NCBI RefSeq assembly: GCF_034377285.1
Contig: NZ_CP139715.1
Location: 4,696,001 to 4,760,000 of the forward strand
Reading direction: 5' to 3'
Source of the DNA: Thalassobaculum sp. OXR-137
Lineage (GTDB): Bacteria; Pseudomonadota; Alphaproteobacteria; Thalassobaculales; Thalassobaculaceae
DNA length: 64,000 bases
The translations under genes were made by a program, and so were the position numbers. The notes below the pieces were generated by a model, which saw only the letters and a program-made list of their open reading frames with translations, was not told the origin of the DNA and ran no database searches. The stretch's first letter is position 1; the number at the start of each line of letters is the position of its first letter. This document shows, in pieces, positions 1 to 64,000 of this stretch.

Positions 1-69
1 TTTGATTCCGAGGCTTGGCGGGGCCGGTCGAGGAGTCCCGCGCAGCCTCCGCCGCCACCACTCCGCGAA

Positions 70-663
70 TCACTCGGAGGCCGGCCAAGCGGCCAGCACG
101 ACCACGATCACCATGGACAGGGCCATCAGCTTGTTGATGACCGACTGGGTGCGCGGCGAAAGATCGAGCCGCTTCAACGACACGCCGGCCCACAGCCAGG
201 TCAGATGCACCGGCACCCAGATCAGGTTGATGATCGCGAACTTGATCGCGATCTCCAGCGCCGGATCCTCCGCCATGAAGTGGAAGCCGGAAAACAGGGT
301 GGTGTTCACCGCGTAGGATTTCGGATTGATGAGCTGCAGGCCGATGCCGCCGAGGATGCCCGGCGCGCTCTTGCGCTCGATGAAGGCGACCCGCGATCCG
401 GCCCAGCCGATGCGGAAGGCCAGATACAGCAGATAGGCGAGCGAGGCGTAGAGCAGGGTCGGGCCGATCACCGGATGGGCCAGCACCACCGCCGCGATCC
501 CCGTCACCACCAGCAGGGCCGCCAGATTGGTCCCGATATTCAGGCCGACCAGGAAGCGGATGCCCGGTCCCGCACCGAAGCCGGCACCGATGCCGGCCGT
601 CGTCAGCACCCCGATCCCCGGCGTGATGATCAGGAAGAACAGGGCGACGGCGAAGGTGAGCAT
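70..663 (-). CDS. LysE/RhtB-family amino-acid exporter
   Basis: A 197-residue, very hydrophobic inner-membrane protein that probably exports an amino acid or related metabolite. The N-terminus carries the LysE-family pattern of a first helix ending in TPG (about residues 5-17), followed by a glycine-rich stretch. The later N-P-K motif (about residue 113) and six predicted membrane segments also fit, and the length is close to the 200-210 of the family. The substrate cannot be told from sequence. It ends 69 bp from the window edge, so its downstream neighbour is not visible. Confidence 0.85.
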   Translation of the reverse strand: MLTFAVALFFLIITPGIGVLTTAGIGAGFGAGPGIRFLVGLNIGTNLAALLVVTGIAAVVLAHPVIGPTLLYASLAYLLYLAFRIGWAGSRVAFIERKSAPGILGGIGLQLINPKSYAVNTTLFSGFHFMAEDPALEIAIKFAIINLIWVPVHLTWLWAGVSLKRLDLSPRTQSVINKLMALSMVIVVVLAAWPASE

Positions 664-737
664 GGACGGGTCCGCAGGCGGGCAGGACGCTCAGACTAGC
701 ATGCAGAAAGCCGGAACCGGCAACCGAGACGGGAGGC

Positions 738-1140
738 TCACATTCCGCCACTCACCCGCAAGGTCTGGCCGGTGATCCATTCGGCGTGGTCGGAAGCGAA
801 GAACAGCACGGCGTTGGCGATGTCGGTGGGGGTGCCGATCCGACCCATGGGGATGCTCTTGACCAGGGCTGCCTGTCCCTCCTCCCCATAGGACTTCCAT
901 TGGCGGACATAGTCCGGGCTGGTCGGCATGAAACCCGGCGCGACCGAGTTCACGGTGATGCCGAACGGATGCACCGGCGTGGCCGCCAGCGGGTCGGTCA
1001 GGGCATCGTAGTAGGAGCGGATCCAGACCTTGTCATAAGTGAAGCCGTCCTCCTTCGGCCGCTCGAGGGCCAGATCAGCACGCAGTTGGTCGCCGCCCTC
1101 TCGTCCACCTTACCGGTCGTGAGGACCCTGCCATAGGCAT
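738..1140 (-). pseudogene. Chimeric remnant: SDR C-terminus joined to debris of another gene
   Basis: Residues encoded at 738-974 are the last 78 amino acids of a short-chain dehydrogenase: the HPFGITVNSVAPG strand, the PMGR-GTP-DIA helix and the terminal TGQT-RVSGG loop. The Rossmann fold and the YxxxK active site are missing. Upstream in the same frame the sequence does not continue as an SDR. It reads KEDGFTYDKVWIRSYYDALTD, and a second frame further up (about 1060-1140) reads DAYGRVLTTGKVDERAATN before a stop. These look like one unrelated gene broken by a frameshift and fused to the SDR tail. I do not recognise the upstream family. The SDR fragment cannot be a working dehydrogenase. Confidence 0.6.
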
Positions 1141-1254
1141 CAGCGCTTTAAAGCCGGTCAGAGACTGAATTTCCCATCCAGCCGCCGACGTCCTACGGTT
1201 GAGGCGGCAAACCGGTCGCCCTGCGCCGGGAAAAAGCACGAGGGAGGCGAGGCG

Positions 1255-2103
1255 ATGACCATCCGGGCGGTGGACTGCCACATGCATATTTTCGGCGACC
1301 AGAGGGACTATCCGTTCGCCGAACCGCGCAGCTATACCGTGCCGCCAGCCGGGATCGACGCCTATTGGAAGGCCGTGGCGGAGACCGACATCGACCGCGT
1401 CGTGGTGGTTCAACCGAGCGCCTACGGGACCGACAACCGCTGCACGCTCGATGCGCTGGATGCGGTCGGCGATGCGGCGCGCGGCGTGGCGGTGATCGAT
1501 GCGGACAGGGTCAGCGACACCGACCTCGCGACCCTCCACGCCCGGCGGGTGCGCGGGGTGCGGGTCAACCTGCGCTCGGTTCGGGCGGCGGCGGCTCCGG
1601 TCGACGCGGTCCTGCCGAAGCTCGACCGCCTGCTGTCCGGCAGTGCCTGGCACATCCAGGTATTCTGCGATGCCTCGGTGCTGGCCGATCTCGCCGCGAT
1701 CCAGCCGACGCTGAGCGTGCCGCTGGTGCTCGACCATTTCGGCGCGATCGATCCGCTCAACCCCGACCGGCATCTGGCCGACATGCGCCGGCTGCTGGAC
1801 GGCGGCGCCTGGGTGAAGCTCTCCGGCTCCTACCGGATCTCCACCGGCCCCGACGGCGCGGGCGTGGCCGACCTCGCCCGCGCGATCCACGCCATGGCGC
1901 CCGACCGGATGGTGTGGGCCAGCGACTGGCCGCATACGCCGAAACATTCCGGTGCCACCGCTTCCGTCGATACGATGCTGTCCTATCAGCCGCTCGACAC
2001 CGCTGGCCTCTACCATGCGGTGGCCGACTGGTTCCCCGAGGCGGAGACCCGCCGGCAGATCCTGCAGGACAATCCGGCCCGGCTCTACGGATGGGACGAC
2101 TGA
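1255..2103 (+). CDS. Amidohydrolase family protein, 2-pyrone-4,6-dicarboxylate hydrolase-like
   Basis: A 282-residue TIM-barrel metal-dependent hydrolase of the amidohydrolase-2 (PF04909) group that includes LigI and lactone hydrolases. The N-terminal metal motif DCHMHIFG sits at residues 7-14. Then come a VRVNL segment, LVLDHFG near residue 160, VKLSGSYR near 185 and the terminal metal/catalytic Asp in WASDWPHT near 222. An SD (GGGAGGCGAGG) lies just ahead of the ATG. It is 81 bp upstream of the D-carbamoylase-like gene and probably cotranscribed with it. The substrate could be a lactone, an imide or a cyclic amide; the neighbour suggests an amide or ureide. Confidence 0.85.
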   Translation: MTIRAVDCHMHIFGDQRDYPFAEPRSYTVPPAGIDAYWKAVAETDIDRVVVVQPSAYGTDNRCTLDALDAVGDAARGVAVIDADRVSDTDLATLHARRVRGVRVNLRSVRAAAAPVDAVLPKLDRLLSGSAWHIQVFCDASVLADLAAIQPTLSVPLVLDHFGAIDPLNPDRHLADMRRLLDGGAWVKLSGSYRISTGPDGAGVADLARAIHAMAPDRMVWASDWPHTPKHSGATASVDTMLSYQPLDTAGLYHAVADWFPEAETRRQILQDNPARLYGWDD

Positions 2104-2184
2104 CGGCGCGCGGATCGCGTCTTCCCTTCGCACCTGCAACATTCCATCATTGCGGATCGCCGCTTCCGATCCGGGATCACGCCC

Positions 2185-3150
2185 ATGCGCCAAGTCACCG
2201 TCGCCGCCGCCCAGCTCGGACCCATCGCCCAGGAGACGGCGCGCAAAGCGACGGTGCACCGGCTGATCGGGCTGATGCAGACCGCGAAAGGCCGGGGCGC
2301 CGACCTGATCGTCTACCCGGAACTGGCGCTGACCACCTTCTTCCCGCGCTGGTATTTCGAGGACGAGGCCGAACTCGACCGGTTCTACGAACGGCAGATG
2401 CCCGGGCCGGAGACCGAACCGCTGTTCGAGGCCGCCCGGGACCTGGGGATCGGCTTCCATCTCGGCTACGCGGAGCTGACCGCCGACGGCACCCGGTTCA
2501 ACACCGCCATCCTGGTGGACAAAACCGGGTCGATCGTCGGGAAGTACCGCAAGATCCACCTCCCCGGCCATGCTGAGCACGAGCCCTGGCGGGCCTTCCA
2601 GCACCTGGAGAAGCGGTATTTCGCGCCGGGCAATCTGGGCTTCCGCGTGTTCGACGCTTTCGGCGGGCGCATCAGCATGGCGATCTGCAACGACCGGCGC
2701 TGGTCGGAGACCTACCGGGTGCTCGGCCTGCAGGGCGCGGAGATGGTGCTGATCGGCTACAACACGCCGATCCACAACCCGCCCGCGCCGGAGCACGACC
2801 GGCTGTCCTGGCACCATAACGAACTGGTGATGCAGGCCGGCGCCTATCAGAACGCCACGTTCGTGGTCGGTGTGGCCAAGGCGGGCGTGGAGGAAGGGGT
2901 GCACCAGATGGGCGGCAGCCTGATCGTCGCCCCGACCGGCGAGACCGTCGCCCAGGCGGTGACCGAAGAGGACGAACTGGTCGTCGCCACCTGCGACCTC
3001 GACCTGTGCAAGTCCTATCGCGACAGCGTCTTCGCCTTCGAGCGCCACCGGGAGCCGGGCGCCTACGGCCTGATCACCGGCACCAAGGGGCCAGTAACGC
3101 CGGAAGAGGCCAGGCGGATCGACCCGGCGCTGGCCCGCCCCGACGACTGA
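2185..3150 (+). CDS. N-carbamoyl-D-amino acid hydrolase (D-carbamoylase)
   Basis: A 321-residue nitrilase-superfamily enzyme that closely follows Agrobacterium D-carbamoylase along its whole length. Shared landmarks are VYPELALTTFFPRW, DEAELDRFYE, KYRKIHLPGH, FQHLEKRYF, CNDRRW and the GYNTP-HNPP loop. The Cys-Glu-Lys triad is intact as Glu46, Lys123 and Cys168. The reaction would release CO2, ammonia and a D-amino acid from an N-carbamoyl-D-amino acid in the cytoplasm. No dihydropyrimidinase-type D-hydantoinase lies beside it. The upstream amidohydrolase may supply the carbamoyl substrate instead, which is inference. Confidence 0.9.
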   Translation: MRQVTVAAAQLGPIAQETARKATVHRLIGLMQTAKGRGADLIVYPELALTTFFPRWYFEDEAELDRFYERQMPGPETEPLFEAARDLGIGFHLGYAELTADGTRFNTAILVDKTGSIVGKYRKIHLPGHAEHEPWRAFQHLEKRYFAPGNLGFRVFDAFGGRISMAICNDRRWSETYRVLGLQGAEMVLIGYNTPIHNPPAPEHDRLSWHHNELVMQAGAYQNATFVVGVAKAGVEEGVHQMGGSLIVAPTGETVAQAVTEEDELVVATCDLDLCKSYRDSVFAFERHREPGAYGLITGTKGPVTPEEARRIDPALARPDD

Positions 3151-3153
3151 GCG

Positions 3154-3813
3154 TCAGTCGCGGTCGGGGGCGCCCAGCGGGAACAGGTTGCGGTAGGGCC
3201 GGGCCTCCTCGACCGCCCGGGCATAGGCCGGACGGGCCAGCAGCCGGGCGCGATAGGCCCGCAGCACCGGATAGCTGTCGGAGATCCGGTGCACCCAGTC
3301 GGCGTAGAACAGCGACGGCGACGCTGCGCAATCCGCCAGGGTGAAGGCATCGCCCGCGGCCCATTCCCGGCCCGCCAACGCGTTTTCCAGCCAGGCGTAG
3401 GACCGCTCCAGCTTCTCTTCGGCCAGCGCCTGTCCGTCGCGGGCCCGGTCTTCCAGGCCGGTCAGCGCGCCGTTCACCGCGTGCTGGGCCGCCTCCATGA
3501 CATGCAGGTCAAAGAACCGGTCCAGGAACCGGACCTCCAGCGCTGTCTTGGGTTCGTCCGGCAGGAAGCGCACGGGGCCGGGGTGATTCTGGTCGAGGTA
3601 TTCGATGATGATGCTGGTCTCGGCGACCGTGCGATCCCCGTCCACCAGAACCGGAAACTTCCGGATCGGCCAGAGGCGCAGCCAGTCGGCGGTGTTGTCC
3701 CGTTGGTCCGGCCCGACACCGCGGAAGTCGAAGGGCGTGTCGTTCTCGTACAGGGCGAGGAGGACCTTCTGCGTATAGGACGAGAAGCAATGACCGTAGA
3801 CGATGAGCGGCAT
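3154..3813 (-). CDS. Glutathione S-transferase family protein
   Basis: A 219-residue cytosolic GST: N-terminal thioredoxin-fold domain (about residues 1-80) with the PVLVDGDRTVAETSIIIEYL glutathione-binding segment, then the all-helical domain with the FTLADCA N-capping motif near residue 158. The N-terminus has Ser-Ser-Tyr (SSYTQK) where the activating Ser/Cys/Tyr sits. It is divergent from the HxlR regulator, and paired direct repeats lie in the 93-bp gap, so HxlR probably controls it. Its 3' end is 3 bp from the convergent D-carbamoylase gene. Confidence 0.88.
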   Translation of the reverse strand: MPLIVYGHCFSSYTQKVLLALYENDTPFDFRGVGPDQRDNTADWLRLWPIRKFPVLVDGDRTVAETSIIIEYLDQNHPGPVRFLPDEPKTALEVRFLDRFFDLHVMEAAQHAVNGALTGLEDRARDGQALAEEKLERSYAWLENALAGREWAAGDAFTLADCAASPSLFYADWVHRISDSYPVLRAYRARLLARPAYARAVEEARPYRNLFPLGAPDRD

Positions 3814-3835
3814 GGCTTGCCTTTCCCCTGACCAC

Positions 3836-3885
3836 TTGTATTTTGCAACTGGATGACCCTAGCGAGACCAATTGCATTCTGCAAG
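3836..3885. promoter_or_regulatory. Paired direct repeats between GST and HxlR genes
   Basis: TTGTATTTTGCAAC (3836-3849) and TTGCATTCTGCAAG (3872-3885) match at 11 of 14 positions and start 36 bp apart. They lie between the two divergent genes if HxlR starts at 3907. They are likely operator copies for the HxlR protein; no binding data can be inferred. Confidence 0.45.
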
Positions 3886-3906
3886 CGGTCTGAGAAAGGA
3901 CGAGCA

Positions 3907-4407
3907 TTGGCGCAGGAACGGCGGTCCGGCTGCCCGATCAATCTGACCCTCGAACAGCTCGGCGACCGCTGGAGCCTGATCGTCATCCGCGACGTGATGT
4001 TCGGGAACCGGCGCAGCTATGGCGACCTGCTGAGCGGCAATCTGGAAGGGATTGCGTCCAACATTCTGGCGGACCGTCTGAAACGGCTGGCGGCCAGCGG
4101 CCTGCTCACCCGCGTTTCCGATCCGCGCCACCGGCAGAAACACATCTACAGCCTGACCGAAGCGGGCATTCAGCTCGTGCCGGTGCTGGCGCAGATGGCC
4201 GCCTGGGGACTGGCTCATACCAACCCCACGGCCGTGCTCTCGGCCCGCGCGAAGCTGCTGGTCGACGGTGGGCCGGAAGTGTGGAAGGCGCTGATGGACG
4301 AATTGCGCCACCTGCACCTTGGCGCGCCGAAGCCACAGCGTTCGGTGCTCGACGATGCCCGGGCGGCCTTTGCGGCTGCCCAGGCGCTGGAAGCCCCGGC
4401 GTCCTGA
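3907..4407 (+). CDS. HxlR-family transcriptional regulator
   Basis: A winged-helix HxlR protein of 166 residues from a TTG at 3907. The core is CPINLTLEQLGDRWSLIVIRDVMFG followed by a recognition region and the wing RHRQKHIYSLTEAG. An ATG at 3853 is in frame, but TTG is preferred: AAAGGA stands 6 nt before it, and the protein then begins just ahead of the conserved Cys of the family. The earlier ATG has no SD and would bury the second operator-like repeat in coding sequence. It is divergent from the GST gene and probably controls it. HxlR proteins often answer to aldehydes, quinones or redox stress. Confidence 0.85.
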   Translation: MAQERRSGCPINLTLEQLGDRWSLIVIRDVMFGNRRSYGDLLSGNLEGIASNILADRLKRLAASGLLTRVSDPRHRQKHIYSLTEAGIQLVPVLAQMAAWGLAHTNPTAVLSARAKLLVDGGPEVWKALMDELRHLHLGAPKPQRSVLDDARAAFAAAQALEAPAS

Positions 4408-4410
4408 GGC

Positions 4411-5142
4411 TCAGGCCGCCCGCGGAACCCGGCGGACGGGGCGCTTCACCGGGGTCGGGGTCTCGAACCGGCGCCAGCTGGCGATCAGACGACGGCCCGA
4501 GCGATAGACATGTTCGCGCGCCAGATGCTCGGCCCGCGCCCCTTGCCGGTCGGCGATCGCCTCGAAGATCTCCAGATGGTCGGAGTAGGACTCGATCAGC
4601 GTGTCCAGGTCGTGCCAGCGGAACTTGACCGCCTGCAACTGGGGGATCGACCGGGACTTGCCGATCAGGTCCCGCAGATGCCGGTTGTCCGCCGCCTCGA
4701 AGATCGCCTCGTGGAACGCCTCGTTCAGACGCGACCAGGAATCCCGGACGTCCTCGTTCCATTCCTGCGCGTCGCAGAGTGCCTCTGTCTCCGACAGGAC
4801 CTTGTGCAGGACGCCACGATGGTGATCGGGTAGACCGCGCTCGGCCACCGTGCGGGCGGCCAGCCCCTCCAGCACCGAACGGGCGGCATAGACGTCCTCC
4901 ACGTCCTGGACCGTATAGCGGCGGACGACGTAGCCGCTATTCGGCACGTAATCCAACAGCCCCTCGGCCGCCAGCACGCCCAGCGCGCCGCGTACGGGGG
5001 TCCGGGACACGCCGAGCGTGTTGGAAATATCCACTTCGTTCATCCGCGCGCCCGGCTTGTAGCTTCCGTCGAGCACGCCGTCCCGCAGTATGCGGGCGAC
5101 GGATTGTCCGCGTGTTGCCATCGACTGTTCCATCCCAACCAT
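4411..5142 (-). CDS. GntR-family (FadR/FCD) transcriptional regulator
   Basis: About 243 residues from the ATG at 5142; the frame is open to 5268, but the extra N-terminus is low-complexity Gly/Arg. The winged helix covers residues 10-75 (SVARILRDGVLDGSYKPG, TLGVSRTPVRGAL) and the helical FCD ligand domain follows, with the metal-type Asp and His residues in DSWSRLNEAFHEAIFEAADN and SYSDHLEIFEAI. FCD proteins sense small carboxylates or related metabolites. The gene is divergent from a DMT transporter whose start region carries two TGTATCCA-type sites, and the same motif recurs before both amidase modules and the peptide-type operon. It is the natural candidate regulator of all four. Later starts at 5133 or 5121 are possible. 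Confidence 0.85.
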   Translation of the reverse strand: MVGMEQSMATRGQSVARILRDGVLDGSYKPGARMNEVDISNTLGVSRTPVRGALGVLAAEGLLDYVPNSGYVVRRYTVQDVEDVYAARSVLEGLAARTVAERGLPDHHRGVLHKVLSETEALCDAQEWNEDVRDSWSRLNEAFHEAIFEAADNRHLRDLIGKSRSIPQLQAVKFRWHDLDTLIESYSDHLEIFEAIADRQGARAEHLAREHVYRSGRRLIASWRRFETPTPVKRPVRRVPRAA

Positions 5143-5303
5143 GGACCGTCCGTTGCCGGCGGCCCCATTTCTCCGACTTGAACGGGAGAGCCGCTCAGGC
5201 CGAAACCCGGCGCACGCCCCCGCGCCGGTCGTTGTACCGGCTCCCGTCATATACCATTTCCGGCCCACGTTAGGTAGCGTTCACACTGTTTCCGTCAAGG
5301 CAT

Positions 5304-5337
5304 ATTGCATCCAATGTCCAACGGGCGCATGGATACA
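5304..5337. promoter_or_regulatory. Two operator-like sites at the start of the DMT transporter gene
   Basis: ATTGCATCCAAT (5304-5315) and the inverted core TGGATACA (5330-5337) are variants of the ATTGTATCCAAT motif found at 6453, 16811 and 17153. A possible promoter (TTCACA near 5280, CATATT near 5301) would place them over the transcription start. ATTGGATCCAAT, one base different, is the known operator of the FadR-type regulator VanR. Confidence 0.55.
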
Positions 5338-6390
5338 CCGTCCAGCCGGAAAGCCGGCGCCCTCGCCAGAAAGCCCGTCTACGTGTCAAGCGACCCCCAG
5401 GTCAACGCCCGGCTCGACCCCAGTTCCTCGTCCCGTTTCTTCCATACTTTCAATGTATTGAAGACCAGCATCGAGCGTATTTCAGCACCGGGAAGAACCG
5501 CATTCGGCGCGCTGTCCCCCAATGCGCGCGGGGCCGTCTGGATCGTCGTCGCCGGCTTCTTCTTCACCCTCATGACCGCGTTGATCAAGCAGATCGGTGA
5601 TACAATCCCGGTGGTGCAGATCCTGATGTTCCGGCAGATCACCATGACCTGCACGGTCCTGCCGGTGCTGATCTCCGGCTATCCCGGAATTCTGAAGACC
5701 AATCATCTGGCCCTGCACCTGACCCGCGTCTGCATGGCGGTGATCGCCATGACCTGCGGATTCACCGCCTTCGTCCACCTGCCCCTGGCCGACGCGACGG
5801 CGCTCAGCTTCGCCAAGAGCCTGTTCGTCACCCTGCTCGCCCTGGTCTTCCTGCACGAAGTGGCGGGACCGAGGCGCTGGTTCGCCGTACTCCTGGGCTT
5901 CGTCGGCGTGCTGGTGATGGTCAAGCCCGACGCCGACGGCTTCAACATATACTCCCTGCTGGCTGTGGCCGGGGCCGCCGCGGCAGCCTGCGTCATGGTG
6001 ATCATCCGCAAGGTCTCGCAATACGACCGGCCGGTGACGATCCTGAGCTATCAGGCGATCCTGGTGGGGGTGATCATGATCGTGCCGACGGCCTATTTCT
6101 GGGTAACGCCGACCCTGGAGCAATGGGGCATCATGTTCGCCATCGGCCTGCTGTCGGTGATCGGCCAGCTCTGCAACATTCAGGGCTTCAAGGAAGGCGA
6201 GGCCTCCGCCGTGGCCCCGATGGACTATTCGCGACTGGTTTTCGCGACGATCCTGGGCTTTGTCATCTTCCTGGAACTTCCCGATGTTACGACCTTGGTG
6301 GGCGCGGCGCTGATCTGCGCTACCTCCTTCTACACGGTGCGCGCCGAACAGCGGGCCGCCCGCAAGCGCAAGGCCGAGACGCAGGCCTGA
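5329..6390 (+). CDS. DMT-superfamily (EamA) transporter
   Basis: An inner-membrane protein with two EamA repeats of five helices each: the first from about residue 65 (GAVWIVVAGFFFTLMTALIK), the second from about residue 205. The conserved LPLADATALSF segment sits at the end of helix 4 and APMDYSRLVF near the C-terminus. The start is uncertain. TTG 5305, ATG 5314 and ATG 5329 are all in frame and none has a good SD; 5329 is chosen because the earlier starts would lie in the operator-like sites. About 60 hydrophilic residues precede the first helix, which is long for the family. It shares its general motifs with the second DMT gene at 8190. Confidence 0.85.
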   Translation: MDTPSSRKAGALARKPVYVSSDPQVNARLDPSSSSRFFHTFNVLKTSIERISAPGRTAFGALSPNARGAVWIVVAGFFFTLMTALIKQIGDTIPVVQILMFRQITMTCTVLPVLISGYPGILKTNHLALHLTRVCMAVIAMTCGFTAFVHLPLADATALSFAKSLFVTLLALVFLHEVAGPRRWFAVLLGFVGVLVMVKPDADGFNIYSLLAVAGAAAAACVMVIIRKVSQYDRPVTILSYQAILVGVIMIVPTAYFWVTPTLEQWGIMFAIGLLSVIGQLCNIQGFKEGEASAVAPMDYSRLVFATILGFVIFLELPDVTTLVGAALICATSFYTVRAEQRAARKRKAETQA

Positions 6391-6450
6391 CCCGAACCGT
6401 CCTGATCGGTTGGGCCATGAACATCTGGACACAAACAGATGTCGATTTGC

Positions 6451-6466
6451 GAATTGTATCCAATTC
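6451..6466. promoter_or_regulatory. Operator-like dyad upstream of the first AtzG-amidase module
   Basis: GAATTG-TATC-CAATTC has perfect 6-bp arms and contains ATTGTATCCAAT at 6453-6464. It lies 77 bp before the small-subunit start codon and matches the sites at 16811 and 17153. Confidence 0.6.
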
Positions 6467-6542
6467 CTGCCGAGTCTACCGTTCTCTCTGACAGGGACCT
6501 TCGGTGCGCCAACGCGCGTGCCTTGCTTCAGGGAGACACACC

Positions 6543-6767
6543 ATGGATGACGACGCCCTCCGCCGTCAGTACGACGGTCTGATCGAACGCTCGGGCCTGA
6601 GCATTCCGCAGGACCGCGAGCAGACCATGTTCAATGCCTATAAGCAGGTACAGGCCTGGACCGACGTGGTGCGCAGCCGCAAGCCGGCGGCGCTGGAGCC
6701 CGCCAACGTCTTCGCCTACCAGACCGTCAGCCGTCTGTCCGACGGCGGGAAAGGCGGTGTGGTATGA
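6543..6767 (+). CDS. AtzG/GatC-like small amidase partner protein
   Basis: A 74-residue protein with an SD (GGGAG) before the ATG and a 4-base ATGA overlap with the amidase that follows. It has the layout of AtzG, the GatC-like partner of the 1-carboxybiuret hydrolase AtzE: a Gly-Leu-x-Ile-Pro helix start (SGLSIPQDREQ), a central helix with the W-T-D-V-V segment, and a C-terminal LEPANVFAYQ tail that would lie along the amidase. A paralogue with the same arrangement is at 17223. In the AtzE-AtzG pair the small protein is needed for a stable enzyme; a similar role here is inferred. Confidence 0.75.
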   Translation: MDDDALRRQYDGLIERSGLSIPQDREQTMFNAYKQVQAWTDVVRSRKPAALEPANVFAYQTVSRLSDGGKGGVV

Positions 6768-8185
6768 GCGCGCTGCTGGACCTGTCCATCGCCGAGCTCG
6801 GCCGCGGGTATCGCGACGGCTCGGTCTCCCCGGTCGCCGTGACCGAAGCCGCGCTTGAGCGGATCGAAGCGACCAACGACGCGCTCCACAGCTTCAACAC
6901 CGTCACCGCCGACCTGGCCCTGGCCCGCGCCGCCGCCGCCGAGACGGAACTGGCGGCCGGGACCGATCTTGGACCGATGCACGGTGTGCCGTTCGGGGTG
7001 AAGGACATCTACAACACCGAGGGCGTGCTCACGACCTGCCAGTCCCACCTGCGCTCCGAGTTCGTACCGGACGCCAATGCCCATTCCGTCCAGCTCCTGC
7101 TCGACGGCGGGGCGGTGATGCTGGGCAAATGCGCCACCATCGAGTTCGCCACCGGCGCCCCGAACGACGAGACCTTCTTCCCACCGGCGCGCAATCCCTG
7201 GAACCTCGAGCACATCCCCGGCGGCTCCTCCTCCGGCTCCGGGGCGGCGGTGGCCGTGGGCATCACGCGCATGGCACTCGGGTCCGACACCGGTGGCTCG
7301 ATCCGGGGTCCCGCCGCCCTGTGCGGCACGGTGGGCATGAAGCCGACCTATGGCCGGGTGAGCCGGCGGGGCGTGTTTCCGCTCTCCTACACCATGGACC
7401 ATTGCGGCCCGCTGAGCTGGAGTGTGGAGGATTCCGCGATCGCGCTGACCGTGATGGCGGGTTTCGACCCGCTGGACCCGGCCTGCGCCGATGTTCCGGT
7501 GCCGGACTACACCGCCGTCCTGAACAAAGGCGTGGCCGGCAAGAAGATCGCCTTCGTGGAGCACTGGATCGAGGAGGAAGGCACCGCCGACCCGGAAGCG
7601 GTCAAGGCCCTGCACACCGCCCTCGACGTCCTGCGCTCGGAAGGGGCCACGGTGGAGACCGTGCAACTCTCCCCCTACGACCTGTACCAGGCCTGCGCCC
7701 GCCTGCTGGTGCTGCCGGAATGCTACGCCATCCACGAGCACGACCTGATCGAGCGGCCGGAACTCTACGGCCGGCCGACCCGGGAGCGGCTGATGGCCGG
7801 CGCTTTCGTGCGCGGGTCCGACTATGTGGAGGCCCTGCGGGTGCGCCGCGAGCTGGCGATCGAGGTGAACAACGTGATCCTCGGCCAGTACGACGCCCTG
7901 ATCGCGCCGTGCTCGGTGGTCACCGCCGGCCGGTTCGACAGCCTGGGCGACGATCCGATGAAGCTGTCGGGCATGATGACCCAGCCGTTCAACGTCACCG
8001 GCAGCCCGGCCATGTCGGTCTGCACCGGCTACCACAGCAACGGTCTGCCGCTGTCCATGCAGATCGTCGGCAAGGCGTTCGACGAGGCGACGGTGTTCCA
8101 GGTCGGCGCCGCCTATGAGGCCGCCACCGAGTGGCGCAAGCACCGGCCGTCCATGCTGGCGGCGCGGGCCGCGGCGGCGGAGTGA
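6764..8185 (+). CDS. Amidase-signature enzyme, AtzE/GatA-like
   Basis: A 473-residue Ser-cisSer-Lys amidase. The triad is readable: Lys80 in GVKDIYNTEG, cis-Ser155 in the GGSSSGSGAAVA loop and nucleophile Ser179 in SDTGGSIRGPA. The conserved MKPTYGRVSRRGVFPL and MDHCGPL segments follow. It is translationally coupled to the AtzG-like small protein, which argues for a heteromeric enzyme rather than a stand-alone amidase. No GatB is nearby, so this is not the tRNA amidotransferase. The close paralogue at 17438 sits on the far side of the peptide-type ABC operon. The substrate is not determinable; a carboxylated urea, biuret or dicarboxylic amide would fit. Confidence 0.88.
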   Translation: MSALLDLSIAELGRGYRDGSVSPVAVTEAALERIEATNDALHSFNTVTADLALARAAAAETELAAGTDLGPMHGVPFGVKDIYNTEGVLTTCQSHLRSEFVPDANAHSVQLLLDGGAVMLGKCATIEFATGAPNDETFFPPARNPWNLEHIPGGSSSGSGAAVAVGITRMALGSDTGGSIRGPAALCGTVGMKPTYGRVSRRGVFPLSYTMDHCGPLSWSVEDSAIALTVMAGFDPLDPACADVPVPDYTAVLNKGVAGKKIAFVEHWIEEEGTADPEAVKALHTALDVLRSEGATVETVQLSPYDLYQACARLLVLPECYAIHEHDLIERPELYGRPTRERLMAGAFVRGSDYVEALRVRRELAIEVNNVILGQYDALIAPCSVVTAGRFDSLGDDPMKLSGMMTQPFNVTGSPAMSVCTGYHSNGLPLSMQIVGKAFDEATVFQVGAAYEAATEWRKHRPSMLAARAAAAE

Positions 8186-8189
8186 GGGA

Positions 8190-9107
8190 TCAGGCGGGGG
8201 GCGGCTTCGGCCGCCCTTCGCCGTGCCCCTCGCTGCGATAGACGACCCAGGTGCTGGCGAGCACCAGCGCGGACCCCGCCAGCACCACCGGCCCCGGCCA
8301 GTCGCCGAACGCGAAGAAGCCGATCAGCAGGGCCCAGATCATCTTCGAATAGTTCATCGGCGCGATGGTCGCCGCCGGCGCATGGAACAGGGCGCGGGTC
8401 GTCATGTACTGCGCCCCGCCCGAGGCCAGGCCCATGGCGATCAGCCCGGCGACCTGCAGCGGCGTCGGTGTCACCCACACCGACGGCAGCAGCGGGATCA
8501 CCATGGCCGAGGACAGGGCCATGAACAGGAAGACGATGGTCATGGTGCTGTCGTGCTTGCTCAGATGCCGCGCGACCAGGGTACCGAAGGCCGCGAGGAT
8601 CGTGCCGCCGAGGCTGTAGACGGCCCCCGCGCGGATCACGTCGCCGCTCGGCTGCACCATGAACATCACCCCGGCGAAGCCGACCGCGACGGCGGCCCAT
8701 TTCACCCACCCCACCCGCTCCCCCAGCAACGGCGCCGACAGCGCGGTGATGATCAGCGGCGACGCGAAGTTGATCGCCGTCGCGTCGGCCAGCGGCAGCA
8801 GCTCATAGCCGGCGAAGATCAGGCCGATGCCGCCTGACATGAGGGCGGCATGCAGCAGATGCCAGTGCGGCAGGCGGGTGCGCAGGGAGCGGCGGCGGGT
8901 GACGAACAGGATCACGATGCCCAGCGGCACCATGGCGAAGAAGTTCCGGAAGAACATGATCTGCACGACCGGAAACAGCTCGGTCTGCGCCTTGACCACG
9001 CCGTTCAGGATCGAGAACAGCAGAAGGCCGACCAGCATCAGCAGGATGCCGCGCCGGCCATCAGGCTGGACCGTATCCGCCGCCTGAGCGGGGTCGGCGG
9101 TCGCCAT
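8190..9107 (-). CDS. DMT-superfamily (EamA) transporter
   Basis: A 305-residue, ten-helix transporter starting at the ATG at 9107; the longer open frame to 9911 only overlaps the asparaginase gene. Two EamA repeats are clear, with ELLPLADATAINFASPL in the first and APMNYSKMIWALLIGFFAFGD in the second. It is the last gene of the minus-strand operon that starts with the solute-binding protein, 14 bp after the asparaginase gene. Its place suggests that it exports a reaction product or a toxic intermediate. It converges on the first amidase gene with 4 bp between the stops. Confidence 0.87.
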   Translation of the reverse strand: MATADPAQAADTVQPDGRRGILLMLVGLLLFSILNGVVKAQTELFPVVQIMFFRNFFAMVPLGIVILFVTRRRSLRTRLPHWHLLHAALMSGGIGLIFAGYELLPLADATAINFASPLIITALSAPLLGERVGWVKWAAVAVGFAGVMFMVQPSGDVIRAGAVYSLGGTILAAFGTLVARHLSKHDSTMTIVFLFMALSSAMVIPLLPSVWVTPTPLQVAGLIAMGLASGGAQYMTTRALFHAPAATIAPMNYSKMIWALLIGFFAFGDWPGPVVLAGSALVLASTWVVYRSEGHGEGRPKPPPA

Positions 9108-9121
9108 GAATAAGGACTCCG

Positions 9122-10120
9122 TCAGTAGGTGGCGAAGATCCGCTCGATCTCGGCCGGTTCGCTGGTCACCGCCAGGGCGAAGGCCAGCAGGATGCGGGCC
9201 TTCTGCGGGTTGAGGTTGTCGGCGATGAGGAAGCCGTTCTCCTTGAGCTTGGTGCTCTTGAAGGTGCGCCCGCTGCCGGCTCGGCTGGATTGAACCACGG
9301 TGATGCCCTTCTCCACCGCCTCCTTCAACGGCTCTTCGTCGCCAGGCCCGCAGAAACCCGGCGCGAAGCCGGCCGACACGATGCCCTTGGCCCCGGCCTC
9401 GATGAAGGCGCGGGCCGCCGTGCCGTCGGACCCGCAATAGGCATAGACGATGTCCACCCGAGGCAGGCTGTCCATCGTCCGGATGTCGAACTCGGTGTCC
9501 GGCGCATGGCGGCGCAGCGGCTTGCGGTAGAAGGCGACCGCATCTCCGTCCGCATGGCCGAGGCAGCCGAAATCGGGGCTGCGGAAGGTCTGCATCCGGT
9601 AGGTGGAGGTCTTGGTCACCTCGCGGGCGGACTGGATCTCGTCGTTGAGCAGGGTCATCACGCCCATGCCTCTGGCCTGCGGGCTCGCCGCCGTGCGGAT
9701 GCCGTTGACCAGGTTGAACCCGGCATCGGTCGACAGCGCGCTGGACGGCCGCTGGGAGCCGATCACCACCACCGGCAGGTCGGTCTTGACCGTCAGATGG
9801 AGCACGTAGGCCGTCTCCTCCAGCGACGCGGTGCCGTGGGTGACCACGAAGCCGGCGAGGTCCGGATTGGCCGCCGCCACCTCGTCGATCTTGAGCACCA
9901 GCTCCTTCCATTCGGCGAAGCCCATGGACGGGCTGGGAATGGCGCGGAACGGCACCACCACCACATCCGCCACCAGATTCACCTCGGGGAATAGCTCCAG
10001 GATCTTATCGACCTCGAGCATGGTGTTGTTGGCCCCGTAGTCGAGGATATCGAGGGGACCCTTGCCGATCGACGCGATGGTGCCGCCGGTGCCGATCACT
10101 GCGACCTTCGGCTTGCTCAT
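9122..10120 (-). CDS. L-asparaginase / glutaminase-family amidohydrolase
   Basis: A 332-residue type-I/II asparaginase fold from the ATG at 10120. The first catalytic Thr is in the N-terminal GTGGTIAS motif (residues 11-18) and the second in the THGTASLEETAY motif near 110-121; the substrate-binding SQRPSSALSTDAGFNL segment follows. There is no signal peptide, so it acts in the cytoplasm. It overlaps the isochorismatase-like gene by 4 bases. Its position next to two amidase modules and an importer points to a small amide other than, or besides, asparagine, but the motifs alone do not distinguish this. Confidence 0.85.
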   Translation of the reverse strand: MSKPKVAVIGTGGTIASIGKGPLDILDYGANNTMLEVDKILELFPEVNLVADVVVVPFRAIPSPSMGFAEWKELVLKIDEVAAANPDLAGFVVTHGTASLEETAYVLHLTVKTDLPVVVIGSQRPSSALSTDAGFNLVNGIRTAASPQARGMGVMTLLNDEIQSAREVTKTSTYRMQTFRSPDFGCLGHADGDAVAFYRKPLRRHAPDTEFDIRTMDSLPRVDIVYAYCGSDGTAARAFIEAGAKGIVSAGFAPGFCGPGDEEPLKEAVEKGITVVQSSRAGSGRTFKSTKLKENGFLIADNLNPQKARILLAFALAVTSEPAEIERIFATY

Positions 10121-10830
10121 TCGGCGGCCACCTGCGCGACGCCGGCATTCTTGTGCAGGATGTCGACCAACTCGTCGGTGCTGAAGATATCGCCGAAGGT
10201 CAGGTAGAAATTGGACAGCGCCGCGTTGTGCTCCATGTCGGTCACCGCGGCGTTGCCGTCGGTCACCATCACGACCTTGTAGTTCAGCATCATCGCATCG
10301 CGTGCCGAGGACTCGCAGCACACATTGGTCACCGTGCCGGTGATCAGCAGGGTGTCGATGCCCTCGGCCTGCAGGATTGCGTGGAGCTCGGAGGAGCCCT
10401 CCACGAAGGCGGAGTAGCGGTTCTTCAGGACTTTGCGGTCGCCCTCCTTCACGTCGAGCTCGGCCCAGAGCTGGTGCCCGATCCCGCCCGGCGACATGGA
10501 CTCGATCCGCTTGGCGACCTTGGCCGGCGGGGTCATCGCGTGCAGGTTCGACCAGCTCTCCAGACAGGTCTCGTCATGGGTGTTCTGGATCCAGTAGACC
10601 TGCCCGCCGGTGGCGCGCACCGCCTCCGCCAGCTTGTTGACGTTCGGCACGATGGCCCTGGCCTGGACGCAGAGCGCATGGGCCACGTCGTCCATCATGA
10701 AGCCGTTCTGCAGGTCGATGACGATCAGCGCGGTCTTCGACGGGTCCAGATTGGCGTGCGGATGGGGCGTGCCCAGGCGGGCGGTCACCGCGTCGATGAC
10801 CCGCTGCGGTATCTCGGTCTTGTTCATCAT
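10117..10830 (-). CDS. Isochorismatase-like cysteine hydrolase
   Basis: A 237-residue alpha/beta hydrolase of the isochorismatase/N-carbamoylsarcosine amidase superfamily, with an SD (GGGAGG) six bases ahead of the ATG. The Asp-Lys-Cys triad is intact: Asp39 in VIDLQNGF, Lys136 in LKNRYSAF and Cys171 in VTNVCCES, with the cis-peptide VTN ahead of the Cys. Relatives hydrolyse amide, ureide or carbamoyl groups. It is 49 bp downstream of an ABC ATPase gene in one apparent operon and overlaps the asparaginase gene, so it probably acts on the same imported compound. Confidence 0.87.
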   Translation of the reverse strand: MMNKTEIPQRVIDAVTARLGTPHPHANLDPSKTALIVIDLQNGFMMDDVAHALCVQARAIVPNVNKLAEAVRATGGQVYWIQNTHDETCLESWSNLHAMTPPAKVAKRIESMSPGGIGHQLWAELDVKEGDRKVLKNRYSAFVEGSSELHAILQAEGIDTLLITGTVTNVCCESSARDAMMLNYKVVMVTDGNAAVTDMEHNAALSNFYLTFGDIFSTDELVDILHKNAGVAQVAAE

Positions 10831-10879
10831 GTCGGCCTCCCTGACGGCGGAATTCCTGATGGGGATTATTCGGTTGGCA

Positions 10880-11896
10880 TCATTCGGCGGGGACGAGTTC
10901 CTTCTGGCGCACGGTGTCCGGCGCCACCTTGATGCAGCGCGCCATGCGGCCGGCATCGAAGATCACCTCCGGCGGCAAGGCGGCGGTGCAGGCGGGCTCG
11001 GCGTATTTGCAGCGCGGGGCGAAGGCACAGCCCGGCGGCATGGCACGCAGGTCGGGCGGAGACCCGGGGATCGCCTCGATATCCTTGCCGCGCATGTTGC
11101 CGTGCACGGTGGAGGACAGCATGCCCTGGGTGTAGGGGTGCTTGGGATTGCGCAGCACATCCGTCACCGTCCCGGTCTCCACGATCCGGCCGGCATACAT
11201 GACGGCCACCCGGTCGGCGATCTCCGCCGCCACGCCCAGGTCGTGGGTCACGAAGATCACCCCCATGCCCATCTCCGCCTGGATCTTGCGCAGCAGAATC
11301 AGCACCTGGATCTGCACCGTGGCGTCCAGCGCCGTGGTCGGCTCGTCGGCCAGCAGCAGCTTCGGGCGGCAGGACAGGGCCATGGCGATCATCGCGCGCT
11401 GACGCAGGCCGCCGGACAGCTCGTGCGGGAAGGCTTTCAGCCGCCGCTCGGCCGAGGGAACCTTCACCAGTTCCAGCAGCTCCAGCGCCCGTTCCATGCC
11501 CTGGTCATAAGTGCAGCCCTCGTGGCGGCGGACGGTCTCGGCGATCTGGTGGCCCACGGAGTAGACCGGGTCCAGCGCCGTCATCGGCTCCTGGAAGATC
11601 ATGGAGACGAGGCCGCCGCGCAGGTCGGACAGCTCCTTGCCCTTGAGCGACAGCACGTCCTTGCCGTCGACCTCCACGGTGCCGGTGATACGGGTGCGGC
11701 GCTCGGGCAGCAGCCGCATCAGGGCGCGCATGCTGACGCTCTTGCCCGACCCGGACTCGCCGATGATGCAGAGCACCTCGCCCGGATCGAGGGTCAGGTT
11801 CACGTCGTTCACCGCGCTCACCGTGCTCTCGCGGGTCACGAACTTCACGTTGAGGTCCTGAAGGCGGACCAGCGGGGTCTTGGCCATGTCGGTCAT
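10880..11896 (-). CDS. Peptide/nickel-type ABC importer ATPase (DppD/OppD-like)
   Basis: A 338-residue ATPase from the ATG at 11896 (SD GGAGGA). Walker A is GESGSGKS, the signature is LSGGLRQR with Gly-Leu where most have Gly-Gln, and Walker B is [12 protein letters not shown]. The C-terminal oligopeptide-transporter extension carries the Cys-containing [16 protein letters not shown] motif that binds a 4Fe-4S cluster in DppD-type subunits. It pairs with the ATPase directly upstream in the same operon. Confidence 0.92.
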
Positions 11897-11912
11897 CGCG
11901 CTGTCCTCCTGC

Positions 11913-13052
11913 TCAATCGCCGCCGGCCATGGCGGTGAGAGACGGTTTCGGGGTCGGCGGAACCGGCACGCCGGCGGCGGCGGCGGAGTGGCCGGAATTC
12001 GGCACGAACATGTGGCAGGCCGTGACATGGGCCTCCGCCGACAACCATTCGCCCAGGATCGGCCGCTCGATCTCGCAGATCTTCTCCGCGTGCTTGCAGC
12101 GGGTGCGGAAGCGGCAGCCCGAGGGCGGGTTGATCGGGTTCGGCGGATCGCCGACCAGCGGCGGCTCCTCGATCCGGTCCTCCGGATCCATGGACAGCCG
12201 CGAGGCCAGCAGGGCCTGGGTGTAGGGATGCTTGGGGTTCTCGTAGATCTCGTCCACCGGACCGATCTCGACCACCTCGCCCAGATACATCACCAGGACC
12301 CGGTCGCTGACATACTGGACGACGTTCAGGTCGTGGGAGATGAAGACGTAGGTCAGGTTGAAATGCTGCTTGAGATAGCGCAGCAGGTTCAGCACCTGGG
12401 CTTCCACCGACTTGTCGAGGGCGGAGACCGCCTCGTCCAGGATCACCACGCGGGGCTCCAGCACCAGGGCGCGGGCGATGTTCACCCGCTGCTTCTGGCC
12501 GCCGGACAGCTCGTGCGGATAGCGCGGACCGAACAGGTTCGGATCCAGCCCCACCTTGGTCAGCAGTTCGCGCGCCGCCTCCTTGGCTTCCGCCTCGCTC
12601 GCCCCGTGCACCCTCTTGCCGTAGGAGATCGAGTCCTCGATGGGCATGCGGGGGTTCAGCGACGAGTAACTGTCCTGGAACACCATCTGCATCAGCCGGC
12701 GCATGTCGCGCACCAGCAGCCCGTCCTTCTCCCCGACCGCGTCGCCGTCGAAGATCAGCTCGCCGCTGTCCGGCTCGATCAGGTGCATCAGCAGCCGGGC
12801 GAGGGTCGACTTGCCGCAACCGGACTCGCCGACCACGCCCAGGGTCTCGCCCTTCATCACCGTGAAGCTCACCCCGTCCACCGCTCGGACATGGCCGACG
12901 GTGCGGTTCAATACGCCGCCGGTAATGGGAAAGTGCTTCTTCAGCTCCCGGGCGATCAGCATCGGCTGACGTTCGCCGCCGCGGTCGCGGGCGTCCTTGC
13001 GGTCGACCGGGCTCAGCGCCGGCGCCTTTCGGGTCTCGTCCGTCATGGTCAT
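11913..13052 (-). CDS. Peptide/nickel-type ABC importer ATPase (DppF/OppF-like)
   Basis: A 379-residue ATPase: Walker A GESGCGKST, Q-loop MVFQDSYSSLNPR, signature LSGGQKQRV, Walker B VVILDEAVSALD, and the C-terminal GCRFRTRCKHAEKIC cysteine motif. The end carries an unusual Ala/Pro-rich tail of about 30 residues. It is the first of the two ATPases in transcription order, 11 bp after the permease gene; this order (F-type before D-type) is the reverse of the commoner dppDF order. Confidence 0.92.
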   Translation of the reverse strand: MTMTDETRKAPALSPVDRKDARDRGGERQPMLIARELKKHFPITGGVLNRTVGHVRAVDGVSFTVMKGETLGVVGESGCGKSTLARLLMHLIEPDSGELIFDGDAVGEKDGLLVRDMRRLMQMVFQDSYSSLNPRMPIEDSISYGKRVHGASEAEAKEAARELLTKVGLDPNLFGPRYPHELSGGQKQRVNIARALVLEPRVVILDEAVSALDKSVEAQVLNLLRYLKQHFNLTYVFISHDLNVVQYVSDRVLVMYLGEVVEIGPVDEIYENPKHPYTQALLASRLSMDPEDRIEEPPLVGDPPNPINPPSGCRFRTRCKHAEKICEIERPILGEWLSAEAHVTACHMFVPNSGHSAAAAGVPVPPTPKPSLTAMAGGD

Positions 13053-13063
13053 CGGCTTGCTCC

Positions 13064-13966
13064 CTACAGTCGGACATCCATGGCCGCGCGCAGTCCGTCG
13101 CTGACCAGGTTGAAGCAGATGGAGGTGATCAGGATCGCCACGCCCGGGATCGCGCAGACCAGCGGGTTGATGTAGATCGCCTGGCGCAGGGTGTTCAGCA
13201 TGAGGCCCCAGTCCGGCTCCGGCGGGGTGACGCCGAGACCGAGGAAGGACAGGCCCGAAGCGAGCAGGATGCTCACGCTCACCATGCTGGAGGAGTAGAC
13301 CAGGATCGGCCCCAGCACGTTGCCCAGGATATGGACGCGGATGATGCTGAGGGTGCCCGCCCCTGTGGCCCGCGCCGCCTCGACGAAATCGAGGTTGCGG
13401 ACCTGGGAGGTGGCCGTCTCCGCCACCCGGCACAGCGGCGGGATGAAGACCAGGGTCAGGGACAGCATGCCGTTGACGACGCCGCCGCCCATCGCGCCGG
13501 AAATGGCGACCGCGAGCAGGATCGACGGGAAGGCATAGAACACGTCCACCATGCGCATGATCATCATGTTGGTCCGCCCGCCGACGAAGCCGGCGACGAT
13601 GCCGAGCGTGCCGCCGATCAGGGTCGCCAGCAGCACCGGAACGATGCCCATGGTGAGCGAGATCCGCCCGCCATAGAGCAGGCGCGAGAGGATATCGCGC
13701 CCCAACTCGTCGGTGCCCAGGATGAAGTCCTTGTAGCCGATCGGCTTCAGACGGTTGATCAGGCTGCTCTGGTAGGGATCCATCGGCGCCAGCAGCGGCG
13801 CGAAGATCGCCGATAGAAGGATCAGCAGGACGACCGCCCCGAAGAACAGGGTCAGATAGTCGTAGCGCAGCCGGTATCCGACATTCTGCCAGTAGCTGCG
13901 CACCCGGACCGCCGGCGCCCCCTGGGCGGCGACGGCATCGGCTTCGGACATGGTGATGTTGGCCAT
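13064..13966 (-). CDS. Peptide/nickel-type ABC importer permease (DppC-like)
   Basis: A 300-residue inner-membrane permease with the DppC-type N-terminal OppC segment (about residues 20-80), the LGTDELGRDILSRLLYGGRISL motif and the EAA-loop EAARATGAGTLSIIRVHILGN that docks the ATPase. It lies 19 bp after the DppB-like gene. Confidence 0.92.
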   Translation of the reverse strand: MANITMSEADAVAAQGAPAVRVRSYWQNVGYRLRYDYLTLFFGAVVLLILLSAIFAPLLAPMDPYQSSLINRLKPIGYKDFILGTDELGRDILSRLLYGGRISLTMGIVPVLLATLIGGTLGIVAGFVGGRTNMMIMRMVDVFYAFPSILLAVAISGAMGGGVVNGMLSLTLVFIPPLCRVAETATSQVRNLDFVEAARATGAGTLSIIRVHILGNVLGPILVYSSSMVSVSILLASGLSFLGLGVTPPEPDWGLMLNTLRQAIYINPLVCAIPGVAILITSICFNLVSDGLRAAMDVRL

Positions 13967-13985
13967 GGCTCTTCCCTCCTTCCGC

Positions 13986-14942
13986 TCAGCTGCGCTTCAG
14001 GCGCGGGTCGACCATCGTCTGCAGCAGATCGATGACCAGGTTCGTGGCGACGAAGATCATGGCGAGCACCAGGATCGTGCCCTGCAGCACCGGCAGGTCG
14101 CGGGTCAGGATCGCCTTGTTCAGCAGGAACCCGGTGCCGGGCCAGGTGAAGATCGTCTCGACCAGGATCGACCCGCCCATCAGGTAGCCGAACTGCAGAC
14201 CCATGACGGCAAGCACCTGGGGCATGCAGTTCTTGATGACGTGGAAAAGGATCTCGCGCTCGTTCAGCCCCTTGGCCCGCAGGGTCTCCACGAAGTCCTG
14301 GTTCAGGATCTCGGCGACCGCCGCCCGGGTCGTGCGGGTGATGATGCCGATCGGGATCATCGACAGGGTGACCATCGGCATCAGCAGATGGCGGAAGTGG
14401 TTCCATTCCCAGAAATTGAAGTCGTCGGAGCCGCGCGGCCCCATCCCGGTCGCCGGCAGCACGTTCAGCTCGACGGCGAAGATGATCACCAGCACGATGC
14501 CGAGCCAGTAGTTGGGAATGCTGACGCCGATCACGGCGATGCCGGTGACGCCGCGATCGACCGGACCGCCGGCGTGATAGCCGGCCACAAGACCCATGAC
14601 GAAGGCCAGGCTGAAGGCGACGATCACCGCGCCGGCGGCGAGCAGGATGGTGTTGCCGAGAGCCTTGAACAACTCGTCGGTGACCGCCCGGCCGGTGGCG
14701 ATGGAGTTGCCTAGATCGCCGGTCAGGACCTTGCCCAGCCAAATCGCGTATTGGACGGGGATCGGCTTGTCGAAGCCGTAGGCCTTCTTGACCATGGCGA
14801 TGGTCTCGGCGCTGGCGTCCTCGGGAAGCAGGGTGTTCAGGGGATCGCCCGGCGCGATGTAGACCAGCGCGAAGCAGACGATGCTGACACCGAGCGCAAT
14901 GGGGATCGCGTAAAGCAGGCGGCGCAGAATATAGGCGGTCAT
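13986..14942 (-). CDS. Peptide/nickel-type ABC importer permease (DppB-like)
   Basis: A 318-residue permease with the N-terminal ILRRLLYAIPIALGVSIVCF helix, the PGDPLNTLLPEDAS periplasmic loop and the EAA motif ETLRAKGLNEREILFHVIKN. It follows the solute-binding-protein gene after a 92-bp gap that holds a strong hairpin. Confidence 0.92.
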   Translation of the reverse strand: MTAYILRRLLYAIPIALGVSIVCFALVYIAPGDPLNTLLPEDASAETIAMVKKAYGFDKPIPVQYAIWLGKVLTGDLGNSIATGRAVTDELFKALGNTILLAAGAVIVAFSLAFVMGLVAGYHAGGPVDRGVTGIAVIGVSIPNYWLGIVLVIIFAVELNVLPATGMGPRGSDDFNFWEWNHFRHLLMPMVTLSMIPIGIITRTTRAAVAEILNQDFVETLRAKGLNEREILFHVIKNCMPQVLAVMGLQFGYLMGGSILVETIFTWPGTGFLLNKAILTRDLPVLQGTILVLAMIFVATNLVIDLLQTMVDPRLKRS

Positions 14943-14982
14943 CTGGGGGTCCCTTCAGCTCGGAGATGCCTCTGGCGAGGGA

Positions 14983-15019
14983 GGTCCGGCCGGCCCCGGG
15001 TGGGCGGGCCGGCCGGACC
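14983..15019 (-). terminator. Hairpin between solute-binding protein and permease genes
   Basis: Perfect 14-bp GC-rich arms (14983-14996 and 15006-15019) with a 9-nt loop and no T-tract. It probably attenuates or stabilises the mRNA so that the binding protein is made in excess over the membrane subunits. Confidence 0.6.
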
Positions 15020-15034
15020 GGACTTGGTCGGGGC

Positions 15035-16621
15035 TTACTCGACCACGATCGGGGTGAGGTCCTGGAACCAGCTCTGGGCCTGGACAAAACCCTTCACGTT
15101 CGGGGCGATGGCGCGCGGGTTGACGTCATGGGCGACCATCAGCATCGTCGCGTCGTCCACCATCAACTCGTGCAGCTTGGTCAGTTTCTCCATCCGCGTC
15201 TTCGGATCGAAGGAGGCGTAGATCTCGTCGATCACGGTATCGACCTCGGGGTTGGTATAGTGCCCCCAGTTCGAGCCCTTCGGCGCATGCTGCTTGCTGT
15301 AGACGTGGCGGATCAGGGCGCTGAACGGATCCTGCAGGGCACGGCTGATGTTGATGCCGTCGATCTGCGGGTTCTTCTCACGACCCGGACGGCCGACATC
15401 GAGCAGCGCGTTCCAGTCCATGACGTCCAGGGTGGTGTCGAAGCCGACCGCGTCGAGCTGGCTCTTCACCAGTTCGTTCATCGGCAACGGCTGCATCTGA
15501 CCGGAACCCGAGGTGGAGATCGCCAGGGTGATCTTGCACGGGTAGCAGCCGGCTTCCTTGAGCAGCGCGGTCGCCTTCTCCGGGTCGTACTCGTAGACGT
15601 ATTCGGGCTTGCCGTAGTACGGGGTCGACGGCGGCACGATGCCGTAGCCCTCGATCATGTAGCCGCCGAGCAGTTCCTTGAACTCAGGCCGGTTCAGCGC
15701 GTAGTTGGCGGCCCGCCGAACCTTCACGTCCTTGAAGGCGCCATCGACGAAGTTGAGCTGGTACGACCAGTTGTGCGGATACGGCGCCGTGACGATGTTC
15801 ATGCCGGCGGATTCCAGACGCGGAATGGTGTCCGGCGAGGGCGCCTCGATGAAGTCGACCTGGCCCGACAGCAGGGCGGCGGCTCGGGTGGTCGCCTCCG
15901 GCATCGGGATCAGGACCAGACGGTCATGCTTCGGGATGCGGTTCGGGTCCCAGTAGTCGGGATTCTTGACCAGCTCCAGGCGCTCCTGCGCCACCATGCT
16001 CGAGAACTTGTACGGGCCGGTACCCGACGGATCGACCGAATACTTCTCGTAGTCGTTGCCGAGCTCGGTGAGCTTGCAGCGGCTGATCATGAACCAGTAG
16101 GAAAGCTGGTAGGGGAACAGCGCATCCGGCTGCTTGGTGATGAAGGCGACCGTGTGGTCGTCGATCACCTCGACCTTGTCGATGATGCCGGTTCGGTTGC
16201 GGATGTCGGCGAACTGCTTGGCGTTGAACTGCGGCGCCTTGTCGTCGGAGACGCGGGCGAAGTTCCAGGCCACGTCCTCGGCGACGAAATCGCAGCCGTC
16301 ATGCCACTTCACGCCTTCGCGCAGCTTGACGATCCAGCGGGTGTGGTCGTTGGGATCGATGTCCCACGAGGTCGCCAGACCCGGCTTGATATCGGCCGCG
16401 GTCTCGCCCTGGGACAGGTCCCACAGCGTCAGCGTGTCATAGAGGTTGTAGCCGACGAAACGGTAGCCCTCGAACCCCTGGTCGGGCTGGCCGATGGTGA
16501 TCGGAATGTCGCCTGCCGTCATGGCGACGCGAAGCACGGACTCCGCCGACGCGGGAAGCGCCGAAAGGGCCAGCCCGGCAGACACGGCGAGCGCCGATGC
16601 CAGTGTCTTGATGTTACGCAT
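15035..16621 (-). CDS. Peptide/nickel-type ABC importer solute-binding protein (SBP_bac_5)
   Basis: A 528-residue periplasmic protein with a Sec signal peptide (MRNIKTLASALAVSAGLAL, cleavage after ASA near residue 26). The family-5 signature follows: VKWHDGCDFVAEDVAWNF, DPSGTGPYKFSS and the ANYALNRPEF helix. It has a Cys pair (CYPCK, near residue 360) that could form a disulfide. It is the first gene of the eight-gene operon ending at 8190. An ATTGTATCCAAT dyad lies about 190 bp upstream. The ligand is unknown; the downstream hydrolases suggest an amide, a short peptide or a ureide. Confidence 0.92.
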   Translation of the reverse strand: MRNIKTLASALAVSAGLALSALPASAESVLRVAMTAGDIPITIGQPDQGFEGYRFVGYNLYDTLTLWDLSQGETAADIKPGLATSWDIDPNDHTRWIVKLREGVKWHDGCDFVAEDVAWNFARVSDDKAPQFNAKQFADIRNRTGIIDKVEVIDDHTVAFITKQPDALFPYQLSYWFMISRCKLTELGNDYEKYSVDPSGTGPYKFSSMVAQERLELVKNPDYWDPNRIPKHDRLVLIPMPEATTRAAALLSGQVDFIEAPSPDTIPRLESAGMNIVTAPYPHNWSYQLNFVDGAFKDVKVRRAANYALNRPEFKELLGGYMIEGYGIVPPSTPYYGKPEYVYEYDPEKATALLKEAGCYPCKITLAISTSGSGQMQPLPMNELVKSQLDAVGFDTTLDVMDWNALLDVGRPGREKNPQIDGINISRALQDPFSALIRHVYSKQHAPKGSNWGHYTNPEVDTVIDEIYASFDPKTRMEKLTKLHELMVDDATMLMVAHDVNPRAIAPNVKGFVQAQSWFQDLTPIVVE

Positions 16622-16808
16622 TGTGAAGCCTCCTTGCGTGTACCCGCCGCGCCATTCGCACCGCCCCGAGACCGGTTCGACCGCCCGTGAAGGTGGCCTC
16701 CGGCCTTTCTTCGGCGCCGTCCCGCCTGCCCGCTCCCCGGGAGCCGGAACACACGATCGACCCGCGACATGGCTTCAGGGTTTTGCAATCGGCATGCCGA
16801 AATTCGCC

Positions 16809-16824
16809 AAATTGTATCCAATTT
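16809..16824. promoter_or_regulatory. Operator-like dyad upstream of the peptide-type ABC operon
   Basis: AAATTG-TATC-CAATTT has perfect 6-bp arms and contains ATTGTATCCAAT at 16811-16822, identical over 12 bases to the site at 6453. Confidence 0.6.
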
Positions 16825-17152
16825 TTATCGAGGCGGCCGAACTGGATATGAAGACGATAGATAAAACCGAAGAAATTCAATCCTATGTCCCGAAGTTCTC
16901 CCTTATGGACGAGATGATGAGGAGCCGGACGCGCCGTCAAGATCAGCATCGCCGGCCATCAAACCACATGCTGCATTGCACTATTGTGCACAGTTAGAAT
17001 CCATTGATTGCGCAATTGATGCTCACGCTCTCGATTTCCGGAAAGCCAGGATCGATCCGTATTTCATATGAAGCTGAAATCATTGCGAGTCTGGAATCGG
17101 TGTTCGCCGCTAATTTGTGCACTGCAAAATGACTGGACGGAGATACCGATTT

Positions 17153-17164
17153 TTTGGATACAAT
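17153..17164. promoter_or_regulatory. Operator-like site upstream of the second AtzG-amidase module
   Basis: TTTGGATACAAT is the reverse complement of ATTGTATCCAAA and matches the motif at 11 of 12 positions. It lies 58 bp before the small-subunit start codon. Confidence 0.55.
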
Positions 17165-17222
17165 AAGGAGGCGCGCCCGGTTTCGCCTGCGCGCAAGCCA
17201 GCCATTTGCCAGGGGTTCCGCG

Positions 17223-17441
17223 ATGTCCAGCGACGATCGAACCGCGTCCATGCGCCAGGCCTTCGAGGCCATGACCGCCCTCAACGGTCTCACCCTGCCG
17301 TCCGAGCGGGTGGAGACGATCTACGAAGGCTTCGTCGGCCTGCAGGCGATGGTCGCCGACCTGCGCCGGCCGCGCACCGCCGCGGCCGAGCCCGCCGGCA
17401 TCTTCGTTCCCACCACCATTACCCGGAGTGCCGCGCCATGA
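17223..17441 (+). CDS. AtzG/GatC-like small amidase partner protein (second copy)
   Basis: A 72-residue protein with the same plan as the one at 6543: a LNGLTLPSERVETIYEGF helix, a central M-V-A-D-L segment and a C-terminal AEPAGIFVP tail. Its stop overlaps the amidase start (ATGA). The ATG at 17223 has an SD (AGGGG) ten bases upstream. An upstream in-frame ATG at 17154 would place the operator inside the gene and is rejected. Confidence 0.75.
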   Translation: MSSDDRTASMRQAFEAMTALNGLTLPSERVETIYEGFVGLQAMVADLRRPRTAAAEPAGIFVPTTITRSAAP

Positions 17442-18856
17442 CCGAACCGCTGGAAAGCCTGTCCATCGCCGAACTGGGTGCGAAGCTGCGCGACGGGTCG
17501 CTGACCTCCGCCAAGATCACCGAACATTGCCTCACGCGCATCGCCGATCTCGATCCGGCCCTGAACGCCTTCATCACGGTGACCGGTGATCGGGCCATGC
17601 AGGATGCCGCCAAGGCCGACAAGGAACTGGCCGAGGGGACCGACCGCGGCCCGATGCACGGCATCCCCTATGGGCTGAAGGACATCTACGACACCGCCGG
17701 GATCCGCACGACCTGCCATTCCAAGCTGCGCGAGGACGTGATCCCGGCGACCGACAGCGTCTGCGCCGAGAAGCTGGTGAAGGCCGGCGGCGTGCTGCTT
17801 GGCAAGCTGTCGACCCACGAGTTCGCCTTCGGCGGCCCCTCCTTCGACCTGCCCTTCCCGCCTGCACGCAATCCCTGGAACCGCGACCACGGCCCGGGCG
17901 GATCGTCCAGCGGCTCGGGTGCCGCGGTGGCCATGGGCATGATGCGCACGGCCATGGGCTCCGACACCGGCGGCTCGATCCGCGGGCCGGCGGCCTATTG
18001 CGGCGTCATCGGCATCAAGCCGACCTATGGCCTGGTGAGCCGGCGCGGCGTGTTCCCGCTGTCCTACACCATGGATCATTGCGGACCGCTGTCGAAGACG
18101 GTGGAGGACGCGGCCATCACCCTGCAGGCGGTCGCGGGCTACGACGCCATCGACCCGGCCAGCGCCGACGTCCCGATCCCGGATTTCCGGGCGTCCCTCA
18201 ATGCCGGCGTGAAGGGTATGAAGATCGGCCTGCTGCGCTCGTTCTATGCGGATGCAGAGGGCATGGCGCCGGAATGCAGCGCGGCGATCGACACCGCCTG
18301 CGAAACCCTGCGCAGCCTCGGCGCCGAGGTCGAGGACGTCCAGGGCGCCTCACCCTTCACCCAGTACAATTCCTGCGGACGGGTGATCCTGCTGGCCGAG
18401 GCCTACGCGATCCACGAGGAGGATCTGAAGACCCGCCCGCTCGATTTCGGCCAGCTCACCATGGAGCGGATCATGCTCGGCGCCTATATCTCGGCCGCCG
18501 ATCTGGTCCAAGCCCAGCGCCTGCGTCGGGAACTGAGCCAGGAGGTGAACAGCATGTTCCTGAAGCAGTACGACGTGCTGCTCGCCCCCTCGTCCATGAC
18601 CCCGGCCCCGCGGATCGACGCCCCCCAGAAGGGCTTCCCGCTGGCCTGGCCGATGCAGACCATGCCGTTCAACGTGACCGGCAACCCGGCCATGTCGATC
18701 CCCATCGGCTTCAGCGACAGCGGCCTGCCCCTGTCGATGCAGATCATCGGCGGCTACTACGACGAGGCGACCGTGTTCCGGGTCGGCCAGGCCTACGAGG
18801 CGGCCACCCAGTGGCACCTGAAATGGCCGGAGCCGGCCCTGGTGGAAGCCGCCTGA
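17438..18856 (+). CDS. Amidase-signature enzyme, AtzE/GatA-like (second copy)
   Basis: A 472-residue paralogue of the amidase at 6764. The triad is Lys81 (YGLKDIYDTAG), cis-Ser156 (GGSSSGSGAAVAMG) and Ser180 (SDTGGSIRGPAAY). The two copies share long identical runs around the active site (IKPTYG-VSRRGVFPLSYTMDHCGPL) but differ in the C-terminal substrate-shaping half, so they may prefer different amides. It is coupled to its own AtzG-like partner and divergent from the ABC operon, probably sharing its regulator. No GatB is present. Confidence 0.88.
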   Translation: MTEPLESLSIAELGAKLRDGSLTSAKITEHCLTRIADLDPALNAFITVTGDRAMQDAAKADKELAEGTDRGPMHGIPYGLKDIYDTAGIRTTCHSKLREDVIPATDSVCAEKLVKAGGVLLGKLSTHEFAFGGPSFDLPFPPARNPWNRDHGPGGSSSGSGAAVAMGMMRTAMGSDTGGSIRGPAAYCGVIGIKPTYGLVSRRGVFPLSYTMDHCGPLSKTVEDAAITLQAVAGYDAIDPASADVPIPDFRASLNAGVKGMKIGLLRSFYADAEGMAPECSAAIDTACETLRSLGAEVEDVQGASPFTQYNSCGRVILLAEAYAIHEEDLKTRPLDFGQLTMERIMLGAYISAADLVQAQRLRRELSQEVNSMFLKQYDVLLAPSSMTPAPRIDAPQKGFPLAWPMQTMPFNVTGNPAMSIPIGFSDSGLPLSMQIIGGYYDEATVFRVGQAYEAATQWHLKWPEPALVEAA

Positions 18857-18866
18857 CCGTCCGGCC

Positions 18867-18913
18867 GAACGACAACCGGCCGCGCCCCCTCTCGGAAGCG
18901 CGGCCGGTCGTTC
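18867..18913. terminator. Bidirectional terminator-like hairpin
   Basis: GAACGA-CAA-CCGGCCGCGC pairs with GCGCGGCCGG-TCGTTC across a 12-nt loop. It lies between the convergent amidase and hemerythrin genes and probably serves both. Confidence 0.65.
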
Positions 18914-18934
18914 TCATTGCCCAGGGAAGAGGAC

Positions 18935-19429
18935 TCAGTCGCCCATTTCTTCCTTGTGGATCTTCCGGTACTTGGCGCCGAGTTCGCGCGCCTTCTCGTC
19001 GGACATGACGTCCCCGACCAGCGGCAGCACGTCCTCTTCCTCTTCCTCCAGATGGTGGAAGACGTCGTGGCGCAGCTCCTCGAACTTGTCGTCCCAGTCC
19101 TCGTCGTCCGGGGACATCTCTTCCATCTGCTCCATCACCTTCTTGTGCTCGCCATGCTCGGAGATGGCGTGCAGGCTCTCGTGACGGGCGTCCTTGGAGG
19201 TCTGGACGAGGGCGTTGAACAGGCTCTCCTCCTCGGCCTCGTGATGGGCGAGGAGCTCCTTCTTGGCCTTCGCCCACAGATCGTTGCGGGCCTTCTTGTC
19301 GCCGTCCTTCTCGGCGTGCAGGCGGTCGAACAGCGAGCGCAGCCGGTTATGTTCGGCGGCGATCACGTCAACGATGGTGTCCGACTTCTTCCCGCTGGCG
19401 GATTGGCGCTCCATGGTGTTCGTCGCCAT
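18935..19429 (-). CDS. Hemerythrin HHE-domain protein
   Basis: A 164-residue cytoplasmic four-helix protein from the ATG at 19429 (SD AGGAG). Candidate di-iron ligands are AAEHNRL, AHHEAEEE, SEHGEHKKV and FHHLEEEEED. The C-terminal half is strongly acidic, with the extended HHE form common in stress genes. An EcfG-type promoter (GGAAC-N16-CGTT) lies 80 bp upstream, so it is probably induced by general stress. Possible roles are oxygen, NO or iron handling. Confidence 0.88.
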   Translation of the reverse strand: MATNTMERQSASGKKSDTIVDVIAAEHNRLRSLFDRLHAEKDGDKKARNDLWAKAKKELLAHHEAEEESLFNALVQTSKDARHESLHAISEHGEHKKVMEQMEEMSPDDEDWDDKFEELRHDVFHHLEEEEEDVLPLVGDVMSDEKARELGAKYRKIHKEEMGD

Positions 19430-19509
19430 TTCACTCTCCTGACATGGTGATGAGCGGCATTGCCCGCCGACCGGCGGGTCGCTCGTTATGATGCTGATCT
19501 GAAGAGAGA

Positions 19510-19534
19510 AACGACGCAGAACTCGAACGGTTCC
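19510..19534 (-). promoter_or_regulatory. EcfG-type promoter for the hemerythrin gene
   Basis: On the minus strand GGAAC (19534-19530) and CGTT (19513-19510) are 16 nt apart, the general-stress promoter form of Alphaproteobacteria. It leaves about 80 nt before the start codon. Confidence 0.7.
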
Positions 19535-19626
19535 AAACCGCCACGCCCCAGGGGCGAGCGGTCGCATTGCAGTGCAACATCGGATGCTTCATACCGGCGG
19601 GCAGTTGGCACAGGCGGATACGGCCC

Positions 19627-22266
19627 ATGACGTTCCCGAGCGGTCTCACCCAGGAAGAGGCGGCGATCCGCCTGCAACACTACGGCCCGAACCGGCTGCC
19701 GGAGCCGAAGGCGCCGAGCCTCGCCGCGCTGTTCGGCCGCCAGTTCCTCAGCCCCTTCATCTACATCCTGATGATCGCGGCGGTCGTATCCTTCGCCATC
19801 GGCCAGATCCCGAGCGGCGCCTTCATCGTGGCGGTCCTCCTGATCAACGCGGCGATCGGGACGGTGCAGGAGCACGCCGCCCAGAAATCCGCCTCGGCCC
19901 TGCGCCGGATGGTGCGCGGGTCGGCCCGGGTCATCCGCGACGGCCGACCCTGCATGATCGACAGCGAGCAGGTGGTGCCGGGCGACCGGTTGCTGCTCAG
20001 CTCCGGCGACAAGGTGCCGTCCGACGTGCGGCTGTGCGACGCCCAGGGCCTGGCGGTGGACGAGTCCATGCTGACCGGCGAGTCCGTTACCGTCGCCAAG
20101 AGCGCCGAGGTCAGCGTCCGCAGCGACGCGCCGCTTGCCGAACGACGGGACACCTGTTTCGCCGGCACCGTCATCACCCATGGCCGGGCGGAGGGCGAGG
20201 TCATCGCCACCGGCCTCGCCACCGAGCTCGGCTCCATCGCCGGGGAAGTCTCCGCCCGGCGGGTGTCCGAGCCGCCGCTGATGATCCGGGTGCGCCGCTT
20301 CACCTATCAGGTCGCCGCCGGCATCGCGGTCGCCATCGCCGCCCTGATCGCCCTGATGCTGGCGGTCGGCGGCTACAGCACCTCGGAAATGGCGCTGATG
20401 GCGATCGGTCTCGCCGTCTCGGCCATCCCCGAGGGCCTGCCCGCCGCCCTGACCGTCGCGCTCGCCATCGGCATGGACCGCATGGCCAAGCACAACGTCA
20501 TCATCCGCAAGCTGATCGCCGTTGAGGCACTGGGTTCCTGCACCTTCATCTGTTCGGACAAGACCGGCACCCTGACCGTCAACGAGATGACGGTCAGCCG
20601 GATCGTGCTGCCCGACGGGATCAGCTTCGCCGTCACCGGCGCCGGCATCGGTCCCGGCACGGTCGAGGAGCACGACACCGGCAGCGGGGCCTGCGTGCCG
20701 ATGGCCCCGCATTTGAACCGACTGCAGGCGCTGTGCACCACCGGTACCCTGGCGAACGAGAGCCACCTGGACTATGCCGGCCGCGAGACCTGGGATTACG
20801 ACGGCGACATCGTCGACGTGGCGTTCCTGGTGCTGGCCAAGAAGCTCGGCCTGTCGATCAGCGGCCTGCATGCCGAGCAGAGCCGCCTGGAGCTGGTGCC
20901 CTACGAGTCTGAACGGGCGTTCTCCGGCAGTCTGACCCGCTGGTCGGAACGACATTTCCTGCATGTGAAGGGCAGCCCCGAAAAGCTGCTGGCGATGTCC
21001 ACGCATATGCAGACCGCCGACGGCCGGGTTCCGATCGACCATGCCGCCGTCACGGCCCAGTTCGAGGCTCTGGCCCGCGACGGCTACCGCGTGATCGCGC
21101 TGGCCCATCGCGAGCTGCCGGAGCGCGGCCCGGCGTTGCGGGCGATGGAGGAGATGACCCTGCTGGGCATGGTGGCGATGATCGATCCGATCCGCCCGGA
21201 GGCCCGTGAGGCGGTGGACCGCTGCCGGGCCGGCGGCATCGAGGTGGCGATGATCACCGGCGACCACCCGGCCACCGCCCATGCCATCGCCCGCGACCTG
21301 GACATTGCCGGACCGGACGACCCTGTGGTCACCGGCAGCGACCTGAAAGCGGCCGAGGCCAGAGGCTTGGATCATATCGACGCCCTGGTGCGCGACGCCC
21401 GGGTCTTTGCCCGGATCGAACCGCTGCAGAAGCAGCAGATCGTCGAATCCCTGATGCGGGCCGGGCATTTCGTGGCGGTGACCGGCGACGGGGTGAACGA
21501 TGCGCCGGCCATGCACCGGGCCAATGTCGGCATCGCCATGGGCAAACGCGGCACCGACGTCGCCAAGGAGGCCGCCGATCTGATTATCACCGACGACCGG
21601 TTCTCCTCCATCGTCGACGGCGTCGAACAGGGCCGGGTGGTCTACAACAACATCCGCAAGGTGGTCGGCCTGCTGATCGCCACCGGCTTCTCCGCCCTGC
21701 TGCTGTTCTTCCTCTGTGTGCTGACCGGCCTGCCCATGCCGCTGACCGCGGTCCAGCTTCTCTGGCTGAACCTCGTGGCCAACGGTCTGCAGGACGTCGC
21801 CCTGGCTTTCGAGCCGAAGGAAGGGGGCGAGCTGTCGAAACGCCCCCGCCGCCCGGGCGAACCGATCTTCGAGCGGCGCATCGTCGAGCATGTGCTGATC
21901 ATCGGCGGGGCGATGGGCCTACTGGCCTATGGCATGTTCGACGCCCTGCTGGCGATGGGCTACGACCTCGATATGGCGCGCAACCTGACGCTGATGCTGA
22001 TGGTGCTGTTCGGCAATATCCACGCCCTGTGCAGCCGGTCGGAAACCCGCTCGATTTTCCGCATCCCCTTGCTGACCAACCCGTTCCTGGTCCTGGCGGT
22101 GCCGATCGCCCAACTCGTCCATATCGGCTCGATGTACGTGCCGGGGCTGAGCGACGTACTGGCGATCCAGCCGATCGGCTGGCACGAATGGGCCTCGATG
22201 CTGGCGGTCGCCCTGGTGCTGCTGGCCCTGGAGGAAGCCCACAAGGCCTGGCACCGACGGCGGTAG
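19627..22266 (+). CDS. P2-type cation-transporting ATPase (calcium/SERCA-like)
   Basis: A 879-residue P-type ATPase from the ATG at 19627; the frame is open from 19567, but the earlier start lacks an SD. Landmarks: N-terminal cation-ATPase domain (residues 1-60), the TGES actuator loop, the membrane motif PEGLP in helix 4, phosphorylation Asp311 in CSDKTGTLT, KGSPEK in the nucleotide domain, MITGDHPAT and the hinge TGDGVNDAP. The PEGLP motif and the lack of N-terminal metal domains place it with P2A/P2-like pumps for Ca or Mn rather than heavy-metal P1B pumps. The C-terminal cation domain has the usual extra four helices. Confidence 0.88.
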   Translation: MTFPSGLTQEEAAIRLQHYGPNRLPEPKAPSLAALFGRQFLSPFIYILMIAAVVSFAIGQIPSGAFIVAVLLINAAIGTVQEHAAQKSASALRRMVRGSARVIRDGRPCMIDSEQVVPGDRLLLSSGDKVPSDVRLCDAQGLAVDESMLTGESVTVAKSAEVSVRSDAPLAERRDTCFAGTVITHGRAEGEVIATGLATELGSIAGEVSARRVSEPPLMIRVRRFTYQVAAGIAVAIAALIALMLAVGGYSTSEMALMAIGLAVSAIPEGLPAALTVALAIGMDRMAKHNVIIRKLIAVEALGSCTFICSDKTGTLTVNEMTVSRIVLPDGISFAVTGAGIGPGTVEEHDTGSGACVPMAPHLNRLQALCTTGTLANESHLDYAGRETWDYDGDIVDVAFLVLAKKLGLSISGLHAEQSRLELVPYESERAFSGSLTRWSERHFLHVKGSPEKLLAMSTHMQTADGRVPIDHAAVTAQFEALARDGYRVIALAHRELPERGPALRAMEEMTLLGMVAMIDPIRPEAREAVDRCRAGGIEVAMITGDHPATAHAIARDLDIAGPDDPVVTGSDLKAAEARGLDHIDALVRDARVFARIEPLQKQQIVESLMRAGHFVAVTGDGVNDAPAMHRANVGIAMGKRGTDVAKEAADLIITDDRFSSIVDGVEQGRVVYNNIRKVVGLLIATGFSALLLFFLCVLTGLPMPLTAVQLLWLNLVANGLQDVALAFEPKEGGELSKRPRRPGEPIFERRIVEHVLIIGGAMGLLAYGMFDALLAMGYDLDMARNLTLMLMVLFGNIHALCSRSETRSIFRIPLLTNPFLVLAVPIAQLVHIGSMYVPGLSDVLAIQPIGWHEWASMLAVALVLLALEEAHKAWHRRR

Positions 22267-22289
22267 CGCCGCATCCCCGTCTTCCTTTA

Positions 22290-22391
22290 CCGACTTCCTG
22301 GGCGACCCCGCAGGGGGCGATCCAGGACCCTGAACCGGGCGCCAGAAACACGGTCCTGGATCACCCCCTGCGGGGATGTCCAGGAAGTCGG
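22290..22391. repeat. 40-bp imperfect inverted repeat
   Basis: Arms 22290-22329 and 22352-22391 pair along their full 40 bp except for a few bases around GCGA/ATGT and one C/A position, with a 22-nt loop. It lies between convergent genes and ends 6 bp from the HyuB stop. It may work as a terminator, but the length and the CCAGGA/TCCTGG core recall REP-type intergenic repeats. Confidence 0.75.
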
Positions 22392-22397
22392 GTGATT

Positions 22398-23972
22398 TTA
22401 AATTTTCCCGTACCCGCCGCCGCCGGACGAGTCCGCGATCACCCGGTCGCCCTTGGCGATGCGCAGGTTGGTCTTGCCGGGAAGTGCGGTCTCGATGCCG
22501 TCGGCCCGCACCAGGGTCAGACGGTACGGTGCACCCGCCTCCCCGCCTTCCAGGCCGTAGGGCGGGACCACCATCCGCTCGCACATGGTGGTCAGGGTCA
22601 GCCCGTCGACCCGGGCGCGGTAGACCCGCCGCAGCCCGTCGCCGCCGGTATGCCGGCCCTTGCCGCCGGTGCCGCGCAGGATCTCCTGGCGTTCCACCCG
22701 GATCGGGTACTCGGCCTCGACCACCTCGGCAGGCGTGCCCATGACATTGGCCATGTGGGCGCGGATCGCCGGCATGCCGTCGCGGTCGGCCCGCGCGCCC
22801 TCGCCGCCGCCATGCACCTCGTAGAAGGTCGTCCAGGTGCCGTCCTCGCGATGGCCGCCGAAAATCAGCAGCCCGGCCGTGGTCGGCCCACCGGCTGACA
22901 GCTTCTCCGGCGCGAATTTCGCGAAGGCCAGGAAGACGGCATCGGCCACCCGCTGGGCGGTCTCGTGGTTGCCGCCGACCACCGGTTTGTCCGCCGGCGC
23001 GTCCAGGATCGAGCCCGGGCGGGTGACGATCGTCAGCGGCCGGTAGCAGCCCGCACTCGGCTGGATCTCCGGCCCGCAGACCGCCTTCATGACGTAGTAG
23101 ACCGAGGCGGCGGTGATGAAGCGGGTGGTGTTGATCGGACCCGGCACCGCGTCGTCGGAGGCGGAGAAGTCGAGCACCGCCTCCTCGCCCCTGATCGTCA
23201 TCGTGACCCGCACGGCCGTCGGCGCCCCGCCATGGCCGTCGTCGTCCATGAAGTCCTCACCGTCATAGACGCCGTCCGGCAGGGCGGCGATGGCAGCGCG
23301 CATCTGCCGTTCGGCCCGGTCGTGCAGGGCGGCGAAGGCGCGCTCCACCTCGTCGGCACCATAGCGGGCGAACATCTCGGCGAAGCGCCGGTCGGCAGCC
23401 CGCGTGGCCGCGACCTGAGCCAGGATATCGCCGCGCCGTTCCTCCGGCCCGCGCACATTGGCGAGCACCATGGCGAGCTTCTCCTCGTCCGGCCCCTCGG
23501 CCGTGACGATCCGCAGCGGCGGAATGCGCAGCCCCTCCTGCCAGGCGTCATAGGCGGCGGCGTAGTAGCTGCCCGGCGCGGCGCCGCCGACATCGGCCCA
23601 ATGGGCGAGGCTGACGGCGAAGGCGACGATACGGTCGCCGGAAAACACCGGGCGGATCGCCTTCACGTCGGGCAAGTGGTTGCCGCCGACCTGGGGCAGG
23701 TTGAGCAGCCAGACATCGCCCGGCTTCAGCCGGTCGCGCGGCACGATCTTCAGGAACTCCTGAACCGTGAAGCTCATGACCCCCATATGCATGGGAATGT
23801 CCTGCCCCTGGGCGATCAGCAGCCCGTCCCGGTCGGTGAGCGCGGAGGACAGGTCCCCCGCCTCGCGCAGCAGGGGCGAGCGGGCGGAGCGCATCACCAC
23901 CAGAGACATTTCCTCGGCGATGGCGGAGAGGCCGTTGCGGATGACCTCCAGGGTGAACGGATCGATGCTCAT
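22398..23972 (-). CDS. hyuB: Hydantoinase B/oxoprolinase family protein (HyuB-like)
   Basis: A 524-residue HyuB-family subunit covering the whole family, from DPFTLEVIRNGLSAIAEEM through SALTDRDGLLIAQGQDIPMH, the HxD-like metal region HWADVGGAAPGSYY and the C-terminal GGDGLRRVYRARVDG and SGGGGYGK motifs. With HyuA it forms an ATP-dependent ring-opening amidase of the hydantoin, 5-oxoproline, caprolactam or creatinine-derived type. Its start overlaps the HyuA stop by 4 bases. The actual ring substrate is not readable from sequence. Confidence 0.92.
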   Translation of the reverse strand: MSIDPFTLEVIRNGLSAIAEEMSLVVMRSARSPLLREAGDLSSALTDRDGLLIAQGQDIPMHMGVMSFTVQEFLKIVPRDRLKPGDVWLLNLPQVGGNHLPDVKAIRPVFSGDRIVAFAVSLAHWADVGGAAPGSYYAAAYDAWQEGLRIPPLRIVTAEGPDEEKLAMVLANVRGPEERRGDILAQVAATRAADRRFAEMFARYGADEVERAFAALHDRAERQMRAAIAALPDGVYDGEDFMDDDGHGGAPTAVRVTMTIRGEEAVLDFSASDDAVPGPINTTRFITAASVYYVMKAVCGPEIQPSAGCYRPLTIVTRPGSILDAPADKPVVGGNHETAQRVADAVFLAFAKFAPEKLSAGGPTTAGLLIFGGHREDGTWTTFYEVHGGGEGARADRDGMPAIRAHMANVMGTPAEVVEAEYPIRVERQEILRGTGGKGRHTGGDGLRRVYRARVDGLTLTTMCERMVVPPYGLEGGEAGAPYRLTLVRADGIETALPGKTNLRIAKGDRVIADSSGGGGYGKI

Positions 23973-26014
23973 GCCTCGCCGACCCCTTCCACTTGCGCCA
24001 CCTCGATATGGATATGGCCGTAGCCGTCGACCCGGTAGCGTTCGCGCGGCGGCACCACGATGGTCGACCAGTCGTCCTCGACGATCGCCGGCCCCTGGCG
24101 CCAGTCGCCCGGCGCCAGCGCATCACGGTTGAGACAGACCACATCCATCGCCCCGCCCTCCTCGAAGACGCAGCGCCGCCGCCCCTCTGCCGCCGCGCGC
24201 CGCTCCACGGTCGGGGTCACGCTGGGCTGCTCCGGGCCGGACACGGCGACCCGAAGGGCCGCCAGTTCCCAGGGCTCGTCGGTGCTGAAACCGTAAAGCG
24301 CGTCGTGCCGAGCACGGAAGGCGGCCCCCAAGGCTTCCACGTCGTCCAGGGTCGGATCGGCGATCTCCAGGGAGTCACTCTGGCCGCGGTAGCGCAGGGA
24401 GGCGATGACCTCCACGCTCAGCGCGGTGGCCTCCGCACCCTCGGCGCTGCGCAGGTCGGCGGAAAGTTCGTCGATGAGCGCGTCGCGGGCGGCACAGGCG
24501 GCCGCCGCGTCCCAGATCTCACTGGCCATGCCGACGGTCTGCTGCCGTCCGTAGCGCATCCGCGCCGCCACGCAGCCGAGCGCGGAGAAGCCGCTGGACA
24601 GGGCGGGCACCACCACCCGGCGGATGCCATAGGCGCGGGCGACCTCCACCGCATGCATCGGCCCGGCCCCACCGAAGGCGATCAGCGGACAGGTGCGACC
24701 GTCGACGCCGCGCTCCACCGTGATGCGGCGCAGGGCGCGGACCATGTTGGCGTGGGTGACCCGGGCGATGCCGAGGGCCGCTTCCTCCACCGACACGCCG
24801 GCACTCTCGGCGATGGGGCGCACGACGGCTTCGGCCTTGGCGAGATCGAGGGTCAGGGCGTTGCCCAGGCGGCGGCCGGGCTCCAGATAGCCGAGGATCA
24901 GGTCGGCATCGCTCACCGTCGCCTGTGTGCCGCCGCGTCCGTAGCAGGCCGGCCCCGGATCGGCCCCGGCACTCTGCGGGCCGACTAGCACGGCGCCGCT
25001 GTCGAGCCGGGCGATGGAGCCGCCGCCGGCCCCGATCGACTCCACCGCCAGGATCGGCAGGCGGATGCGGTAGCGGCCGAGCCGGTGGTCGGAGCGCACC
25101 TGGGCGGCCCCGTCCGCGACCAGACAGACGTCGGTCGTGGTGCCGCCCATGTCGAAGGTCAGCGCCTGGTCGGTGCCGAGTTCGTCGCGGATTTCGGCGG
25201 CGATGCGGGCCGAGGCGGCGACCCCGGCGGCCGGCCCCGACATGGCCAGCATCAGCGGGTGATCGGCCACCGCGTCGATTGCCGCCATGCCGCCGGCGGA
25301 ATGGAAGAAATGGAAGCGCGACCCCGCCGGCCGCCGCTCGCCGATCCGGCCCAGATAGTCCTGCACCCGGCGCATGACCGCGGCACTCAGCACCGTGGTG
25401 TTCATGCGCTCATATTCGCGCTGCTCCGGGCTGATCCGGTGGGACAGTGCCACCCGCGGCACGACCCGGCGCAGCCGCTCGCCCAGCAGGATCTCGTGCG
25501 CCGGGTTGCGGTAGGCGTGCAGCAGGCAGACCGCGACGGCCTCCGCGCCGCTCGCCGCCACCGCCTCGGCCACACGGTCGGCCTCCGTCTCGGTCAGCGC
25601 CAGATCGACGCTGCCGTCATGCAGCATCCGCTCGGCCACCGAAAAGCGCAGCCCGTCCGGCACCAGGGCCGGTGCCTTGGGCAGCAGGTCGAGCCGGTAG
25701 AGGTTGTCGCGCGACATCCGGCCGATATCGAGCGTGTCGGTGAAGCCTTCGGTCGCGACCAGCGCGGTTTTCGAAAACCGGGATTCCACGATGTCGTTGG
25801 TCACCATGGTCGTGCCATGAACCAGCTCGGCCACCGCGTCCCAGGTCAGATCGACCGCCGCCAGGGCCGAGATCAGGCCGGAGACCGGGTCGCCCGGCAC
25901 GCTCGGCACCTTGGCGGAGCGGACGTTTCCACCGCTCCGGTCGGTCGCCACCACGTCCGTGAAGGTGCCGCCGATATCGATGCCTACACGCCAGACCGCA
26001 TCCATCGCCCTCAC
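23969..26014 (-). CDS. hyuA: Hydantoinase A/oxoprolinase family protein (HyuA-like)
   Basis: A 681-residue ATP-binding subunit of the actin-like ATPase fold. The N-terminal phosphate loop VGIDIGGTFTDVV is at residues 8-21, the second loop TFDMGGTTTDVCLV near residue 285, and the C-terminal adenosine-region motif FGGAGPMHA near 445. The start is a GTG at 26014, or an ATG at 26005; both lie after a GGTGGGGTGAGGG purine stretch. The upstream gap carries TTTCCG/CGGAAA dyads, probably operators for the adjacent IclR protein. Confidence 0.92.
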   Translation of the reverse strand: MRAMDAVWRVGIDIGGTFTDVVATDRSGGNVRSAKVPSVPGDPVSGLISALAAVDLTWDAVAELVHGTTMVTNDIVESRFSKTALVATEGFTDTLDIGRMSRDNLYRLDLLPKAPALVPDGLRFSVAERMLHDGSVDLALTETEADRVAEAVAASGAEAVAVCLLHAYRNPAHEILLGERLRRVVPRVALSHRISPEQREYERMNTTVLSAAVMRRVQDYLGRIGERRPAGSRFHFFHSAGGMAAIDAVADHPLMLAMSGPAAGVAASARIAAEIRDELGTDQALTFDMGGTTTDVCLVADGAAQVRSDHRLGRYRIRLPILAVESIGAGGGSIARLDSGAVLVGPQSAGADPGPACYGRGGTQATVSDADLILGYLEPGRRLGNALTLDLAKAEAVVRPIAESAGVSVEEAALGIARVTHANMVRALRRITVERGVDGRTCPLIAFGGAGPMHAVEVARAYGIRRVVVPALSSGFSALGCVAARMRYGRQQTVGMASEIWDAAAACAARDALIDELSADLRSAEGAEATALSVEVIASLRYRGQSDSLEIADPTLDDVEALGAAFRARHDALYGFSTDEPWELAALRVAVSGPEQPSVTPTVERRAAAEGRRRCVFEEGGAMDVVCLNRDALAPGDWRQGPAIVEDDWSTIVVPPRERYRVDGYGHIHIEVAQVEGVGEA

Positions 26015-26061
26015 CCCACCTCACACCAGTCGGCACGCCGACCGGATCGGCACGGGCCTCG

Positions 26062-26115
26062 AATTTCCGATTTTCGGAAATTTTTGCACCGCAAAACTCT
26101 AAATTCGGAAATCGG
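26062..26115. promoter_or_regulatory. Dyad cluster in the hyuA promoter region
   Basis: AATTTCCGA and TCGGAAATT (26062-26070, 26074-26082) form a perfect dyad with a 3-bp centre. Next come TTTTGC-ACC-GCAAAA (26082-26096) and a half-dyad AAATTCGGAAATCGG (26101-26115). The TTTCCG/CGGAAA core also appears in the palindrome at 26974 before the IclR gene. Confidence 0.55.
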
Positions 26116-26151
26116 CGGCGGTCAACTGGCGCTCTGCATCGGATCCCCGGG

Positions 26152-26916
26152 TCACGCCGCCATCCGCAGCGACCGCTCGGTCATCGCCTCGGCGGAGCGG
26201 GCCAGGGCCTGGCACACCTGCTCAGCGGGAACCCGCCGCATGCGCTCGGCAAAGCCGACGATGCCCAGCGCGAAGAACACATGGCGGCCGTCCAGCTTCA
26301 GCGGGCAGGCGTAGCTGAGTGCGCCCACGTCCATCTCGTTGTCGCAGACCGCGAAGCCGGTGCGCCGGACCTCGTCCAACTGGGCGCGCAGGACCACCTC
26401 CTCGACGCAGGTGTTCTCGGTGAAGCGCACCCGCGGCTCCGCCAGGATCCGGTCGATGAAATCGGAATCCTGGTTGGCGAGGATGACCTTGCCCGTCGCC
26501 GTGGCATGCATCGGCCATTCCCGGCCCGGATGGATATAGGACCGGAAGTCGCCCAAGGGCTGCTCCAGGGTCACCGTCTCGACCACCGAGCCGGCCAGCC
26601 GGGCGATGAACACGGTCTCCCCGAACTCCGCCACCAGCTCGCGCAGGAACGGCCGCGCGACCGCCACCACCGCCTTCGGCACCGAGGCGACATGGAGCAT
26701 CCGCAGCAGCCGCGGGCCGAGCAGGTAGGAACGGCTGCCCTCGGCCTGATCCAGCAGCCCGACCTCGCGCAGGGAGTTTACCAGCCGATGGGCCGTGCCG
26801 ACCTGCAGCCCCGCCGTGCGGGCGATGTTGCTGAGGGTCATCCCCTCGCCCGACGCCGCCACCGTTTCCAGGATGCGGGCATAGCGGGCGAGCGGCTTCT
26901 CGGATTTGGCGGTCAT
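26152..26916 (-). CDS. IclR-family transcriptional regulator
   Basis: A 254-residue IclR protein from the ATG at 26916, with an SD (GGAGG) five bases ahead; the open frame to 26946 lacks one. The helix-turn-helix covers residues 10-70 (TLSNIARTAGLQVGTAHRLVNSL) and the GAF-like ligand domain follows, with the RPFLRELV, MHATATGKVILA and SYACPLKLDG segments. It sits between hyuAB and the Liv importer operon and probably controls both. Confidence 0.9.
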   Translation of the reverse strand: MTAKSEKPLARYARILETVAASGEGMTLSNIARTAGLQVGTAHRLVNSLREVGLLDQAEGSRSYLLGPRLLRMLHVASVPKAVVAVARPFLRELVAEFGETVFIARLAGSVVETVTLEQPLGDFRSYIHPGREWPMHATATGKVILANQDSDFIDRILAEPRVRFTENTCVEEVVLRAQLDEVRRTGFAVCDNEMDVGALSYACPLKLDGRHVFFALGIVGFAERMRRVPAEQVCQALARSAEAMTERSLRMAA

Positions 26917-26973
26917 CACGGCCTCCACATCGCTTCGGAAGTGCAATTGACAGGCCGATCATACCCGCCTTAC

Positions 26974-26987
26974 GGTTTCCGGAAACC
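26974..26987. promoter_or_regulatory. Palindrome between iclR-type gene and liv operon
   Basis: GGTTTCCGGAAACC is a perfect 14-bp palindrome 58 bp ahead of the IclR start, continued by CGGAA. It shares the TTTCCG/CGGAAA core with the hyuA promoter sites and is a likely autoregulatory operator that also serves the divergent liv genes. Confidence 0.55.
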
Positions 26988-27121
26988 GGAATAACGAACG
27001 CACCTCGCATGTGCGAAATCAATCCGGGATAAGCGCCTGCCAGGGATGGCGCAATCAGGAGGGAGGATCGGGAGACAGCCACGGCACCTTCGCGCGTCGT
27101 GGAACATGGGGGAGTTGTCTT

Positions 27122-27853
27122 TTGACCGCCGCATCTCCGATCTTCGAGGTGGAGGACGCTTCGCTCGCCTTTGGCGGCAACAAGGCCCTCGACTCCGTGA
27201 CCTTCTCCATGGCGGCCGGCGAACTGCTCGGCCTGATCGGCCCGAACGGGTCCGGCAAGACCACCCTGCTCAACGCCGTCGGCTCGATCTACCCGCTCAG
27301 CGCCGGCACGATCGCCTTCGAGGGCAACCGGATCGACAGCCTGTCGATGCACGAGGTGACGCGCGCCGGCATCGGCCGGATGTTCCAGGCGCCACGCGTC
27401 TTCCCGCACATGACCTGCATGGAGAACCTGCTCGCCGCCGGCTTCGCCGTGCGCCAGGACGGCGAGAGCCGCGAGGACCTGATCCATCGCGGCGAGGAGC
27501 TGCTCGCCTCCCTCACCATCGACCAGTTCCGCGACACCGTCGCCGGGTCCATGTCCGGCGGCCAGAGGATGCTCCTGCAATTCGCGCGCACCCTGATGCT
27601 GCGCCCGCGCCTGCTGCTGCTGGACGAGCCGTTCGGCGGCGTCCATCCGACGCTGATCGAGGTGATGCTGGAGCGCATCCGCACCCTGCACGAGGACGGG
27701 CTGACCATCATCATGGTGAGCCATGATCTGCCGACCATCATGAGCCTGTCCCAGCGCATCATCGCGCTGGCCAACGGCCAGCTCATCGCCGACGGCACGC
27801 CTGCCGAGATCCGCGAGAATCCGCTCGTGATCGAAGCCTATCTGGGGGGCTGA
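27122..27853 (+). CDS. livG: Branched-chain-type ABC importer ATPase (LivG-like)
   Basis: A 243-residue ATPase from a TTG at 27122, which has GGGGGAG seven bases upstream and gives the usual LivG length; the frame is open to 27011, but the extra residues are not LivG-like. Walker A GPNGSGKTT, signature MSGGQRMLL with Met-Ser in place of Leu-Ser, Walker B LLLLDEPFGGVHP. It is followed 2 bp later by the LivF-like gene. Confidence 0.9.
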   Translation: MTAASPIFEVEDASLAFGGNKALDSVTFSMAAGELLGLIGPNGSGKTTLLNAVGSIYPLSAGTIAFEGNRIDSLSMHEVTRAGIGRMFQAPRVFPHMTCMENLLAAGFAVRQDGESREDLIHRGEELLASLTIDQFRDTVAGSMSGGQRMLLQFARTLMLRPRLLLLDEPFGGVHPTLIEVMLERIRTLHEDGLTIIMVSHDLPTIMSLSQRIIALANGQLIADGTPAEIRENPLVIEAYLGG

Positions 27854-27855
27854 CG

Positions 27856-28569
27856 ATGCTGGTCGTCGAAAACGTCGTCGCCGGATACGTGGAGGAGGTG
27901 AACATCCTCCACGGGGTCAGCCTGGAGGTCCGGCGCGGTCAGATCTCCTCCATCATCGGTCCCAACGGGTCCGGCAAGTCGACCCTGGTGCGCGTGATCT
28001 GCGGCATGCTGCCGACCAAAGAGGGCGAGGTGCGTTACGACGCCACCCGCCTCACCGGAACGCCGGCGCACAAGATGGCCGAGCTGGGCATCGCCTATCT
28101 GCCGCAGGAACGCACGGTCTTCCCGCATCTGACGGTGGAGCAGAACATCGACCTGGGCGGCTGGACCTTCCGGCGGGACAGCGCGCGCATCGGCAAGATG
28201 CGGCGCAGGATCTACGACCAGTTCCCGATCCTGGCCGAGCGCAAGTCGGTCAAGGGCGGCGACCTGTCCGGCGGCCAGCAGAAGATCCTGGAGGTCGCCC
28301 GGGCGCTGATGATCGAACCCAATCTGGTGGTGTTCGACGAGCCGACGGTCGGCCTGGCGCCCATCGTCGCCAAGGAAGTCTACGACACGCTCGAACGGCT
28401 GAAGGCCGAGGGCATGACGGTGCTGCTGGTGGACCAGAACGTCCGCGAGGCGGTGCGCATCGGCGATCACGTGTACGTCCTGGAACTCGGCAGGAACAAG
28501 GCCGACGGGGCACGTGACGCATTCGCAGGGGACCTCCACGCGCTGATCAAGGACTGGCTGCAGATCTGA
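27856..28569 (+). CDS. livF: Branched-chain-type ABC importer ATPase (LivF-like)
   Basis: A 237-residue ATPase: Walker A GPNGSGKST, AYLPQERTVFPHLTVEQN Q-loop region, signature LSGGQQKIL, Walker B LVVFDEPTVGLAP. The LivF-specific VLLVDQNVREAV segment is near residue 190. Confidence 0.93.
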   Translation: MLVVENVVAGYVEEVNILHGVSLEVRRGQISSIIGPNGSGKSTLVRVICGMLPTKEGEVRYDATRLTGTPAHKMAELGIAYLPQERTVFPHLTVEQNIDLGGWTFRRDSARIGKMRRRIYDQFPILAERKSVKGGDLSGGQQKILEVARALMIEPNLVVFDEPTVGLAPIVAKEVYDTLERLKAEGMTVLLVDQNVREAVRIGDHVYVLELGRNKADGARDAFAGDLHALIKDWLQI

Positions 28570-28605
28570 GACGCGCGTGGTCGACGCAACGAAGGAGGCT
28601 TCAGC

Positions 28606-29820
28606 ATGAGAACGACGAAGACGAGACTTCTCGCCGGCCTGCCGCTGCTCGCGGCACTCGCCGCAGGCGGCCCGGCCCTCGCGGCCGACACGATCAAGGT
28701 CGGCGGCCTGGCGCCGCTGTCCTCGCCCGGCGCCTATCAGCAGGGCAAGGAACTGGTGCTCGGCCTGCAATGGGCCGTGGACGACTTCAACGCCGCCGGC
28801 GGCCTCGACGGCAAGATGGTCGAACTGGTCGTGGAAGACACCCAGGGCAAGCCGCCGGTGGGGGCGACCGCCGCCGAAAAGCTGATCACCAGCGAGGGCG
28901 TCGTCGGCCTCGCCGGCGAGTACCACTCCTCCGTCTGCTCGGCCGAGATCGAGGTGGCCAAGCAGCACGGCAAGCCCTTCGTCATCGCCTCCTGCTGGTC
29001 CGACAACCTGACCGAGGCGGGCTATGCCGAGGTGTTCCGCACCAGCGTCTACTCCTCCAAGCTGGCGGAGAACATGGTCGGGCTCGCGGCCGAGGTCGGC
29101 CTGAAGAAGATCGCCGCCATCGTCGAGGATTCCGACTACGGCGTCGGTATCGCCAAGAACATCGAGGGCGCCATCAAGAAACTCGGCGCCGATATCGACT
29201 TCTCCTACGAGGTGGTGGAGAAGACCGGCAAGGACTTCGTCCCCGTCCTGCTGAAGTACAAGACCCAGGTGAAGCCGGAGATGATCATCTCCGCGGTGAC
29301 CCAGCCGGGCGGCTTCCTGGTGCTGAAGCAGGCGCATGAGATCGGCTTCGCGCCGTCCTCCGACACCCTGTTCCTGGACGCCACCTGCACCTCGCAGAAC
29401 GACAAGGTGTTCTGGGAAGCGGTGAAGGGAGCGGGCAAGAACGTCCTGCTCTCCTGCCCGTTCAGCCCGAGCGTCAAGCTGACCCCGCTCGGCGAGACCA
29501 TCAAGGCCCGCTACGTGAAGGAGTTCGACCGCGAGCCGAACTACGTGGTGCTGCAGGGCTACGACAGCATGCAGGCGCTGCTGGAGGGCATGAAGAAGGC
29601 CGGCTCCACAGAGGGGCCGAAGATCGTCGAGGCGCTGAAGACCCTGGAGTTCGACGGCTCCCGCGGCCCGGTGAAGTTCGAGACCGGCCCGGGCGTGTGG
29701 ACCCAGCAGTGGAAGGACGTGCCGACATTCATCTTCCAGTACACCGAGGTCGATCAGGCCGCGGGCGAGGCGTCGGTGCTGTATCCGACGGCGTTCAAGA
29801 CCGCCGACATCGTGAAGTGA
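28606..29820 (+). CDS. Branched-chain-type ABC importer substrate-binding protein (LivK-like)
   Basis: A 404-residue periplasmic protein with a Sec signal peptide (cleavage near ALA-ADT, residue 27). The mature N-terminus IKVGGLAPLSSPGAYQQGKE is typical of Peripla_BP_6. Ser and Tyr residues of GEYHSSVCSAE (near 105) would line the pocket. Liv-type systems of this kind carry amino acids, urea, amides or aromatic acids. The hyuAB neighbour and shared dyads suggest a cyclic amide or a related N-compound. Confidence 0.9.
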   Translation: MRTTKTRLLAGLPLLAALAAGGPALAADTIKVGGLAPLSSPGAYQQGKELVLGLQWAVDDFNAAGGLDGKMVELVVEDTQGKPPVGATAAEKLITSEGVVGLAGEYHSSVCSAEIEVAKQHGKPFVIASCWSDNLTEAGYAEVFRTSVYSSKLAENMVGLAAEVGLKKIAAIVEDSDYGVGIAKNIEGAIKKLGADIDFSYEVVEKTGKDFVPVLLKYKTQVKPEMIISAVTQPGGFLVLKQAHEIGFAPSSDTLFLDATCTSQNDKVFWEAVKGAGKNVLLSCPFSPSVKLTPLGETIKARYVKEFDREPNYVVLQGYDSMQALLEGMKKAGSTEGPKIVEALKTLEFDGSRGPVKFETGPGVWTQQWKDVPTFIFQYTEVDQAAGEASVLYPTAFKTADIVK

Positions 29821-29843
29821 CGATCCTGTCCTGACCGACTTGC

Positions 29844-29871
29844 CGGCATGGCGGTTCGTGCCGCCATGCCG
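29844..29871 (+). terminator. Hairpin between substrate-binding protein and livH genes
   Basis: Perfect 11-bp arms CGGCATGGCGG / CCGCCATGCCG around a 6-nt loop, without a T-tract. It probably attenuates transcription or protects the SBP mRNA, as the hairpin at 14983 does in the other importer operon. Confidence 0.6.
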
Positions 29872-29891
29872 CATCCTCTAGGGAGAGCCCC

Positions 29892-30779
29892 GTGGACGTC
29901 TATGTCCTGTCCCAGATCGTCAACGGCCTGATCTTCGGCCTGATCTACGGCCTGATCGCCCTCGGTCTGACGATCATCTTCGGCATCATGCGCGTGGTGA
30001 ACTTCGCGCACGGCGAGTTCCTGATGCTCGGGGGCTATGCCCTCTACCTGTTCACCGTGACCTTCGGCCTGCATCCGCTGGTCGGCCTGCCGCTGAGCAT
30101 GGCCTGCGTCGCCGCCTTCGGCGTGCTGACCGAGCGCGTGCTGCTGCGCCCGATCTACACCACGCGGATCGAGCGGCCGGAGGAATACGCCATCATCCTG
30201 ACCTTCGGGCTGTCGCTGTTCCTGCAGAACGGCGCGCTGGCGACGGCCGGGGCCTACGAATACACACCGGACTCCTTCTGGCCCGGATCCGTACCGGTGA
30301 TCGGCGACCTTTGGCTGTCCGGCGACCGGCTGTTCGCCGCCGGCATGGCCATCGTCCTGATCGCCGCCACCCTGTTCCTGATGTACCGCACCTGGCTCGG
30401 CCGCGCCCTGATGGCGACCGCCCAGAGCCGGGTCGGCGCCACCGTCACCGGCATCAACGCCATCGGCATGAACATGATGGCCGTCGCCATCGCCGGCCTG
30501 CTGGCGGGGGCGGCCGGCGCGCTGCTGTCGCCGATCTTCCTGGTCTATCCCGATGTGGGCGTCGTCCCCGTGGTGAAGGCCTTCGTCATCCTGGTCCTGG
30601 GCGGTATGGGCTCGATCCCGGGGGCGGTGATCGCCGCGTTGATCCTGGGCCTGGTCGAGAGCCTCGGCTCGGTCTTCATCTCGCTCGCCTACAAGGACGT
30701 CTATTCGTTCCTGGTGCTGATCGGCGTGCTGCTGATCCGACCCTATGGCCTGTTCGGACAGAAGGAGCGTCGGGCGTGA
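29892..30779 (+). CDS. livH: Branched-chain-type ABC importer permease (LivH-like)
   Basis: A 295-residue permease starting with a GTG, with the LivH motif QIVNGLIFGLIYGLIALGLTIIFG, the NFAHGEFLMLG loop and the terminal LLIRPYGLFGQ. Its stop overlaps the livM GTG start. Confidence 0.92.
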   Translation: MDVYVLSQIVNGLIFGLIYGLIALGLTIIFGIMRVVNFAHGEFLMLGGYALYLFTVTFGLHPLVGLPLSMACVAAFGVLTERVLLRPIYTTRIERPEEYAIILTFGLSLFLQNGALATAGAYEYTPDSFWPGSVPVIGDLWLSGDRLFAAGMAIVLIAATLFLMYRTWLGRALMATAQSRVGATVTGINAIGMNMMAVAIAGLLAGAAGALLSPIFLVYPDVGVVPVVKAFVILVLGGMGSIPGAVIAALILGLVESLGSVFISLAYKDVYSFLVLIGVLLIRPYGLFGQKERRA

Positions 30780-31738
30780 CGCGTTTCGAGAAGCTGGTTG
30801 CCGTGCTCGCCCTGGCCGTCGCCCTGGTGGTGCCGCTGATCTTCGACAGCTACCTGATCCGGGTGGGGGCGACGGCGCTGTATTTCATCATCCTGGCCTC
30901 GTCCTGGAACCTGCTGCTGGGCTTCGCCGGGGTGCTGTCCTTCGCCCAGGCGGCCTTCGCCGCGGTCGGCGCCTATACCTCGGGGCTGATGTGCCTGCAT
31001 CTGGGCGTCCATCCTATCGTCGGGGTGCTCTGCGGCGGGATCGTCGCAGCGGCCGTCGGCTGGGTTCTGGCGCGCATGTGCCTGCGGCTGCGCGGTCCTT
31101 ATCTCGCGCTGATGACCATCGGGTTTTCGGAGATCCTGCGCCTGGTGCTGCAGATCGAGCACGAGTTCACCCGCGGCTCGCTCGGCCTGGAGATGCCCTA
31201 CCTGCTGCCGCTGGACGAGCCGAACCATGCGCTCGGCTATCTGATCATGCTGGCCATGGGTCTGATCAGCCTTGTGGTGGTTTATAAGTTCGTGAATTCC
31301 GAGGCCGGGCTGTACCTGAAGGCGATCCGCGAGGACGAGGACATCGCCCAGGCCATGGGCATCGACACCGTGAAGTGGAAGACCAACGCCTTCGTCGTCT
31401 CCAGCCTGCTCGCCGGCCTGGCGGGCGGCCTGTTCGCCCATCTCTTCGTGCAGGTGATCGCGCCGCAGATGCTGCTGCTGTCGGAAATGGGGTTGATCCT
31501 GGCCGCCACGATCGTCGGCGGGCTGGGCACCCTGGCCGGGCCGGTGATCGGCGCGGTGCTGCTGGTGCTCGGCCAGGAAGTCCTGCGCGAGATCAGCCCG
31601 CATGCCCACCTGCTCCTGTTCGCCGTCCTGGTGATCGTGGTGATGAAGTTCTTCCGCCGCGGCTTCTTCGGGCTGCTGCAGGATCGGCTGCGCAGCCGCG
31701 GACTGATCGCCACGGTGCCGCCCTTCACGAAACTCTAA
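30776..31738 (+). CDS. livM: Branched-chain-type ABC importer permease (LivM-like)
   Basis: A 320-residue permease from the GTG at 30776 that overlaps the livH stop. LivM landmarks are ASSWNLLLGFAGVLSFAQAAFAAVGAY, RLRGPYLALMTIGFSEILRL and AIREDEDIAQAMGID. It is the last gene of the liv operon; a weak hairpin (31835-31852) lies after it. Confidence 0.92.
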   Translation: MTRFEKLVAVLALAVALVVPLIFDSYLIRVGATALYFIILASSWNLLLGFAGVLSFAQAAFAAVGAYTSGLMCLHLGVHPIVGVLCGGIVAAAVGWVLARMCLRLRGPYLALMTIGFSEILRLVLQIEHEFTRGSLGLEMPYLLPLDEPNHALGYLIMLAMGLISLVVVYKFVNSEAGLYLKAIREDEDIAQAMGIDTVKWKTNAFVVSSLLAGLAGGLFAHLFVQVIAPQMLLLSEMGLILAATIVGGLGTLAGPVIGAVLLVLGQEVLREISPHAHLLLFAVLVIVVMKFFRRGFFGLLQDRLRSRGLIATVPPFTKL

Positions 31739-31971
31739 AAATTCAGAGAGCGATCCACGGCTCCGGGCCGCAAATATCCGAATATGCATTCGGCTATACG
31801 AATGCTTAACCCCTGAGCCCTATAGTCCCGAATTCGGGTGGCGTGTCACCCGGATACGGGTCGGCCAATGGCAGCGTTTCGCGGCGTCCCCTTTGCGAGA
31901 CCTGCCGCATCCTTTCGTCAGTCACCGCCGACCGGCCGAGCCCCTGATGTCTTCGACACGGTAGGTCCAGA

Positions 31972-32418
31972 ATGTCGATGGTTGATGAAAGCCTGGAATA
32001 CTGGGAGTCGATCCGAGGCGGTCGGCCCGTTCCCCGGCGGAGCGACTTCGACCCCACGGACATTCCCCGTCTGCTCACCCATGTGGTCTTTCTCCAGGTC
32101 ATCGACGGCGGCGCCGATTTCCGGTTCCGGGTGATCGGCGACGCCGTGCGCTCCGTGTCCTTCGGCAACCATACCGGCCAGCTCATGAGCTCCCTGCCGC
32201 ATATCAGCCAGGACGGCCCGCTGATGACCGGCCTGCGCGACGCCGTGACCAGCCGGGCGCCGGTCCGCACTCCGGTGCCCTATGAAGGCCCCCTCAAGGA
32301 GGTGGTGCTGCGCGACCACCTGATCCTGCCGCTCTCCGGAGAGGACGGGGAGATCACGCACCTGCTGCTGACGATCGACCTGATCGACACCCGCCGCCGG
32401 ATGCTCCGCGCCAGCTAA
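31972..32418 (+). CDS. PAS-domain protein (PAS_5 type)
   Basis: A 148-residue protein that is almost entirely one PAS_5-like domain: ESLEYWESIRGGRPVPRRSDFDPTDIPRLL, then VFLQVIDGGADFRFRVIGDAV, and a C-terminal LPLSGEDGEITHLLLTIDLID strand pair. Such free-standing PAS proteins are frequent in Rhodospirillales. No output domain is present, so the role is unknown. It stands alone between the liv operon and the convergent XRE-cupin gene. Confidence 0.8.
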   Translation: MSMVDESLEYWESIRGGRPVPRRSDFDPTDIPRLLTHVVFLQVIDGGADFRFRVIGDAVRSVSFGNHTGQLMSSLPHISQDGPLMTGLRDAVTSRAPVRTPVPYEGPLKEVVLRDHLILPLSGEDGEITHLLLTIDLIDTRRRMLRAS

Positions 32419-32458
32419 CAGAAATCGGGCTAGCCGAAATCAGGGGCCGATCGCACTT

Positions 32459-33028
32459 CTAACGCGTCTCGATCACGATCAGCGCTTCAGTGTCCGGGGC
32501 CAAGGCCTCGTAGACATGCTCCTGTGCCGCGGGGAAGGTGAGATAGTCGCCGGGCGCCAACTCCTCCTCCGCCCCCACCGGGCCGACCCTGGCCCGGCCC
32601 GACAGCAGCACCACATGCTCCACGCTGGCAGCCGGATGCGGCGCCGAGCGCTTGGCCTCGCCCGGCTGGAACGTCACCCGATAGAGATCCCGCACCGCCC
32701 CGGCAGGGCAGCGCGATAGCAGCGTGACGCCGTAGGCCGACGCTTCCGCCCACATGTCGGCGGCCTCGCCCCGCCGCACCAGCCGTGCCTGGCCGGCCGG
32801 CGGGTCGATCAGTTCGCTCACCGTCACGTCCAACGCGCCGCTCAGCGCCCAGAGCGTCTCCAGGCTCGGATTGCCCTCGCCGGATTCCAGGCGCGACAGG
32901 TTCGACTTGGCGATCCCCGCCGACCGGGCGAGCTCGCTCAGGGACAGGCCGCGCTGACGCCGCTTCGACTGCAGCAACGTCGCAAAGGTCTGTCGGCGGG
33001 CGGCATCGTCCGGCATCTCGGAGGGCAT
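32459..33028 (-). CDS. XRE-family regulator with C-terminal cupin domain
   Basis: A 189-residue protein: helix-turn-helix at residues 14-70 (LSLSELARSAGIAKSNLSRLESGEGNPSLETLW) and a cupin_2 sensor at 115-185 (VEHVVLLSGRARVG, LAPGDYLTFPAAQEHVYEAL). It is divergent from the racemase-like gene, and the 74-bp gap between them carries a dyad. It likely controls that gene in answer to a small ligand. Confidence 0.87.
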   Translation of the reverse strand: MPSEMPDDAARRQTFATLLQSKRRQRGLSLSELARSAGIAKSNLSRLESGEGNPSLETLWALSGALDVTVSELIDPPAGQARLVRRGEAADMWAEASAYGVTLLSRCPAGAVRDLYRVTFQPGEAKRSAPHPAASVEHVVLLSGRARVGPVGAEEELAPGDYLTFPAAQEHVYEALAPDTEALIVIETR

Positions 33029-33061
33029 CGCACGGAACTCCAGCTTTGACGGGGCGGCTAC

Positions 33062-33081
33062 TCGTTCTATATATCGAACGA
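33062..33081. promoter_or_regulatory. Dyad between XRE-cupin and racemase-like genes
   Basis: TCGTTC-TATATATC-GAACGA has perfect 6-bp arms around an AT-rich 8-bp centre. It lies 34 bp from one start and 22 bp from the other and is a probable operator of the XRE protein. Confidence 0.5.
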
Positions 33082-33102
33082 TCCGCCGAAAGAGAGACCG
33101 CC

Positions 33103-33822
33103 ATGACCTACCCCGATCCCGCTTCCACCGCAAACCCCCGGACCATCGGCATCGTCGCCTGTTCCTCCGAAGGAGCCGCACTCTGCTACCGGACGATCTG
33201 CGCGAGGGCACCGGCATTGCTGGGCCCCCATGCCCATCCGGAGATCGTCCTGCACGGCGCCTCCCTGGCGGACTATGTGGCGGCGCTGGAGGCGGGAGAC
33301 CTGGCCGCCGTCGGCGCGATCATGCTGCGCTCGGCGGAGAAACTTGCGGGGGCGGGAGCGGATGTTCTGATCTGCCCGGACAATACGATCCACGCCGCCA
33401 TATCCCACGTGCGGCCGCGCTCGCCCCTGCCCTGGCTGCACATCGCCGAGGTGGTCGCAAGCGAAGCCCGACGCCGCGGCGTTCGCCGGGCGGCCCTGCT
33501 CGGCACGCGATGGCTGGTGGACAGCTCCGTCTATCCGGACGCCCTGGGCGCCGAGGACATCGCGTTCCTGCGGCCGGAGGAGGAAGAGAAGGACGAGGTC
33601 GCCCGCATCATCATGGACGAGCTGGTGAACGACATCCACGTGCCGGCGTCGGTCGCCTACCTGGAAAGCCTGATCGCGCGGATGCGCGACCGCGGGTGCG
33701 ATGCCGTCATTCTCGGTTGCACTGAACTGCCGCTGGTCCTGTCGGACCAGAATTCCGTCCTGCCGACTTTGGATTCCACCCGGCTGCTGGCCGATGCAGC
33801 GCTCAGATACGCCGTGAGCTAG
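33103..33822 (+). CDS. Asp/Glu racemase-superfamily protein
   Basis: A 239-residue two-domain protein of the Asp/Glu/hydantoin racemase fold, with GIVACSSEGAALCYRTI at the N-terminus and the second catalytic motif LGCTELPLVL intact near residue 208. The first catalytic motif, normally PCNT-H, reads CPDNTIH near residue 95, so Asp stands in the place of the first Cys. Family members with a single catalytic Cys are known, so activity is possible but probably not a classical two-base racemisation. It is divergent from the XRE-cupin gene and ends 4 bp inside the convergent LysR gene. Confidence 0.8.
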   Translation: MTYPDPASTANPRTIGIVACSSEGAALCYRTICARAPALLGPHAHPEIVLHGASLADYVAALEAGDLAAVGAIMLRSAEKLAGAGADVLICPDNTIHAAISHVRPRSPLPWLHIAEVVASEARRRGVRRAALLGTRWLVDSSVYPDALGAEDIAFLRPEEEEKDEVARIIMDELVNDIHVPASVAYLESLIARMRDRGCDAVILGCTELPLVLSDQNSVLPTLDSTRLLADAALRYAVS

Positions 33823-34751
33823 CCGCCGACCGCCGCGAGGTCGTTGACCGGAGTCGGCACAGCGATGCGACCTTCCATCTCCGCCCGGGTGTCCTGGAAC
33901 AGCTTCACCAACGCATCCATCACCACCCGGATGCGCGGCAGCGAGCGCATGTCCCGGTGCACCAGCATCCACTCGTCGACCACCACATCGTCGAGGATCG
34001 GGGTGAGCCGGGTCAGGGCCGGATGCTTGTCGCCCAGGAAGCAGGGCAGCACACCTACCCCGTGGCCCTCGTGGATCGCGTGGTAGAACACCACGCCGTT
34101 ATTGGTGCGCACCTCGGGCGCCCGCCCCTGCAGCAGTTCAATCTGCCATTGTTGGCCTGGCATATAGAGATGGTCGTCGTCGAACCCGATCCAGGACAGC
34201 GCACGCAGCGACTCTGGACTGCCGTCGCAGGCCTTGGCGAAGTCCCGCACCCCGTAGACCGCGTAGGCGAAGCGGCCGAGCTTGCGGCCGACCAGATGAG
34301 CGCTGTCGGGGAACCGGTTGCGGATCAGCAGGTCGGCCTCGCGGCGCGACAGGTTGGCCGAGATATGGGCGACGGCGATCTCGAACTCGATGCAGCGGTG
34401 GTTCTCGCGCAGCCGCATCAGGTGGCGGGAGATGAACTCGGCCATGGTCTCGTCGACCGAGATCCGCACGGTCCCGAGATGGGTGTCGGTGAGGCCGGCG
34501 CTGCGCCGGGCCAGCGCCTGGGCCGACTGCTCCATCGCCCGGACCTCGTCCAGCAGATGGGTCGCCGCCAGGGTCGGCACGAAGCGGTCGGGCAGCCGCT
34601 CGAAAAGGCGCGAGCCGAGCTCGTCCTCCAGCGCCTTCACCCGGCGCGCCACGGTCGGATGGCTGACCTTCAGCTTGCGGGCGGCGGCTGTCAGGCTGCC
34701 CTCCTCGGCCAGCGCGAGAAACACCCGCAGATTGTCCCAGTCGCTGATCAC
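33819..34751 (-). CDS. LysR-family transcriptional regulator
   Basis: A 310-residue LysR protein: N-terminal winged helix (WDNLRVFLALAEEGSLTAAARKLKVSHPTVARRV) and a co-inducer domain from about residue 90. The AAARKLKVSHPTV helix is of the subtype that often regulates a divergent gene; the divergent neighbour is the fused ABC transporter. Its 3' end overlaps the racemase-like gene by 4 bp. Confidence 0.9.
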   Translation of the reverse strand: MISDWDNLRVFLALAEEGSLTAAARKLKVSHPTVARRVKALEDELGSRLFERLPDRFVPTLAATHLLDEVRAMEQSAQALARRSAGLTDTHLGTVRISVDETMAEFISRHLMRLRENHRCIEFEIAVAHISANLSRREADLLIRNRFPDSAHLVGRKLGRFAYAVYGVRDFAKACDGSPESLRALSWIGFDDDHLYMPGQQWQIELLQGRAPEVRTNNGVVFYHAIHEGHGVGVLPCFLGDKHPALTRLTPILDDVVVDEWMLVHRDMRSLPRIRVVMDALVKLFQDTRAEMEGRIAVPTPVNDLAAVGG

Positions 34752-34879
34752 CGCATCCTCCGATCACGGCAATAGCCGCCCAGTCTGCTCTTGTCCGTCG
34801 ATAGTGAGCGTTCATGCGGCACCGCATCAACGTTCAAAATCGTACAATGGCTCTTCGCAATCGTCCATCTAGTTCGGAG

Positions 34880-34898
34880 TCATTCTCAATTAGAATGA
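34880..34898. promoter_or_regulatory. Fur-like 7-5-7 dyad ahead of the fused ABC transporter
   Basis: TCATTCT-CAATT-AGAATGA is a perfect 19-bp dyad 30 bp before the chosen start codon. The ATTCTCA/AGAATGA halves resemble Fur-type iron boxes; a LysR site is the alternative. Confidence 0.45.
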
Positions 34899-34928
34899 TG
34901 ACAAGTTCGATATTCGAGGATGACCCCG

Positions 34929-38504
<3,576 letters not shown>

Positions 38505-38520
38505 GACGACCCAAAGAGAA

Positions 38521-38546
38521 GACCCCGCGGCCTGAGCCGCGGGGTC
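38521..38546. terminator. Hairpin between the fused ABC gene and the PRC-barrel gene
   Basis: GACCCCGCGGC-CTGA-GCCGCGGGGTC, an 11-bp perfect stem with a tetraloop between two convergent genes. There is no T-tract, but a terminator role is likely. Confidence 0.7.
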
Positions 38547-38624
38547 CAGCGTCGGAACGCTCTGGCGCTTCGGGGGGAGCTCGGGGGAACAACGCCAAGG
38601 TCCCGACGCATTCGGTTAAGTCGA

Positions 38625-39047
38625 TCAGCCCTCGTAGGTGGGCAGGTCCTTGATCTCGGCCGCGCTCAGGCTGACCCGGGCCCGCCCTTCGGAAATCAGG
38701 GTGAAATCGGCCAGCGGGATCGCCACCTTCTTGGCGCCGACGCCCAAAACACCGTCGTATTCGACCACCGCCTTGGACGAGCCGCCTTCGTCGACGATCT
38801 TTTCGATGGTCCCGGCCTCCTTCTCGTCCAGCGAGATCACCGTCGCGCCGACGAGCTGCTTCTCCCTGGCGGAGGTCGCCTCGTCGACCTTCGGGCGGCC
38901 GACCGGCTTCACGTCGATCACGGCGCCCGACTCGGCCGAGGGCGGCATCGTGGTCTGGGTGTTGGCGGGCTCGGCCACCGCAACGATCTGGGCGGCTCCG
39001 GCCATGAATGCGGCACTCAGGACGGTCGTCATCAGCTTCGCTCTCAC
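38625..39047 (-). CDS. Periplasmic PRC-barrel-domain protein
   Basis: A 140-residue protein with a signal peptide (cleavage near AVAEP, residue 25), a Thr/Pro-rich spacer and a C-terminal PRC-barrel-like domain (LVGATVISLDEKEAGTIEKIVDEGG through VAIPLADFTL). It follows the EcfG-like sigma gene on the same strand after 171 bp and may share its stress promoter. PRC-barrel proteins of this size are often stress-induced envelope proteins of unknown function. Confidence 0.75.
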   Translation of the reverse strand: MRAKLMTTVLSAAFMAGAAQIVAVAEPANTQTTMPPSAESGAVIDVKPVGRPKVDEATSAREKQLVGATVISLDEKEAGTIEKIVDEGGSSKAVVEYDGVLGVGAKKVAIPLADFTLISEGRARVSLSAAEIKDLPTYEG

Positions 39048-39218
39048 AGCGTCCTCCTCCGGTCGCGACCTGGGCGGGTATCCTGTCTCGTCTCGGGATC
39101 CCGCCGGCGCCTGGGGTGGGGGTGGGGGACGGCGCCGGCGGGCCCGTGACGGAGCGGCAAGGCGTTGGGGCTGGCCCGACCGCTCCGTTTCCGACAGGAA
39201 GGGGATAGACCTATGGGC

Positions 39219-39731
39219 TCAGGCGGCGGCCGCAGCGGGCTGCGATCCCATGCCTTCGTCCATCCGCACCTTCAGCGTCTCGCGACCGCGATACAGCCGT
39301 GACATGACGGTGCCGACCGGCACGCCGAGCTGCTCGGCAGCGGCGCGGTAGGACATGCCGTCCACGGCGATCATCTGCACCACGTCGTGCTGCTGCTCGG
39401 GCAGCGCATCGATTGCGTCCTGCATCTCGTGGACGCGGTGACGCTGGTACTGGTTCGGCAGAACGCCGAGGCTGCCCTGGACGTCGTCGAGATCGACGAC
39501 AGGGCCCTGCCGCTTGCGGCGGGCATAGTCGTCGGCGATGACGTTCCGCACGATCCGGTTCAGGTAGCCGCGCCAGTTCTCCACCTTCCGACCGTCGCGC
39601 ACATAAACGATGGCCCGCAGCAGCGCCTCCTGGGCGATGTCGTCGGCGTCGGCCCGATTGCCGACCAGCCGGCGGGCAGTCCGCTGAACGCTGCTGTAAT
39701 GCTCTCTCGCCTGCATTTCGGTGATGGTCAT
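39219..39731 (-). CDS. ECF sigma factor, EcfG-like candidate
   Basis: A 170-residue ECF sigma: region 2 at residues 10-80 (RRLVGNRADADDIAQEALLRAIVYVRD, WRGYLNRIVRNVIADDYARRK) and region 4 at 105-160 (AIDALPEQQHDVVQMIAVDGMSYRAAAEQLGVPVGTVMSRLYRGRE). The C-terminal tail is Ala-rich. A perfect GGAAC-N16-CGTT promoter lies upstream at 39860-39884, which suggests autoregulation typical of EcfG. Neither NepR nor PhyR is in the window. The adjacent sensor kinase and OmpR-type regulator are on the same strand but upstream. Confidence 0.85.
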   Translation of the reverse strand: MTITEMQAREHYSSVQRTARRLVGNRADADDIAQEALLRAIVYVRDGRKVENWRGYLNRIVRNVIADDYARRKRQGPVVDLDDVQGSLGVLPNQYQRHRVHEMQDAIDALPEQQHDVVQMIAVDGMSYRAAAEQLGVPVGTVMSRLYRGRETLKVRMDEGMGSQPAAAAA

Positions 39732-39800
39732 TGCTCTGCTCCCACAACCTTCAAAGTGTCCGGCTGTTCGCCGTCGTCTGAATAAGACTTAGCGATACGG

Positions 39801-39833
39801 CTGTGACGTTGCTGGGCCAGAGCTGTGACAAGG
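39801..39833. promoter_or_regulatory. CTGTGAC direct repeats downstream of the sigma promoter
   Basis: CTGTGACGTTG (39801) and CTGTGACAAGG (39823) are in the same orientation and exactly 22 bp apart, two helical turns, between the EcfG-type promoter and the sigma start codon. CTGTGACAA also occurs, inverted, upstream of the glycine-zipper lipoprotein gene (43422-43430). They are possible sites for the OmpR-type regulator at 41693. Confidence 0.35.
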
Positions 39834-39859
39834 TTGTGCCCTCCCGGCCCCAACCTGTG

Positions 39860-39884
39860 AACGCCGTGGCATATGGGGGGTTCC
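39860..39884 (-). promoter_or_regulatory. EcfG-type promoter for the ECF sigma gene
   Basis: On the minus strand GGAAC (39884-39880) and CGTT (39863-39860) are exactly 16 nt apart. The sigma start codon is about 130 bp downstream. Confidence 0.7.
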
Positions 39885-39981
39885 GGCACTAACGGTGACG
39901 TATGGCGTTTTATTGCGCTTCCAGCGGCAGCAGTGTGCTGCCCCGGCAGATCTGAAAGCCGAGCGGTGGCGCGAAATCCGC

Positions 39982-39999
39982 AGAAACCCTAAGGTTTCT
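39982..39999. terminator. Small hairpin after the histidine kinase gene
   Basis: AGAAACC-CTAA-GGTTTCT is a perfect 7-bp stem with a 4-nt loop, about 170 bp beyond the kinase stop on the minus strand. Whether it terminates the kinase transcript is uncertain. Confidence 0.35.
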
Positions 40000-40167
40000 T
40001 ACTGTCGCGAGGGGTGCCGCGGCAGCGGCGCAGCGCCGGGTGTCCGGCCCGTGCCCCCCGATGCAGGGCCCGCCGAAACGAGCCCTGCAGGGGAGTGGGG
40101 CAATGACGCGGCTTTTTTATTGGCCGCTGACATCATGACCCGTGCGCATGGGGTGTTATTCCGCGGT

Positions 40168-41685
40168 TCACGATTTTTCCGCGATGGGCAGGGTAATCGT
40201 CACTTCCAATCCGCTCGGATCGGCGTTGCGCGCCGAGACGGATCCGTTCAGGGCTTCCACATTGCGGTTGACGATCCACATGCCCAGACCGAAATGGCCG
40301 CCTCCCCCTTCGTCGATGGCGGAGGCCGGGCGCTTGGTGAAGCCCTTGTCGAACAGATGGCCGAGAACCTCCTTGGATGCGCCGGGGCCGGAGTCGCGGA
40401 CGACGATCCGCACGTCACGGCCCAGTCGATCGAGGCGGACAGCGACCGTCGCGCCCTTCGGCGAGAACCCGACCGCGTTCTCGATGACGTTCTCGAACAC
40501 CGCTTCCAGCATCTCGTCACTGCCCAGAACCGTCGCCTCTGCGGCGATTTCCGCGCTCAGATGGATGCCCCGCGCCTCGCACGGCCCTTCGAAATCGGCG
40601 CAGAGGTCGCGCAGGAGCGCGTCGACCCGCACCGGGTCGCGGGGCGGCGACGCCAGCAGGGCGGCCGCTTCGGTCGTCCGCTGTCCGGCCACGATCAGGC
40701 TGCTGAGCCGCTGGCGCGACTGGTCGATGATGCCGAGCATGCGATGCGCCCGCGCGTTGTCCGGCGGAATCGCCCGGCGCAACGCCTCCAGCGACTGGGC
40801 GATGGTGCCGATCGGGGTTTTCAGCGCATGCACCTGTTCTTCCGCCGAGGCCCGGATATCGACCGCCACGTCGTGCAGGCGCTGGACCATGGCGTCGAAC
40901 TCCCCGGCCACCCCGTCCAGCTCCGGCACCCGGTTCAATCGGCGGAACGAACGTCCGGCGCCGCCGGCGCTGGCGATCCGGCGGGCATGGACCTCGAACC
41001 GCCGCAGGGCTCCGCGAACATCCAACAGGACGAGGATGAGAATGGAAGCCATCGCCACATAGATGACCACGGCGGCGATGACCTCCGGACGCTGCCAATA
41101 CGGCTCGATCAGCGAGGCGGCAACCTCGTCGTCCAGCGCCAGAGAGGCGATCAGCGCCCAGCATCCCTGGGCGGTTCGGATCGGGGTGATGGACACCAGC
41201 AGTTCGCGGCCAGCCTCGGGGACCGCCGTCACCCGGCTGAGTTCCCGCATGCCCGAACAGGACGACCAGACATCGCTCAACAGGCCCGTGGCCCGGAACA
41301 ACTGGCGTTCCACCTCCAGCTGCTCCGATGTGGAGGGCGGGGTGGTGGCGACATAGAAGAAGTCGGAGACATCCTTGTCCCCGACCGGACTGAACAGCAG
41401 CCGCAGGCGCATTCCCGGCGTCTCGAAGAGATGCAGACGCTCCGGCACCTCGGCGAAAACATCCGCCTCGGGCCGACCCACGTCGTCGGCCAGCGCCTGG
41501 GCGATGGCGGCGCCGTGACTGCGCACGCTCTCCAGCATGAAGGCGCGGCGTTCCTGGTCCGCCATCTGGAACCGGCCGTACAGCACCGCCGGCACCACCA
41601 TGAACAGGATGAGCACGACCAGCAGCTTGGCGGCGATGGAGCGGCTATAGCGGGAGAAGGCCGATGGAGGGGCGCCCTGGCTCAC
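40168..41685 (-). CDS. Sensor histidine kinase
   Basis: A 505-residue membrane kinase: TM1 at residues 18-40, a periplasmic sensor domain of about 170 residues, TM2 near 222-245, HAMP-like linker, H-box EEQVHALKTPIGTIAQSL with the phospho-His, N-box ENVIENAVGFSP, G1 DSGPGASKE and G2 GLGMWIVNRN. The sensor part has two Cys residues (SSCSG and QGCWAL) that could form a disulfide switch. The start is a GTG 7 bp after the response-regulator stop, so the pair is cotranscribed. Confidence 0.9.
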   Translation of the reverse strand: MSQGAPPSAFSRYSRSIAAKLLVVLILFMVVPAVLYGRFQMADQERRAFMLESVRSHGAAIAQALADDVGRPEADVFAEVPERLHLFETPGMRLRLLFSPVGDKDVSDFFYVATTPPSTSEQLEVERQLFRATGLLSDVWSSCSGMRELSRVTAVPEAGRELLVSITPIRTAQGCWALIASLALDDEVAASLIEPYWQRPEVIAAVVIYVAMASILILVLLDVRGALRRFEVHARRIASAGGAGRSFRRLNRVPELDGVAGEFDAMVQRLHDVAVDIRASAEEQVHALKTPIGTIAQSLEALRRAIPPDNARAHRMLGIIDQSRQRLSSLIVAGQRTTEAAALLASPPRDPVRVDALLRDLCADFEGPCEARGIHLSAEIAAEATVLGSDEMLEAVFENVIENAVGFSPKGATVAVRLDRLGRDVRIVVRDSGPGASKEVLGHLFDKGFTKRPASAIDEGGGGHFGLGMWIVNRNVEALNGSVSARNADPSGLEVTITLPIAEKS

Positions 41686-41692
41686 CGGTCGC

Positions 41693-42487
41693 CTATTCCG
41701 GCTCGCGCCAGCGGTAGCCGAAGCCCGGATAGTTCTCTATCTGCTCGAAGGACTGATCCATGTCCTTGAACTTCTGCCGGATCCGCTTCACGAAGCTGCG
41801 GACGTTCGCCCGATACCCGTCGCCGCCGGTGCCGACGAAGAAGTTCTCGCCGTGCACTAGGTTGTAGAGGTCGCGATACTTGATATCGCGTCCCGGCTTG
41901 GACGCCAGTTCGTCGACGAGCTGGTACTCGGTCAGGGTGAGCGGCACCTGGGCGTCGTTCCAGAATGCCCGGCCGGCCTTGCGGTCCAGGGTCAGCGCAC
42001 CGACGACGATGCGATCCGCCTCCGCTACGGCACCGGCCCCCTCCTCGTCGCCCGCGCTGGTGCGGCCGCGCACGCCGGACAGGATGATCTGCACCCGTCG
42101 CAGCACGATCGAGAAGCTGCGGGACTTGTCGACGAAATCCACCGCACCGGTGGCCAGCGCCGACTCCTCGAAGATCTGGTCCGTCAGGCTGGTGAGAATG
42201 ATGGCCGGCAGGTTGAGACTCGCCGCGTTCATGGCCTTCAGCGTGTCGAGGCCCGACATGCCCGGCATCTTCCAGTCCAGGATCACGAGATCGAAATTGG
42301 CGTCCTCGGAAAGCCGGCGCATCGCCGCTTCGCCGGACTCGGCCGTCTCCGTCTCGATGCCGTTATCCTCGAGGTTGATCGCCAGCGTCTCGAGAATGAG
42401 GGCGTCGTCGTCGACGATCAGGACACGCGGGGGAGGACCGGGAGGCATTACGAAGCAGGTGTCCTCGACGCTAACTTCGTTAAGCAT
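41693..42487 (-). CDS. OmpR-type response regulator
   Basis: A 264-residue regulator from the ATG at 42487 (SD GAGGAG). The receiver domain (residues 20-140) has the acidic pocket DDD, phospho-Asp in VILDWKMPGMSG and the Lys of FVDKSRS; the C-terminal winged helix has the TLTEYQLVDELASKPG and FVKRIRQKFKD segments. Its first 40 bp overlap the 3' end of the lipoprotein gene upstream. Targets are unknown; the adjacent envelope genes and the 22-bp-spaced repeats near the sigma gene are candidates. Confidence 0.9.
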   Translation of the reverse strand: MLNEVSVEDTCFVMPPGPPPRVLIVDDDALILETLAINLEDNGIETETAESGEAAMRRLSEDANFDLVILDWKMPGMSGLDTLKAMNAASLNLPAIILTSLTDQIFEESALATGAVDFVDKSRSFSIVLRRVQIILSGVRGRTSAGDEEGAGAVAEADRIVVGALTLDRKAGRAFWNDAQVPLTLTEYQLVDELASKPGRDIKYRDLYNLVHGENFFVGTGGDGYRANVRSFVKRIRQKFKDMDQSFEQIENYPGFGYRWREPE

Positions 42488-42969
42488 GCCGTCCGCTCCT
42501 CTTCGCCGAGAGAAGACGGCAGGAACCTGTGACCGAGAACGGCGTATTGCGACGCGGAGACCTGGGGGAACAGGTAGAGCTCGACGGAGCACTTGCCCTC
42601 CCGGTAGATCCAGGTCTCTCCCGGCGGCTGGGCCCGCACCTCGTCGGCTGGTCCGAGCAGGGATCTGATGCGCGGCCGGTCGGCGCCGGCGAGCTTATCC
42701 ATGTCCACTGCCGGAGCGAGGGCAGCGGCCGACGCCTGCTGCTGAGCGGCCGCCTGGGCAGAAGCGTTCGCGCCTGTGTCGCCGCCAGGTTTCTTTGCGC
42801 CGGCGCGGCTCGGCACGGCCGGCCGAGGCTCGGGAACGGGTGTCCGTCCCGGCGCACTGACGGTCGGCTTGACGACGGGCTGCACGCCCATGGCCGCCTG
42901 CTGCTTGCCGGTGCTTCCGGCACAGGCAGCAAGCGATAAGACGCAGATGACGGCGATGAACAGGCGCAT
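42448..42969 (-). CDS. Outer-membrane-type lipoprotein of unknown function
   Basis: A 173-residue lipoprotein with the lipobox LSLAACAGS (acylated Cys16). A Pro/Ala/Gln-rich linker (about residues 30-90) leads to a compact C-terminal domain (RPRIRSLLGPADEVRAQPPGETWIYREGKCSVELYLFPQ). The LLG-P-D-x-x-R plus Trp-x-Tyr pattern recalls the BamE/SmpA-like fold, but this is only a resemblance. The gene runs 40 bp into the response-regulator gene, so the two are likely translationally coupled. Confidence 0.75.
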   Translation of the reverse strand: MRLFIAVICVLSLAACAGSTGKQQAAMGVQPVVKPTVSAPGRTPVPEPRPAVPSRAGAKKPGGDTGANASAQAAAQQQASAAALAPAVDMDKLAGADRPRIRSLLGPADEVRAQPPGETWIYREGKCSVELYLFPQVSASQYAVLGHRFLPSSLGEEERTACLTKLASRTPAS

Positions 42970-43099
42970 CGGTCAGGAATCGCCTCAGCGCCGGTTTCTG
43001 TCAATCCTCTGTGCATGTCACTCTCAATCATCCAGTCGAGATTCCTGGGGCCGGGTCGAACCGGTCCCCGCGAACGCGGTCCGCTCGGCCACGGACGGC

Positions 43100-43348
43100 T
43101 CAGGGATTGACCTTGACCTCGTTCTCGCTGGTGAAGGCGCCGATGGCTGCACCGGCCGCACCGCCGATGACGCTGCCGGCGAAGATGCTGCCGCCGGTCA
43201 GCACGCCCGCCGCGGCACCGACACCGGCACCCAGGGCACCGCCGGAAAGAGCTCGCTGCTCTTGGGTGTTGAGATTGGAACAACCGCCAAGAAGAACACC
43301 GGCGACGAGGACTGCGCTGAGAGTTTTGACGACGCTGTTGGTGGACAT
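43100..43348 (-). CDS. Small glycine-zipper lipoprotein
   Basis: An 82-residue protein from the ATG at 43348 (SD GGAG). It has the lipobox VLLGGCSN (Cys near 21), then a Gly/Ala-rich zipper (ALSGGALGAGVGAAAGVLTGG) with GxxxG spacing. Relatives sit in the outer membrane and are often stress-induced. It is a monocistronic unit upstream of the lipoprotein/two-component genes. Confidence 0.85.
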   Translation of the reverse strand: MSTNSVVKTLSAVLVAGVLLGGCSNLNTQEQRALSGGALGAGVGAAAGVLTGGSIFAGSVIGGAAGAAIGAFTSENEVKVNP

Positions 43349-43414
43349 TTCTGCGACTCCATCTTTTCGGTATGAAGTTGATCTATTGCAGAAAGTCACG
43401 GCATTCAAGCGATG

Positions 43415-43440
43415 CACAGGGTTGTCACAGGTTGCCACAG
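43415..43440. promoter_or_regulatory. Three phased CACAG repeats upstream of the glycine-zipper gene
   Basis: CACAG occurs at 43415, 43426 and 43436, spaced 11 and 10 bp, each preceded by a TG or T. Such helically phased direct repeats are typical of OmpR/PhoB-type binding, and the motif overlaps the CTGTGACAA found near the sigma gene. Confidence 0.35.
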
Positions 43441-43470
43441 AAAGAACACGAAGGCCTGACTGAAGCACAA

Positions 43471-43503
43471 AAAAGAACCCCAGCCGAGGAGGCTGGGGTT
43501 CCT
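43471..43503 (-). terminator. Rho-independent terminator of the OmpA-family gene
   Basis: GAACCCCAGCC and GGCTGGGGTTC pair as an 11-bp stem with a 5-nt loop; on the minus strand it is followed by six Ts (A-run at 43471-43476). It lies 50 bp after the OmpA-family stop. Confidence 0.9.
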
Positions 43504-43552
43504 GAAGAGAGCCCGTCAGGGCCGTCTTAAATCGCAGTGACGGACGTCACCT

Positions 43553-44497
43553 TTAGTTGGTGGTGACGGTCGTGACCCGGGAGGTCTCGGTCACCGCGCC
43601 CTGGGCGATGATCTCGACACGACGGTTCAGCTGCTCGCGGACGCCGTCGCCGGTCTGAACGGCCGGCTGCTCTTCACCCTCGGCAGCGATCTCGAGGTCC
43701 TCGATGTTGCCGGTGGTCATGCCCTGGCGGTCCAGCTCGGCACGCACCGTGGCAGCGCGGCGGGCGGACAGGTCCTTGTTATAGGCGTTCGAACCGGACG
43801 TATCGGTGTGACCCGTGATGAACAGGGTGATGTTGTCGAGCTTCTTCATCTCCATGACGAAGTTGTCGATCTTGGCCTGCGCGTCCGGGGTGATGGTGTC
43901 CTTGTCGAAGTCGAAGTAGACGATCTCGCGGGCCACTTCGGCGAAGGTCTGGGTGACGTCGGTCGTCGCGACCTTCGGCTCCATGGCGGCCTTCAGGTTA
44001 TTCAGCGCGGCGAAGAAGGTGTCACGGCAGGCCGCGATGTGGGTCGGCTGGTGACCCTCTTCCTGCTGCTCGACCCAGCAGTCGTACTTCGCCTGGGCGA
44101 TGGCGGCCTCGGACGGGGCGATCTCGCGTCCGCCGGCATCCAGAAGACCGACCAGCTCGCTGCGGGCCGACTTCAGCTCGGCCATCTTCGCATCGTCCTC
44201 GATGCCCCAGTTCTCCGGGTCATACGGCAGCGGGGTCTTGCCGTTCTGCGCCATCACGCCCTTGGCGGCATGATTCTCGGCGTCGAACCAGTCGTACATC
44301 TCGTCGGCCTCGAAGAGGGCGATTTCCTTGTACTCCTTGACCAGCTCCTGGTTGAAGTTGCCGCCGGCCGGGTTCGCCATACGCATGGCATGCACGTTCG
44401 GGAACAGGATGCCGTCATTGGCCTGAGCGGCCGTCGAGCCGACAGACATCAGGGTGACCAGAGCGATCGGAACGGCATACATCACGGATTTACGCAT
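43553..44497 (-). CDS. OmpA-family peptidoglycan-binding envelope protein
   Basis: A 314-residue protein with a signal peptide (cleavage near AQA-ND, residue 26), an N-terminal helical region of about 170 residues without beta-barrel features, and a C-terminal OmpA domain (IVYFDFDKDTITPDAQ, ITGHTDTSGSNAYNKDLSARRAATVRAEL, QLNRRVEII). The peptidoglycan-binding Asp and Arg are present. The N-terminal part has the SRSELVGLLDAGGR and AIAQAKYDCWVEQQEEG segments seen in soluble OmpA-like proteins of Alphaproteobacteria. It is probably a free-standing envelope anchor. Confidence 0.88.
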   Translation of the reverse strand: MRKSVMYAVPIALVTLMSVGSTAAQANDGILFPNVHAMRMANPAGGNFNQELVKEYKEIALFEADEMYDWFDAENHAAKGVMAQNGKTPLPYDPENWGIEDDAKMAELKSARSELVGLLDAGGREIAPSEAAIAQAKYDCWVEQQEEGHQPTHIAACRDTFFAALNNLKAAMEPKVATTDVTQTFAEVAREIVYFDFDKDTITPDAQAKIDNFVMEMKKLDNITLFITGHTDTSGSNAYNKDLSARRAATVRAELDRQGMTTGNIEDLEIAAEGEEQPAVQTGDGVREQLNRRVEIIAQGAVTETSRVTTVTTN

Positions 44498-44558
44498 TAT
44501 AGTTCTCCTAAGTTCTTTCTAGTCATACGGAAGAAGCGTCAATTACGGGTCTTGAGGA

Positions 44559-44765
44559 TCAAGAGCGCGCCCGAAGCGCCACAAGTGATCCAACGACCAG
44601 TGCGGCGGCCCCACCGACGATTTGCAGCATCGTCCGGTCGGAATACTGCCCCGTGAGCTCGTACCTCAGCTCGGAGAGCGGGGCATCGGCCGCGCTCACT
44701 CCGAGAGCCAGAAGCACGCCACCGACCACGGCAACGGCAAGGCCTACAACACGTGTCGAAATCAT
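44559..44765 (-). CDS. DUF3185-family small membrane protein
   Basis: A 68-residue protein from the ATG at 44765 (SD GGAAGGAG). Two membrane helices (VVGLAVAVVGGVLLALGV and MLQIVGGAAALVVGSLVAL) flank a periplasmic loop with the LTGQYSDRT segment, the layout of DUF3185. An EcfG-type promoter is about 150 bp upstream, so it is a probable general-stress gene. Function unknown. Confidence 0.75.
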   Translation of the reverse strand: MISTRVVGLAVAVVGGVLLALGVSAADAPLSELRYELTGQYSDRTMLQIVGGAAALVVGSLVALRARS

Positions 44766-44911
44766 CTCACTCCTTCCAATCGATCTGGCGACCGGACAAC
44801 CCCTCGCCACTTGGTTTCGACATAGGTAGGACGGGAAAAGAGACCTGATTATTCCGCTAACGTTAGTGAATTTTGTCAGGTGGCTTTGTCAGATCCCCTC
44901 CGCGTCAATGA

Positions 44912-44936
44912 AACGCAAGGGAACGCGAACGGTTCC
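44912..44936 (-). promoter_or_regulatory. EcfG-type promoter for the DUF3185 gene
   Basis: On the minus strand GGAAC (44936-44932) and CGTT (44915-44912) are exactly 16 nt apart. The leader to the ATG at 44765 would be about 140 nt, longer than usual. Confidence 0.65.
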
Positions 44937-45032
44937 ATATTTTTGCATACTAGGAGCCGTTAACTACGAAGACAGGCGGCTCCCCGGCGCTTTCCCGCGA
45001 GTCGCGAGCTCAAAAAAACTTTCGGGGGCCGA

Positions 45033-46430
45033 TCAGCATTCCGGGAGGTTGACCGCGATCCCGCCGGTGGAGGTTTCCTTATACTTGAGGCTCATGTCCC
45101 GGCCGGTCTCCAGCATCACTCGGACGCAGTTGTCCAACGGCATGAAATGCCGGCCGTCGCCCCGCAAAGCCAGGCTGGCGGAGGACACCGCCTTGATCGC
45201 CCCCAGCGCGTTGCGCTCGATGCAGGGCACCTGAACCAGCCCGCCCGCCGGATCGCAGGTCATCCCCAGATGATGCTCCAGCGCGATCTCGGCCGCGTTC
45301 TCCACCTGGGCGTTCGAGCCGCCCAGCGCGGCGCACAGGCCGGCCGCGGCCATGGCCGAGGCGGATCCCACCTCGCCCTGACACCCGACCTCCGCCCCGG
45401 AGATCGACGCATTGTGCTTGATCAGTCCGCCGATCGCGGCGGCGACCAGCAGTATGTCCCGCTGTCCGTCGCGGCTCGCGCCGATACAGTGGTCGCGGTA
45501 GTAGCGCAGCACCGCCGGCACCACGCCCGCAGCACCGTTTGTCGGCGAGGTCACGACCCGGCCGCCGGCCGCGTTCTCCTCGTTCACCGCCATGGCATAG
45601 ACGCTCATCCAGTCGTTCACCGTGTGGGGCTGAACCCGGTTGAGGCCCCGTTCCGCCAACAGGGCCTCGTGGATCGATTTGGCCCGGCGCCGGACGTTCA
45701 AGCCGCCGGGCAGGACGCCCGACTGGGTCAGGCCGCGGTCGATGCAGCAGTCCATCGCATCGAGGATCCGATCCAGGGCCGCCTCCAGTCCGTCGCCATG
45801 GGCCACCGTCTCGTTGGCCCGCTTCATCGCGGCGATGCTGAGCCCGGCCCGCTCGCCCATGGCCAGCATCTCCGCCGCCGAGCCGAAGGGATAGGGGTAG
45901 CCCAGTTGGGCCTTCTCCTCGCCCAGACCGTCGGCCCGGCCAGACTGCTGGGCTTCGAGTTCCGACGCGGTCACCACGAAGCCGCCGCCCACGGAATAGT
46001 AGGTCTCAGACAGGACCGGGCCGCCCTCACCGTCGAGCGCCTCGATCACCATGCCGTTGGCATGCCCCGGCAGCGCGACGTCGTAGTCGAAGACGAGATC
46101 CGTCTGCGGGGCGAAAGCGAGAGGCCCGATCCCGGACACCTCGATCCTGCCGCTGTCCTGAACCTCGGCGACCAGGGCGTCGGCCCGGTCCGGATCCAGG
46201 GTGTCCGGCCGGTATCCGAGCAGTCCGAGGATCACCGCGCGGTCGGTCGCATGCCCCTTGCCGGTGAAGGCGAGCGAGCCGTGCAGCCGGACCCGCAGTG
46301 CCGCCGGCGTCGGGCCGCCGGCATCTCGTAATCCGGAAAGAAACCGGGCCGCCGCCAGCATCGGCCCCATGGTGTGGGACGAGGACGGGCCGACCCCGAT
46401 CTTGAAGATGTCGAACACCGACAGAAACAT
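45033..46430 (-). CDS. sdaA: L-serine ammonia-lyase (single-chain serine dehydratase)
   Basis: A 465-residue single-chain enzyme: N-terminal beta domain ([20 protein letters not shown]) and C-terminal alpha domain with the 4Fe-4S Cys residues in [21 protein letters not shown] and VPCIERN. The [15 protein letters not shown] segment lies near residue 320. It converts L-serine to pyruvate and ammonia in the cytoplasm. SD GGGGGAAAG precedes the ATG. Confidence 0.93.
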
Positions 46431-46537
46431 GCTTTCCCCCTCACCCCATCCGCGCGGCTTCCGGCAGGATACGCCATGCCAGGGTAAACACTTGGACGAT
46501 AGCGTCGGTTCGGGGCGGATTCGGCTCAGTGTGCGGA

Positions 46538-48544
46538 TCAGGCCTCGATCCGCACCACCAGGCAGGTCATGTCGTCCGCCTGGGCGGCGCCGGTGGCGAA
46601 GGTTTCGACATCGGCGATGCAGGAATCCCCGATCTCGGCCGCCGACTGACCCCGGCAGGTCGCCAGGGCCTCGATCAGCCGGGCTTCCTTATATTCCTGG
46701 TTGTTCACGTCGAACGCCTCGGTGAGGCCGTCGGTGTACAGGAACAGCGCGTCCTGCGGCGACAGGCTGGTGGTGGCCGAGGAGTATTCGATGCCGGGCA
46801 TGACGCCGAGGACCAGATCGCCCAGCGGCTCGATGGGAACCACGCTGCCGTCGGCCTTCAGGACGAAGGGCGGGTTATGGCCGGCATTCGCATAGGACAG
46901 GGTCAGGCTCTTCAGGTCGATCACCCCGTAGAACACGGTGACGAACATGGCCGCCTCGTTCTCGCGCTCCAGCAGGTTGTTCACCCGGGTGAGGCATTCG
47001 CCGGGGTCGCCGCCGCCCAGCCCTTCGGCGCGCAGAAGCGTGCGCGAGATCATCATGAACAGCCCGGCCGGAACGCCCTTTCCCGACACGTCGGCGATCA
47101 CCACGCCGACCCGGTTCTCGTCGATCTGGAAGTAGTCGTAGAAGTCGCCGCCGACCTCGTAGGCCGCGTGCATCTGTCCGACGATCACCATCCGGTCGTG
47201 CCGGAACGGCTCCCTCGGCAGCACCGAGGCCTGCATGTCGTGGGCGATCTGCAGCTCCTGGCGCAAACGGACCAGGTCCGAATTCTCGCGGAACACCCGG
47301 GTGACGGTACGGAACCAGGGACGCCAGCCCGGCGGCACCCGCGGCAGCCCTCCGGGGCCGACCTCGCCGGCCGCCTTGATATGCTCCACAAGCTGGCTGG
47401 CCGGCCAGACGAACTCCCGCCCGGTAAGCCCGCCGGCGATCAGCATCATGAGGGTCAGGACTGCCACCAGAGCCAGCATCTCGGGCCCGCGGTCGACGAT
47501 CAGGCTGGTCAGGATCGTCCAGCGGTCTCCCAGATAGATCAGCGTCCAGGGTGCCGATTCCAGGGCCTCGACATAGAGTAGGGTTCCCCCAACGTCGACC
47601 ACCCGGCGCGAGGGCACGTCATCGGCACGGGCGACCACCTCCGCCGCGTCGACCGGCAGGGCGTCGGCGACCGGGGATCCCAGCGGCACCCGAATAGCAC
47701 CCTGCTCCGGATGCGCCAGCAGCAGGCCGTCGGCCGTCACCAACAGGGTCTGTCCGACCGGATACTCGAAATCGCCGTTGACCCTGTTCAGATAATCCAG
47801 GGAAAACTCGAACGCGATGACGCCCAGGAACCGGCCCTGAACGTCCACCGGGATCACCAGATGAAGCAGCGGGCTCCCGGTTCGGTCCGTTCCAAACAGC
47901 CACCGTCCCTGACGTTCGGGATTGTCGTTCGGCAGTCCCGTCGTCATCAGAGCGTCCGACCGGGGAGCGTGCAGGAAGGCGTCGGCCTCGGCCTGGGTCG
48001 CCGGCAGCATCGCGGCAAAGCCGGCCCGAGAGATGTAAGCGGTCCGCTTGATCGTCGGCAGCAGCGAGACGAGATACCGAAACTCGCCCAGCAACTGGAG
48101 GGCCGCGACCAGTTCGGCGTCGGTGGACCGGTCGGCCCCGGCATCGAGGACACCGGCCAGCGCCGCCGTCGAGGGCAGGTCGATCCCCGAATTGACCCGC
48201 AACGAGAGCTCTCCGAACTCCCCTCTGTCGACCAGGGCCTGGACCCGACCGTCCGGCATATCGCTCAGGGCGGCGGCGTAGGCCGACGTGACATCGTCGC
48301 GGATCTCCTCCGACCGCCTCACCACCGCGGAGGCCAGGGCGTCGAGGATCAGGCCATGCTCCTTCAGGCCGCTGGAGAGCGCGTCCCATTCGGCCTTCTC
48401 GCGCTTGTCGATCTGGAACATGAAGAACCCGACCGACACCGCAAGCAGCACGACATAGGCCAGCCCCATGACGAAGCTGTACCGCCGGGCCGGCCGCATC
48501 CGACCGGTCGTCGCTTCTTTCGAATTCTCTGATGCATGGGTCAT
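46538..48544 (-). CDS. Membrane-anchored SpoIIE-type PP2C serine phosphatase
   Basis: A 668-residue protein: TM1 at residues 24-46, a periplasmic dCache-like sensor of about 290 residues with the VIPVDVQGRFLGVIAFEFSLDYL segment, TM2 near 350-372, a short linker and a PP2C domain with metal Asp residues in GGDFYDYF, DVSGKG and the terminal DDMTCL. Start ATG 48544; a TTG at 48550 is also in frame. It is directly downstream (19 bp) of the periplasmic-binding-protein gene, so the bound ligand probably sets its activity. Its target would be an anti-sigma antagonist or another Ser-phosphoprotein, none of which is in the window. Confidence 0.88.
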   Translation of the reverse strand: MTHASENSKEATTGRMRPARRYSFVMGLAYVVLLAVSVGFFMFQIDKREKAEWDALSSGLKEHGLILDALASAVVRRSEEIRDDVTSAYAAALSDMPDGRVQALVDRGEFGELSLRVNSGIDLPSTAALAGVLDAGADRSTDAELVAALQLLGEFRYLVSLLPTIKRTAYISRAGFAAMLPATQAEADAFLHAPRSDALMTTGLPNDNPERQGRWLFGTDRTGSPLLHLVIPVDVQGRFLGVIAFEFSLDYLNRVNGDFEYPVGQTLLVTADGLLLAHPEQGAIRVPLGSPVADALPVDAAEVVARADDVPSRRVVDVGGTLLYVEALESAPWTLIYLGDRWTILTSLIVDRGPEMLALVAVLTLMMLIAGGLTGREFVWPASQLVEHIKAAGEVGPGGLPRVPPGWRPWFRTVTRVFRENSDLVRLRQELQIAHDMQASVLPREPFRHDRMVIVGQMHAAYEVGGDFYDYFQIDENRVGVVIADVSGKGVPAGLFMMISRTLLRAEGLGGGDPGECLTRVNNLLERENEAAMFVTVFYGVIDLKSLTLSYANAGHNPPFVLKADGSVVPIEPLGDLVLGVMPGIEYSSATTSLSPQDALFLYTDGLTEAFDVNNQEYKEARLIEALATCRGQSAAEIGDSCIADVETFATGAAQADDMTCLVVRIEA

Positions 48545-48563
48545 GGGCAATCCCGGCCGGGCT

Positions 48564-49772
48564 TCAATTAATGTATCCGACCGGCTGTCCGAACGCCCGC
48601 ACCTGCCTGCCGTCGTAATTGTAGATGAACGTCGCGGCCTCCATGAACCGGAAGGGAATCCGGAGGCCGATCTGCCGGGCGACGCGGAAATTGATCGCGA
48701 GATCCGGCGGTGTGACGACGCCGACCGGAAGGGAGCCGGGATCCACGCCCTCGGTCAGGACGCTGATGGCATAGAACGCCGAAAGCTGGACCGCGGTGGA
48801 CTGGTTGATGCCGATGGAGATCGCCGCGCTGTCGTCGCCGCTGCGCACGACGTCCGGCAACGTCGAGACGACCGGCGCGCGGCCAGCAAGACCGTTGATC
48901 AGGCCGATCCGCTGATAAACCGACGTCGACCCCGTCACGATCCAGGCGCTGGCCGACAGGCCGGGATCCGAATTCACCATCTGCTGGCGGACCCGTCCCA
49001 TACCGGCGACCAGATCCTCTTCGACCTGCTGGCCGTCGCCCACCGCCACGTCGTAGACGGTCAGCCCGAAAGAATCCGCCAGGTCGTGCAGCGGCGTGAC
49101 CTGGGTCTCGATCGCGCTGCGGTTCGACTCCGCATACAGCACGCCGACATTCTTCAGATCCGGCAGAAGCTGCAGCAGGTAGCTGACGAACAGGCGGATC
49201 GGCACCGTGTTCGACGTATAGGCGATATTGGTGCCGCTGCCGTTCTGATAGTCCGGCATCTGGCTGAGCAGGACCGGATCCTTGGCGGAGTTGGTGACCA
49301 CCGGCAACCGGCCGCCGACATAGGTCTGGTGCATGAACTCCGCCGCGCGCGAGCCGACCGGCATGATCAGGTCGACCGCATGCGACTCCGCCCAGTCGAC
49401 GGCCTCCTGGGCGATGGCGTCGTCGTTTCCGTAGAGCCAGATCTCGAATTCCGCCGGTATGTTCTGCTGGCGGAACGTGTCGAGCACCCCGTCGACGCCG
49501 ATCGAATAGGCGGCAACGGATTTGAACGGGATCAGCATCAGCAGATGGAAGCGGCTCGGCCTGTCCGTCCAGGAAGGGACGGCGCGCATCCGTGCCGTAT
49601 CCTGCGGGTTGGCAGAAATCCGGTAGTGCTCCTGGGTGGCGGCGCTGAATTCCAGCCAGTCCAGCACAGGCCGCTCTGCGGCAGCCTGCGCCGGTTTTCC
49701 GGCAACCATCGCCCCCACCGTCAGGGAGATGAGGCACACCACCAGTGCCCGTGCGAGCATGACAGCCGTCAC
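48564..49772 (-). CDS. ABC-transporter-type periplasmic binding protein (PF04392-like)
   Basis: A 402-residue secreted protein with an N-terminal signal helix (ALVVCLISLTVGAMVAG, cleavage near AQA). It has the two-lobed periplasmic-binding fold: LIMPVGSRAAEFMHQTY, RLPVVTNSAKDP, LPDLKNVGVLYAESNRSAIETQVTPL and the C-terminal PPDLAINFRVARQIGLRIPFRF typical of PF04392. No permease or ATPase is adjacent; instead the SpoIIE phosphatase follows. A sensory rather than transport role is inferred. GTG 49772 has an SD (GGAAGGAAG); ATG 49760 is the alternative. Confidence 0.85.
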   Translation of the reverse strand: MTAVMLARALVVCLISLTVGAMVAGKPAQAAAERPVLDWLEFSAATQEHYRISANPQDTARMRAVPSWTDRPSRFHLLMLIPFKSVAAYSIGVDGVLDTFRQQNIPAEFEIWLYGNDDAIAQEAVDWAESHAVDLIMPVGSRAAEFMHQTYVGGRLPVVTNSAKDPVLLSQMPDYQNGSGTNIAYTSNTVPIRLFVSYLLQLLPDLKNVGVLYAESNRSAIETQVTPLHDLADSFGLTVYDVAVGDGQQVEEDLVAGMGRVRQQMVNSDPGLSASAWIVTGSTSVYQRIGLINGLAGRAPVVSTLPDVVRSGDDSAAISIGINQSTAVQLSAFYAISVLTEGVDPGSLPVGVVTPPDLAINFRVARQIGLRIPFRFMEAATFIYNYDGRQVRAFGQPVGYIN

Positions 49773-49933
49773 GGAGAGCTTCCTTCCAGCGAGACATCCG
49801 GCTATTGCGTGACCCGACTGTTTCACACGCGACCAGTGACAGCAACTCGTTAGCGCGATCGTCCGGGCGCGAGTCCGGCTTGCATCGTCTTCGGGCTGGC
49901 CTATCCTGCCAATCACGTCAAAGGTGTGCCCGA

Positions 49934-51103
49934 ATGAACCAGCCACTCCAATCGGACCTAGCGGATGCCGGTCCGGACAGCAGCGCGATCCGGTCCGCAC
50001 GCCGGCGTCTGGTCGCCTGTCTGTGCCTCGTACTGGCCGGCCTCGTCCTCTTCGGCGGCAGCTGGTGGGTTCTGGCGTCGTCGCGCTTCGACGTGGAGCG
50101 GATCCGCACCGAGGCGGAGACCGTCCACAAGGCGATGGGCGGCATGCTGTCCATGGGCCTCCCGGTCTCCGACTTCATCGGCTTCGATGCGGCCAGCGGC
50201 CGCGTGCTGCGGTTCGACACGGCCGTGCGGGCCGTGGAGATCGTCGATCTGACCGACCGGGTGGTGCTGCGGAATCCGACGGACTTCGATGCGGGCGACC
50301 GGGAATGGACCGAGGGAAGTTTCCTGGGCTTGGGCGACGAGTTGCCCGGGATCGAGCATCACGACTGGCTGTCGCGGTACTCCCTGCCGGTCGCCGGCCG
50401 CTTCGGTCCGGCCGGGAGCATCGTGCTCTACTATGAGCACGAGATCCTGGCGGAGTTCACCCGGAGCACGGCGATCGCCGGTTTCGCCGCGCTGGTGCTG
50501 CTGGCGCTCGGCGTGGTGGTGCACGCCGCCGTCCTCGCCAATCCGGAGGTTTTCCAATCCTACCGCGAACTGGCGACCGTCTACGCCGTGACCTGCCTCA
50601 TCGGGCTGGGGATCGTAGGTGCGACGATCTTCGGGCTCGGCGCCACGAAGGCGATCGAGACCGCCAATGCCTATGGGGAATCGCTCGGTGCGCGCCTCGG
50701 CGAAGCCATGGCATTGGGCATCGACCCCAGCGATCTCGTGGGTCTGGGCGACGTGGTCCGCGAATATCAGGAATCCAACGACATCATTTCCTACGTTGCA
50801 TTGCTGGAGGGCAACCGGATCGAGGCCGCCGCCGGTCTGCAGGACCAGAGCGACCGCTGGATGCGACCCGACGGCGTGTTCGATGCCGTGATCGAAGTCC
50901 GCCCGCGCCGTCTCTACCGCCCGCAGTATCGCGTCGCGGTGGGCATTCCGCTGACGGTCGTCACCCGCGTGCTGTGGCACACCGGCACGACGGCAATGCT
51001 CGGCGCGGCCGCCCTAATCGCCCTCGGCCTGGGACTGCTCGCCTGGGTCCGGGTGCCGGAGCCGTCGACCGTCGCCCCCTCGACACTCCGCGCTTCCGCC
51101 TGA
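49934..51103 (+). CDS. Membrane protein with duplicated periplasmic sensor-like segments
   Basis: A 389-residue protein with four predicted helices (about 26-48, 180-200, 216-237, 350-372) and two periplasmic parts. GGMLSMGLPVSDFIGF near residues 69-84 and GEAMALGIDPSDLVGL near 252-267 match closely, so the protein is an internal duplication of helix-sensor-helix. There is no kinase, cyclase, phosphatase or methyl-accepting domain. It is divergent from the SBP/phosphatase pair. I do not recognise the family; it may tune that pathway from the membrane. Confidence 0.7.
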   Translation: MNQPLQSDLADAGPDSSAIRSARRRLVACLCLVLAGLVLFGGSWWVLASSRFDVERIRTEAETVHKAMGGMLSMGLPVSDFIGFDAASGRVLRFDTAVRAVEIVDLTDRVVLRNPTDFDAGDREWTEGSFLGLGDELPGIEHHDWLSRYSLPVAGRFGPAGSIVLYYEHEILAEFTRSTAIAGFAALVLLALGVVVHAAVLANPEVFQSYRELATVYAVTCLIGLGIVGATIFGLGATKAIETANAYGESLGARLGEAMALGIDPSDLVGLGDVVREYQESNDIISYVALLEGNRIEAAAGLQDQSDRWMRPDGVFDAVIEVRPRRLYRPQYRVAVGIPLTVVTRVLWHTGTTAMLGAAALIALGLGLLAWVRVPEPSTVAPSTLRASA

Positions 51104-51118
51104 GGGGCGAAGTCCCGC

Positions 51119-51841
51119 TCATTCCGTTTCGGAACCGGCCCGCGCGAGCCGGCGTGCGGAGGGTCTGCGGCGGACCACCACCTGGAACCCAAGCCAGCTC
51201 AGCGCCGCCCACGACGCGCCGACGATCCAGCCGCCGACCACATCGGTCGGATAATGCACCCCCAGATAGACCCTGCTCGACCCGACGAGGATGGTCAGCA
51301 GCATGGCGTAGACATAGGCGAACGTCTTGAGCCTCCGGTTATCGGTCGCCGCGGCCAGGCAGGCACCGAGGGTCAGAAAGGTCACCGCCGACATCGTCGC
51401 GTGGCCCGAGGGGAAACTCGACGTGAAGACCTGAACGATCCCGGTCAAATCGGGGCGCGGCCGGTCGAAGATCAGCTTCAGACCCGTGCTGAGCGCTGTC
51501 CCACTCGCGATCGCCGTCACCAGATACGCCGCGATGTCGTTGCGTCGGAGGATCAGCAGGATCCCGGCGACCGCCACCACCAGCAGACAGAGCAGCGTGA
51601 AGCTCCCGAGCGCGGTGATATCCCGCGCCATCTCGAACATCCATTCGGGGCCGATGGCCAGTGTGGGATCGCCGTCCACGCGGAAGAACATCAGGACCGA
51701 CCTGTCGAATGTCAGCGTCTCCCCTTCCCCGACTTCGCTGGCGAGCACGCCGAAGCCGTACAGGAGGAGCGCCGATCCCAGGATCATCCAATGGCGCTGC
51801 GCCTCGGCCAGGGCTCGTTCCAAAAGGGTTCTGAAGGTCAT
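51119..51841 (-). CDS. PAP2-family membrane phosphatase
   Basis: A 240-residue six-helix protein from the ATG at 51841 (SD GGAGA). The three phosphatase motifs are intact: KLIFDRPRPD near 125, FPSGHATMS near 145 and SRVYLGVHYPTDV near 190. It probably acts on a lipid phosphate or undecaprenyl pyrophosphate on the periplasmic face. The gene upstream on the same strand ends 73 bp away. Confidence 0.9.
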   Translation of the reverse strand: MTFRTLLERALAEAQRHWMILGSALLLYGFGVLASEVGEGETLTFDRSVLMFFRVDGDPTLAIGPEWMFEMARDITALGSFTLLCLLVVAVAGILLILRRNDIAAYLVTAIASGTALSTGLKLIFDRPRPDLTGIVQVFTSSFPSGHATMSAVTFLTLGACLAAATDNRRLKTFAYVYAMLLTILVGSSRVYLGVHYPTDVVGGWIVGASWAALSWLGFQVVVRRRPSARRLARAGSETE

Positions 51842-51914
51842 TGATATCTCCGGCGGTCTCGGGCTGCCCTCCCGTTCTGCCGATGTCGGGCTGGGGCGAG
51901 AGCGGTTGCGGTTT

Positions 51915-52562
51915 CTAGCTATCGCCAGCCCTCGCGAGCACCGCCTCACCGACCGCCGCAACGGCCTGGGCGAGGCCCTCCACCGGCGCGATGGAGTTGT
52001 GCAGCAGCCCAAACCCGTACCGGCGGTCCTCCGCCATGATGAGCGCGCGGCCCAGATCGTCGCGCCCTTCCACATGCGCGCTGTTCGCAAGACCCAGATC
52101 GGTCGGGGTCACGGCGATCAGGCCGGCATCGATATCGGGATTGCTGCGAAGGACCCGGGCCACCGCTTCATCGGCCGACAGCCCCTGCGCGAGCAGGGCC
52201 AGCGCCGCCCGGCCTGCCGAGGGTCCCTCCACCGTTGCCAGATTGGGGAGCCGGTGGCCGGTGACCAGCCCGGCCCGTCCGGCCGCGAGGAATTGGGACA
52301 GTGGTTCTGGCCGGTCCGGACCGCTGGTGATCACCGCTGCGACGGTCGCCTGTGCCGTCTGGACGAGTTGCTCAGCCCCGGCACGTATGGCTTCCAGGCC
52401 TCCGCGCTGACAATCCAGGGAGACCGGCTCGCCGCCCGCCCTCAGCACGGTAAAGACGGCGAAGCCGTGAAGATCGCCGGACGCCCGTCTTTCCGCCTCT
52501 TCCCAGGCGGCCAGTACCGCCGCGCCGGCGTTCCGCCCGAAGGCGCCGATCCCGATCGTCAT
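51915..52562 (-). CDS. Conserved protein of unknown function
   Basis: A 215-residue cytoplasmic protein that begins MTIGIGAFGRNAGAAVL and carries GFAVFTVLRAGGEPVS near residue 33, NLATVEGPSAGRAAL near 105, and NPDIDAGLIAV plus LANSAHVEGRDDLG near 145-165. The compact Gly- and Asn-rich motifs look like an enzyme, and the start recalls small families of unknown function. I cannot place it further. It precedes the PAP2 gene on the same strand. Confidence 0.6.
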   Translation of the reverse strand: MTIGIGAFGRNAGAAVLAAWEEAERRASGDLHGFAVFTVLRAGGEPVSLDCQRGGLEAIRAGAEQLVQTAQATVAAVITSGPDRPEPLSQFLAAGRAGLVTGHRLPNLATVEGPSAGRAALALLAQGLSADEAVARVLRSNPDIDAGLIAVTPTDLGLANSAHVEGRDDLGRALIMAEDRRYGFGLLHNSIAPVEGLAQAVAAVGEAVLARAGDS

Positions 52563-52675
52563 AGTCGCCCCCGTCGTTGCCGTGTCGATGCCCGTCCGCG
52601 GGCACTATAGACCTCCGGCAACGGATCGACGACGTCGGCGGGCAGACAGCGCCGCATAGGGCCGGCGCGTTCGCG

Positions 52676-52960
52676 TCAGCGGGCCTTGCTGGTCTGCACG
52701 GCCTCGCTGCGGGCGGCGGCCTCGGGATCCACTGCCCGCATGGCATCGCGGACGGCGGACAGAGACCGCCGTTCGCCGCCATCCATGCTCTCCTCTTCGG
52801 CGACCTGAAGCTCGCGGGCGTCTTCCTCCATGGATTTGAGCACGCTGAGCTTCTCTTCCTTGCTCAGGGACTCGCTACGGGCGACGGCCATCGGAGTCTC
52901 GAAATGGTCGTACGGATCCAACATCATTGCCGCGAAGTCTGCGGCACCCTTGGTGGCCAT
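52676..52960 (-). CDS. Small conserved acidic protein, general-stress candidate
   Basis: A 94-residue soluble, probably helical protein: PYDHFETPMAVARSESLSK, then EEKLSVLKSMEEDARELQVAEEESMDGGE. This matches the pattern of small alphaproteobacterial proteins of unknown function with an F-x-x-P-x-x-V then K-x-x-x-L-K-x-W/M-E-x-D-A-R-E-L core. An EcfG-type promoter lies about 92 bp upstream. Confidence 0.7.
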   Translation of the reverse strand: MATKGAADFAAMMLDPYDHFETPMAVARSESLSKEEKLSVLKSMEEDARELQVAEEESMDGGERRSLSAVRDAMRAVDPEAAARSEAVQTSKAR

Positions 52961-53051
52961 GGTGGTTCTCCATTCGATTGAAGCGGTCGGTTGCGCCGGT
53001 CAGAAGGTCGGTTTCCGGCGTCGGATCGACCGCGCGTCTGCATGCGTGAGA

Positions 53052-53076
53052 AACGTCTCGCCGGAGCCACGGTTCC
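53052..53076 (-). promoter_or_regulatory. EcfG-type promoter for the small acidic protein
   Basis: On the minus strand GGAAC (53076-53072) and CGTT (53055-53052) are exactly 16 nt apart. Confidence 0.7.
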
Positions 53077-53132
53077 CGCCACGGGTCTGCCCCTGCCCCC
53101 GTCGAACCGAGCGCCCGGGACGATAATTGTTT

Positions 53133-53154
53133 GATTGTTGACAATCTGACAATC
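53133..53154. promoter_or_regulatory. Operator-like dyad at the head of the aminophosphonate-type operon
   Basis: GATTGT-TG-ACAATC (53133-53146) has perfect 6-bp arms, and the half-site TGACAATC repeats at 53147-53154. It lies 41 bp before the first gene of an operon that contains its own FadR-type regulator; the TTGT/ACAA spacing fits such proteins. Confidence 0.5.
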
Positions 53155-53194
53155 ATCGGCAACTGTCGCATCAACCATGATCGAGGCCCTTGGC

Positions 53195-53863
53195 ATGTCG
53201 CTGTCCCAAATCCGCTATATCTCCTTCGATTGCTACGGAACGCTGACCGACTTCAGGGTCGGCGACGTCACCCGGGCACGTCTCGCCGACCGGGTCGATA
53301 GCGCAGCGATGCCGGGCTTTCTGGAGGACTTCACGGCCTTCCGGTTCGACGAGGTTCTGGGCGCGTGGAAGCCCTATCCGGAGGTCCTGCACCGCGCGCT
53401 GGAACGTACCTGCAAGCGCTGGGGTGTGACGTTCAATGCGGACGATGCTCAGGCCATCGTCGATGCGATCCCGAGCTGGGGGCCCCATCCCGACGTCCCC
53501 GCCGGCCTGGCCCGGGCCGCGCAGAAACTGCCGCTGGTCGTGCTGTCCAACGCTTCCGACAGTCAGATCCAGGCGAATGTAGATAAGCTCGGCGCACCGT
53601 TCCACGCCGTGCTCACCGCCGAACAGGCACAGGCCTACAAGCCCCGGTTCCAGGCTTTCGAGTACATGTTCGACACGCTGGGCTGCGGGCCGGAGCATGT
53701 GATGCACGTATCGTCCAGCCTGCGCTACGACCTGATGACCGCCCATGACCTGCGCATCGCCCAGCGGGTGTTCGTGGAGCGCGGCCATGGTCCCGGCAAT
53801 CCGGCCTACGGCTATCGGGCGATCGCCGATATCGGCGGCCTGCCGGGCCTGCTCGGGGCCTGA
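53195..53863 (+). CDS. HAD-superfamily hydrolase, haloacid dehalogenase-like type II
   Basis: A 222-residue HAD enzyme from the ATG at 53195 (GAGG upstream); an ATG at 53177 lacks an SD. Motif I SFDCYGTLTDF carries the nucleophile Asp, motif II is VVLSNASDSQI and motif III/IV region KPRFQAFEYMF and HVSSSLRYDLM. The last lacks the usual acidic pair, as type II dehalogenases do. It starts the operon with a GntR regulator 3 bp later. Its substrate in the phosphonate context is unknown. Confidence 0.85.
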   Translation: MSLSQIRYISFDCYGTLTDFRVGDVTRARLADRVDSAAMPGFLEDFTAFRFDEVLGAWKPYPEVLHRALERTCKRWGVTFNADDAQAIVDAIPSWGPHPDVPAGLARAAQKLPLVVLSNASDSQIQANVDKLGAPFHAVLTAEQAQAYKPRFQAFEYMFDTLGCGPEHVMHVSSSLRYDLMTAHDLRIAQRVFVERGHGPGNPAYGYRAIADIGGLPGLLGA

Positions 53864-53866
53864 GCC

Positions 53867-54559
53867 GTGGCGGTGCCCAAACCGATCGAAAAGGTCACCC
53901 TGTCCACCCAGGTGGCCGAGCGGTTGCGCAGCGATATCCTGGCCGGGGCTCACGGCCCGGGCGAGCAGCTCCACGAAGTGGAACTGGCGCTCGCCCTCGG
54001 CATCAGCCGCGGCCCGCTGCGCGAAGCGATGCAGCGGCTGGTCCAGGAAGGGCTGCTGAAGAGCATCCCCCATCGTGGCGTCTTCGTGGTCGACCTCAGC
54101 GAGGAGGACATGCTGGACGTGTTCTTCGTGCGCGCCAGTCTGGAGGAAGCGGCCGTCCGACGCCTCGTCTCCCACGGCGACCGGGCCACGACCGCCAGAC
54201 ACCTCACCGTCATTTCCGAACGCATGGACCGGGCGATGCGCGGCGGCGACCATACCAGTGGCGGCGATCTGGATCTGGAGTACCACCGCGCCCTGGTGGA
54301 TGCCGCCGGCAGCCTGCGGCTGTCGCGCACCTACGCCACCGTCCAGGCCGAGACCCGGTTGTGCCTGCACCGGCTGATGGGCGGATACCGCAGCCGCGAC
54401 GACCTCGCCGTCGAGCATTTCCGGCTGGCCGAACTGATCCGCACCGCGCCGGTCGAGACGATCCTGCCGGAGCTGCATCGCCACTTCGGCAACCCGGCCG
54501 TCATCCTGCGCCGCCTGCGCCAGGACGCCCCCGACCAAGACCGGAGACAGGCCCGATGA
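53867..54559 (+). CDS. GntR-family (FadR/FCD) transcriptional regulator
   Basis: A 230-residue regulator from a GTG. Winged helix at residues 10-75 (STQVAERLRSDILAG, ALGISRGPLREAMQRLVQEGLL) and FCD domain after it (DVFFVRASLEEAAVRRL, DLEYHRALVDAAG, VEHFRLAELIRTA). It lies inside the operon and likely binds the dyad at 53133. It overlaps the next gene by 4 bases. Confidence 0.9.
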   Translation: MAVPKPIEKVTLSTQVAERLRSDILAGAHGPGEQLHEVELALALGISRGPLREAMQRLVQEGLLKSIPHRGVFVVDLSEEDMLDVFFVRASLEEAAVRRLVSHGDRATTARHLTVISERMDRAMRGGDHTSGGDLDLEYHRALVDAAGSLRLSRTYATVQAETRLCLHRLMGGYRSRDDLAVEHFRLAELIRTAPVETILPELHRHFGNPAVILRRLRQDAPDQDRRQAR

Positions 54560-55392
54560 CCGCCTCCGCGCTTCACGTCAGCCCCGTCCAGCCGGACGAC
54601 CTCGATGCCGTCACGGAACTGGTGAAAGCTCTGCGCTGGCCGCATCGCCGCGAGGATATCGGCCTGTTCATGCGGCTGGGCGCCGGCCATACCGCCAAGG
54701 ACGATGCCGGCGCCCTGCAGGGTGTGGCTCTATGGTGGGCGTTCGAACCCGCCGCCGCCCGGCTCGGGCTGGTGATGGTTTCTCCCGACTGCCAAGGCCG
54801 GGGTATCGGCCGCCGGCTGGTGGAGCGGATTCTGGACGACGCCGGGGAGCGGTCGATGATGCTGCTCGCCACCGAGGCCGGCAAACCGCTCTACGATAAG
54901 CTCGGCTTCCGCACGGTCGGCGCCTGCCGCCAGTATCAGGGGACCTACGAGGGCCGACCGCAGCTGGCCGCGGACCTCCGCCCGGCCACACCGAACGATA
55001 TGCCGGCGATCCTCGCCCTCGACCGGGCGGCCTTCGGCGCCGGACGGACCGACGCCCTGGCTGCCCTGCGCGACATCGGCCGGGTCGCGGTGATCGACGG
55101 GGGTGCCGGCATCACCGGCTACGCGATCGAGCGCATGTTCGGGCGCGGCACCGTCATCGGCCCAATCGTGGCCGCCGGCGAGGAGGAGGCGATCCGGCTG
55201 TTCCGCGCCCTCGCCCTGCCCGGCTTCGTACGGGTGGATGCGCCGGTCGGCTTCGACGGATTTGCCGCATTCCTGGAATCCCAGGGGCTCGCAGCCGTCG
55301 GCGCCGACTCGCCGGTGATGGTGCGAGGCTCCTGGCCCGAACCGTCCGACGACGCCCGCCTCTTTGCCCTGTCCAGCCACGCGCTCGGTTGA
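54556..55392 (+). CDS. GNAT acetyltransferase with C-terminal YitH-like domain
   Basis: A 278-residue protein. The N-terminal GNAT domain (residues 8-140) has the acetyl-CoA loop VSPDCQGRGIGRRLVERIL; the C-terminal half (150-275; RPATPNDMPAILALDRAAFGAGR, GITGYAIERMFGRGTVIGPIVA) matches the Acetyltransf_18/YitH arrangement. It sits in the operon of amine oxidases and a phosphonatase, so it may acetylate an aminophosphonate or another amine, as AEP acetyltransferases do. That is inference. Confidence 0.82.
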   Translation: MTASALHVSPVQPDDLDAVTELVKALRWPHRREDIGLFMRLGAGHTAKDDAGALQGVALWWAFEPAAARLGLVMVSPDCQGRGIGRRLVERILDDAGERSMMLLATEAGKPLYDKLGFRTVGACRQYQGTYEGRPQLAADLRPATPNDMPAILALDRAAFGAGRTDALAALRDIGRVAVIDGGAGITGYAIERMFGRGTVIGPIVAAGEEEAIRLFRALALPGFVRVDAPVGFDGFAAFLESQGLAAVGADSPVMVRGSWPEPSDDARLFALSSHALG

Positions 55393-55403
55393 GGAGCCCG
55401 CCC

Positions 55404-56573
55404 ATGCACAAGGTCATCGTCATCGGCCGCGGATTGATCGGCAGCGCCGCCGGGCGTCATCTGGCCGGGTTGACGGACGGTGTCGCCCTGCTCGGGCCCG
55501 ACGAACCTGCCGACCGCGCCACCCACCGGGGCGTCTTCGCCAGCCACTACGACGAGGGCCGGATGACCCGGGCGGTCGACCCGGACCCCATTTGGGCGGT
55601 CACGGCGAAGCGCTCCATCGACCGCTACGACGAGATCGAGGCGGAAGGCGGCATCCGCTTCTTCACCCCGTCCGGCTATCTCGGCCTCAGCGGTCCCGGT
55701 TCCGACTATCTCGACCGGTCGGAAGCCGCCGGCCGGCCGCTCGGCGCGCAGATCGCCCGGCTCGATGCCGCCGATATCCGCACGCGCTTCCCCTTCCTCA
55801 AGATCGCCGACGACCGGCGCGGCCTGCACGAGACCGGCAAGGCGGGGCATCTCAGTCCGCGCGCCATGGTCGCCGCGCAATCCGCTGCCGCCGCAAAACG
55901 CGGCGCCACGATCATCGCCGAGGAGGCCGCCGCCATCCGCCTGATCTCGGGCGGGGTGGAAGTGGAAACCGCCGCCGGCGCAGTCCACCAGGCCGAGCGC
56001 GTACTGATCGCCGCCGGCGCCTTCACCGATGCCTGGGGGTTGAGCCCGCAGGCCCTGAACCTGCGTGTCTTCGGTCGGACCGTCACTTTGGCGCGGATCG
56101 AAGGCGACTTGGCGGAGGAGTTAGCGTCGATGCCGACCATGGGTCATGCTGAAAGCGGCGCCTATATCCTGCCGCCGATCCGCTATCCAGACGGGCACCT
56201 GTATCTGAAGATCGGGATCGGCAGCACCGACGATGCCGACCTGCACAGCCGGGAGGACTTCTCGCGCTGGTTCAAGAGCAGCGGGTCGGCCGACAACAGG
56301 CGCGACTTCCAGGCCTTTCTCACCGACCTGATCCCCGGCCTCGCCCGCGCCAGTCACTGGCACACCGATACCTGCGCCGTCGCCTGGACCGCCACCGGCT
56401 ATCCCCATATCGACTGGGTCGAGGACGGAAGGATCGCGGTGGCCGTGGGCGGCAACGGCAAGGGCGCGAAATCGGCCGACGACTGGGGCTGGCTCGCCGC
56501 CCGGCTGGTCGCCGGAGAGGACTGGGATCATCCCGTCTCCCGCGACAAGCTCCGCCTGCCCGCGAAGGCCTGA
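55404..56573 (+). CDS. FAD-dependent amine oxidoreductase (DAO/sarcosine oxidase-like)
   Basis: A 389-residue flavoenzyme from the ATG at 55404 (SD GAGGAG). The N-terminal dinucleotide motif VIVIGRGLIGSAAGRHL is a variant of GxGxxG with Arg after the first Gly; GVFASHYDEGR and the C-terminal CAVAWTATGYPHIDWV and VAVGGNGKGAKSA close the FAD site. It belongs to the DadA/MSOX group. Its place before a second FAD oxidase and PhnX suggests a secondary-amine or aminophosphonate substrate. Confidence 0.82.
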   Translation: MHKVIVIGRGLIGSAAGRHLAGLTDGVALLGPDEPADRATHRGVFASHYDEGRMTRAVDPDPIWAVTAKRSIDRYDEIEAEGGIRFFTPSGYLGLSGPGSDYLDRSEAAGRPLGAQIARLDAADIRTRFPFLKIADDRRGLHETGKAGHLSPRAMVAAQSAAAAKRGATIIAEEAAAIRLISGGVEVETAAGAVHQAERVLIAAGAFTDAWGLSPQALNLRVFGRTVTLARIEGDLAEELASMPTMGHAESGAYILPPIRYPDGHLYLKIGIGSTDDADLHSREDFSRWFKSSGSADNRRDFQAFLTDLIPGLARASHWHTDTCAVAWTATGYPHIDWVEDGRIAVAVGGNGKGAKSADDWGWLAARLVAGEDWDHPVSRDKLRLPAKA

Positions 56574-56662
56574 CGGCGACACGGAAGGTTCACGAAACCG
56601 GCCTTGCCGCTGCGGCCCCGAGGCGATTACATGCCCGGCTTACGCGACTGCGGGGGCCGCCT

Positions 56663-57793
56663 ATGAGCTATGACATCGCCATCGTGGGTGCCGGCATTCT
56701 CGGCCTCGCCCATGCGCTCGCCGCCGCCCGGCGGGGCAAGCGCGTGGTGGTGATCGAACGCGACGCCTTCGCCACCGGCGCCTCCATCCGCAATTTCGGC
56801 TTCGTCACCGTCTCCGGCCAGGAGGCGGGCGACTGCTGGACCCTCGCCCGGCGCTCCCGCGACGTCTGGGCCGAGGTCGCCGCCGCCGCGAAGATCCCGG
56901 TGCTGCATGAGGGCCTGATCGTCACCGCCCGGTCTGCCGAGGCGGAGGCGGTGATCGACGCCTTCCTCGACACCGAGATGGCGGAAGAGTGCCGCCGCCT
57001 GACCGGCGAGGAAGCGCGCGCCCGCTGCCCGTCCCTGCGCCCCGACGGGGTCACCGCTGCCCTTTACTCGCCGCATGAGCTGCGGGTGGAATCCCGCACG
57101 GCCATCGCCGCCCTCGCCCGCTGGCTGGAAAAGCTGCATGGGGTTGAGTTCCGCTGGTCGACCCTGGTGCATGCGGTGGACACGCCGGTGCTGCAAACCA
57201 GCCGAGGCCGGGTGGAGGCCGAGACCGTGATCGTCTGCCCTGGCGACAACTACCAGGGCCTGTTCGCCGACCGCATCGCCGCCTACGCCCCGACCCGCTG
57301 CAAGCTGCAGATGATGCGGGTAGTGCCGGAGCGGCCGGTGACCCTGGGCTCCGCGGTGATGTCAGACCACGGTTTGGCCCGCTACCGCGGCTATGCCGAC
57401 CTGCCCGCCGCCGCCCCGCTGAAGGCCAAGCTGGACCGCGAGCAGGCGGCGAAGCGGCAGCACGGCATCCACCTGATCGTCGTGCAGTCGGCCGACGGCT
57501 CCCTCGTCGTCGGCGACACCCACGAATACGGCGAGACCCTCGACCCGTTCGTCTCGGACGATCTCAACGCGCTGGTTCTGGACGAGCTAGACACCGTGCT
57601 CGACCTGGGTGCGCGGCGGGTGAGCGAGACCTGGATCGGCACCTATGCCAGTGCCGGCGACCGTTGGCGCTTCACCGACGCGCCGGACGACGCCACCCGC
57701 GTGGTCGTGGTCACGGCCGGTTGCGGCGCGTCGACCGCCTTCGGCATCGGCGAGGAAACCATCAACGACCTGTTCGGGAGCGATTCGGCATGA
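56663..57793 (+). CDS. FAD-dependent oxidoreductase, TIGR03364-like (aminophosphonate oxidase candidate)
   Basis: A 376-residue DAO-fold enzyme: FAD motif IAIVGAGILGLAHALAAARRG, SIRNFGFVTVSGQ, LYSPHELRVESRTAI and the C-terminal TAGCGASTAFGIGEE. This layout and its overlap (ATGA) with phnX are those of the TIGR03364 group, whose members oxidise 2-aminoethylphosphonate or its N-methyl form to phosphonoacetaldehyde. No PhnW-type transaminase is in the window, so this enzyme probably supplies the PhnX substrate. Confidence 0.82.
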   Translation: MSYDIAIVGAGILGLAHALAAARRGKRVVVIERDAFATGASIRNFGFVTVSGQEAGDCWTLARRSRDVWAEVAAAAKIPVLHEGLIVTARSAEAEAVIDAFLDTEMAEECRRLTGEEARARCPSLRPDGVTAALYSPHELRVESRTAIAALARWLEKLHGVEFRWSTLVHAVDTPVLQTSRGRVEAETVIVCPGDNYQGLFADRIAAYAPTRCKLQMMRVVPERPVTLGSAVMSDHGLARYRGYADLPAAAPLKAKLDREQAAKRQHGIHLIVVQSADGSLVVGDTHEYGETLDPFVSDDLNALVLDELDTVLDLGARRVSETWIGTYASAGDRWRFTDAPDDATRVVVVTAGCGASTAFGIGEETINDLFGSDSA

Positions 57794-58581
57794 CCAAGTT
57801 CAAGGCGGTGGTCTTCGACTGGGCCGGCACGACCATCGATTTCGGCTCCTTCGCGCCGATGGGCGTGTTCGTGGAGGCGTTCAAGCGCTTCGGCATCGAG
57901 ACCAGCATCGAAGAGGCGCGCGGCCCGATGGGCGCGCCGAAATGGCACCATATCGACGCCATGATGAAGCTGCCCTCGGTGGCCGAGCAGTGGACCGCCA
58001 GATATGGCGCCGCGCCCCAGAAGAGCGATGTAGACAAGGTCTACGAGGTCTTCGTGCCGATGAACGAGGAGGTCGTGGCCGACTACGCCACCCTGGTGCC
58101 CGGTACGAAGGACGTGGTCGCCTGGCTGCGCGGGCGGGGCATGAAAATCGGCTCCACCACCGGCTACACGCGCTCGATCATGGAGCGGGTCCTGCCGCTC
58201 GCCGCCGAGCAGGGCTATGCGCCCGACAACCTGGTCTGCGCCGACGACCTGCCGGAGGGCCGGCCGGGGCCGCTGATGATGTACAAATGCTTCGTCGACC
58301 TGGTGGTCTACCCGCCGAGCGCGGTGATCAAGGTGGACGACACCGAGCCCGGCATCGCCGAGGGGGTGGCCGCCGGTTGCGTGACCGTTGGCGTGACCCT
58401 GTCCGGCAACGCGGTGGGCAAGACGCCGGAAGAGTTGGCCGCCATGACGGAGGCGGAGATCGCCCCGCTGCGCGCCAAGGCAGCCGAAACCCTGAAGGCC
58501 GCGGACGCGGACCACGTCATTGACACCATCGCCGACCTCCCCGCCCTGATCGAGCGGCTGGAAGGTCAGGCCGAGAAATAG
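57790..58581 (+). CDS. phnX: Phosphonoacetaldehyde hydrolase (phosphonatase)
   Basis: A 263-residue HAD enzyme that follows Bacillus PhnX closely: nucleophile Asp10 in [11 protein letters not shown], Schiff-base Lys51 in [37 protein letters not shown] and [13 protein letters not shown]. It splits phosphonoacetaldehyde into acetaldehyde and phosphate. The start overlaps the FAD oxidase stop by 4 bases, and the last 16 bp overlap the 3' end of convergent purC. Confidence 0.92.
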
Positions 58582-59525
58582 CCCGCGAGGTTCGCCCGGA
58601 TGCGGTCCAGCGGGGTGGCGCCGGAGACGTCCGGCACGAAACGCTGGCCGGTGATCGCCTCGAACGCCTCCACATAGACGGCGGCCGTCCGGTCGATCAG
58701 TTCCTTCGGGATCTCCGGAATGTCGTCGTTATAGGGATCGCAGCGGGCATCGACCCAGGAACGGATGACGTCCTTGTCGAAGGACGGCGGGCGGCTGCCT
58801 TCCGCAAAGGCCCTCTCGTACCCGTCGGCCAGCCAGAAGCGGGAGCTGTCCGGCGTGTGGATCTCGTCCGCCAGCACGATCGTGCCGTCCACGTCGGTGC
58901 CGAACTCGTACTTGGTGTCCGCCAGGATAAGTCCGCGCTCGGCGGCCATTTCCTGCCCGCGCGCGAACAGCGCCAGGGCGATGGACGACACGCTCTCCCA
59001 CTGGGCTTGCGTGAGAAGGCCCTGGGACAGGATCTCCTCGGCTGTCAGCGGCGCGTCATGGCCGCCGTCGAAGGCCTTGGTGGTCGGCGTGATGATCGGT
59101 GCCGGCAGCCTGGCGTTGTCGCGCAGCCCCTCGGGGAAGCTGTGGCCGTAGATCACCCGCTCGCCCTTCTTGTAGCGGGTCAGGACCGAGGTGCTGGTCG
59201 TCCCCGCCAGATACCCGCGCACGACGATCTCGACCGGCAGGATGGTGAGCCGCTTGGCGACCACCACATTGGGATCGGGATAGTCGAGCACATGGTTGCG
59301 GCAGATGTCGGCGGTGTGCTCGAACCAGTACCGGGCCATCTGGGTCAGCACCTGACCCTTGAACGGGATCGAGGCCAGGATCCGGTCGAACGCGGAGATC
59401 CGGTCCGAGGCGATCAGGATGCGCCGTCCGTCCGGCAGGTCGTAGCAGTCGCGGACCTTGCCGAAATACGGATTGCTGAGCTCGGGAATGCGGGCGTGGT
59501 CGAGCACGCGATCGGGAAGGGTCAT
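58566..59525 (-). CDS. purC: Phosphoribosylaminoimidazole-succinocarboxamide synthase
   Basis: A 319-residue SAICAR synthetase from the ATG at 59525: [50 protein letters not shown] and [11 protein letters not shown]. The length fits the longer proteobacterial/fungal-type class. It is a core purine gene. Its 3' end overlaps the phnX coding region by 16 bp in the opposite orientation. Confidence 0.95.
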
Positions 59526-59620
59526 CGACGGAGGTCCCAGGGGTGAACGCACGTGTTTGCCAGACCGGCTAACACAGTCTGAGGCGGATGTCGCGCCGCC
59601 GCGCACAATTCGGCGGCCGA

Positions 59621-60268
59621 TTACTCACAATGCTCCCGGTAGGCCGCCAATTGATCGGCGAAGGCGCGCTGGAAGGCCGGGCGGGCTTCGCCGCGGGCGA
59701 TATAAGCCGCCAAGGCAGGCATACCGTCGAGCAAATCCGTGCAGCCCAGGCGGCGCAGCACGGAGACCAACAGCAGGTCGCCGGCGCTGAACCCGGGCTC
59801 CAGCCACTTTCTGTCGGCAAGGCGGGCCGCCAGGGGCATCAGCCGGGCTCGCACCTGCTCCTTCACCAGGGGCAGGCGCTCCTGCTGCCAGCTTCTCCCG
59901 CGTTCCAGCAGGGTGGCGTTCTGCAGCTCGATGATCGGCGGCTCCACCGTGCTGAGCGCGGCGACCGCCCACATCTTCGCCCGCGCCCGGGCGTGCGGAT
60001 CCTCCGGCAGGAGCCCCGGATGCCGCTCGGCCAGGTGGAGCACGATGGCGCCGGATTCGAACAGGACGAGACCGTCCTCCTCGAAGACAGGGATCTGGCC
60101 GAACGGCTGCAGCGCCAGATGGTCGGGCTGCTTCAGGTCGGGTATCGGGACGTAGCGCACGTCATAGGGCAGCTCCAGCTCCTCCAGCGCCCAGCGGACC
60201 TGCATGTCCCGGGCGAGCCCCCGTCCCTGGTCCGGAGAGCGGTGGAAGGCGGTGATCGTGATGCCCAT
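59621..60268 (-). CDS. Glutathione S-transferase family protein
   Basis: A 215-residue GST from the ATG at 60268 (SD GAGG): thioredoxin-fold part with [26 protein letters not shown], helical part with [19 protein letters not shown], where the usual N-cap Asp is displaced. It is 10 bp after the AguB-like gene and probably in its operon. Confidence 0.85.
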
Positions 60269-60278
60269 GAGAGCCTCG

Positions 60279-61160
60279 TCAGCGCCGGCGGCTGCCGTCC
60301 ACCGTGGCAATGGCGCCGTAGAGCTCCGGCCGGCGGTCGCGGAACACGCCCCAGCCGAGACGCCGCGCCCGCACCGCGTCCAGATCGAAGCTGGCGGTGA
60401 TCACCGCGTCGTCGGCCCGTTCCGCATCGGCCACCACCGCCCCGGTCTCATCGGCGATGAAGGAGGTGCCGTAGAAGGTGATCTCGGAGGTCAGCCCGAT
60501 CTCGCGGCCGACCCGGTTGCTGGCGATCAGCGGCGTCAGGTTGGCGCCGGCATGGCCCTGCATCACCCGCCGCCAATGGGCCGAGCTGTCGATCGGCGGG
60601 GCCGGCGGCGGCTCGCTGCCGATGGCGGTCGGATAGAACAGAAGTTCGGCTCCCTGGAGCGCCATGGACCGGGCGGATTCCGGGAACCACTGGTCCCAGC
60701 AGATCGCGCAGCCGAGACGGCCATAGGCGGTGTCCCAGACCCGGAATCCGGTATCGCCGGGGGTGAAGTAGAACTTCTCCTGATAGCCCGGCCCGTCCGG
60801 GATATGCGCCTTGCGGTACAGGTCGAGGACCGAGCCGTCGGCGTCGATCATCACCAGGCTGTTGAAATGGGCGTTGTGGGCCGCCTCGAAGAAGCTGAAG
60901 GGCAGCACCACCGACAGCTCGCGGGCGAGGTCGGCGAAGCGGGCGATGACCGGGTTGCCCTCCACCGGCCGCGCGAGCCCGAAATAGGCCGCGTCCTGGT
61001 CCTTGCAGAAATACGGGGTCTCGAACAGTTCCTGCAGCAGGATGACCTGCGCCCCCGCGCCGGCGGCGCGGCGCACCAGGGCCTCGGCCCGGTCGAGATT
61101 GCTGGCGGCGTCGGCGCCGCAGGACATCTGAGTGGCGGCGACGGTGACTTTGCGGGTCAT
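60279..61160 (-). CDS. aguB: N-carbamoylputrescine amidase-like nitrilase
   Basis: A 293-residue nitrilase-superfamily enzyme: catalytic Glu in LLQELFETPYFC (residue 44), Lys in LYRKAHIPDGPGYQEKFYFTPGD and Cys in GCAICWDQWFPE, with the FYGTSFIADETG segment. These are AguB hallmarks. AguB makes putrescine, CO2 and ammonia from N-carbamoylputrescine. No agmatine deiminase (AguA) is seen nearby. A 59-residue ORF ends 1 bp upstream and is probably coupled. Confidence 0.9.
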   Translation of the reverse strand: MTRKVTVAATQMSCGADAASNLDRAEALVRRAAGAGAQVILLQELFETPYFCKDQDAAYFGLARPVEGNPVIARFADLARELSVVLPFSFFEAAHNAHFNSLVMIDADGSVLDLYRKAHIPDGPGYQEKFYFTPGDTGFRVWDTAYGRLGCAICWDQWFPESARSMALQGAELLFYPTAIGSEPPPAPPIDSSAHWRRVMQGHAGANLTPLIASNRVGREIGLTSEITFYGTSFIADETGAVVADAERADDAVITASFDLDAVRARRLGWGVFRDRRPELYGAIATVDGSRRR

Positions 61161-61161
61161 C

Positions 61162-61341
61162 TCAGCGTCCGAACCGCACGACGACCTGGCGGTCGCCGCC
61201 GCGCGGCACCGGGCCGTTCACGACCTGCTTCTGGCCCAGATACTCGCGGCGCGCACGGACCACATCCTCGCTGTCGAGCTTCATCAGGTTGATGGCTATC
61301 AGGCTGGCGAAGGCCGCCATGATCTTCTCGATAAGCAGCAA
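61162..61341 (-). CDS. Small 59-residue protein coupled to the AguB-like gene
   Basis: It starts with a TTG at 61341, five bases after a strong SD (GGGAGGG). The sequence has a short hydrophobic start (IMAAFASLIAINLM) and a basic tail (VVRARREYLGQKQ, DRQVVVRFGR). The stop is 1 bp from the AguB start, so the two are likely translated together. The family is unknown; it is too short to be sure it is a protein gene. Confidence 0.5.
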   Translation of the reverse strand: MLLIEKIMAAFASLIAINLMKLDSEDVVRARREYLGQKQVVNGPVPRGGDRQVVVRFGR

Positions 61342-61434
61342 GCGACCCTCCCTGGGACGATGACAGTACCGGCCCGCATGGTAAGCTGTTGCAGTGCAAC
61401 CCGCCAAGCCGAACCCCTGAACATTATTGGTCCC

Positions 61435-61908
61435 ATGACAGCCGAAACCGTACGGTCCAAACCCGCTGACCTGCCGCCGATCACTTTTAGTCCCGCCGCC
61501 GCTCAGGATATCGACCGTCTGGTCGACCTGAAGGTGGCGGTGATGCGCGGCGAGTTGGAGCGACTGGGCCGCTACACGCCGGAGCGTGCGCGCGACAAGT
61601 TCGTGGCCAAGTTCAGCCCAGAGCGCACCCGGCTCATAGACCTGGACGGCCGCTTCGCCGGGTGCGTGACCTTCACCGATCATGGCGCGCATGTGGAGAT
61701 CGAGCACCTGTACCTGACACCCGACTGCCACGGCAGCGGGCTCGGCAGCCGGATCATGGCGGTGCTGATGGACGAGGCCCGCGCGCTCGGCAAGCCGGTG
61801 CGGCTGACCGTGCTGAACGGCAGCCCGGCCAACCGGTTCTACCAGCGCCTCGGCTTCGTGGAGACCGAGCGCGACCCGATCGACATCCAGTACATCTGGA
61901 GGCCTTGA
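61435..61908 (+). CDS. GNAT-family acetyltransferase
   Basis: A 157-residue GNAT protein: IEHLYLTPDCHGSGLGSRIMAVLMDEA holds the acetyl-CoA loop, and NRFYQRLGFVETERDPIDIQYIW the C-terminal motif. It is divergent from the AguB unit. A small palindrome GTTGC-AGT-GCAAC (61388-61400) lies upstream. Confidence 0.87.
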   Translation: MTAETVRSKPADLPPITFSPAAAQDIDRLVDLKVAVMRGELERLGRYTPERARDKFVAKFSPERTRLIDLDGRFAGCVTFTDHGAHVEIEHLYLTPDCHGSGLGSRIMAVLMDEARALGKPVRLTVLNGSPANRFYQRLGFVETERDPIDIQYIWRP

Positions 61909-61925
61909 GCCCCACCACCAAATCG

Positions 61926-62034
61926 CCTCGCCCTGAGCGGCCCCGGCTCTTGGCCGGGGCGTGTCGAAGGGTGGGGGGAGAGTTCAGGTCCTTCGACACG
62001 CCCCGGCCAAGAGCCGGGGCCGCTCAGGGCGAGG
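61926..62034. repeat. Perfect 45-bp inverted repeat
   Basis: Arms 61926-61970 and 61990-62034 are exact reverse complements over 45 bp, with a 19-nt loop. It lies between the convergent GNAT and hydrolase genes. Outer and inner ends carry CCTCGCCCTGAGC and GTGTCGAAGG, the two halves of a REP-like repeat common in several proteobacteria. It could terminate both transcripts. Confidence 0.9.
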
Positions 62035-62052
62035 TCGGAGGGTTGGACGGCG

Positions 62053-63009
62053 CTAAACGGCCGCCTCTTTCGCGCGCTCCGGCGCCGCCGGCGCGACCTT
62101 CAAGCCGCAAAACCGGTCGAACGCCTCCCAGAGCTGATCGCGGATCGGGTCGATCTCGCCCAGGATCTCGTGCTCGGCGTCGGGGATGCGGACCCCCATC
62201 CCGTGCGGCAACCGCTGGATCGCCCGCTTGGTGGCCGCGTTGTCCACGATCCGGTCACGACCGGCCAGGACGACGAGGATCGGCGCGCGGATCGCTTCGA
62301 ACCAGCCGGGCCGGTGGGTGAGCTGGATCGACCGCCAGGCAGCCCGGGCCCAGCCGAAGGTCGGATCGGCGACCGCCAGTTCAGGGTTTTGCTCGATCAA
62401 ACGGTGAGTCCGGTCGAAGCGGACCGAATCGGTGGTGAGCTTATTGCCCTCGAACTGCCGCCGGCGCGGGCCATAGGGGCTGCCGCCGAAAACATAGCGG
62501 CCAGACATGCCGACGGCACAGAACACCGACAGCAGACCGCCGATGGTGGGGCGGAGCGAGGCCACCCCGATCATCGGCGCGATCGCCACCCCCCGCTTCA
62601 CCCGCTCCGGATGGCGTCGGCAGAACCAGATCGCCAAATGCCCGCCCATGGAATGGCCGACGACCGTCAGCGGCCCGGCGTCATCGAGCCCGGCATCGGC
62701 GATCACCGCGTCCAGATCGGCCAGATGGGTATCGAAGCTGTCCACGTGTCCTTTGGAGCGGTCCGGCAGGTAACGCGCCGACAGGCCCTGGCCGCGCCAG
62801 TCCAGACACAGCACGCCGAACCCGCGCGCGCGCAGGTCCCTGACGGTCTCCAGGTGCTTCTCGATGAATTCGGTGTAGCCGGGCAGAAACACGCACCAGC
62901 CGAACGGCCCCGCGGGGCCGAACAGGGCGTATCTGAGGTGCATTCCGTCGGGTCTATCCAGCCATCTGGTCTCGCCGCCCGCCTCTTCGATCGTATCCGG
63001 TATGCTCAC
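62053..63009 (-). CDS. Alpha/beta hydrolase (monoglyceride lipase/lysophospholipase-like)
   Basis: A 318-residue hydrolase from a GTG at 63009 that overlaps the ATPase stop (GTGA). Nucleophile Ser in VVGHSMGGHLAIW, oxyanion-region FLPGYTEFIEKH, acid near LVVLAGRDRIVDN, and His in IPDAEHEILGE. The EKHLETVRDLRARGFGVLCLDWRGQG segment is typical of the PldB/lysophospholipase group. It is coupled to a PotA-like ATPase, which is unusual for that family. Confidence 0.85.
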   Translation of the reverse strand: MSIPDTIEEAGGETRWLDRPDGMHLRYALFGPAGPFGWCVFLPGYTEFIEKHLETVRDLRARGFGVLCLDWRGQGLSARYLPDRSKGHVDSFDTHLADLDAVIADAGLDDAGPLTVVGHSMGGHLAIWFCRRHPERVKRGVAIAPMIGVASLRPTIGGLLSVFCAVGMSGRYVFGGSPYGPRRRQFEGNKLTTDSVRFDRTHRLIEQNPELAVADPTFGWARAAWRSIQLTHRPGWFEAIRAPILVVLAGRDRIVDNAATKRAIQRLPHGMGVRIPDAEHEILGEIDPIRDQLWEAFDRFCGLKVAPAAPERAKEAAV

Positions 63010-64000
63010 CTTTCCAGAACCACTCCACATGTTGCCGTCCAGGAGAGATACACCGGATCCTCCCAGGTAAAGGCGCGTCGCGTTACCCGGTCCAGATTGG
63101 CGCTCGAGACCTTCATGAGCGGCAGGTCCGGGGAAATCCGGACATGATAGACCGATGTTTCGCCCAGATAGGTAATTTCTTCGACCATTCCAGAGACGGT
63201 ATTGGCGTCGGCCTCGCCGGTGGGCTCCTTGGTGATGTCGATCTTTTCCGGCCGCAGTGCCACCCAGGCGGTGCTGCCGACGGGCGGCGCGGTGTCGTGT
63301 TCCATCTCGATCGGCGTGGTAACCCCCGGGCACACTAGCCGTACCCGGCCGCTCGACGCCTGCTCGACCCGGCCCTCGATCATGTTCACCGAGCCTATGA
63401 AATCGGCGACGAAGCGGCTGGAGGGGAATTCGTAGAGCTCCGCAGGCGGGGCAACCTGCTGCACCGCCCCCTGGTCCATGACGGCGATCCGAGACGCCAT
63501 GGACAGCGCCTCCGACTGGTCATGGGTGACGATGATGAAGGTGATCCCCACGGTTTCCTGCAGGTTCACCATCTCCAGACGCATGGCCTCGCGCAGCTTG
63601 GCATCCAGCGCCGAGAGCGGCTCGTCCAGCAGCAGCACCTTGGGCCGTTTGACCAGCGCCCGGGCCAGCGCCACCCGCTGGCGCTGACCGCCCGACAGCT
63701 GATCCGGGCGGCGAGAGGCGAAGCCGTCGAGCTTCACCAGGGCCAGCGCCTCCTCGGCCCGACGCTTGATTTCCTCGCGCGGCACCCCGTCGATCCGCAA
63801 GCCGTACCCGACATTGTCCAGCACCGACATATGCGGGAACACGGCATAGGACTGGAACACCATGTTCACCGGCCGCTTATTGGCCGGGACCAGGGACATG
63901 TCCTGCCCGTCGATCTTGATCGTTCCTTCGCTGGGCAGCTCGAGGCCGGCCAGCATCCGCAGCAGCGTGGTCTTGCCGCAACCGGACGGGCCGAGCAGCG
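63006..64000 (-). CDS. PotA-like ABC importer ATPase (5' end outside the window)
   Basis: The visible 330 residues begin inside Walker A (GPSGCGKTT near the window edge) and include the Q-loop MVFQSYAVFPHMSV, signature LSGGQRQRV, Walker B LLLDEPLSALD and a C-terminal TOBE domain. The group imports polyamines, iron or phosphonates. The nearby AguB and phosphonate genes make putrescine or aminophosphonate possible, but nothing visible decides it. The N-terminus and any permease genes lie beyond 64000. Confidence 0.88.
   Translation of the reverse strand, partial: LLGPSGCGKTTLLRMLAGLELPSEGTIKIDGQDMSLVPANKRPVNMVFQSYAVFPHMSVLDNVGYGLRIDGVPREEIKRRAEEALALVKLDGFASRRPDQLSGGQRQRVALARALVKRPKVLLLDEPLSALDAKLREAMRLEMVNLQETVGITFIIVTHDQSEALSMASRIAVMDQGAVQQVAPPAELYEFPSSRFVADFIGSVNMIEGRVEQASSGRVRLVCPGVTTPIEMEHDTAPPVGSTAWVALRPEKIDITKEPTGEADANTVSGMVEEITYLGETSVYHVRISPDLPLMKVSSANLDRVTRRAFTWEDPVYLSWTATCGVVLER

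Follow-up and report, generated by a model that had tools for sequence, protein, structure and literature searches.

The question raised by this locus is whether four copies of a 12-bp motif, found within a 64-kb stretch of DNA (the whole stretch analysed, referred to below as the window), are operators of one local regulon, and which protein would read them. The original prediction placed each copy at the head of one of four transcription units, and the units are as it described; one of them, on the minus strand, consists of eight genes coding for a periplasmic binding protein, OppB and OppC permeases, two ABC ATPases, a RutB-like hydrolase, an asparaginase, and a DMT transporter. The features are as follows.

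4411..5142, minus strand: GntR regulator with FCD domain, VanR group (Pfam GntR 46.7 bits, FCD 70.5 bits); candidate binder of all four sites
5304..5315, plus strand: putative operator site 1, ATTGCATCCAAT, in the gap that separates the GntR gene from DMT1
5383..6390, plus strand: DMT1, EamA-type transporter (Pfam EamA); start guessed from the onset of conservation around the GTG at 5383
6453..6464, plus strand: putative operator site 2, ATTGTATCCAAT, preceding the small subunit-amidase 1 pair
6543..6767, plus strand: 74-aa small protein, AtzG/GatC-like in placement; 4-nt overlap with amidase 1
6764..8185, plus strand: amidase 1, AtzE/GatA-like (Pfam Amidase 328 bits; AtzE model 316.7 bits, below the curated cut-off of 425.75)
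8190..9086, minus strand: DMT2, EamA-type transporter
9122..10123, minus strand: type II-like asparaginase (Pfam Asparaginase N and C domains; asnASE_II 291.5 bits, cut-off 314.3); start inferred at MSKPKVAV
10117..10788, minus strand: RutB-like isochorismatase-fold hydrolase (RutB model 94.5 bits, below the curated cut-off of 377.95)
10880..12028, minus strand: ABC ATPase 1, OppD/DppD type
11913..13061, minus strand: ABC ATPase 2, oligopeptide type; start approximate
13064..13966, minus strand: permease, OppC type
13986..14942, minus strand: permease, OppB type
15035..16621, minus strand: periplasmic binding protein, SBP_bac_5 (Pfam 268 bits); nearest, among solved sequences, to heme- and dipeptide-binding proteins
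16784..16799, minus strand: sigma54-type −24/−12 element CGGCATGCCGATTGCA of the eight-gene unit; predicted start site near 16773
16811..16822, plus strand: putative operator site 3, ATTGTATCCAAT, adjoining the −24 element on its upstream side (about −38 to −49)
17112..17132, plus strand: PhaR-type box AATTTGTGCACTGCAAAATGA, the only place in the 64 kb that fits the 21-mer consensus published for S. meliloti
17153..17164, minus strand: putative operator site 4, ATTGTATCCAAA, containing TACAAT on the plus strand and heading the small subunit-amidase 2 pair
17223..17441, plus strand: second small subunit-like protein, 72 aa
17438..18856, plus strand: amidase 2, AtzE/GatA-like (Pfam Amidase 372.8 bits; AtzE model 315.3 bits, below the same cut-off)

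The 74-aa protein is conserved in all of the eight other loci holding the small subunit-amidase 1 unit. The AtzG label originally given to the small proteins was not confirmed by either library searched, as the 74-aa and 72-aa products matched no Pfam family and no solved AtzG in the PDB.

The motif is real, and its occurrence is far above chance. Exact copies of ATTGTATCCAAT had been reported at 6453 and 16811, and both are present there; they are its only two occurrences across the 5.65-Mb genome, and the wider dyads described around them are also present. The variant reported at 5304 and the inverted 11/12 copy at 17153 were likewise borne out, each carrying one mismatch. A scan of the window at up to two mismatches returned these four sites only (seven rows, both strands), while 100 dinucleotide shuffles of the window averaged 0.71 rows and never exceeded 5 at the same threshold. 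When 120 letter permutations of the 12-mer were scanned against the window at up to one mismatch, 116 matched no place, three matched one, and one matched two; the motif itself matched four. At that threshold the 12-mer occurs at 12 places in the whole genome, four of them at the cluster, and a reversed control pattern at none. The wider form of the motif, WTTGNATCCAAW, is found at five places genome-wide, four in the cluster, rather than as many scattered copies. A fifth copy claimed at 5330 (CATGGATACACC) has four mismatches, falls outside the set found at up to two, and is not conserved in related loci L030–L032; it was dropped.

The sites are also conserved. All four keep their positions in 8 of 8 Thalassobaculum/Nisaea loci that hold all four units (the window and L030–L036), and stand out in relatives as footprints between diverged flanks. 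Counting the window, site 1 has ATTGNATCCAAT at the same place in 9/9 loci holding it, site 2 is identical in 9/9, site 3 is identical in 10/10, and site 4 has the same A at its end in 9/9. Ten of the 12 motif positions are invariant across the 37 copies at these four places, a count that excludes extra copies in relatives, namely ATTGGATGCAAT at L064:9216-9227 and TTTGCATCCAAA, which lies upstream of site 2 in L033, L034, and L036. In 9/9 genomes with the large cluster, ATTGTATCCAAW occurs exactly three times, always within the cluster; in one of these genomes (G024, 69% complete) the three are sites 1–3, and the contig stops short of site 4. Eight family genomes of ordinary size that lack an ortholog of the GntR were also searched: seven have no ATTGTATCCAAW, and G023 has one. 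Twelve-mers are short, which leaves some room for four chance copies or a mobile repeat, but the shuffles, permutations, whole-genome counts, and footprints refute such an origin, and we assign it a negligible probability.

Two observations on where the sites occur count against the explanation we favour. The single motif copy of G023 has no cluster gene nearby, and in G020 the GntR gene lies on a contig devoid of sites (L037), with sites 3 and 4 carried by a different one (L064). Separately, the spacing between sites 3 and 4 varies: eight loci have 336–348 bp and L064 has 315 bp, and loop phasing between the two sites looked unlikely.

Which protein would bind these sites? The gene at 4411, originally called FadR-type, codes for a product in which Pfam recognizes both a GntR winged helix and an FCD domain, and its orthologs are 65–92% identical. 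By sequence, its closest solved relative is Atu1419 of Agrobacterium fabrum, a VanR-group local repressor with several operators (PDB 6z74; PMC7797058). Residues R33, E36, S46, R47, T48, and R51, which align with the DNA-contact residues of Atu1419, are invariant in 10/10 sequences, as are N140, H144, H189, and H211, which align with the Atu1419 zinc ligands N137, H141, H192, and H214; the product thus has the N/D-H-H-H ligands of metal-binding VanR-group members. The gene is linked in the loci with the large cluster (window and relatives compared) and is present in the records of Thalassobaculum litoreum DSM 18839 and Nisaea nitritireducens DSM 19540. Because the DNA-contact and metal residues are kept, and because 14 of 18 distant relatives, among them several from a single genus, carry TGTATACA next to their GntR genes, the linked GntR is the best candidate for the protein that would bind all four sites. 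As in a local regulon, the same operator-like sequence precedes each unit and is conserved together with the regulator gene.

A different FCD-type GntR might instead bind the sites, the linked one having other targets. Operators of FCD proteins resemble each other, and paralogs of the linked GntR at 36–38% identity exist. Moreover, ATTGGATCCAAT, which we take to be the VanR operator, is found at a separate locus of the window's genome, flanked by another GntR-FCD gene and a BenE-type gene, and the likeness to the VanR operator that had been pointed out is apt in this respect. Either this BenE-adjoining protein or the 36%-identical paralog could be the binder; however, the sites and the linked gene are present or missing together across the compared genomes, site 1 falls in 9/9 loci within the promoter gap of the regulator itself, and G030 keeps a 37% paralog, yet has neither the ortholog nor the motif. 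We therefore regard another GntR as improbable. The original reading of the cluster as a single GntR regulon is supported by the genome counts, by the conserved sites, and by the co-occurrence of the motif with the linked GntR gene, and on these comparisons remains the one we would adopt.

Sigma54 promoters have a GG-N10-GC form with TGGCAC/TTGC-like boxes. The conserved element at 16784–16799 fits this form in 10/10 loci, and the spacing of YGGCAYRNNNNTTGC to site 3 is constant to within 2 bp in all ten; none of 3000 permuted patterns was found in every one of the ten. Taken alone the pattern is weak, because with W at its end it has 10 occurrences in the genome versus 5 for a reversed control. 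The rpoN gene was found in 4/4 genomes and ntrC in 5/5. If the eight-gene unit is transcribed by sigma54 RNA polymerase, as we propose, an activator such as NtrC would therefore be needed; an NtrC-type TGCAC-N5..7-GTGCA was not consistently found between sites 3 and 4 across the loci. A TGCACA is conserved near 16986. A consensus scan of 5100–6600 and 16600–17300 returned no sigma70 promoters or terminators, and since no sigma70 promoter passes it, how sites 1, 2, and 4 are placed with respect to start sites can only be guessed. The sigma54 element, like the PhaR-type box described below, had been missed in the earlier reading.

The location of site 3 upstream of the −24 element, and not over it, would suit a GntR that acts as an activator or dual regulator, aiding sigma54 polymerase or its enhancer protein there without any blocking. 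This is rather unlikely in our judgement: Atu1419 is a repressor, and the TACAAT within site 4, which is −10-like and on the coding strand, fits a block. The GntR most likely represses until released by a ligand derived from the cluster's own activity, perhaps a carboxylate bound at the metal site.

At site 4, the PhaR-type box precedes the site by about 40 bp in 9/9 loci, with a distance constant within 3 bp. Its core is present in all nine, the full 21-mer consensus in eight (not in L030), and none of 3000 permuted patterns was found anywhere in the site-4 regions of the nine loci. The 21-mer is also found upstream of 10 of the 12 phasin genes in these genomes, and resembles the S. meliloti phaP1 site. 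The phaR gene was found in 9 of the 10 genomes with the GntR, the window's included; in G004 it was not found, though the G004 locus (L032) has the box. That absence would suit a box that arose by chance or serves some other protein, with amidase 2 outside PHB control, and so would the occurrence of the core inside open reading frames (e.g., L078, L081) and in all 14 genomes searched. The constant distance, the permutations, and the phasin genes argue against this, and we give it only a minor share of the probability. If PhaR does read the box, amidase 2 would therefore be held down while the cell is without PHB. The PhaR-type 15-mer occurs at five places in the window's genome, two of them inside open reading frames; its not being confined to phasins and the cluster counts against our preferred explanation.

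Taken as a whole, the four sites are very probably operators of the 4411–5142 GntR, forming one local regulon with additional sigma54 and PhaR inputs at the same promoters. Through site 1 the protein would control its own gene and DMT1; site 2 would govern small subunit-amidase 1, site 3 the eight-gene importer/hydrolase unit, and site 4 small subunit-amidase 2. The cluster probably serves nitrogen scavenging in these marine bacteria, and the inferred source is an amide; the best reading is a repressor-controlled local regulon for amide uptake and hydrolysis that may be gated by nitrogen status and carbon storage. The cluster would then be switched on by the combination of available amide, scarce nitrogen, and stored carbon. 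We lean, with modest confidence, towards three signals being combined at these promoters: substrate through GntR, nitrogen shortage through sigma54, and stored carbon through PhaR, which would directly control organic-nitrogen hydrolysis, PHB accumulation licensing the search for nitrogen. An unnamed cluster thereby becomes a defined, testable regulon with exact candidate operators, and a clean set of VanR-group operator variants is supplied; if the PhaR box works, carbon storage is wired directly to organic-nitrogen use.

The substrate was approached through neighbourhoods of RutB-like proteins. Of 240 genomes searched from the class, 23 contain a match at E 1e-45, and eight loci around such matches (L126–L133) were compared. 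L133 combines Opp genes (54–63%) with a periplasmic binding protein (43%) and an amidase (about 50%); DMT and amidase relatives at 31–35% are present in L128 and L129; L127 and L130 have weaker ABC or binding-protein relatives only; and L126, L131, and L132 have no cluster-gene relatives around the match. Neither TTGNATNCAA nor TGTATACA occurs in any of the eight, and these neighbourhoods do not fix the substrate. Among the matches listed in literature searches, no paper on the regulon was found, which does not prove that there is none.

Several known systems bear comparison. The presumed VanR operator ATTGGATCCAAT is one base from the main motif and identical to site 1 of L036; the genes of the VanR system are different ones. 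The same sequence occurs in a vanillate-induced Caulobacter construct (PMC6538847). Atu1419 contacts G3/C8 and A5/T6 of its operator ATGTATACAT (PMC7797058), and all of these are among the invariant bases of the cluster's TTGNATCCAA; unlike the Atu1419 operator, that of the cluster lacks symmetry, with T at place four and C at place seven of the 10-mer, and the genes differ too. In the AtzE-AtzG system of Pseudomonas sp. ADP (PMC6219798), as here, a small gene overlaps an AtzE/GatA-like amidase gene near ABC transporter genes, but here the amidases score below the AtzE cut-offs and the small proteins have no library match. The RutB ureidoacrylate amidohydrolase is both the nearest curated model and the nearest solved sequence for the 10117–10788 product, with a score below the cut-off. 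Finally, the box at 17112–17132 fits the 21-mer of the PhaR/AniA regulon of Sinorhizobium meliloti (PMC12542648), and phasin genes carry the box here too; the word amidase is absent from the main text of that paper, whereas the target here is an amide-hydrolase unit.

A scan of the window located exact copies of ATTGTATCCAAT at 6453 and 16811 (sites 2 and 3) and copies with one mismatch at 5304 and 17153 (sites 1 and 4), in agreement with the original prediction. Beyond these four, no place in the window lay within two mismatches of ATTGTATCCAAT. A variant site also proposed at 5330 was discarded, having four mismatches and no conservation in the same-genus loci L030-L032. In the 5.65-Mb genome, exact ATTGTATCCAAT occurred twice, both times inside the cluster, and 12 places lay within one mismatch, four of them in the cluster, while a reversed control pattern yielded none at that tolerance. 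A genome-wide scan with WTTGNATCCAAW, the form seen in relatives, returned five places: sites 1-4 and a copy of ATTGGATCCAAT elsewhere (L011, G000:C1:5087432-5087443). The latter has another GntR-FCD gene on one side and a gene for a BenE-type transporter on the other, and looks like a VanR-type operator of a different regulator; L011 would be a second FCD circuit, with an operator one base apart from the motif of the cluster.

Orthologs of the linked GntR gene (4411-5142, minus strand) were found in 10 of 61 genomes searched, the window's included, at a criterion of at least 65% identity, and the nine neighbourhoods besides the window (L030-L038) were compared. Seven (L030-L036) contained all four units (DMT transporter, small subunit-amidase 1, eight-gene importer/hydrolase, small subunit-amidase 2) in unchanged order, and all four sites were present in 8/8 complete loci, counting the window. 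The L038 contig stops short of unit 4 and carries three of the three possible sites. L037 has the GntR gene and the tail of an asparaginase gene but no motif site, and such amidase and Opp relatives as it holds are distant; a second contig of its genome, L064, carries units 3 and 4 with sites 3 and 4 and an extra copy, ATTGGATGCAAT, between them (L064:9216-9227, G020). The 37 copies counted at sites 1-4 agreed without exception at positions 1-4 and 6-11 and varied at position 5; position 12 was T or A (A at site 4 in 9/9 loci). The flanking sequence diverged. A second, weaker site, TTTGCATCCAAA, lies 29 bp upstream of site 2 in L033, L034, and L036. When ATTGTATCCAAW was counted in ten genomes without the ortholog, seven had none; G023 had one, with no cluster gene nearby, and G001 and G005 had one and two. 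The last two are 1.5-Mb genomes lacking the GntR gene that share the genus assignment of the 5.6-Mb window genome. According to named records, the set occurs in Thalassobaculum litoreum and Nisaea nitritireducens, as well as in related metagenome bins.

The linked GntR product has GntR and FCD domains, and its closest solved relative is Atu1419 of Agrobacterium fabrum, described in PMC7797058 as a repressor with ATGTATACAT as its binding site; its Arg45 makes the contact to G3 and its Thr46 that to A5, and its zinc is coordinated by Asn137 and three histidines. The corresponding DNA-contact and zinc residues align and are invariant in the linked GntR orthologs, and the bases contacted all fall within invariant positions of TTGNATCCAA. 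Among 18 distant GntR relatives (28-38% identity; several from one genus, hence not independent), TGTATACA adjoins the GntR gene in 14; in nine (L047, L049, L050, L053-L058) two copies precede the gene at a spacing of exactly 62 bp, which might mean that a single tetramer occupies the pair. Thus, TG-N-AT-N-CA appears to be what this protein family recognizes, and sites 1-4 have their natural reader in the linked GntR protein, which is predicted to bind them.

A further conserved element accompanies the eight-gene unit:

16784-16799, minus strand: predicted sigma54 -24/-12 promoter CGGCATGCCGATTGCA, its pattern conserved with site 3

The spacing between YGGCAYRNNNNTTGC and site 3 is constant to within 2 bp in 10/10 loci, and none of 3000 letter permutations of YGGCAYRNNNNTTGC was present in all ten. 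Site 3 sits at about -38 to -49. Taken alone, the pattern is no rarity, with 10 occurrences in the genome versus 5 for a reversed control, so the sigma54 assignment stands on conservation. Genes for rpoN and ntrC were found in 4/4 and 5/5 genomes searched. Between sites 3 and 4 (16983-17000), TGCACA is kept in 8/8 aligned loci, in 6/8 as TGTGCACA; an activator of the sigma54 promoter may bind there. L133, a related importer and amidase/RutB-like cluster from another family with two consecutive RutB-like genes, lacks the GntR motif, and the 503 bp examined there (L133:7037-7540) hold two divergent GG-N10-GC elements, of three in 19.9 kb. Judging from this one locus, control by nitrogen may have come first.

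Site 4 is preceded by the core TTGTGCANNGCAMAA in 9/9 loci having that site, and in all except L030 by a full 21-mer, beginning 39-42 bp before it, which occurs once in the 64-kb window. This candidate box for PhaR, the PHB sensor, matches the Sinorhizobium meliloti consensus in PMC12542648, and a single base distinguishes its core from the phaP1 core. In five genomes the 21-mer precedes the phasin domain by 211-395 bp in 10/12 phasin genes, the other two being the weakest phasin matches, and phaR is present in 9/10 genomes. Against this reading, the 15-mer was found in 14/14 genomes searched; the window's genome has five occurrences, of which two fall within open reading frames.

The cluster encodes two AtzE/GatA-like amidases, each overlapped by a small partner gene, an oligopeptide-type importer, a RutB-like hydrolase, an asparaginase, and two EamA transporters. 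Since both amidases and the hydrolase score under curated cut-offs, the likely substrate is some amide or ureide. Adjoining the GntR gene, at 1255-4407, are amidohydrolase, CN-hydrolase, and HxlR-type regulator genes, including:

2185-3150: CN-hydrolase gene in the window

L064 has a 69% relative of the CN-hydrolase immediately behind amidase 2, a hint that it belongs to the cluster. It is present in 3/3 of the same-genus loci L030-L032 and the HxlR gene in 2/3; neither was seen in the stretches of L033-L038 examined, which are short on that side.

A local VanR-group GntR regulon is well supported by these sequence comparisons, and we infer its repression, ligand, and substrate. Among the literature results listed, none described these members or their proposed three-way wiring; the kind of regulon is already known, and a small RNA under negative AniA (PhaR) and positive NtrC control, known from a title cited in PMC12542648, offers a precedent for combining both inputs.
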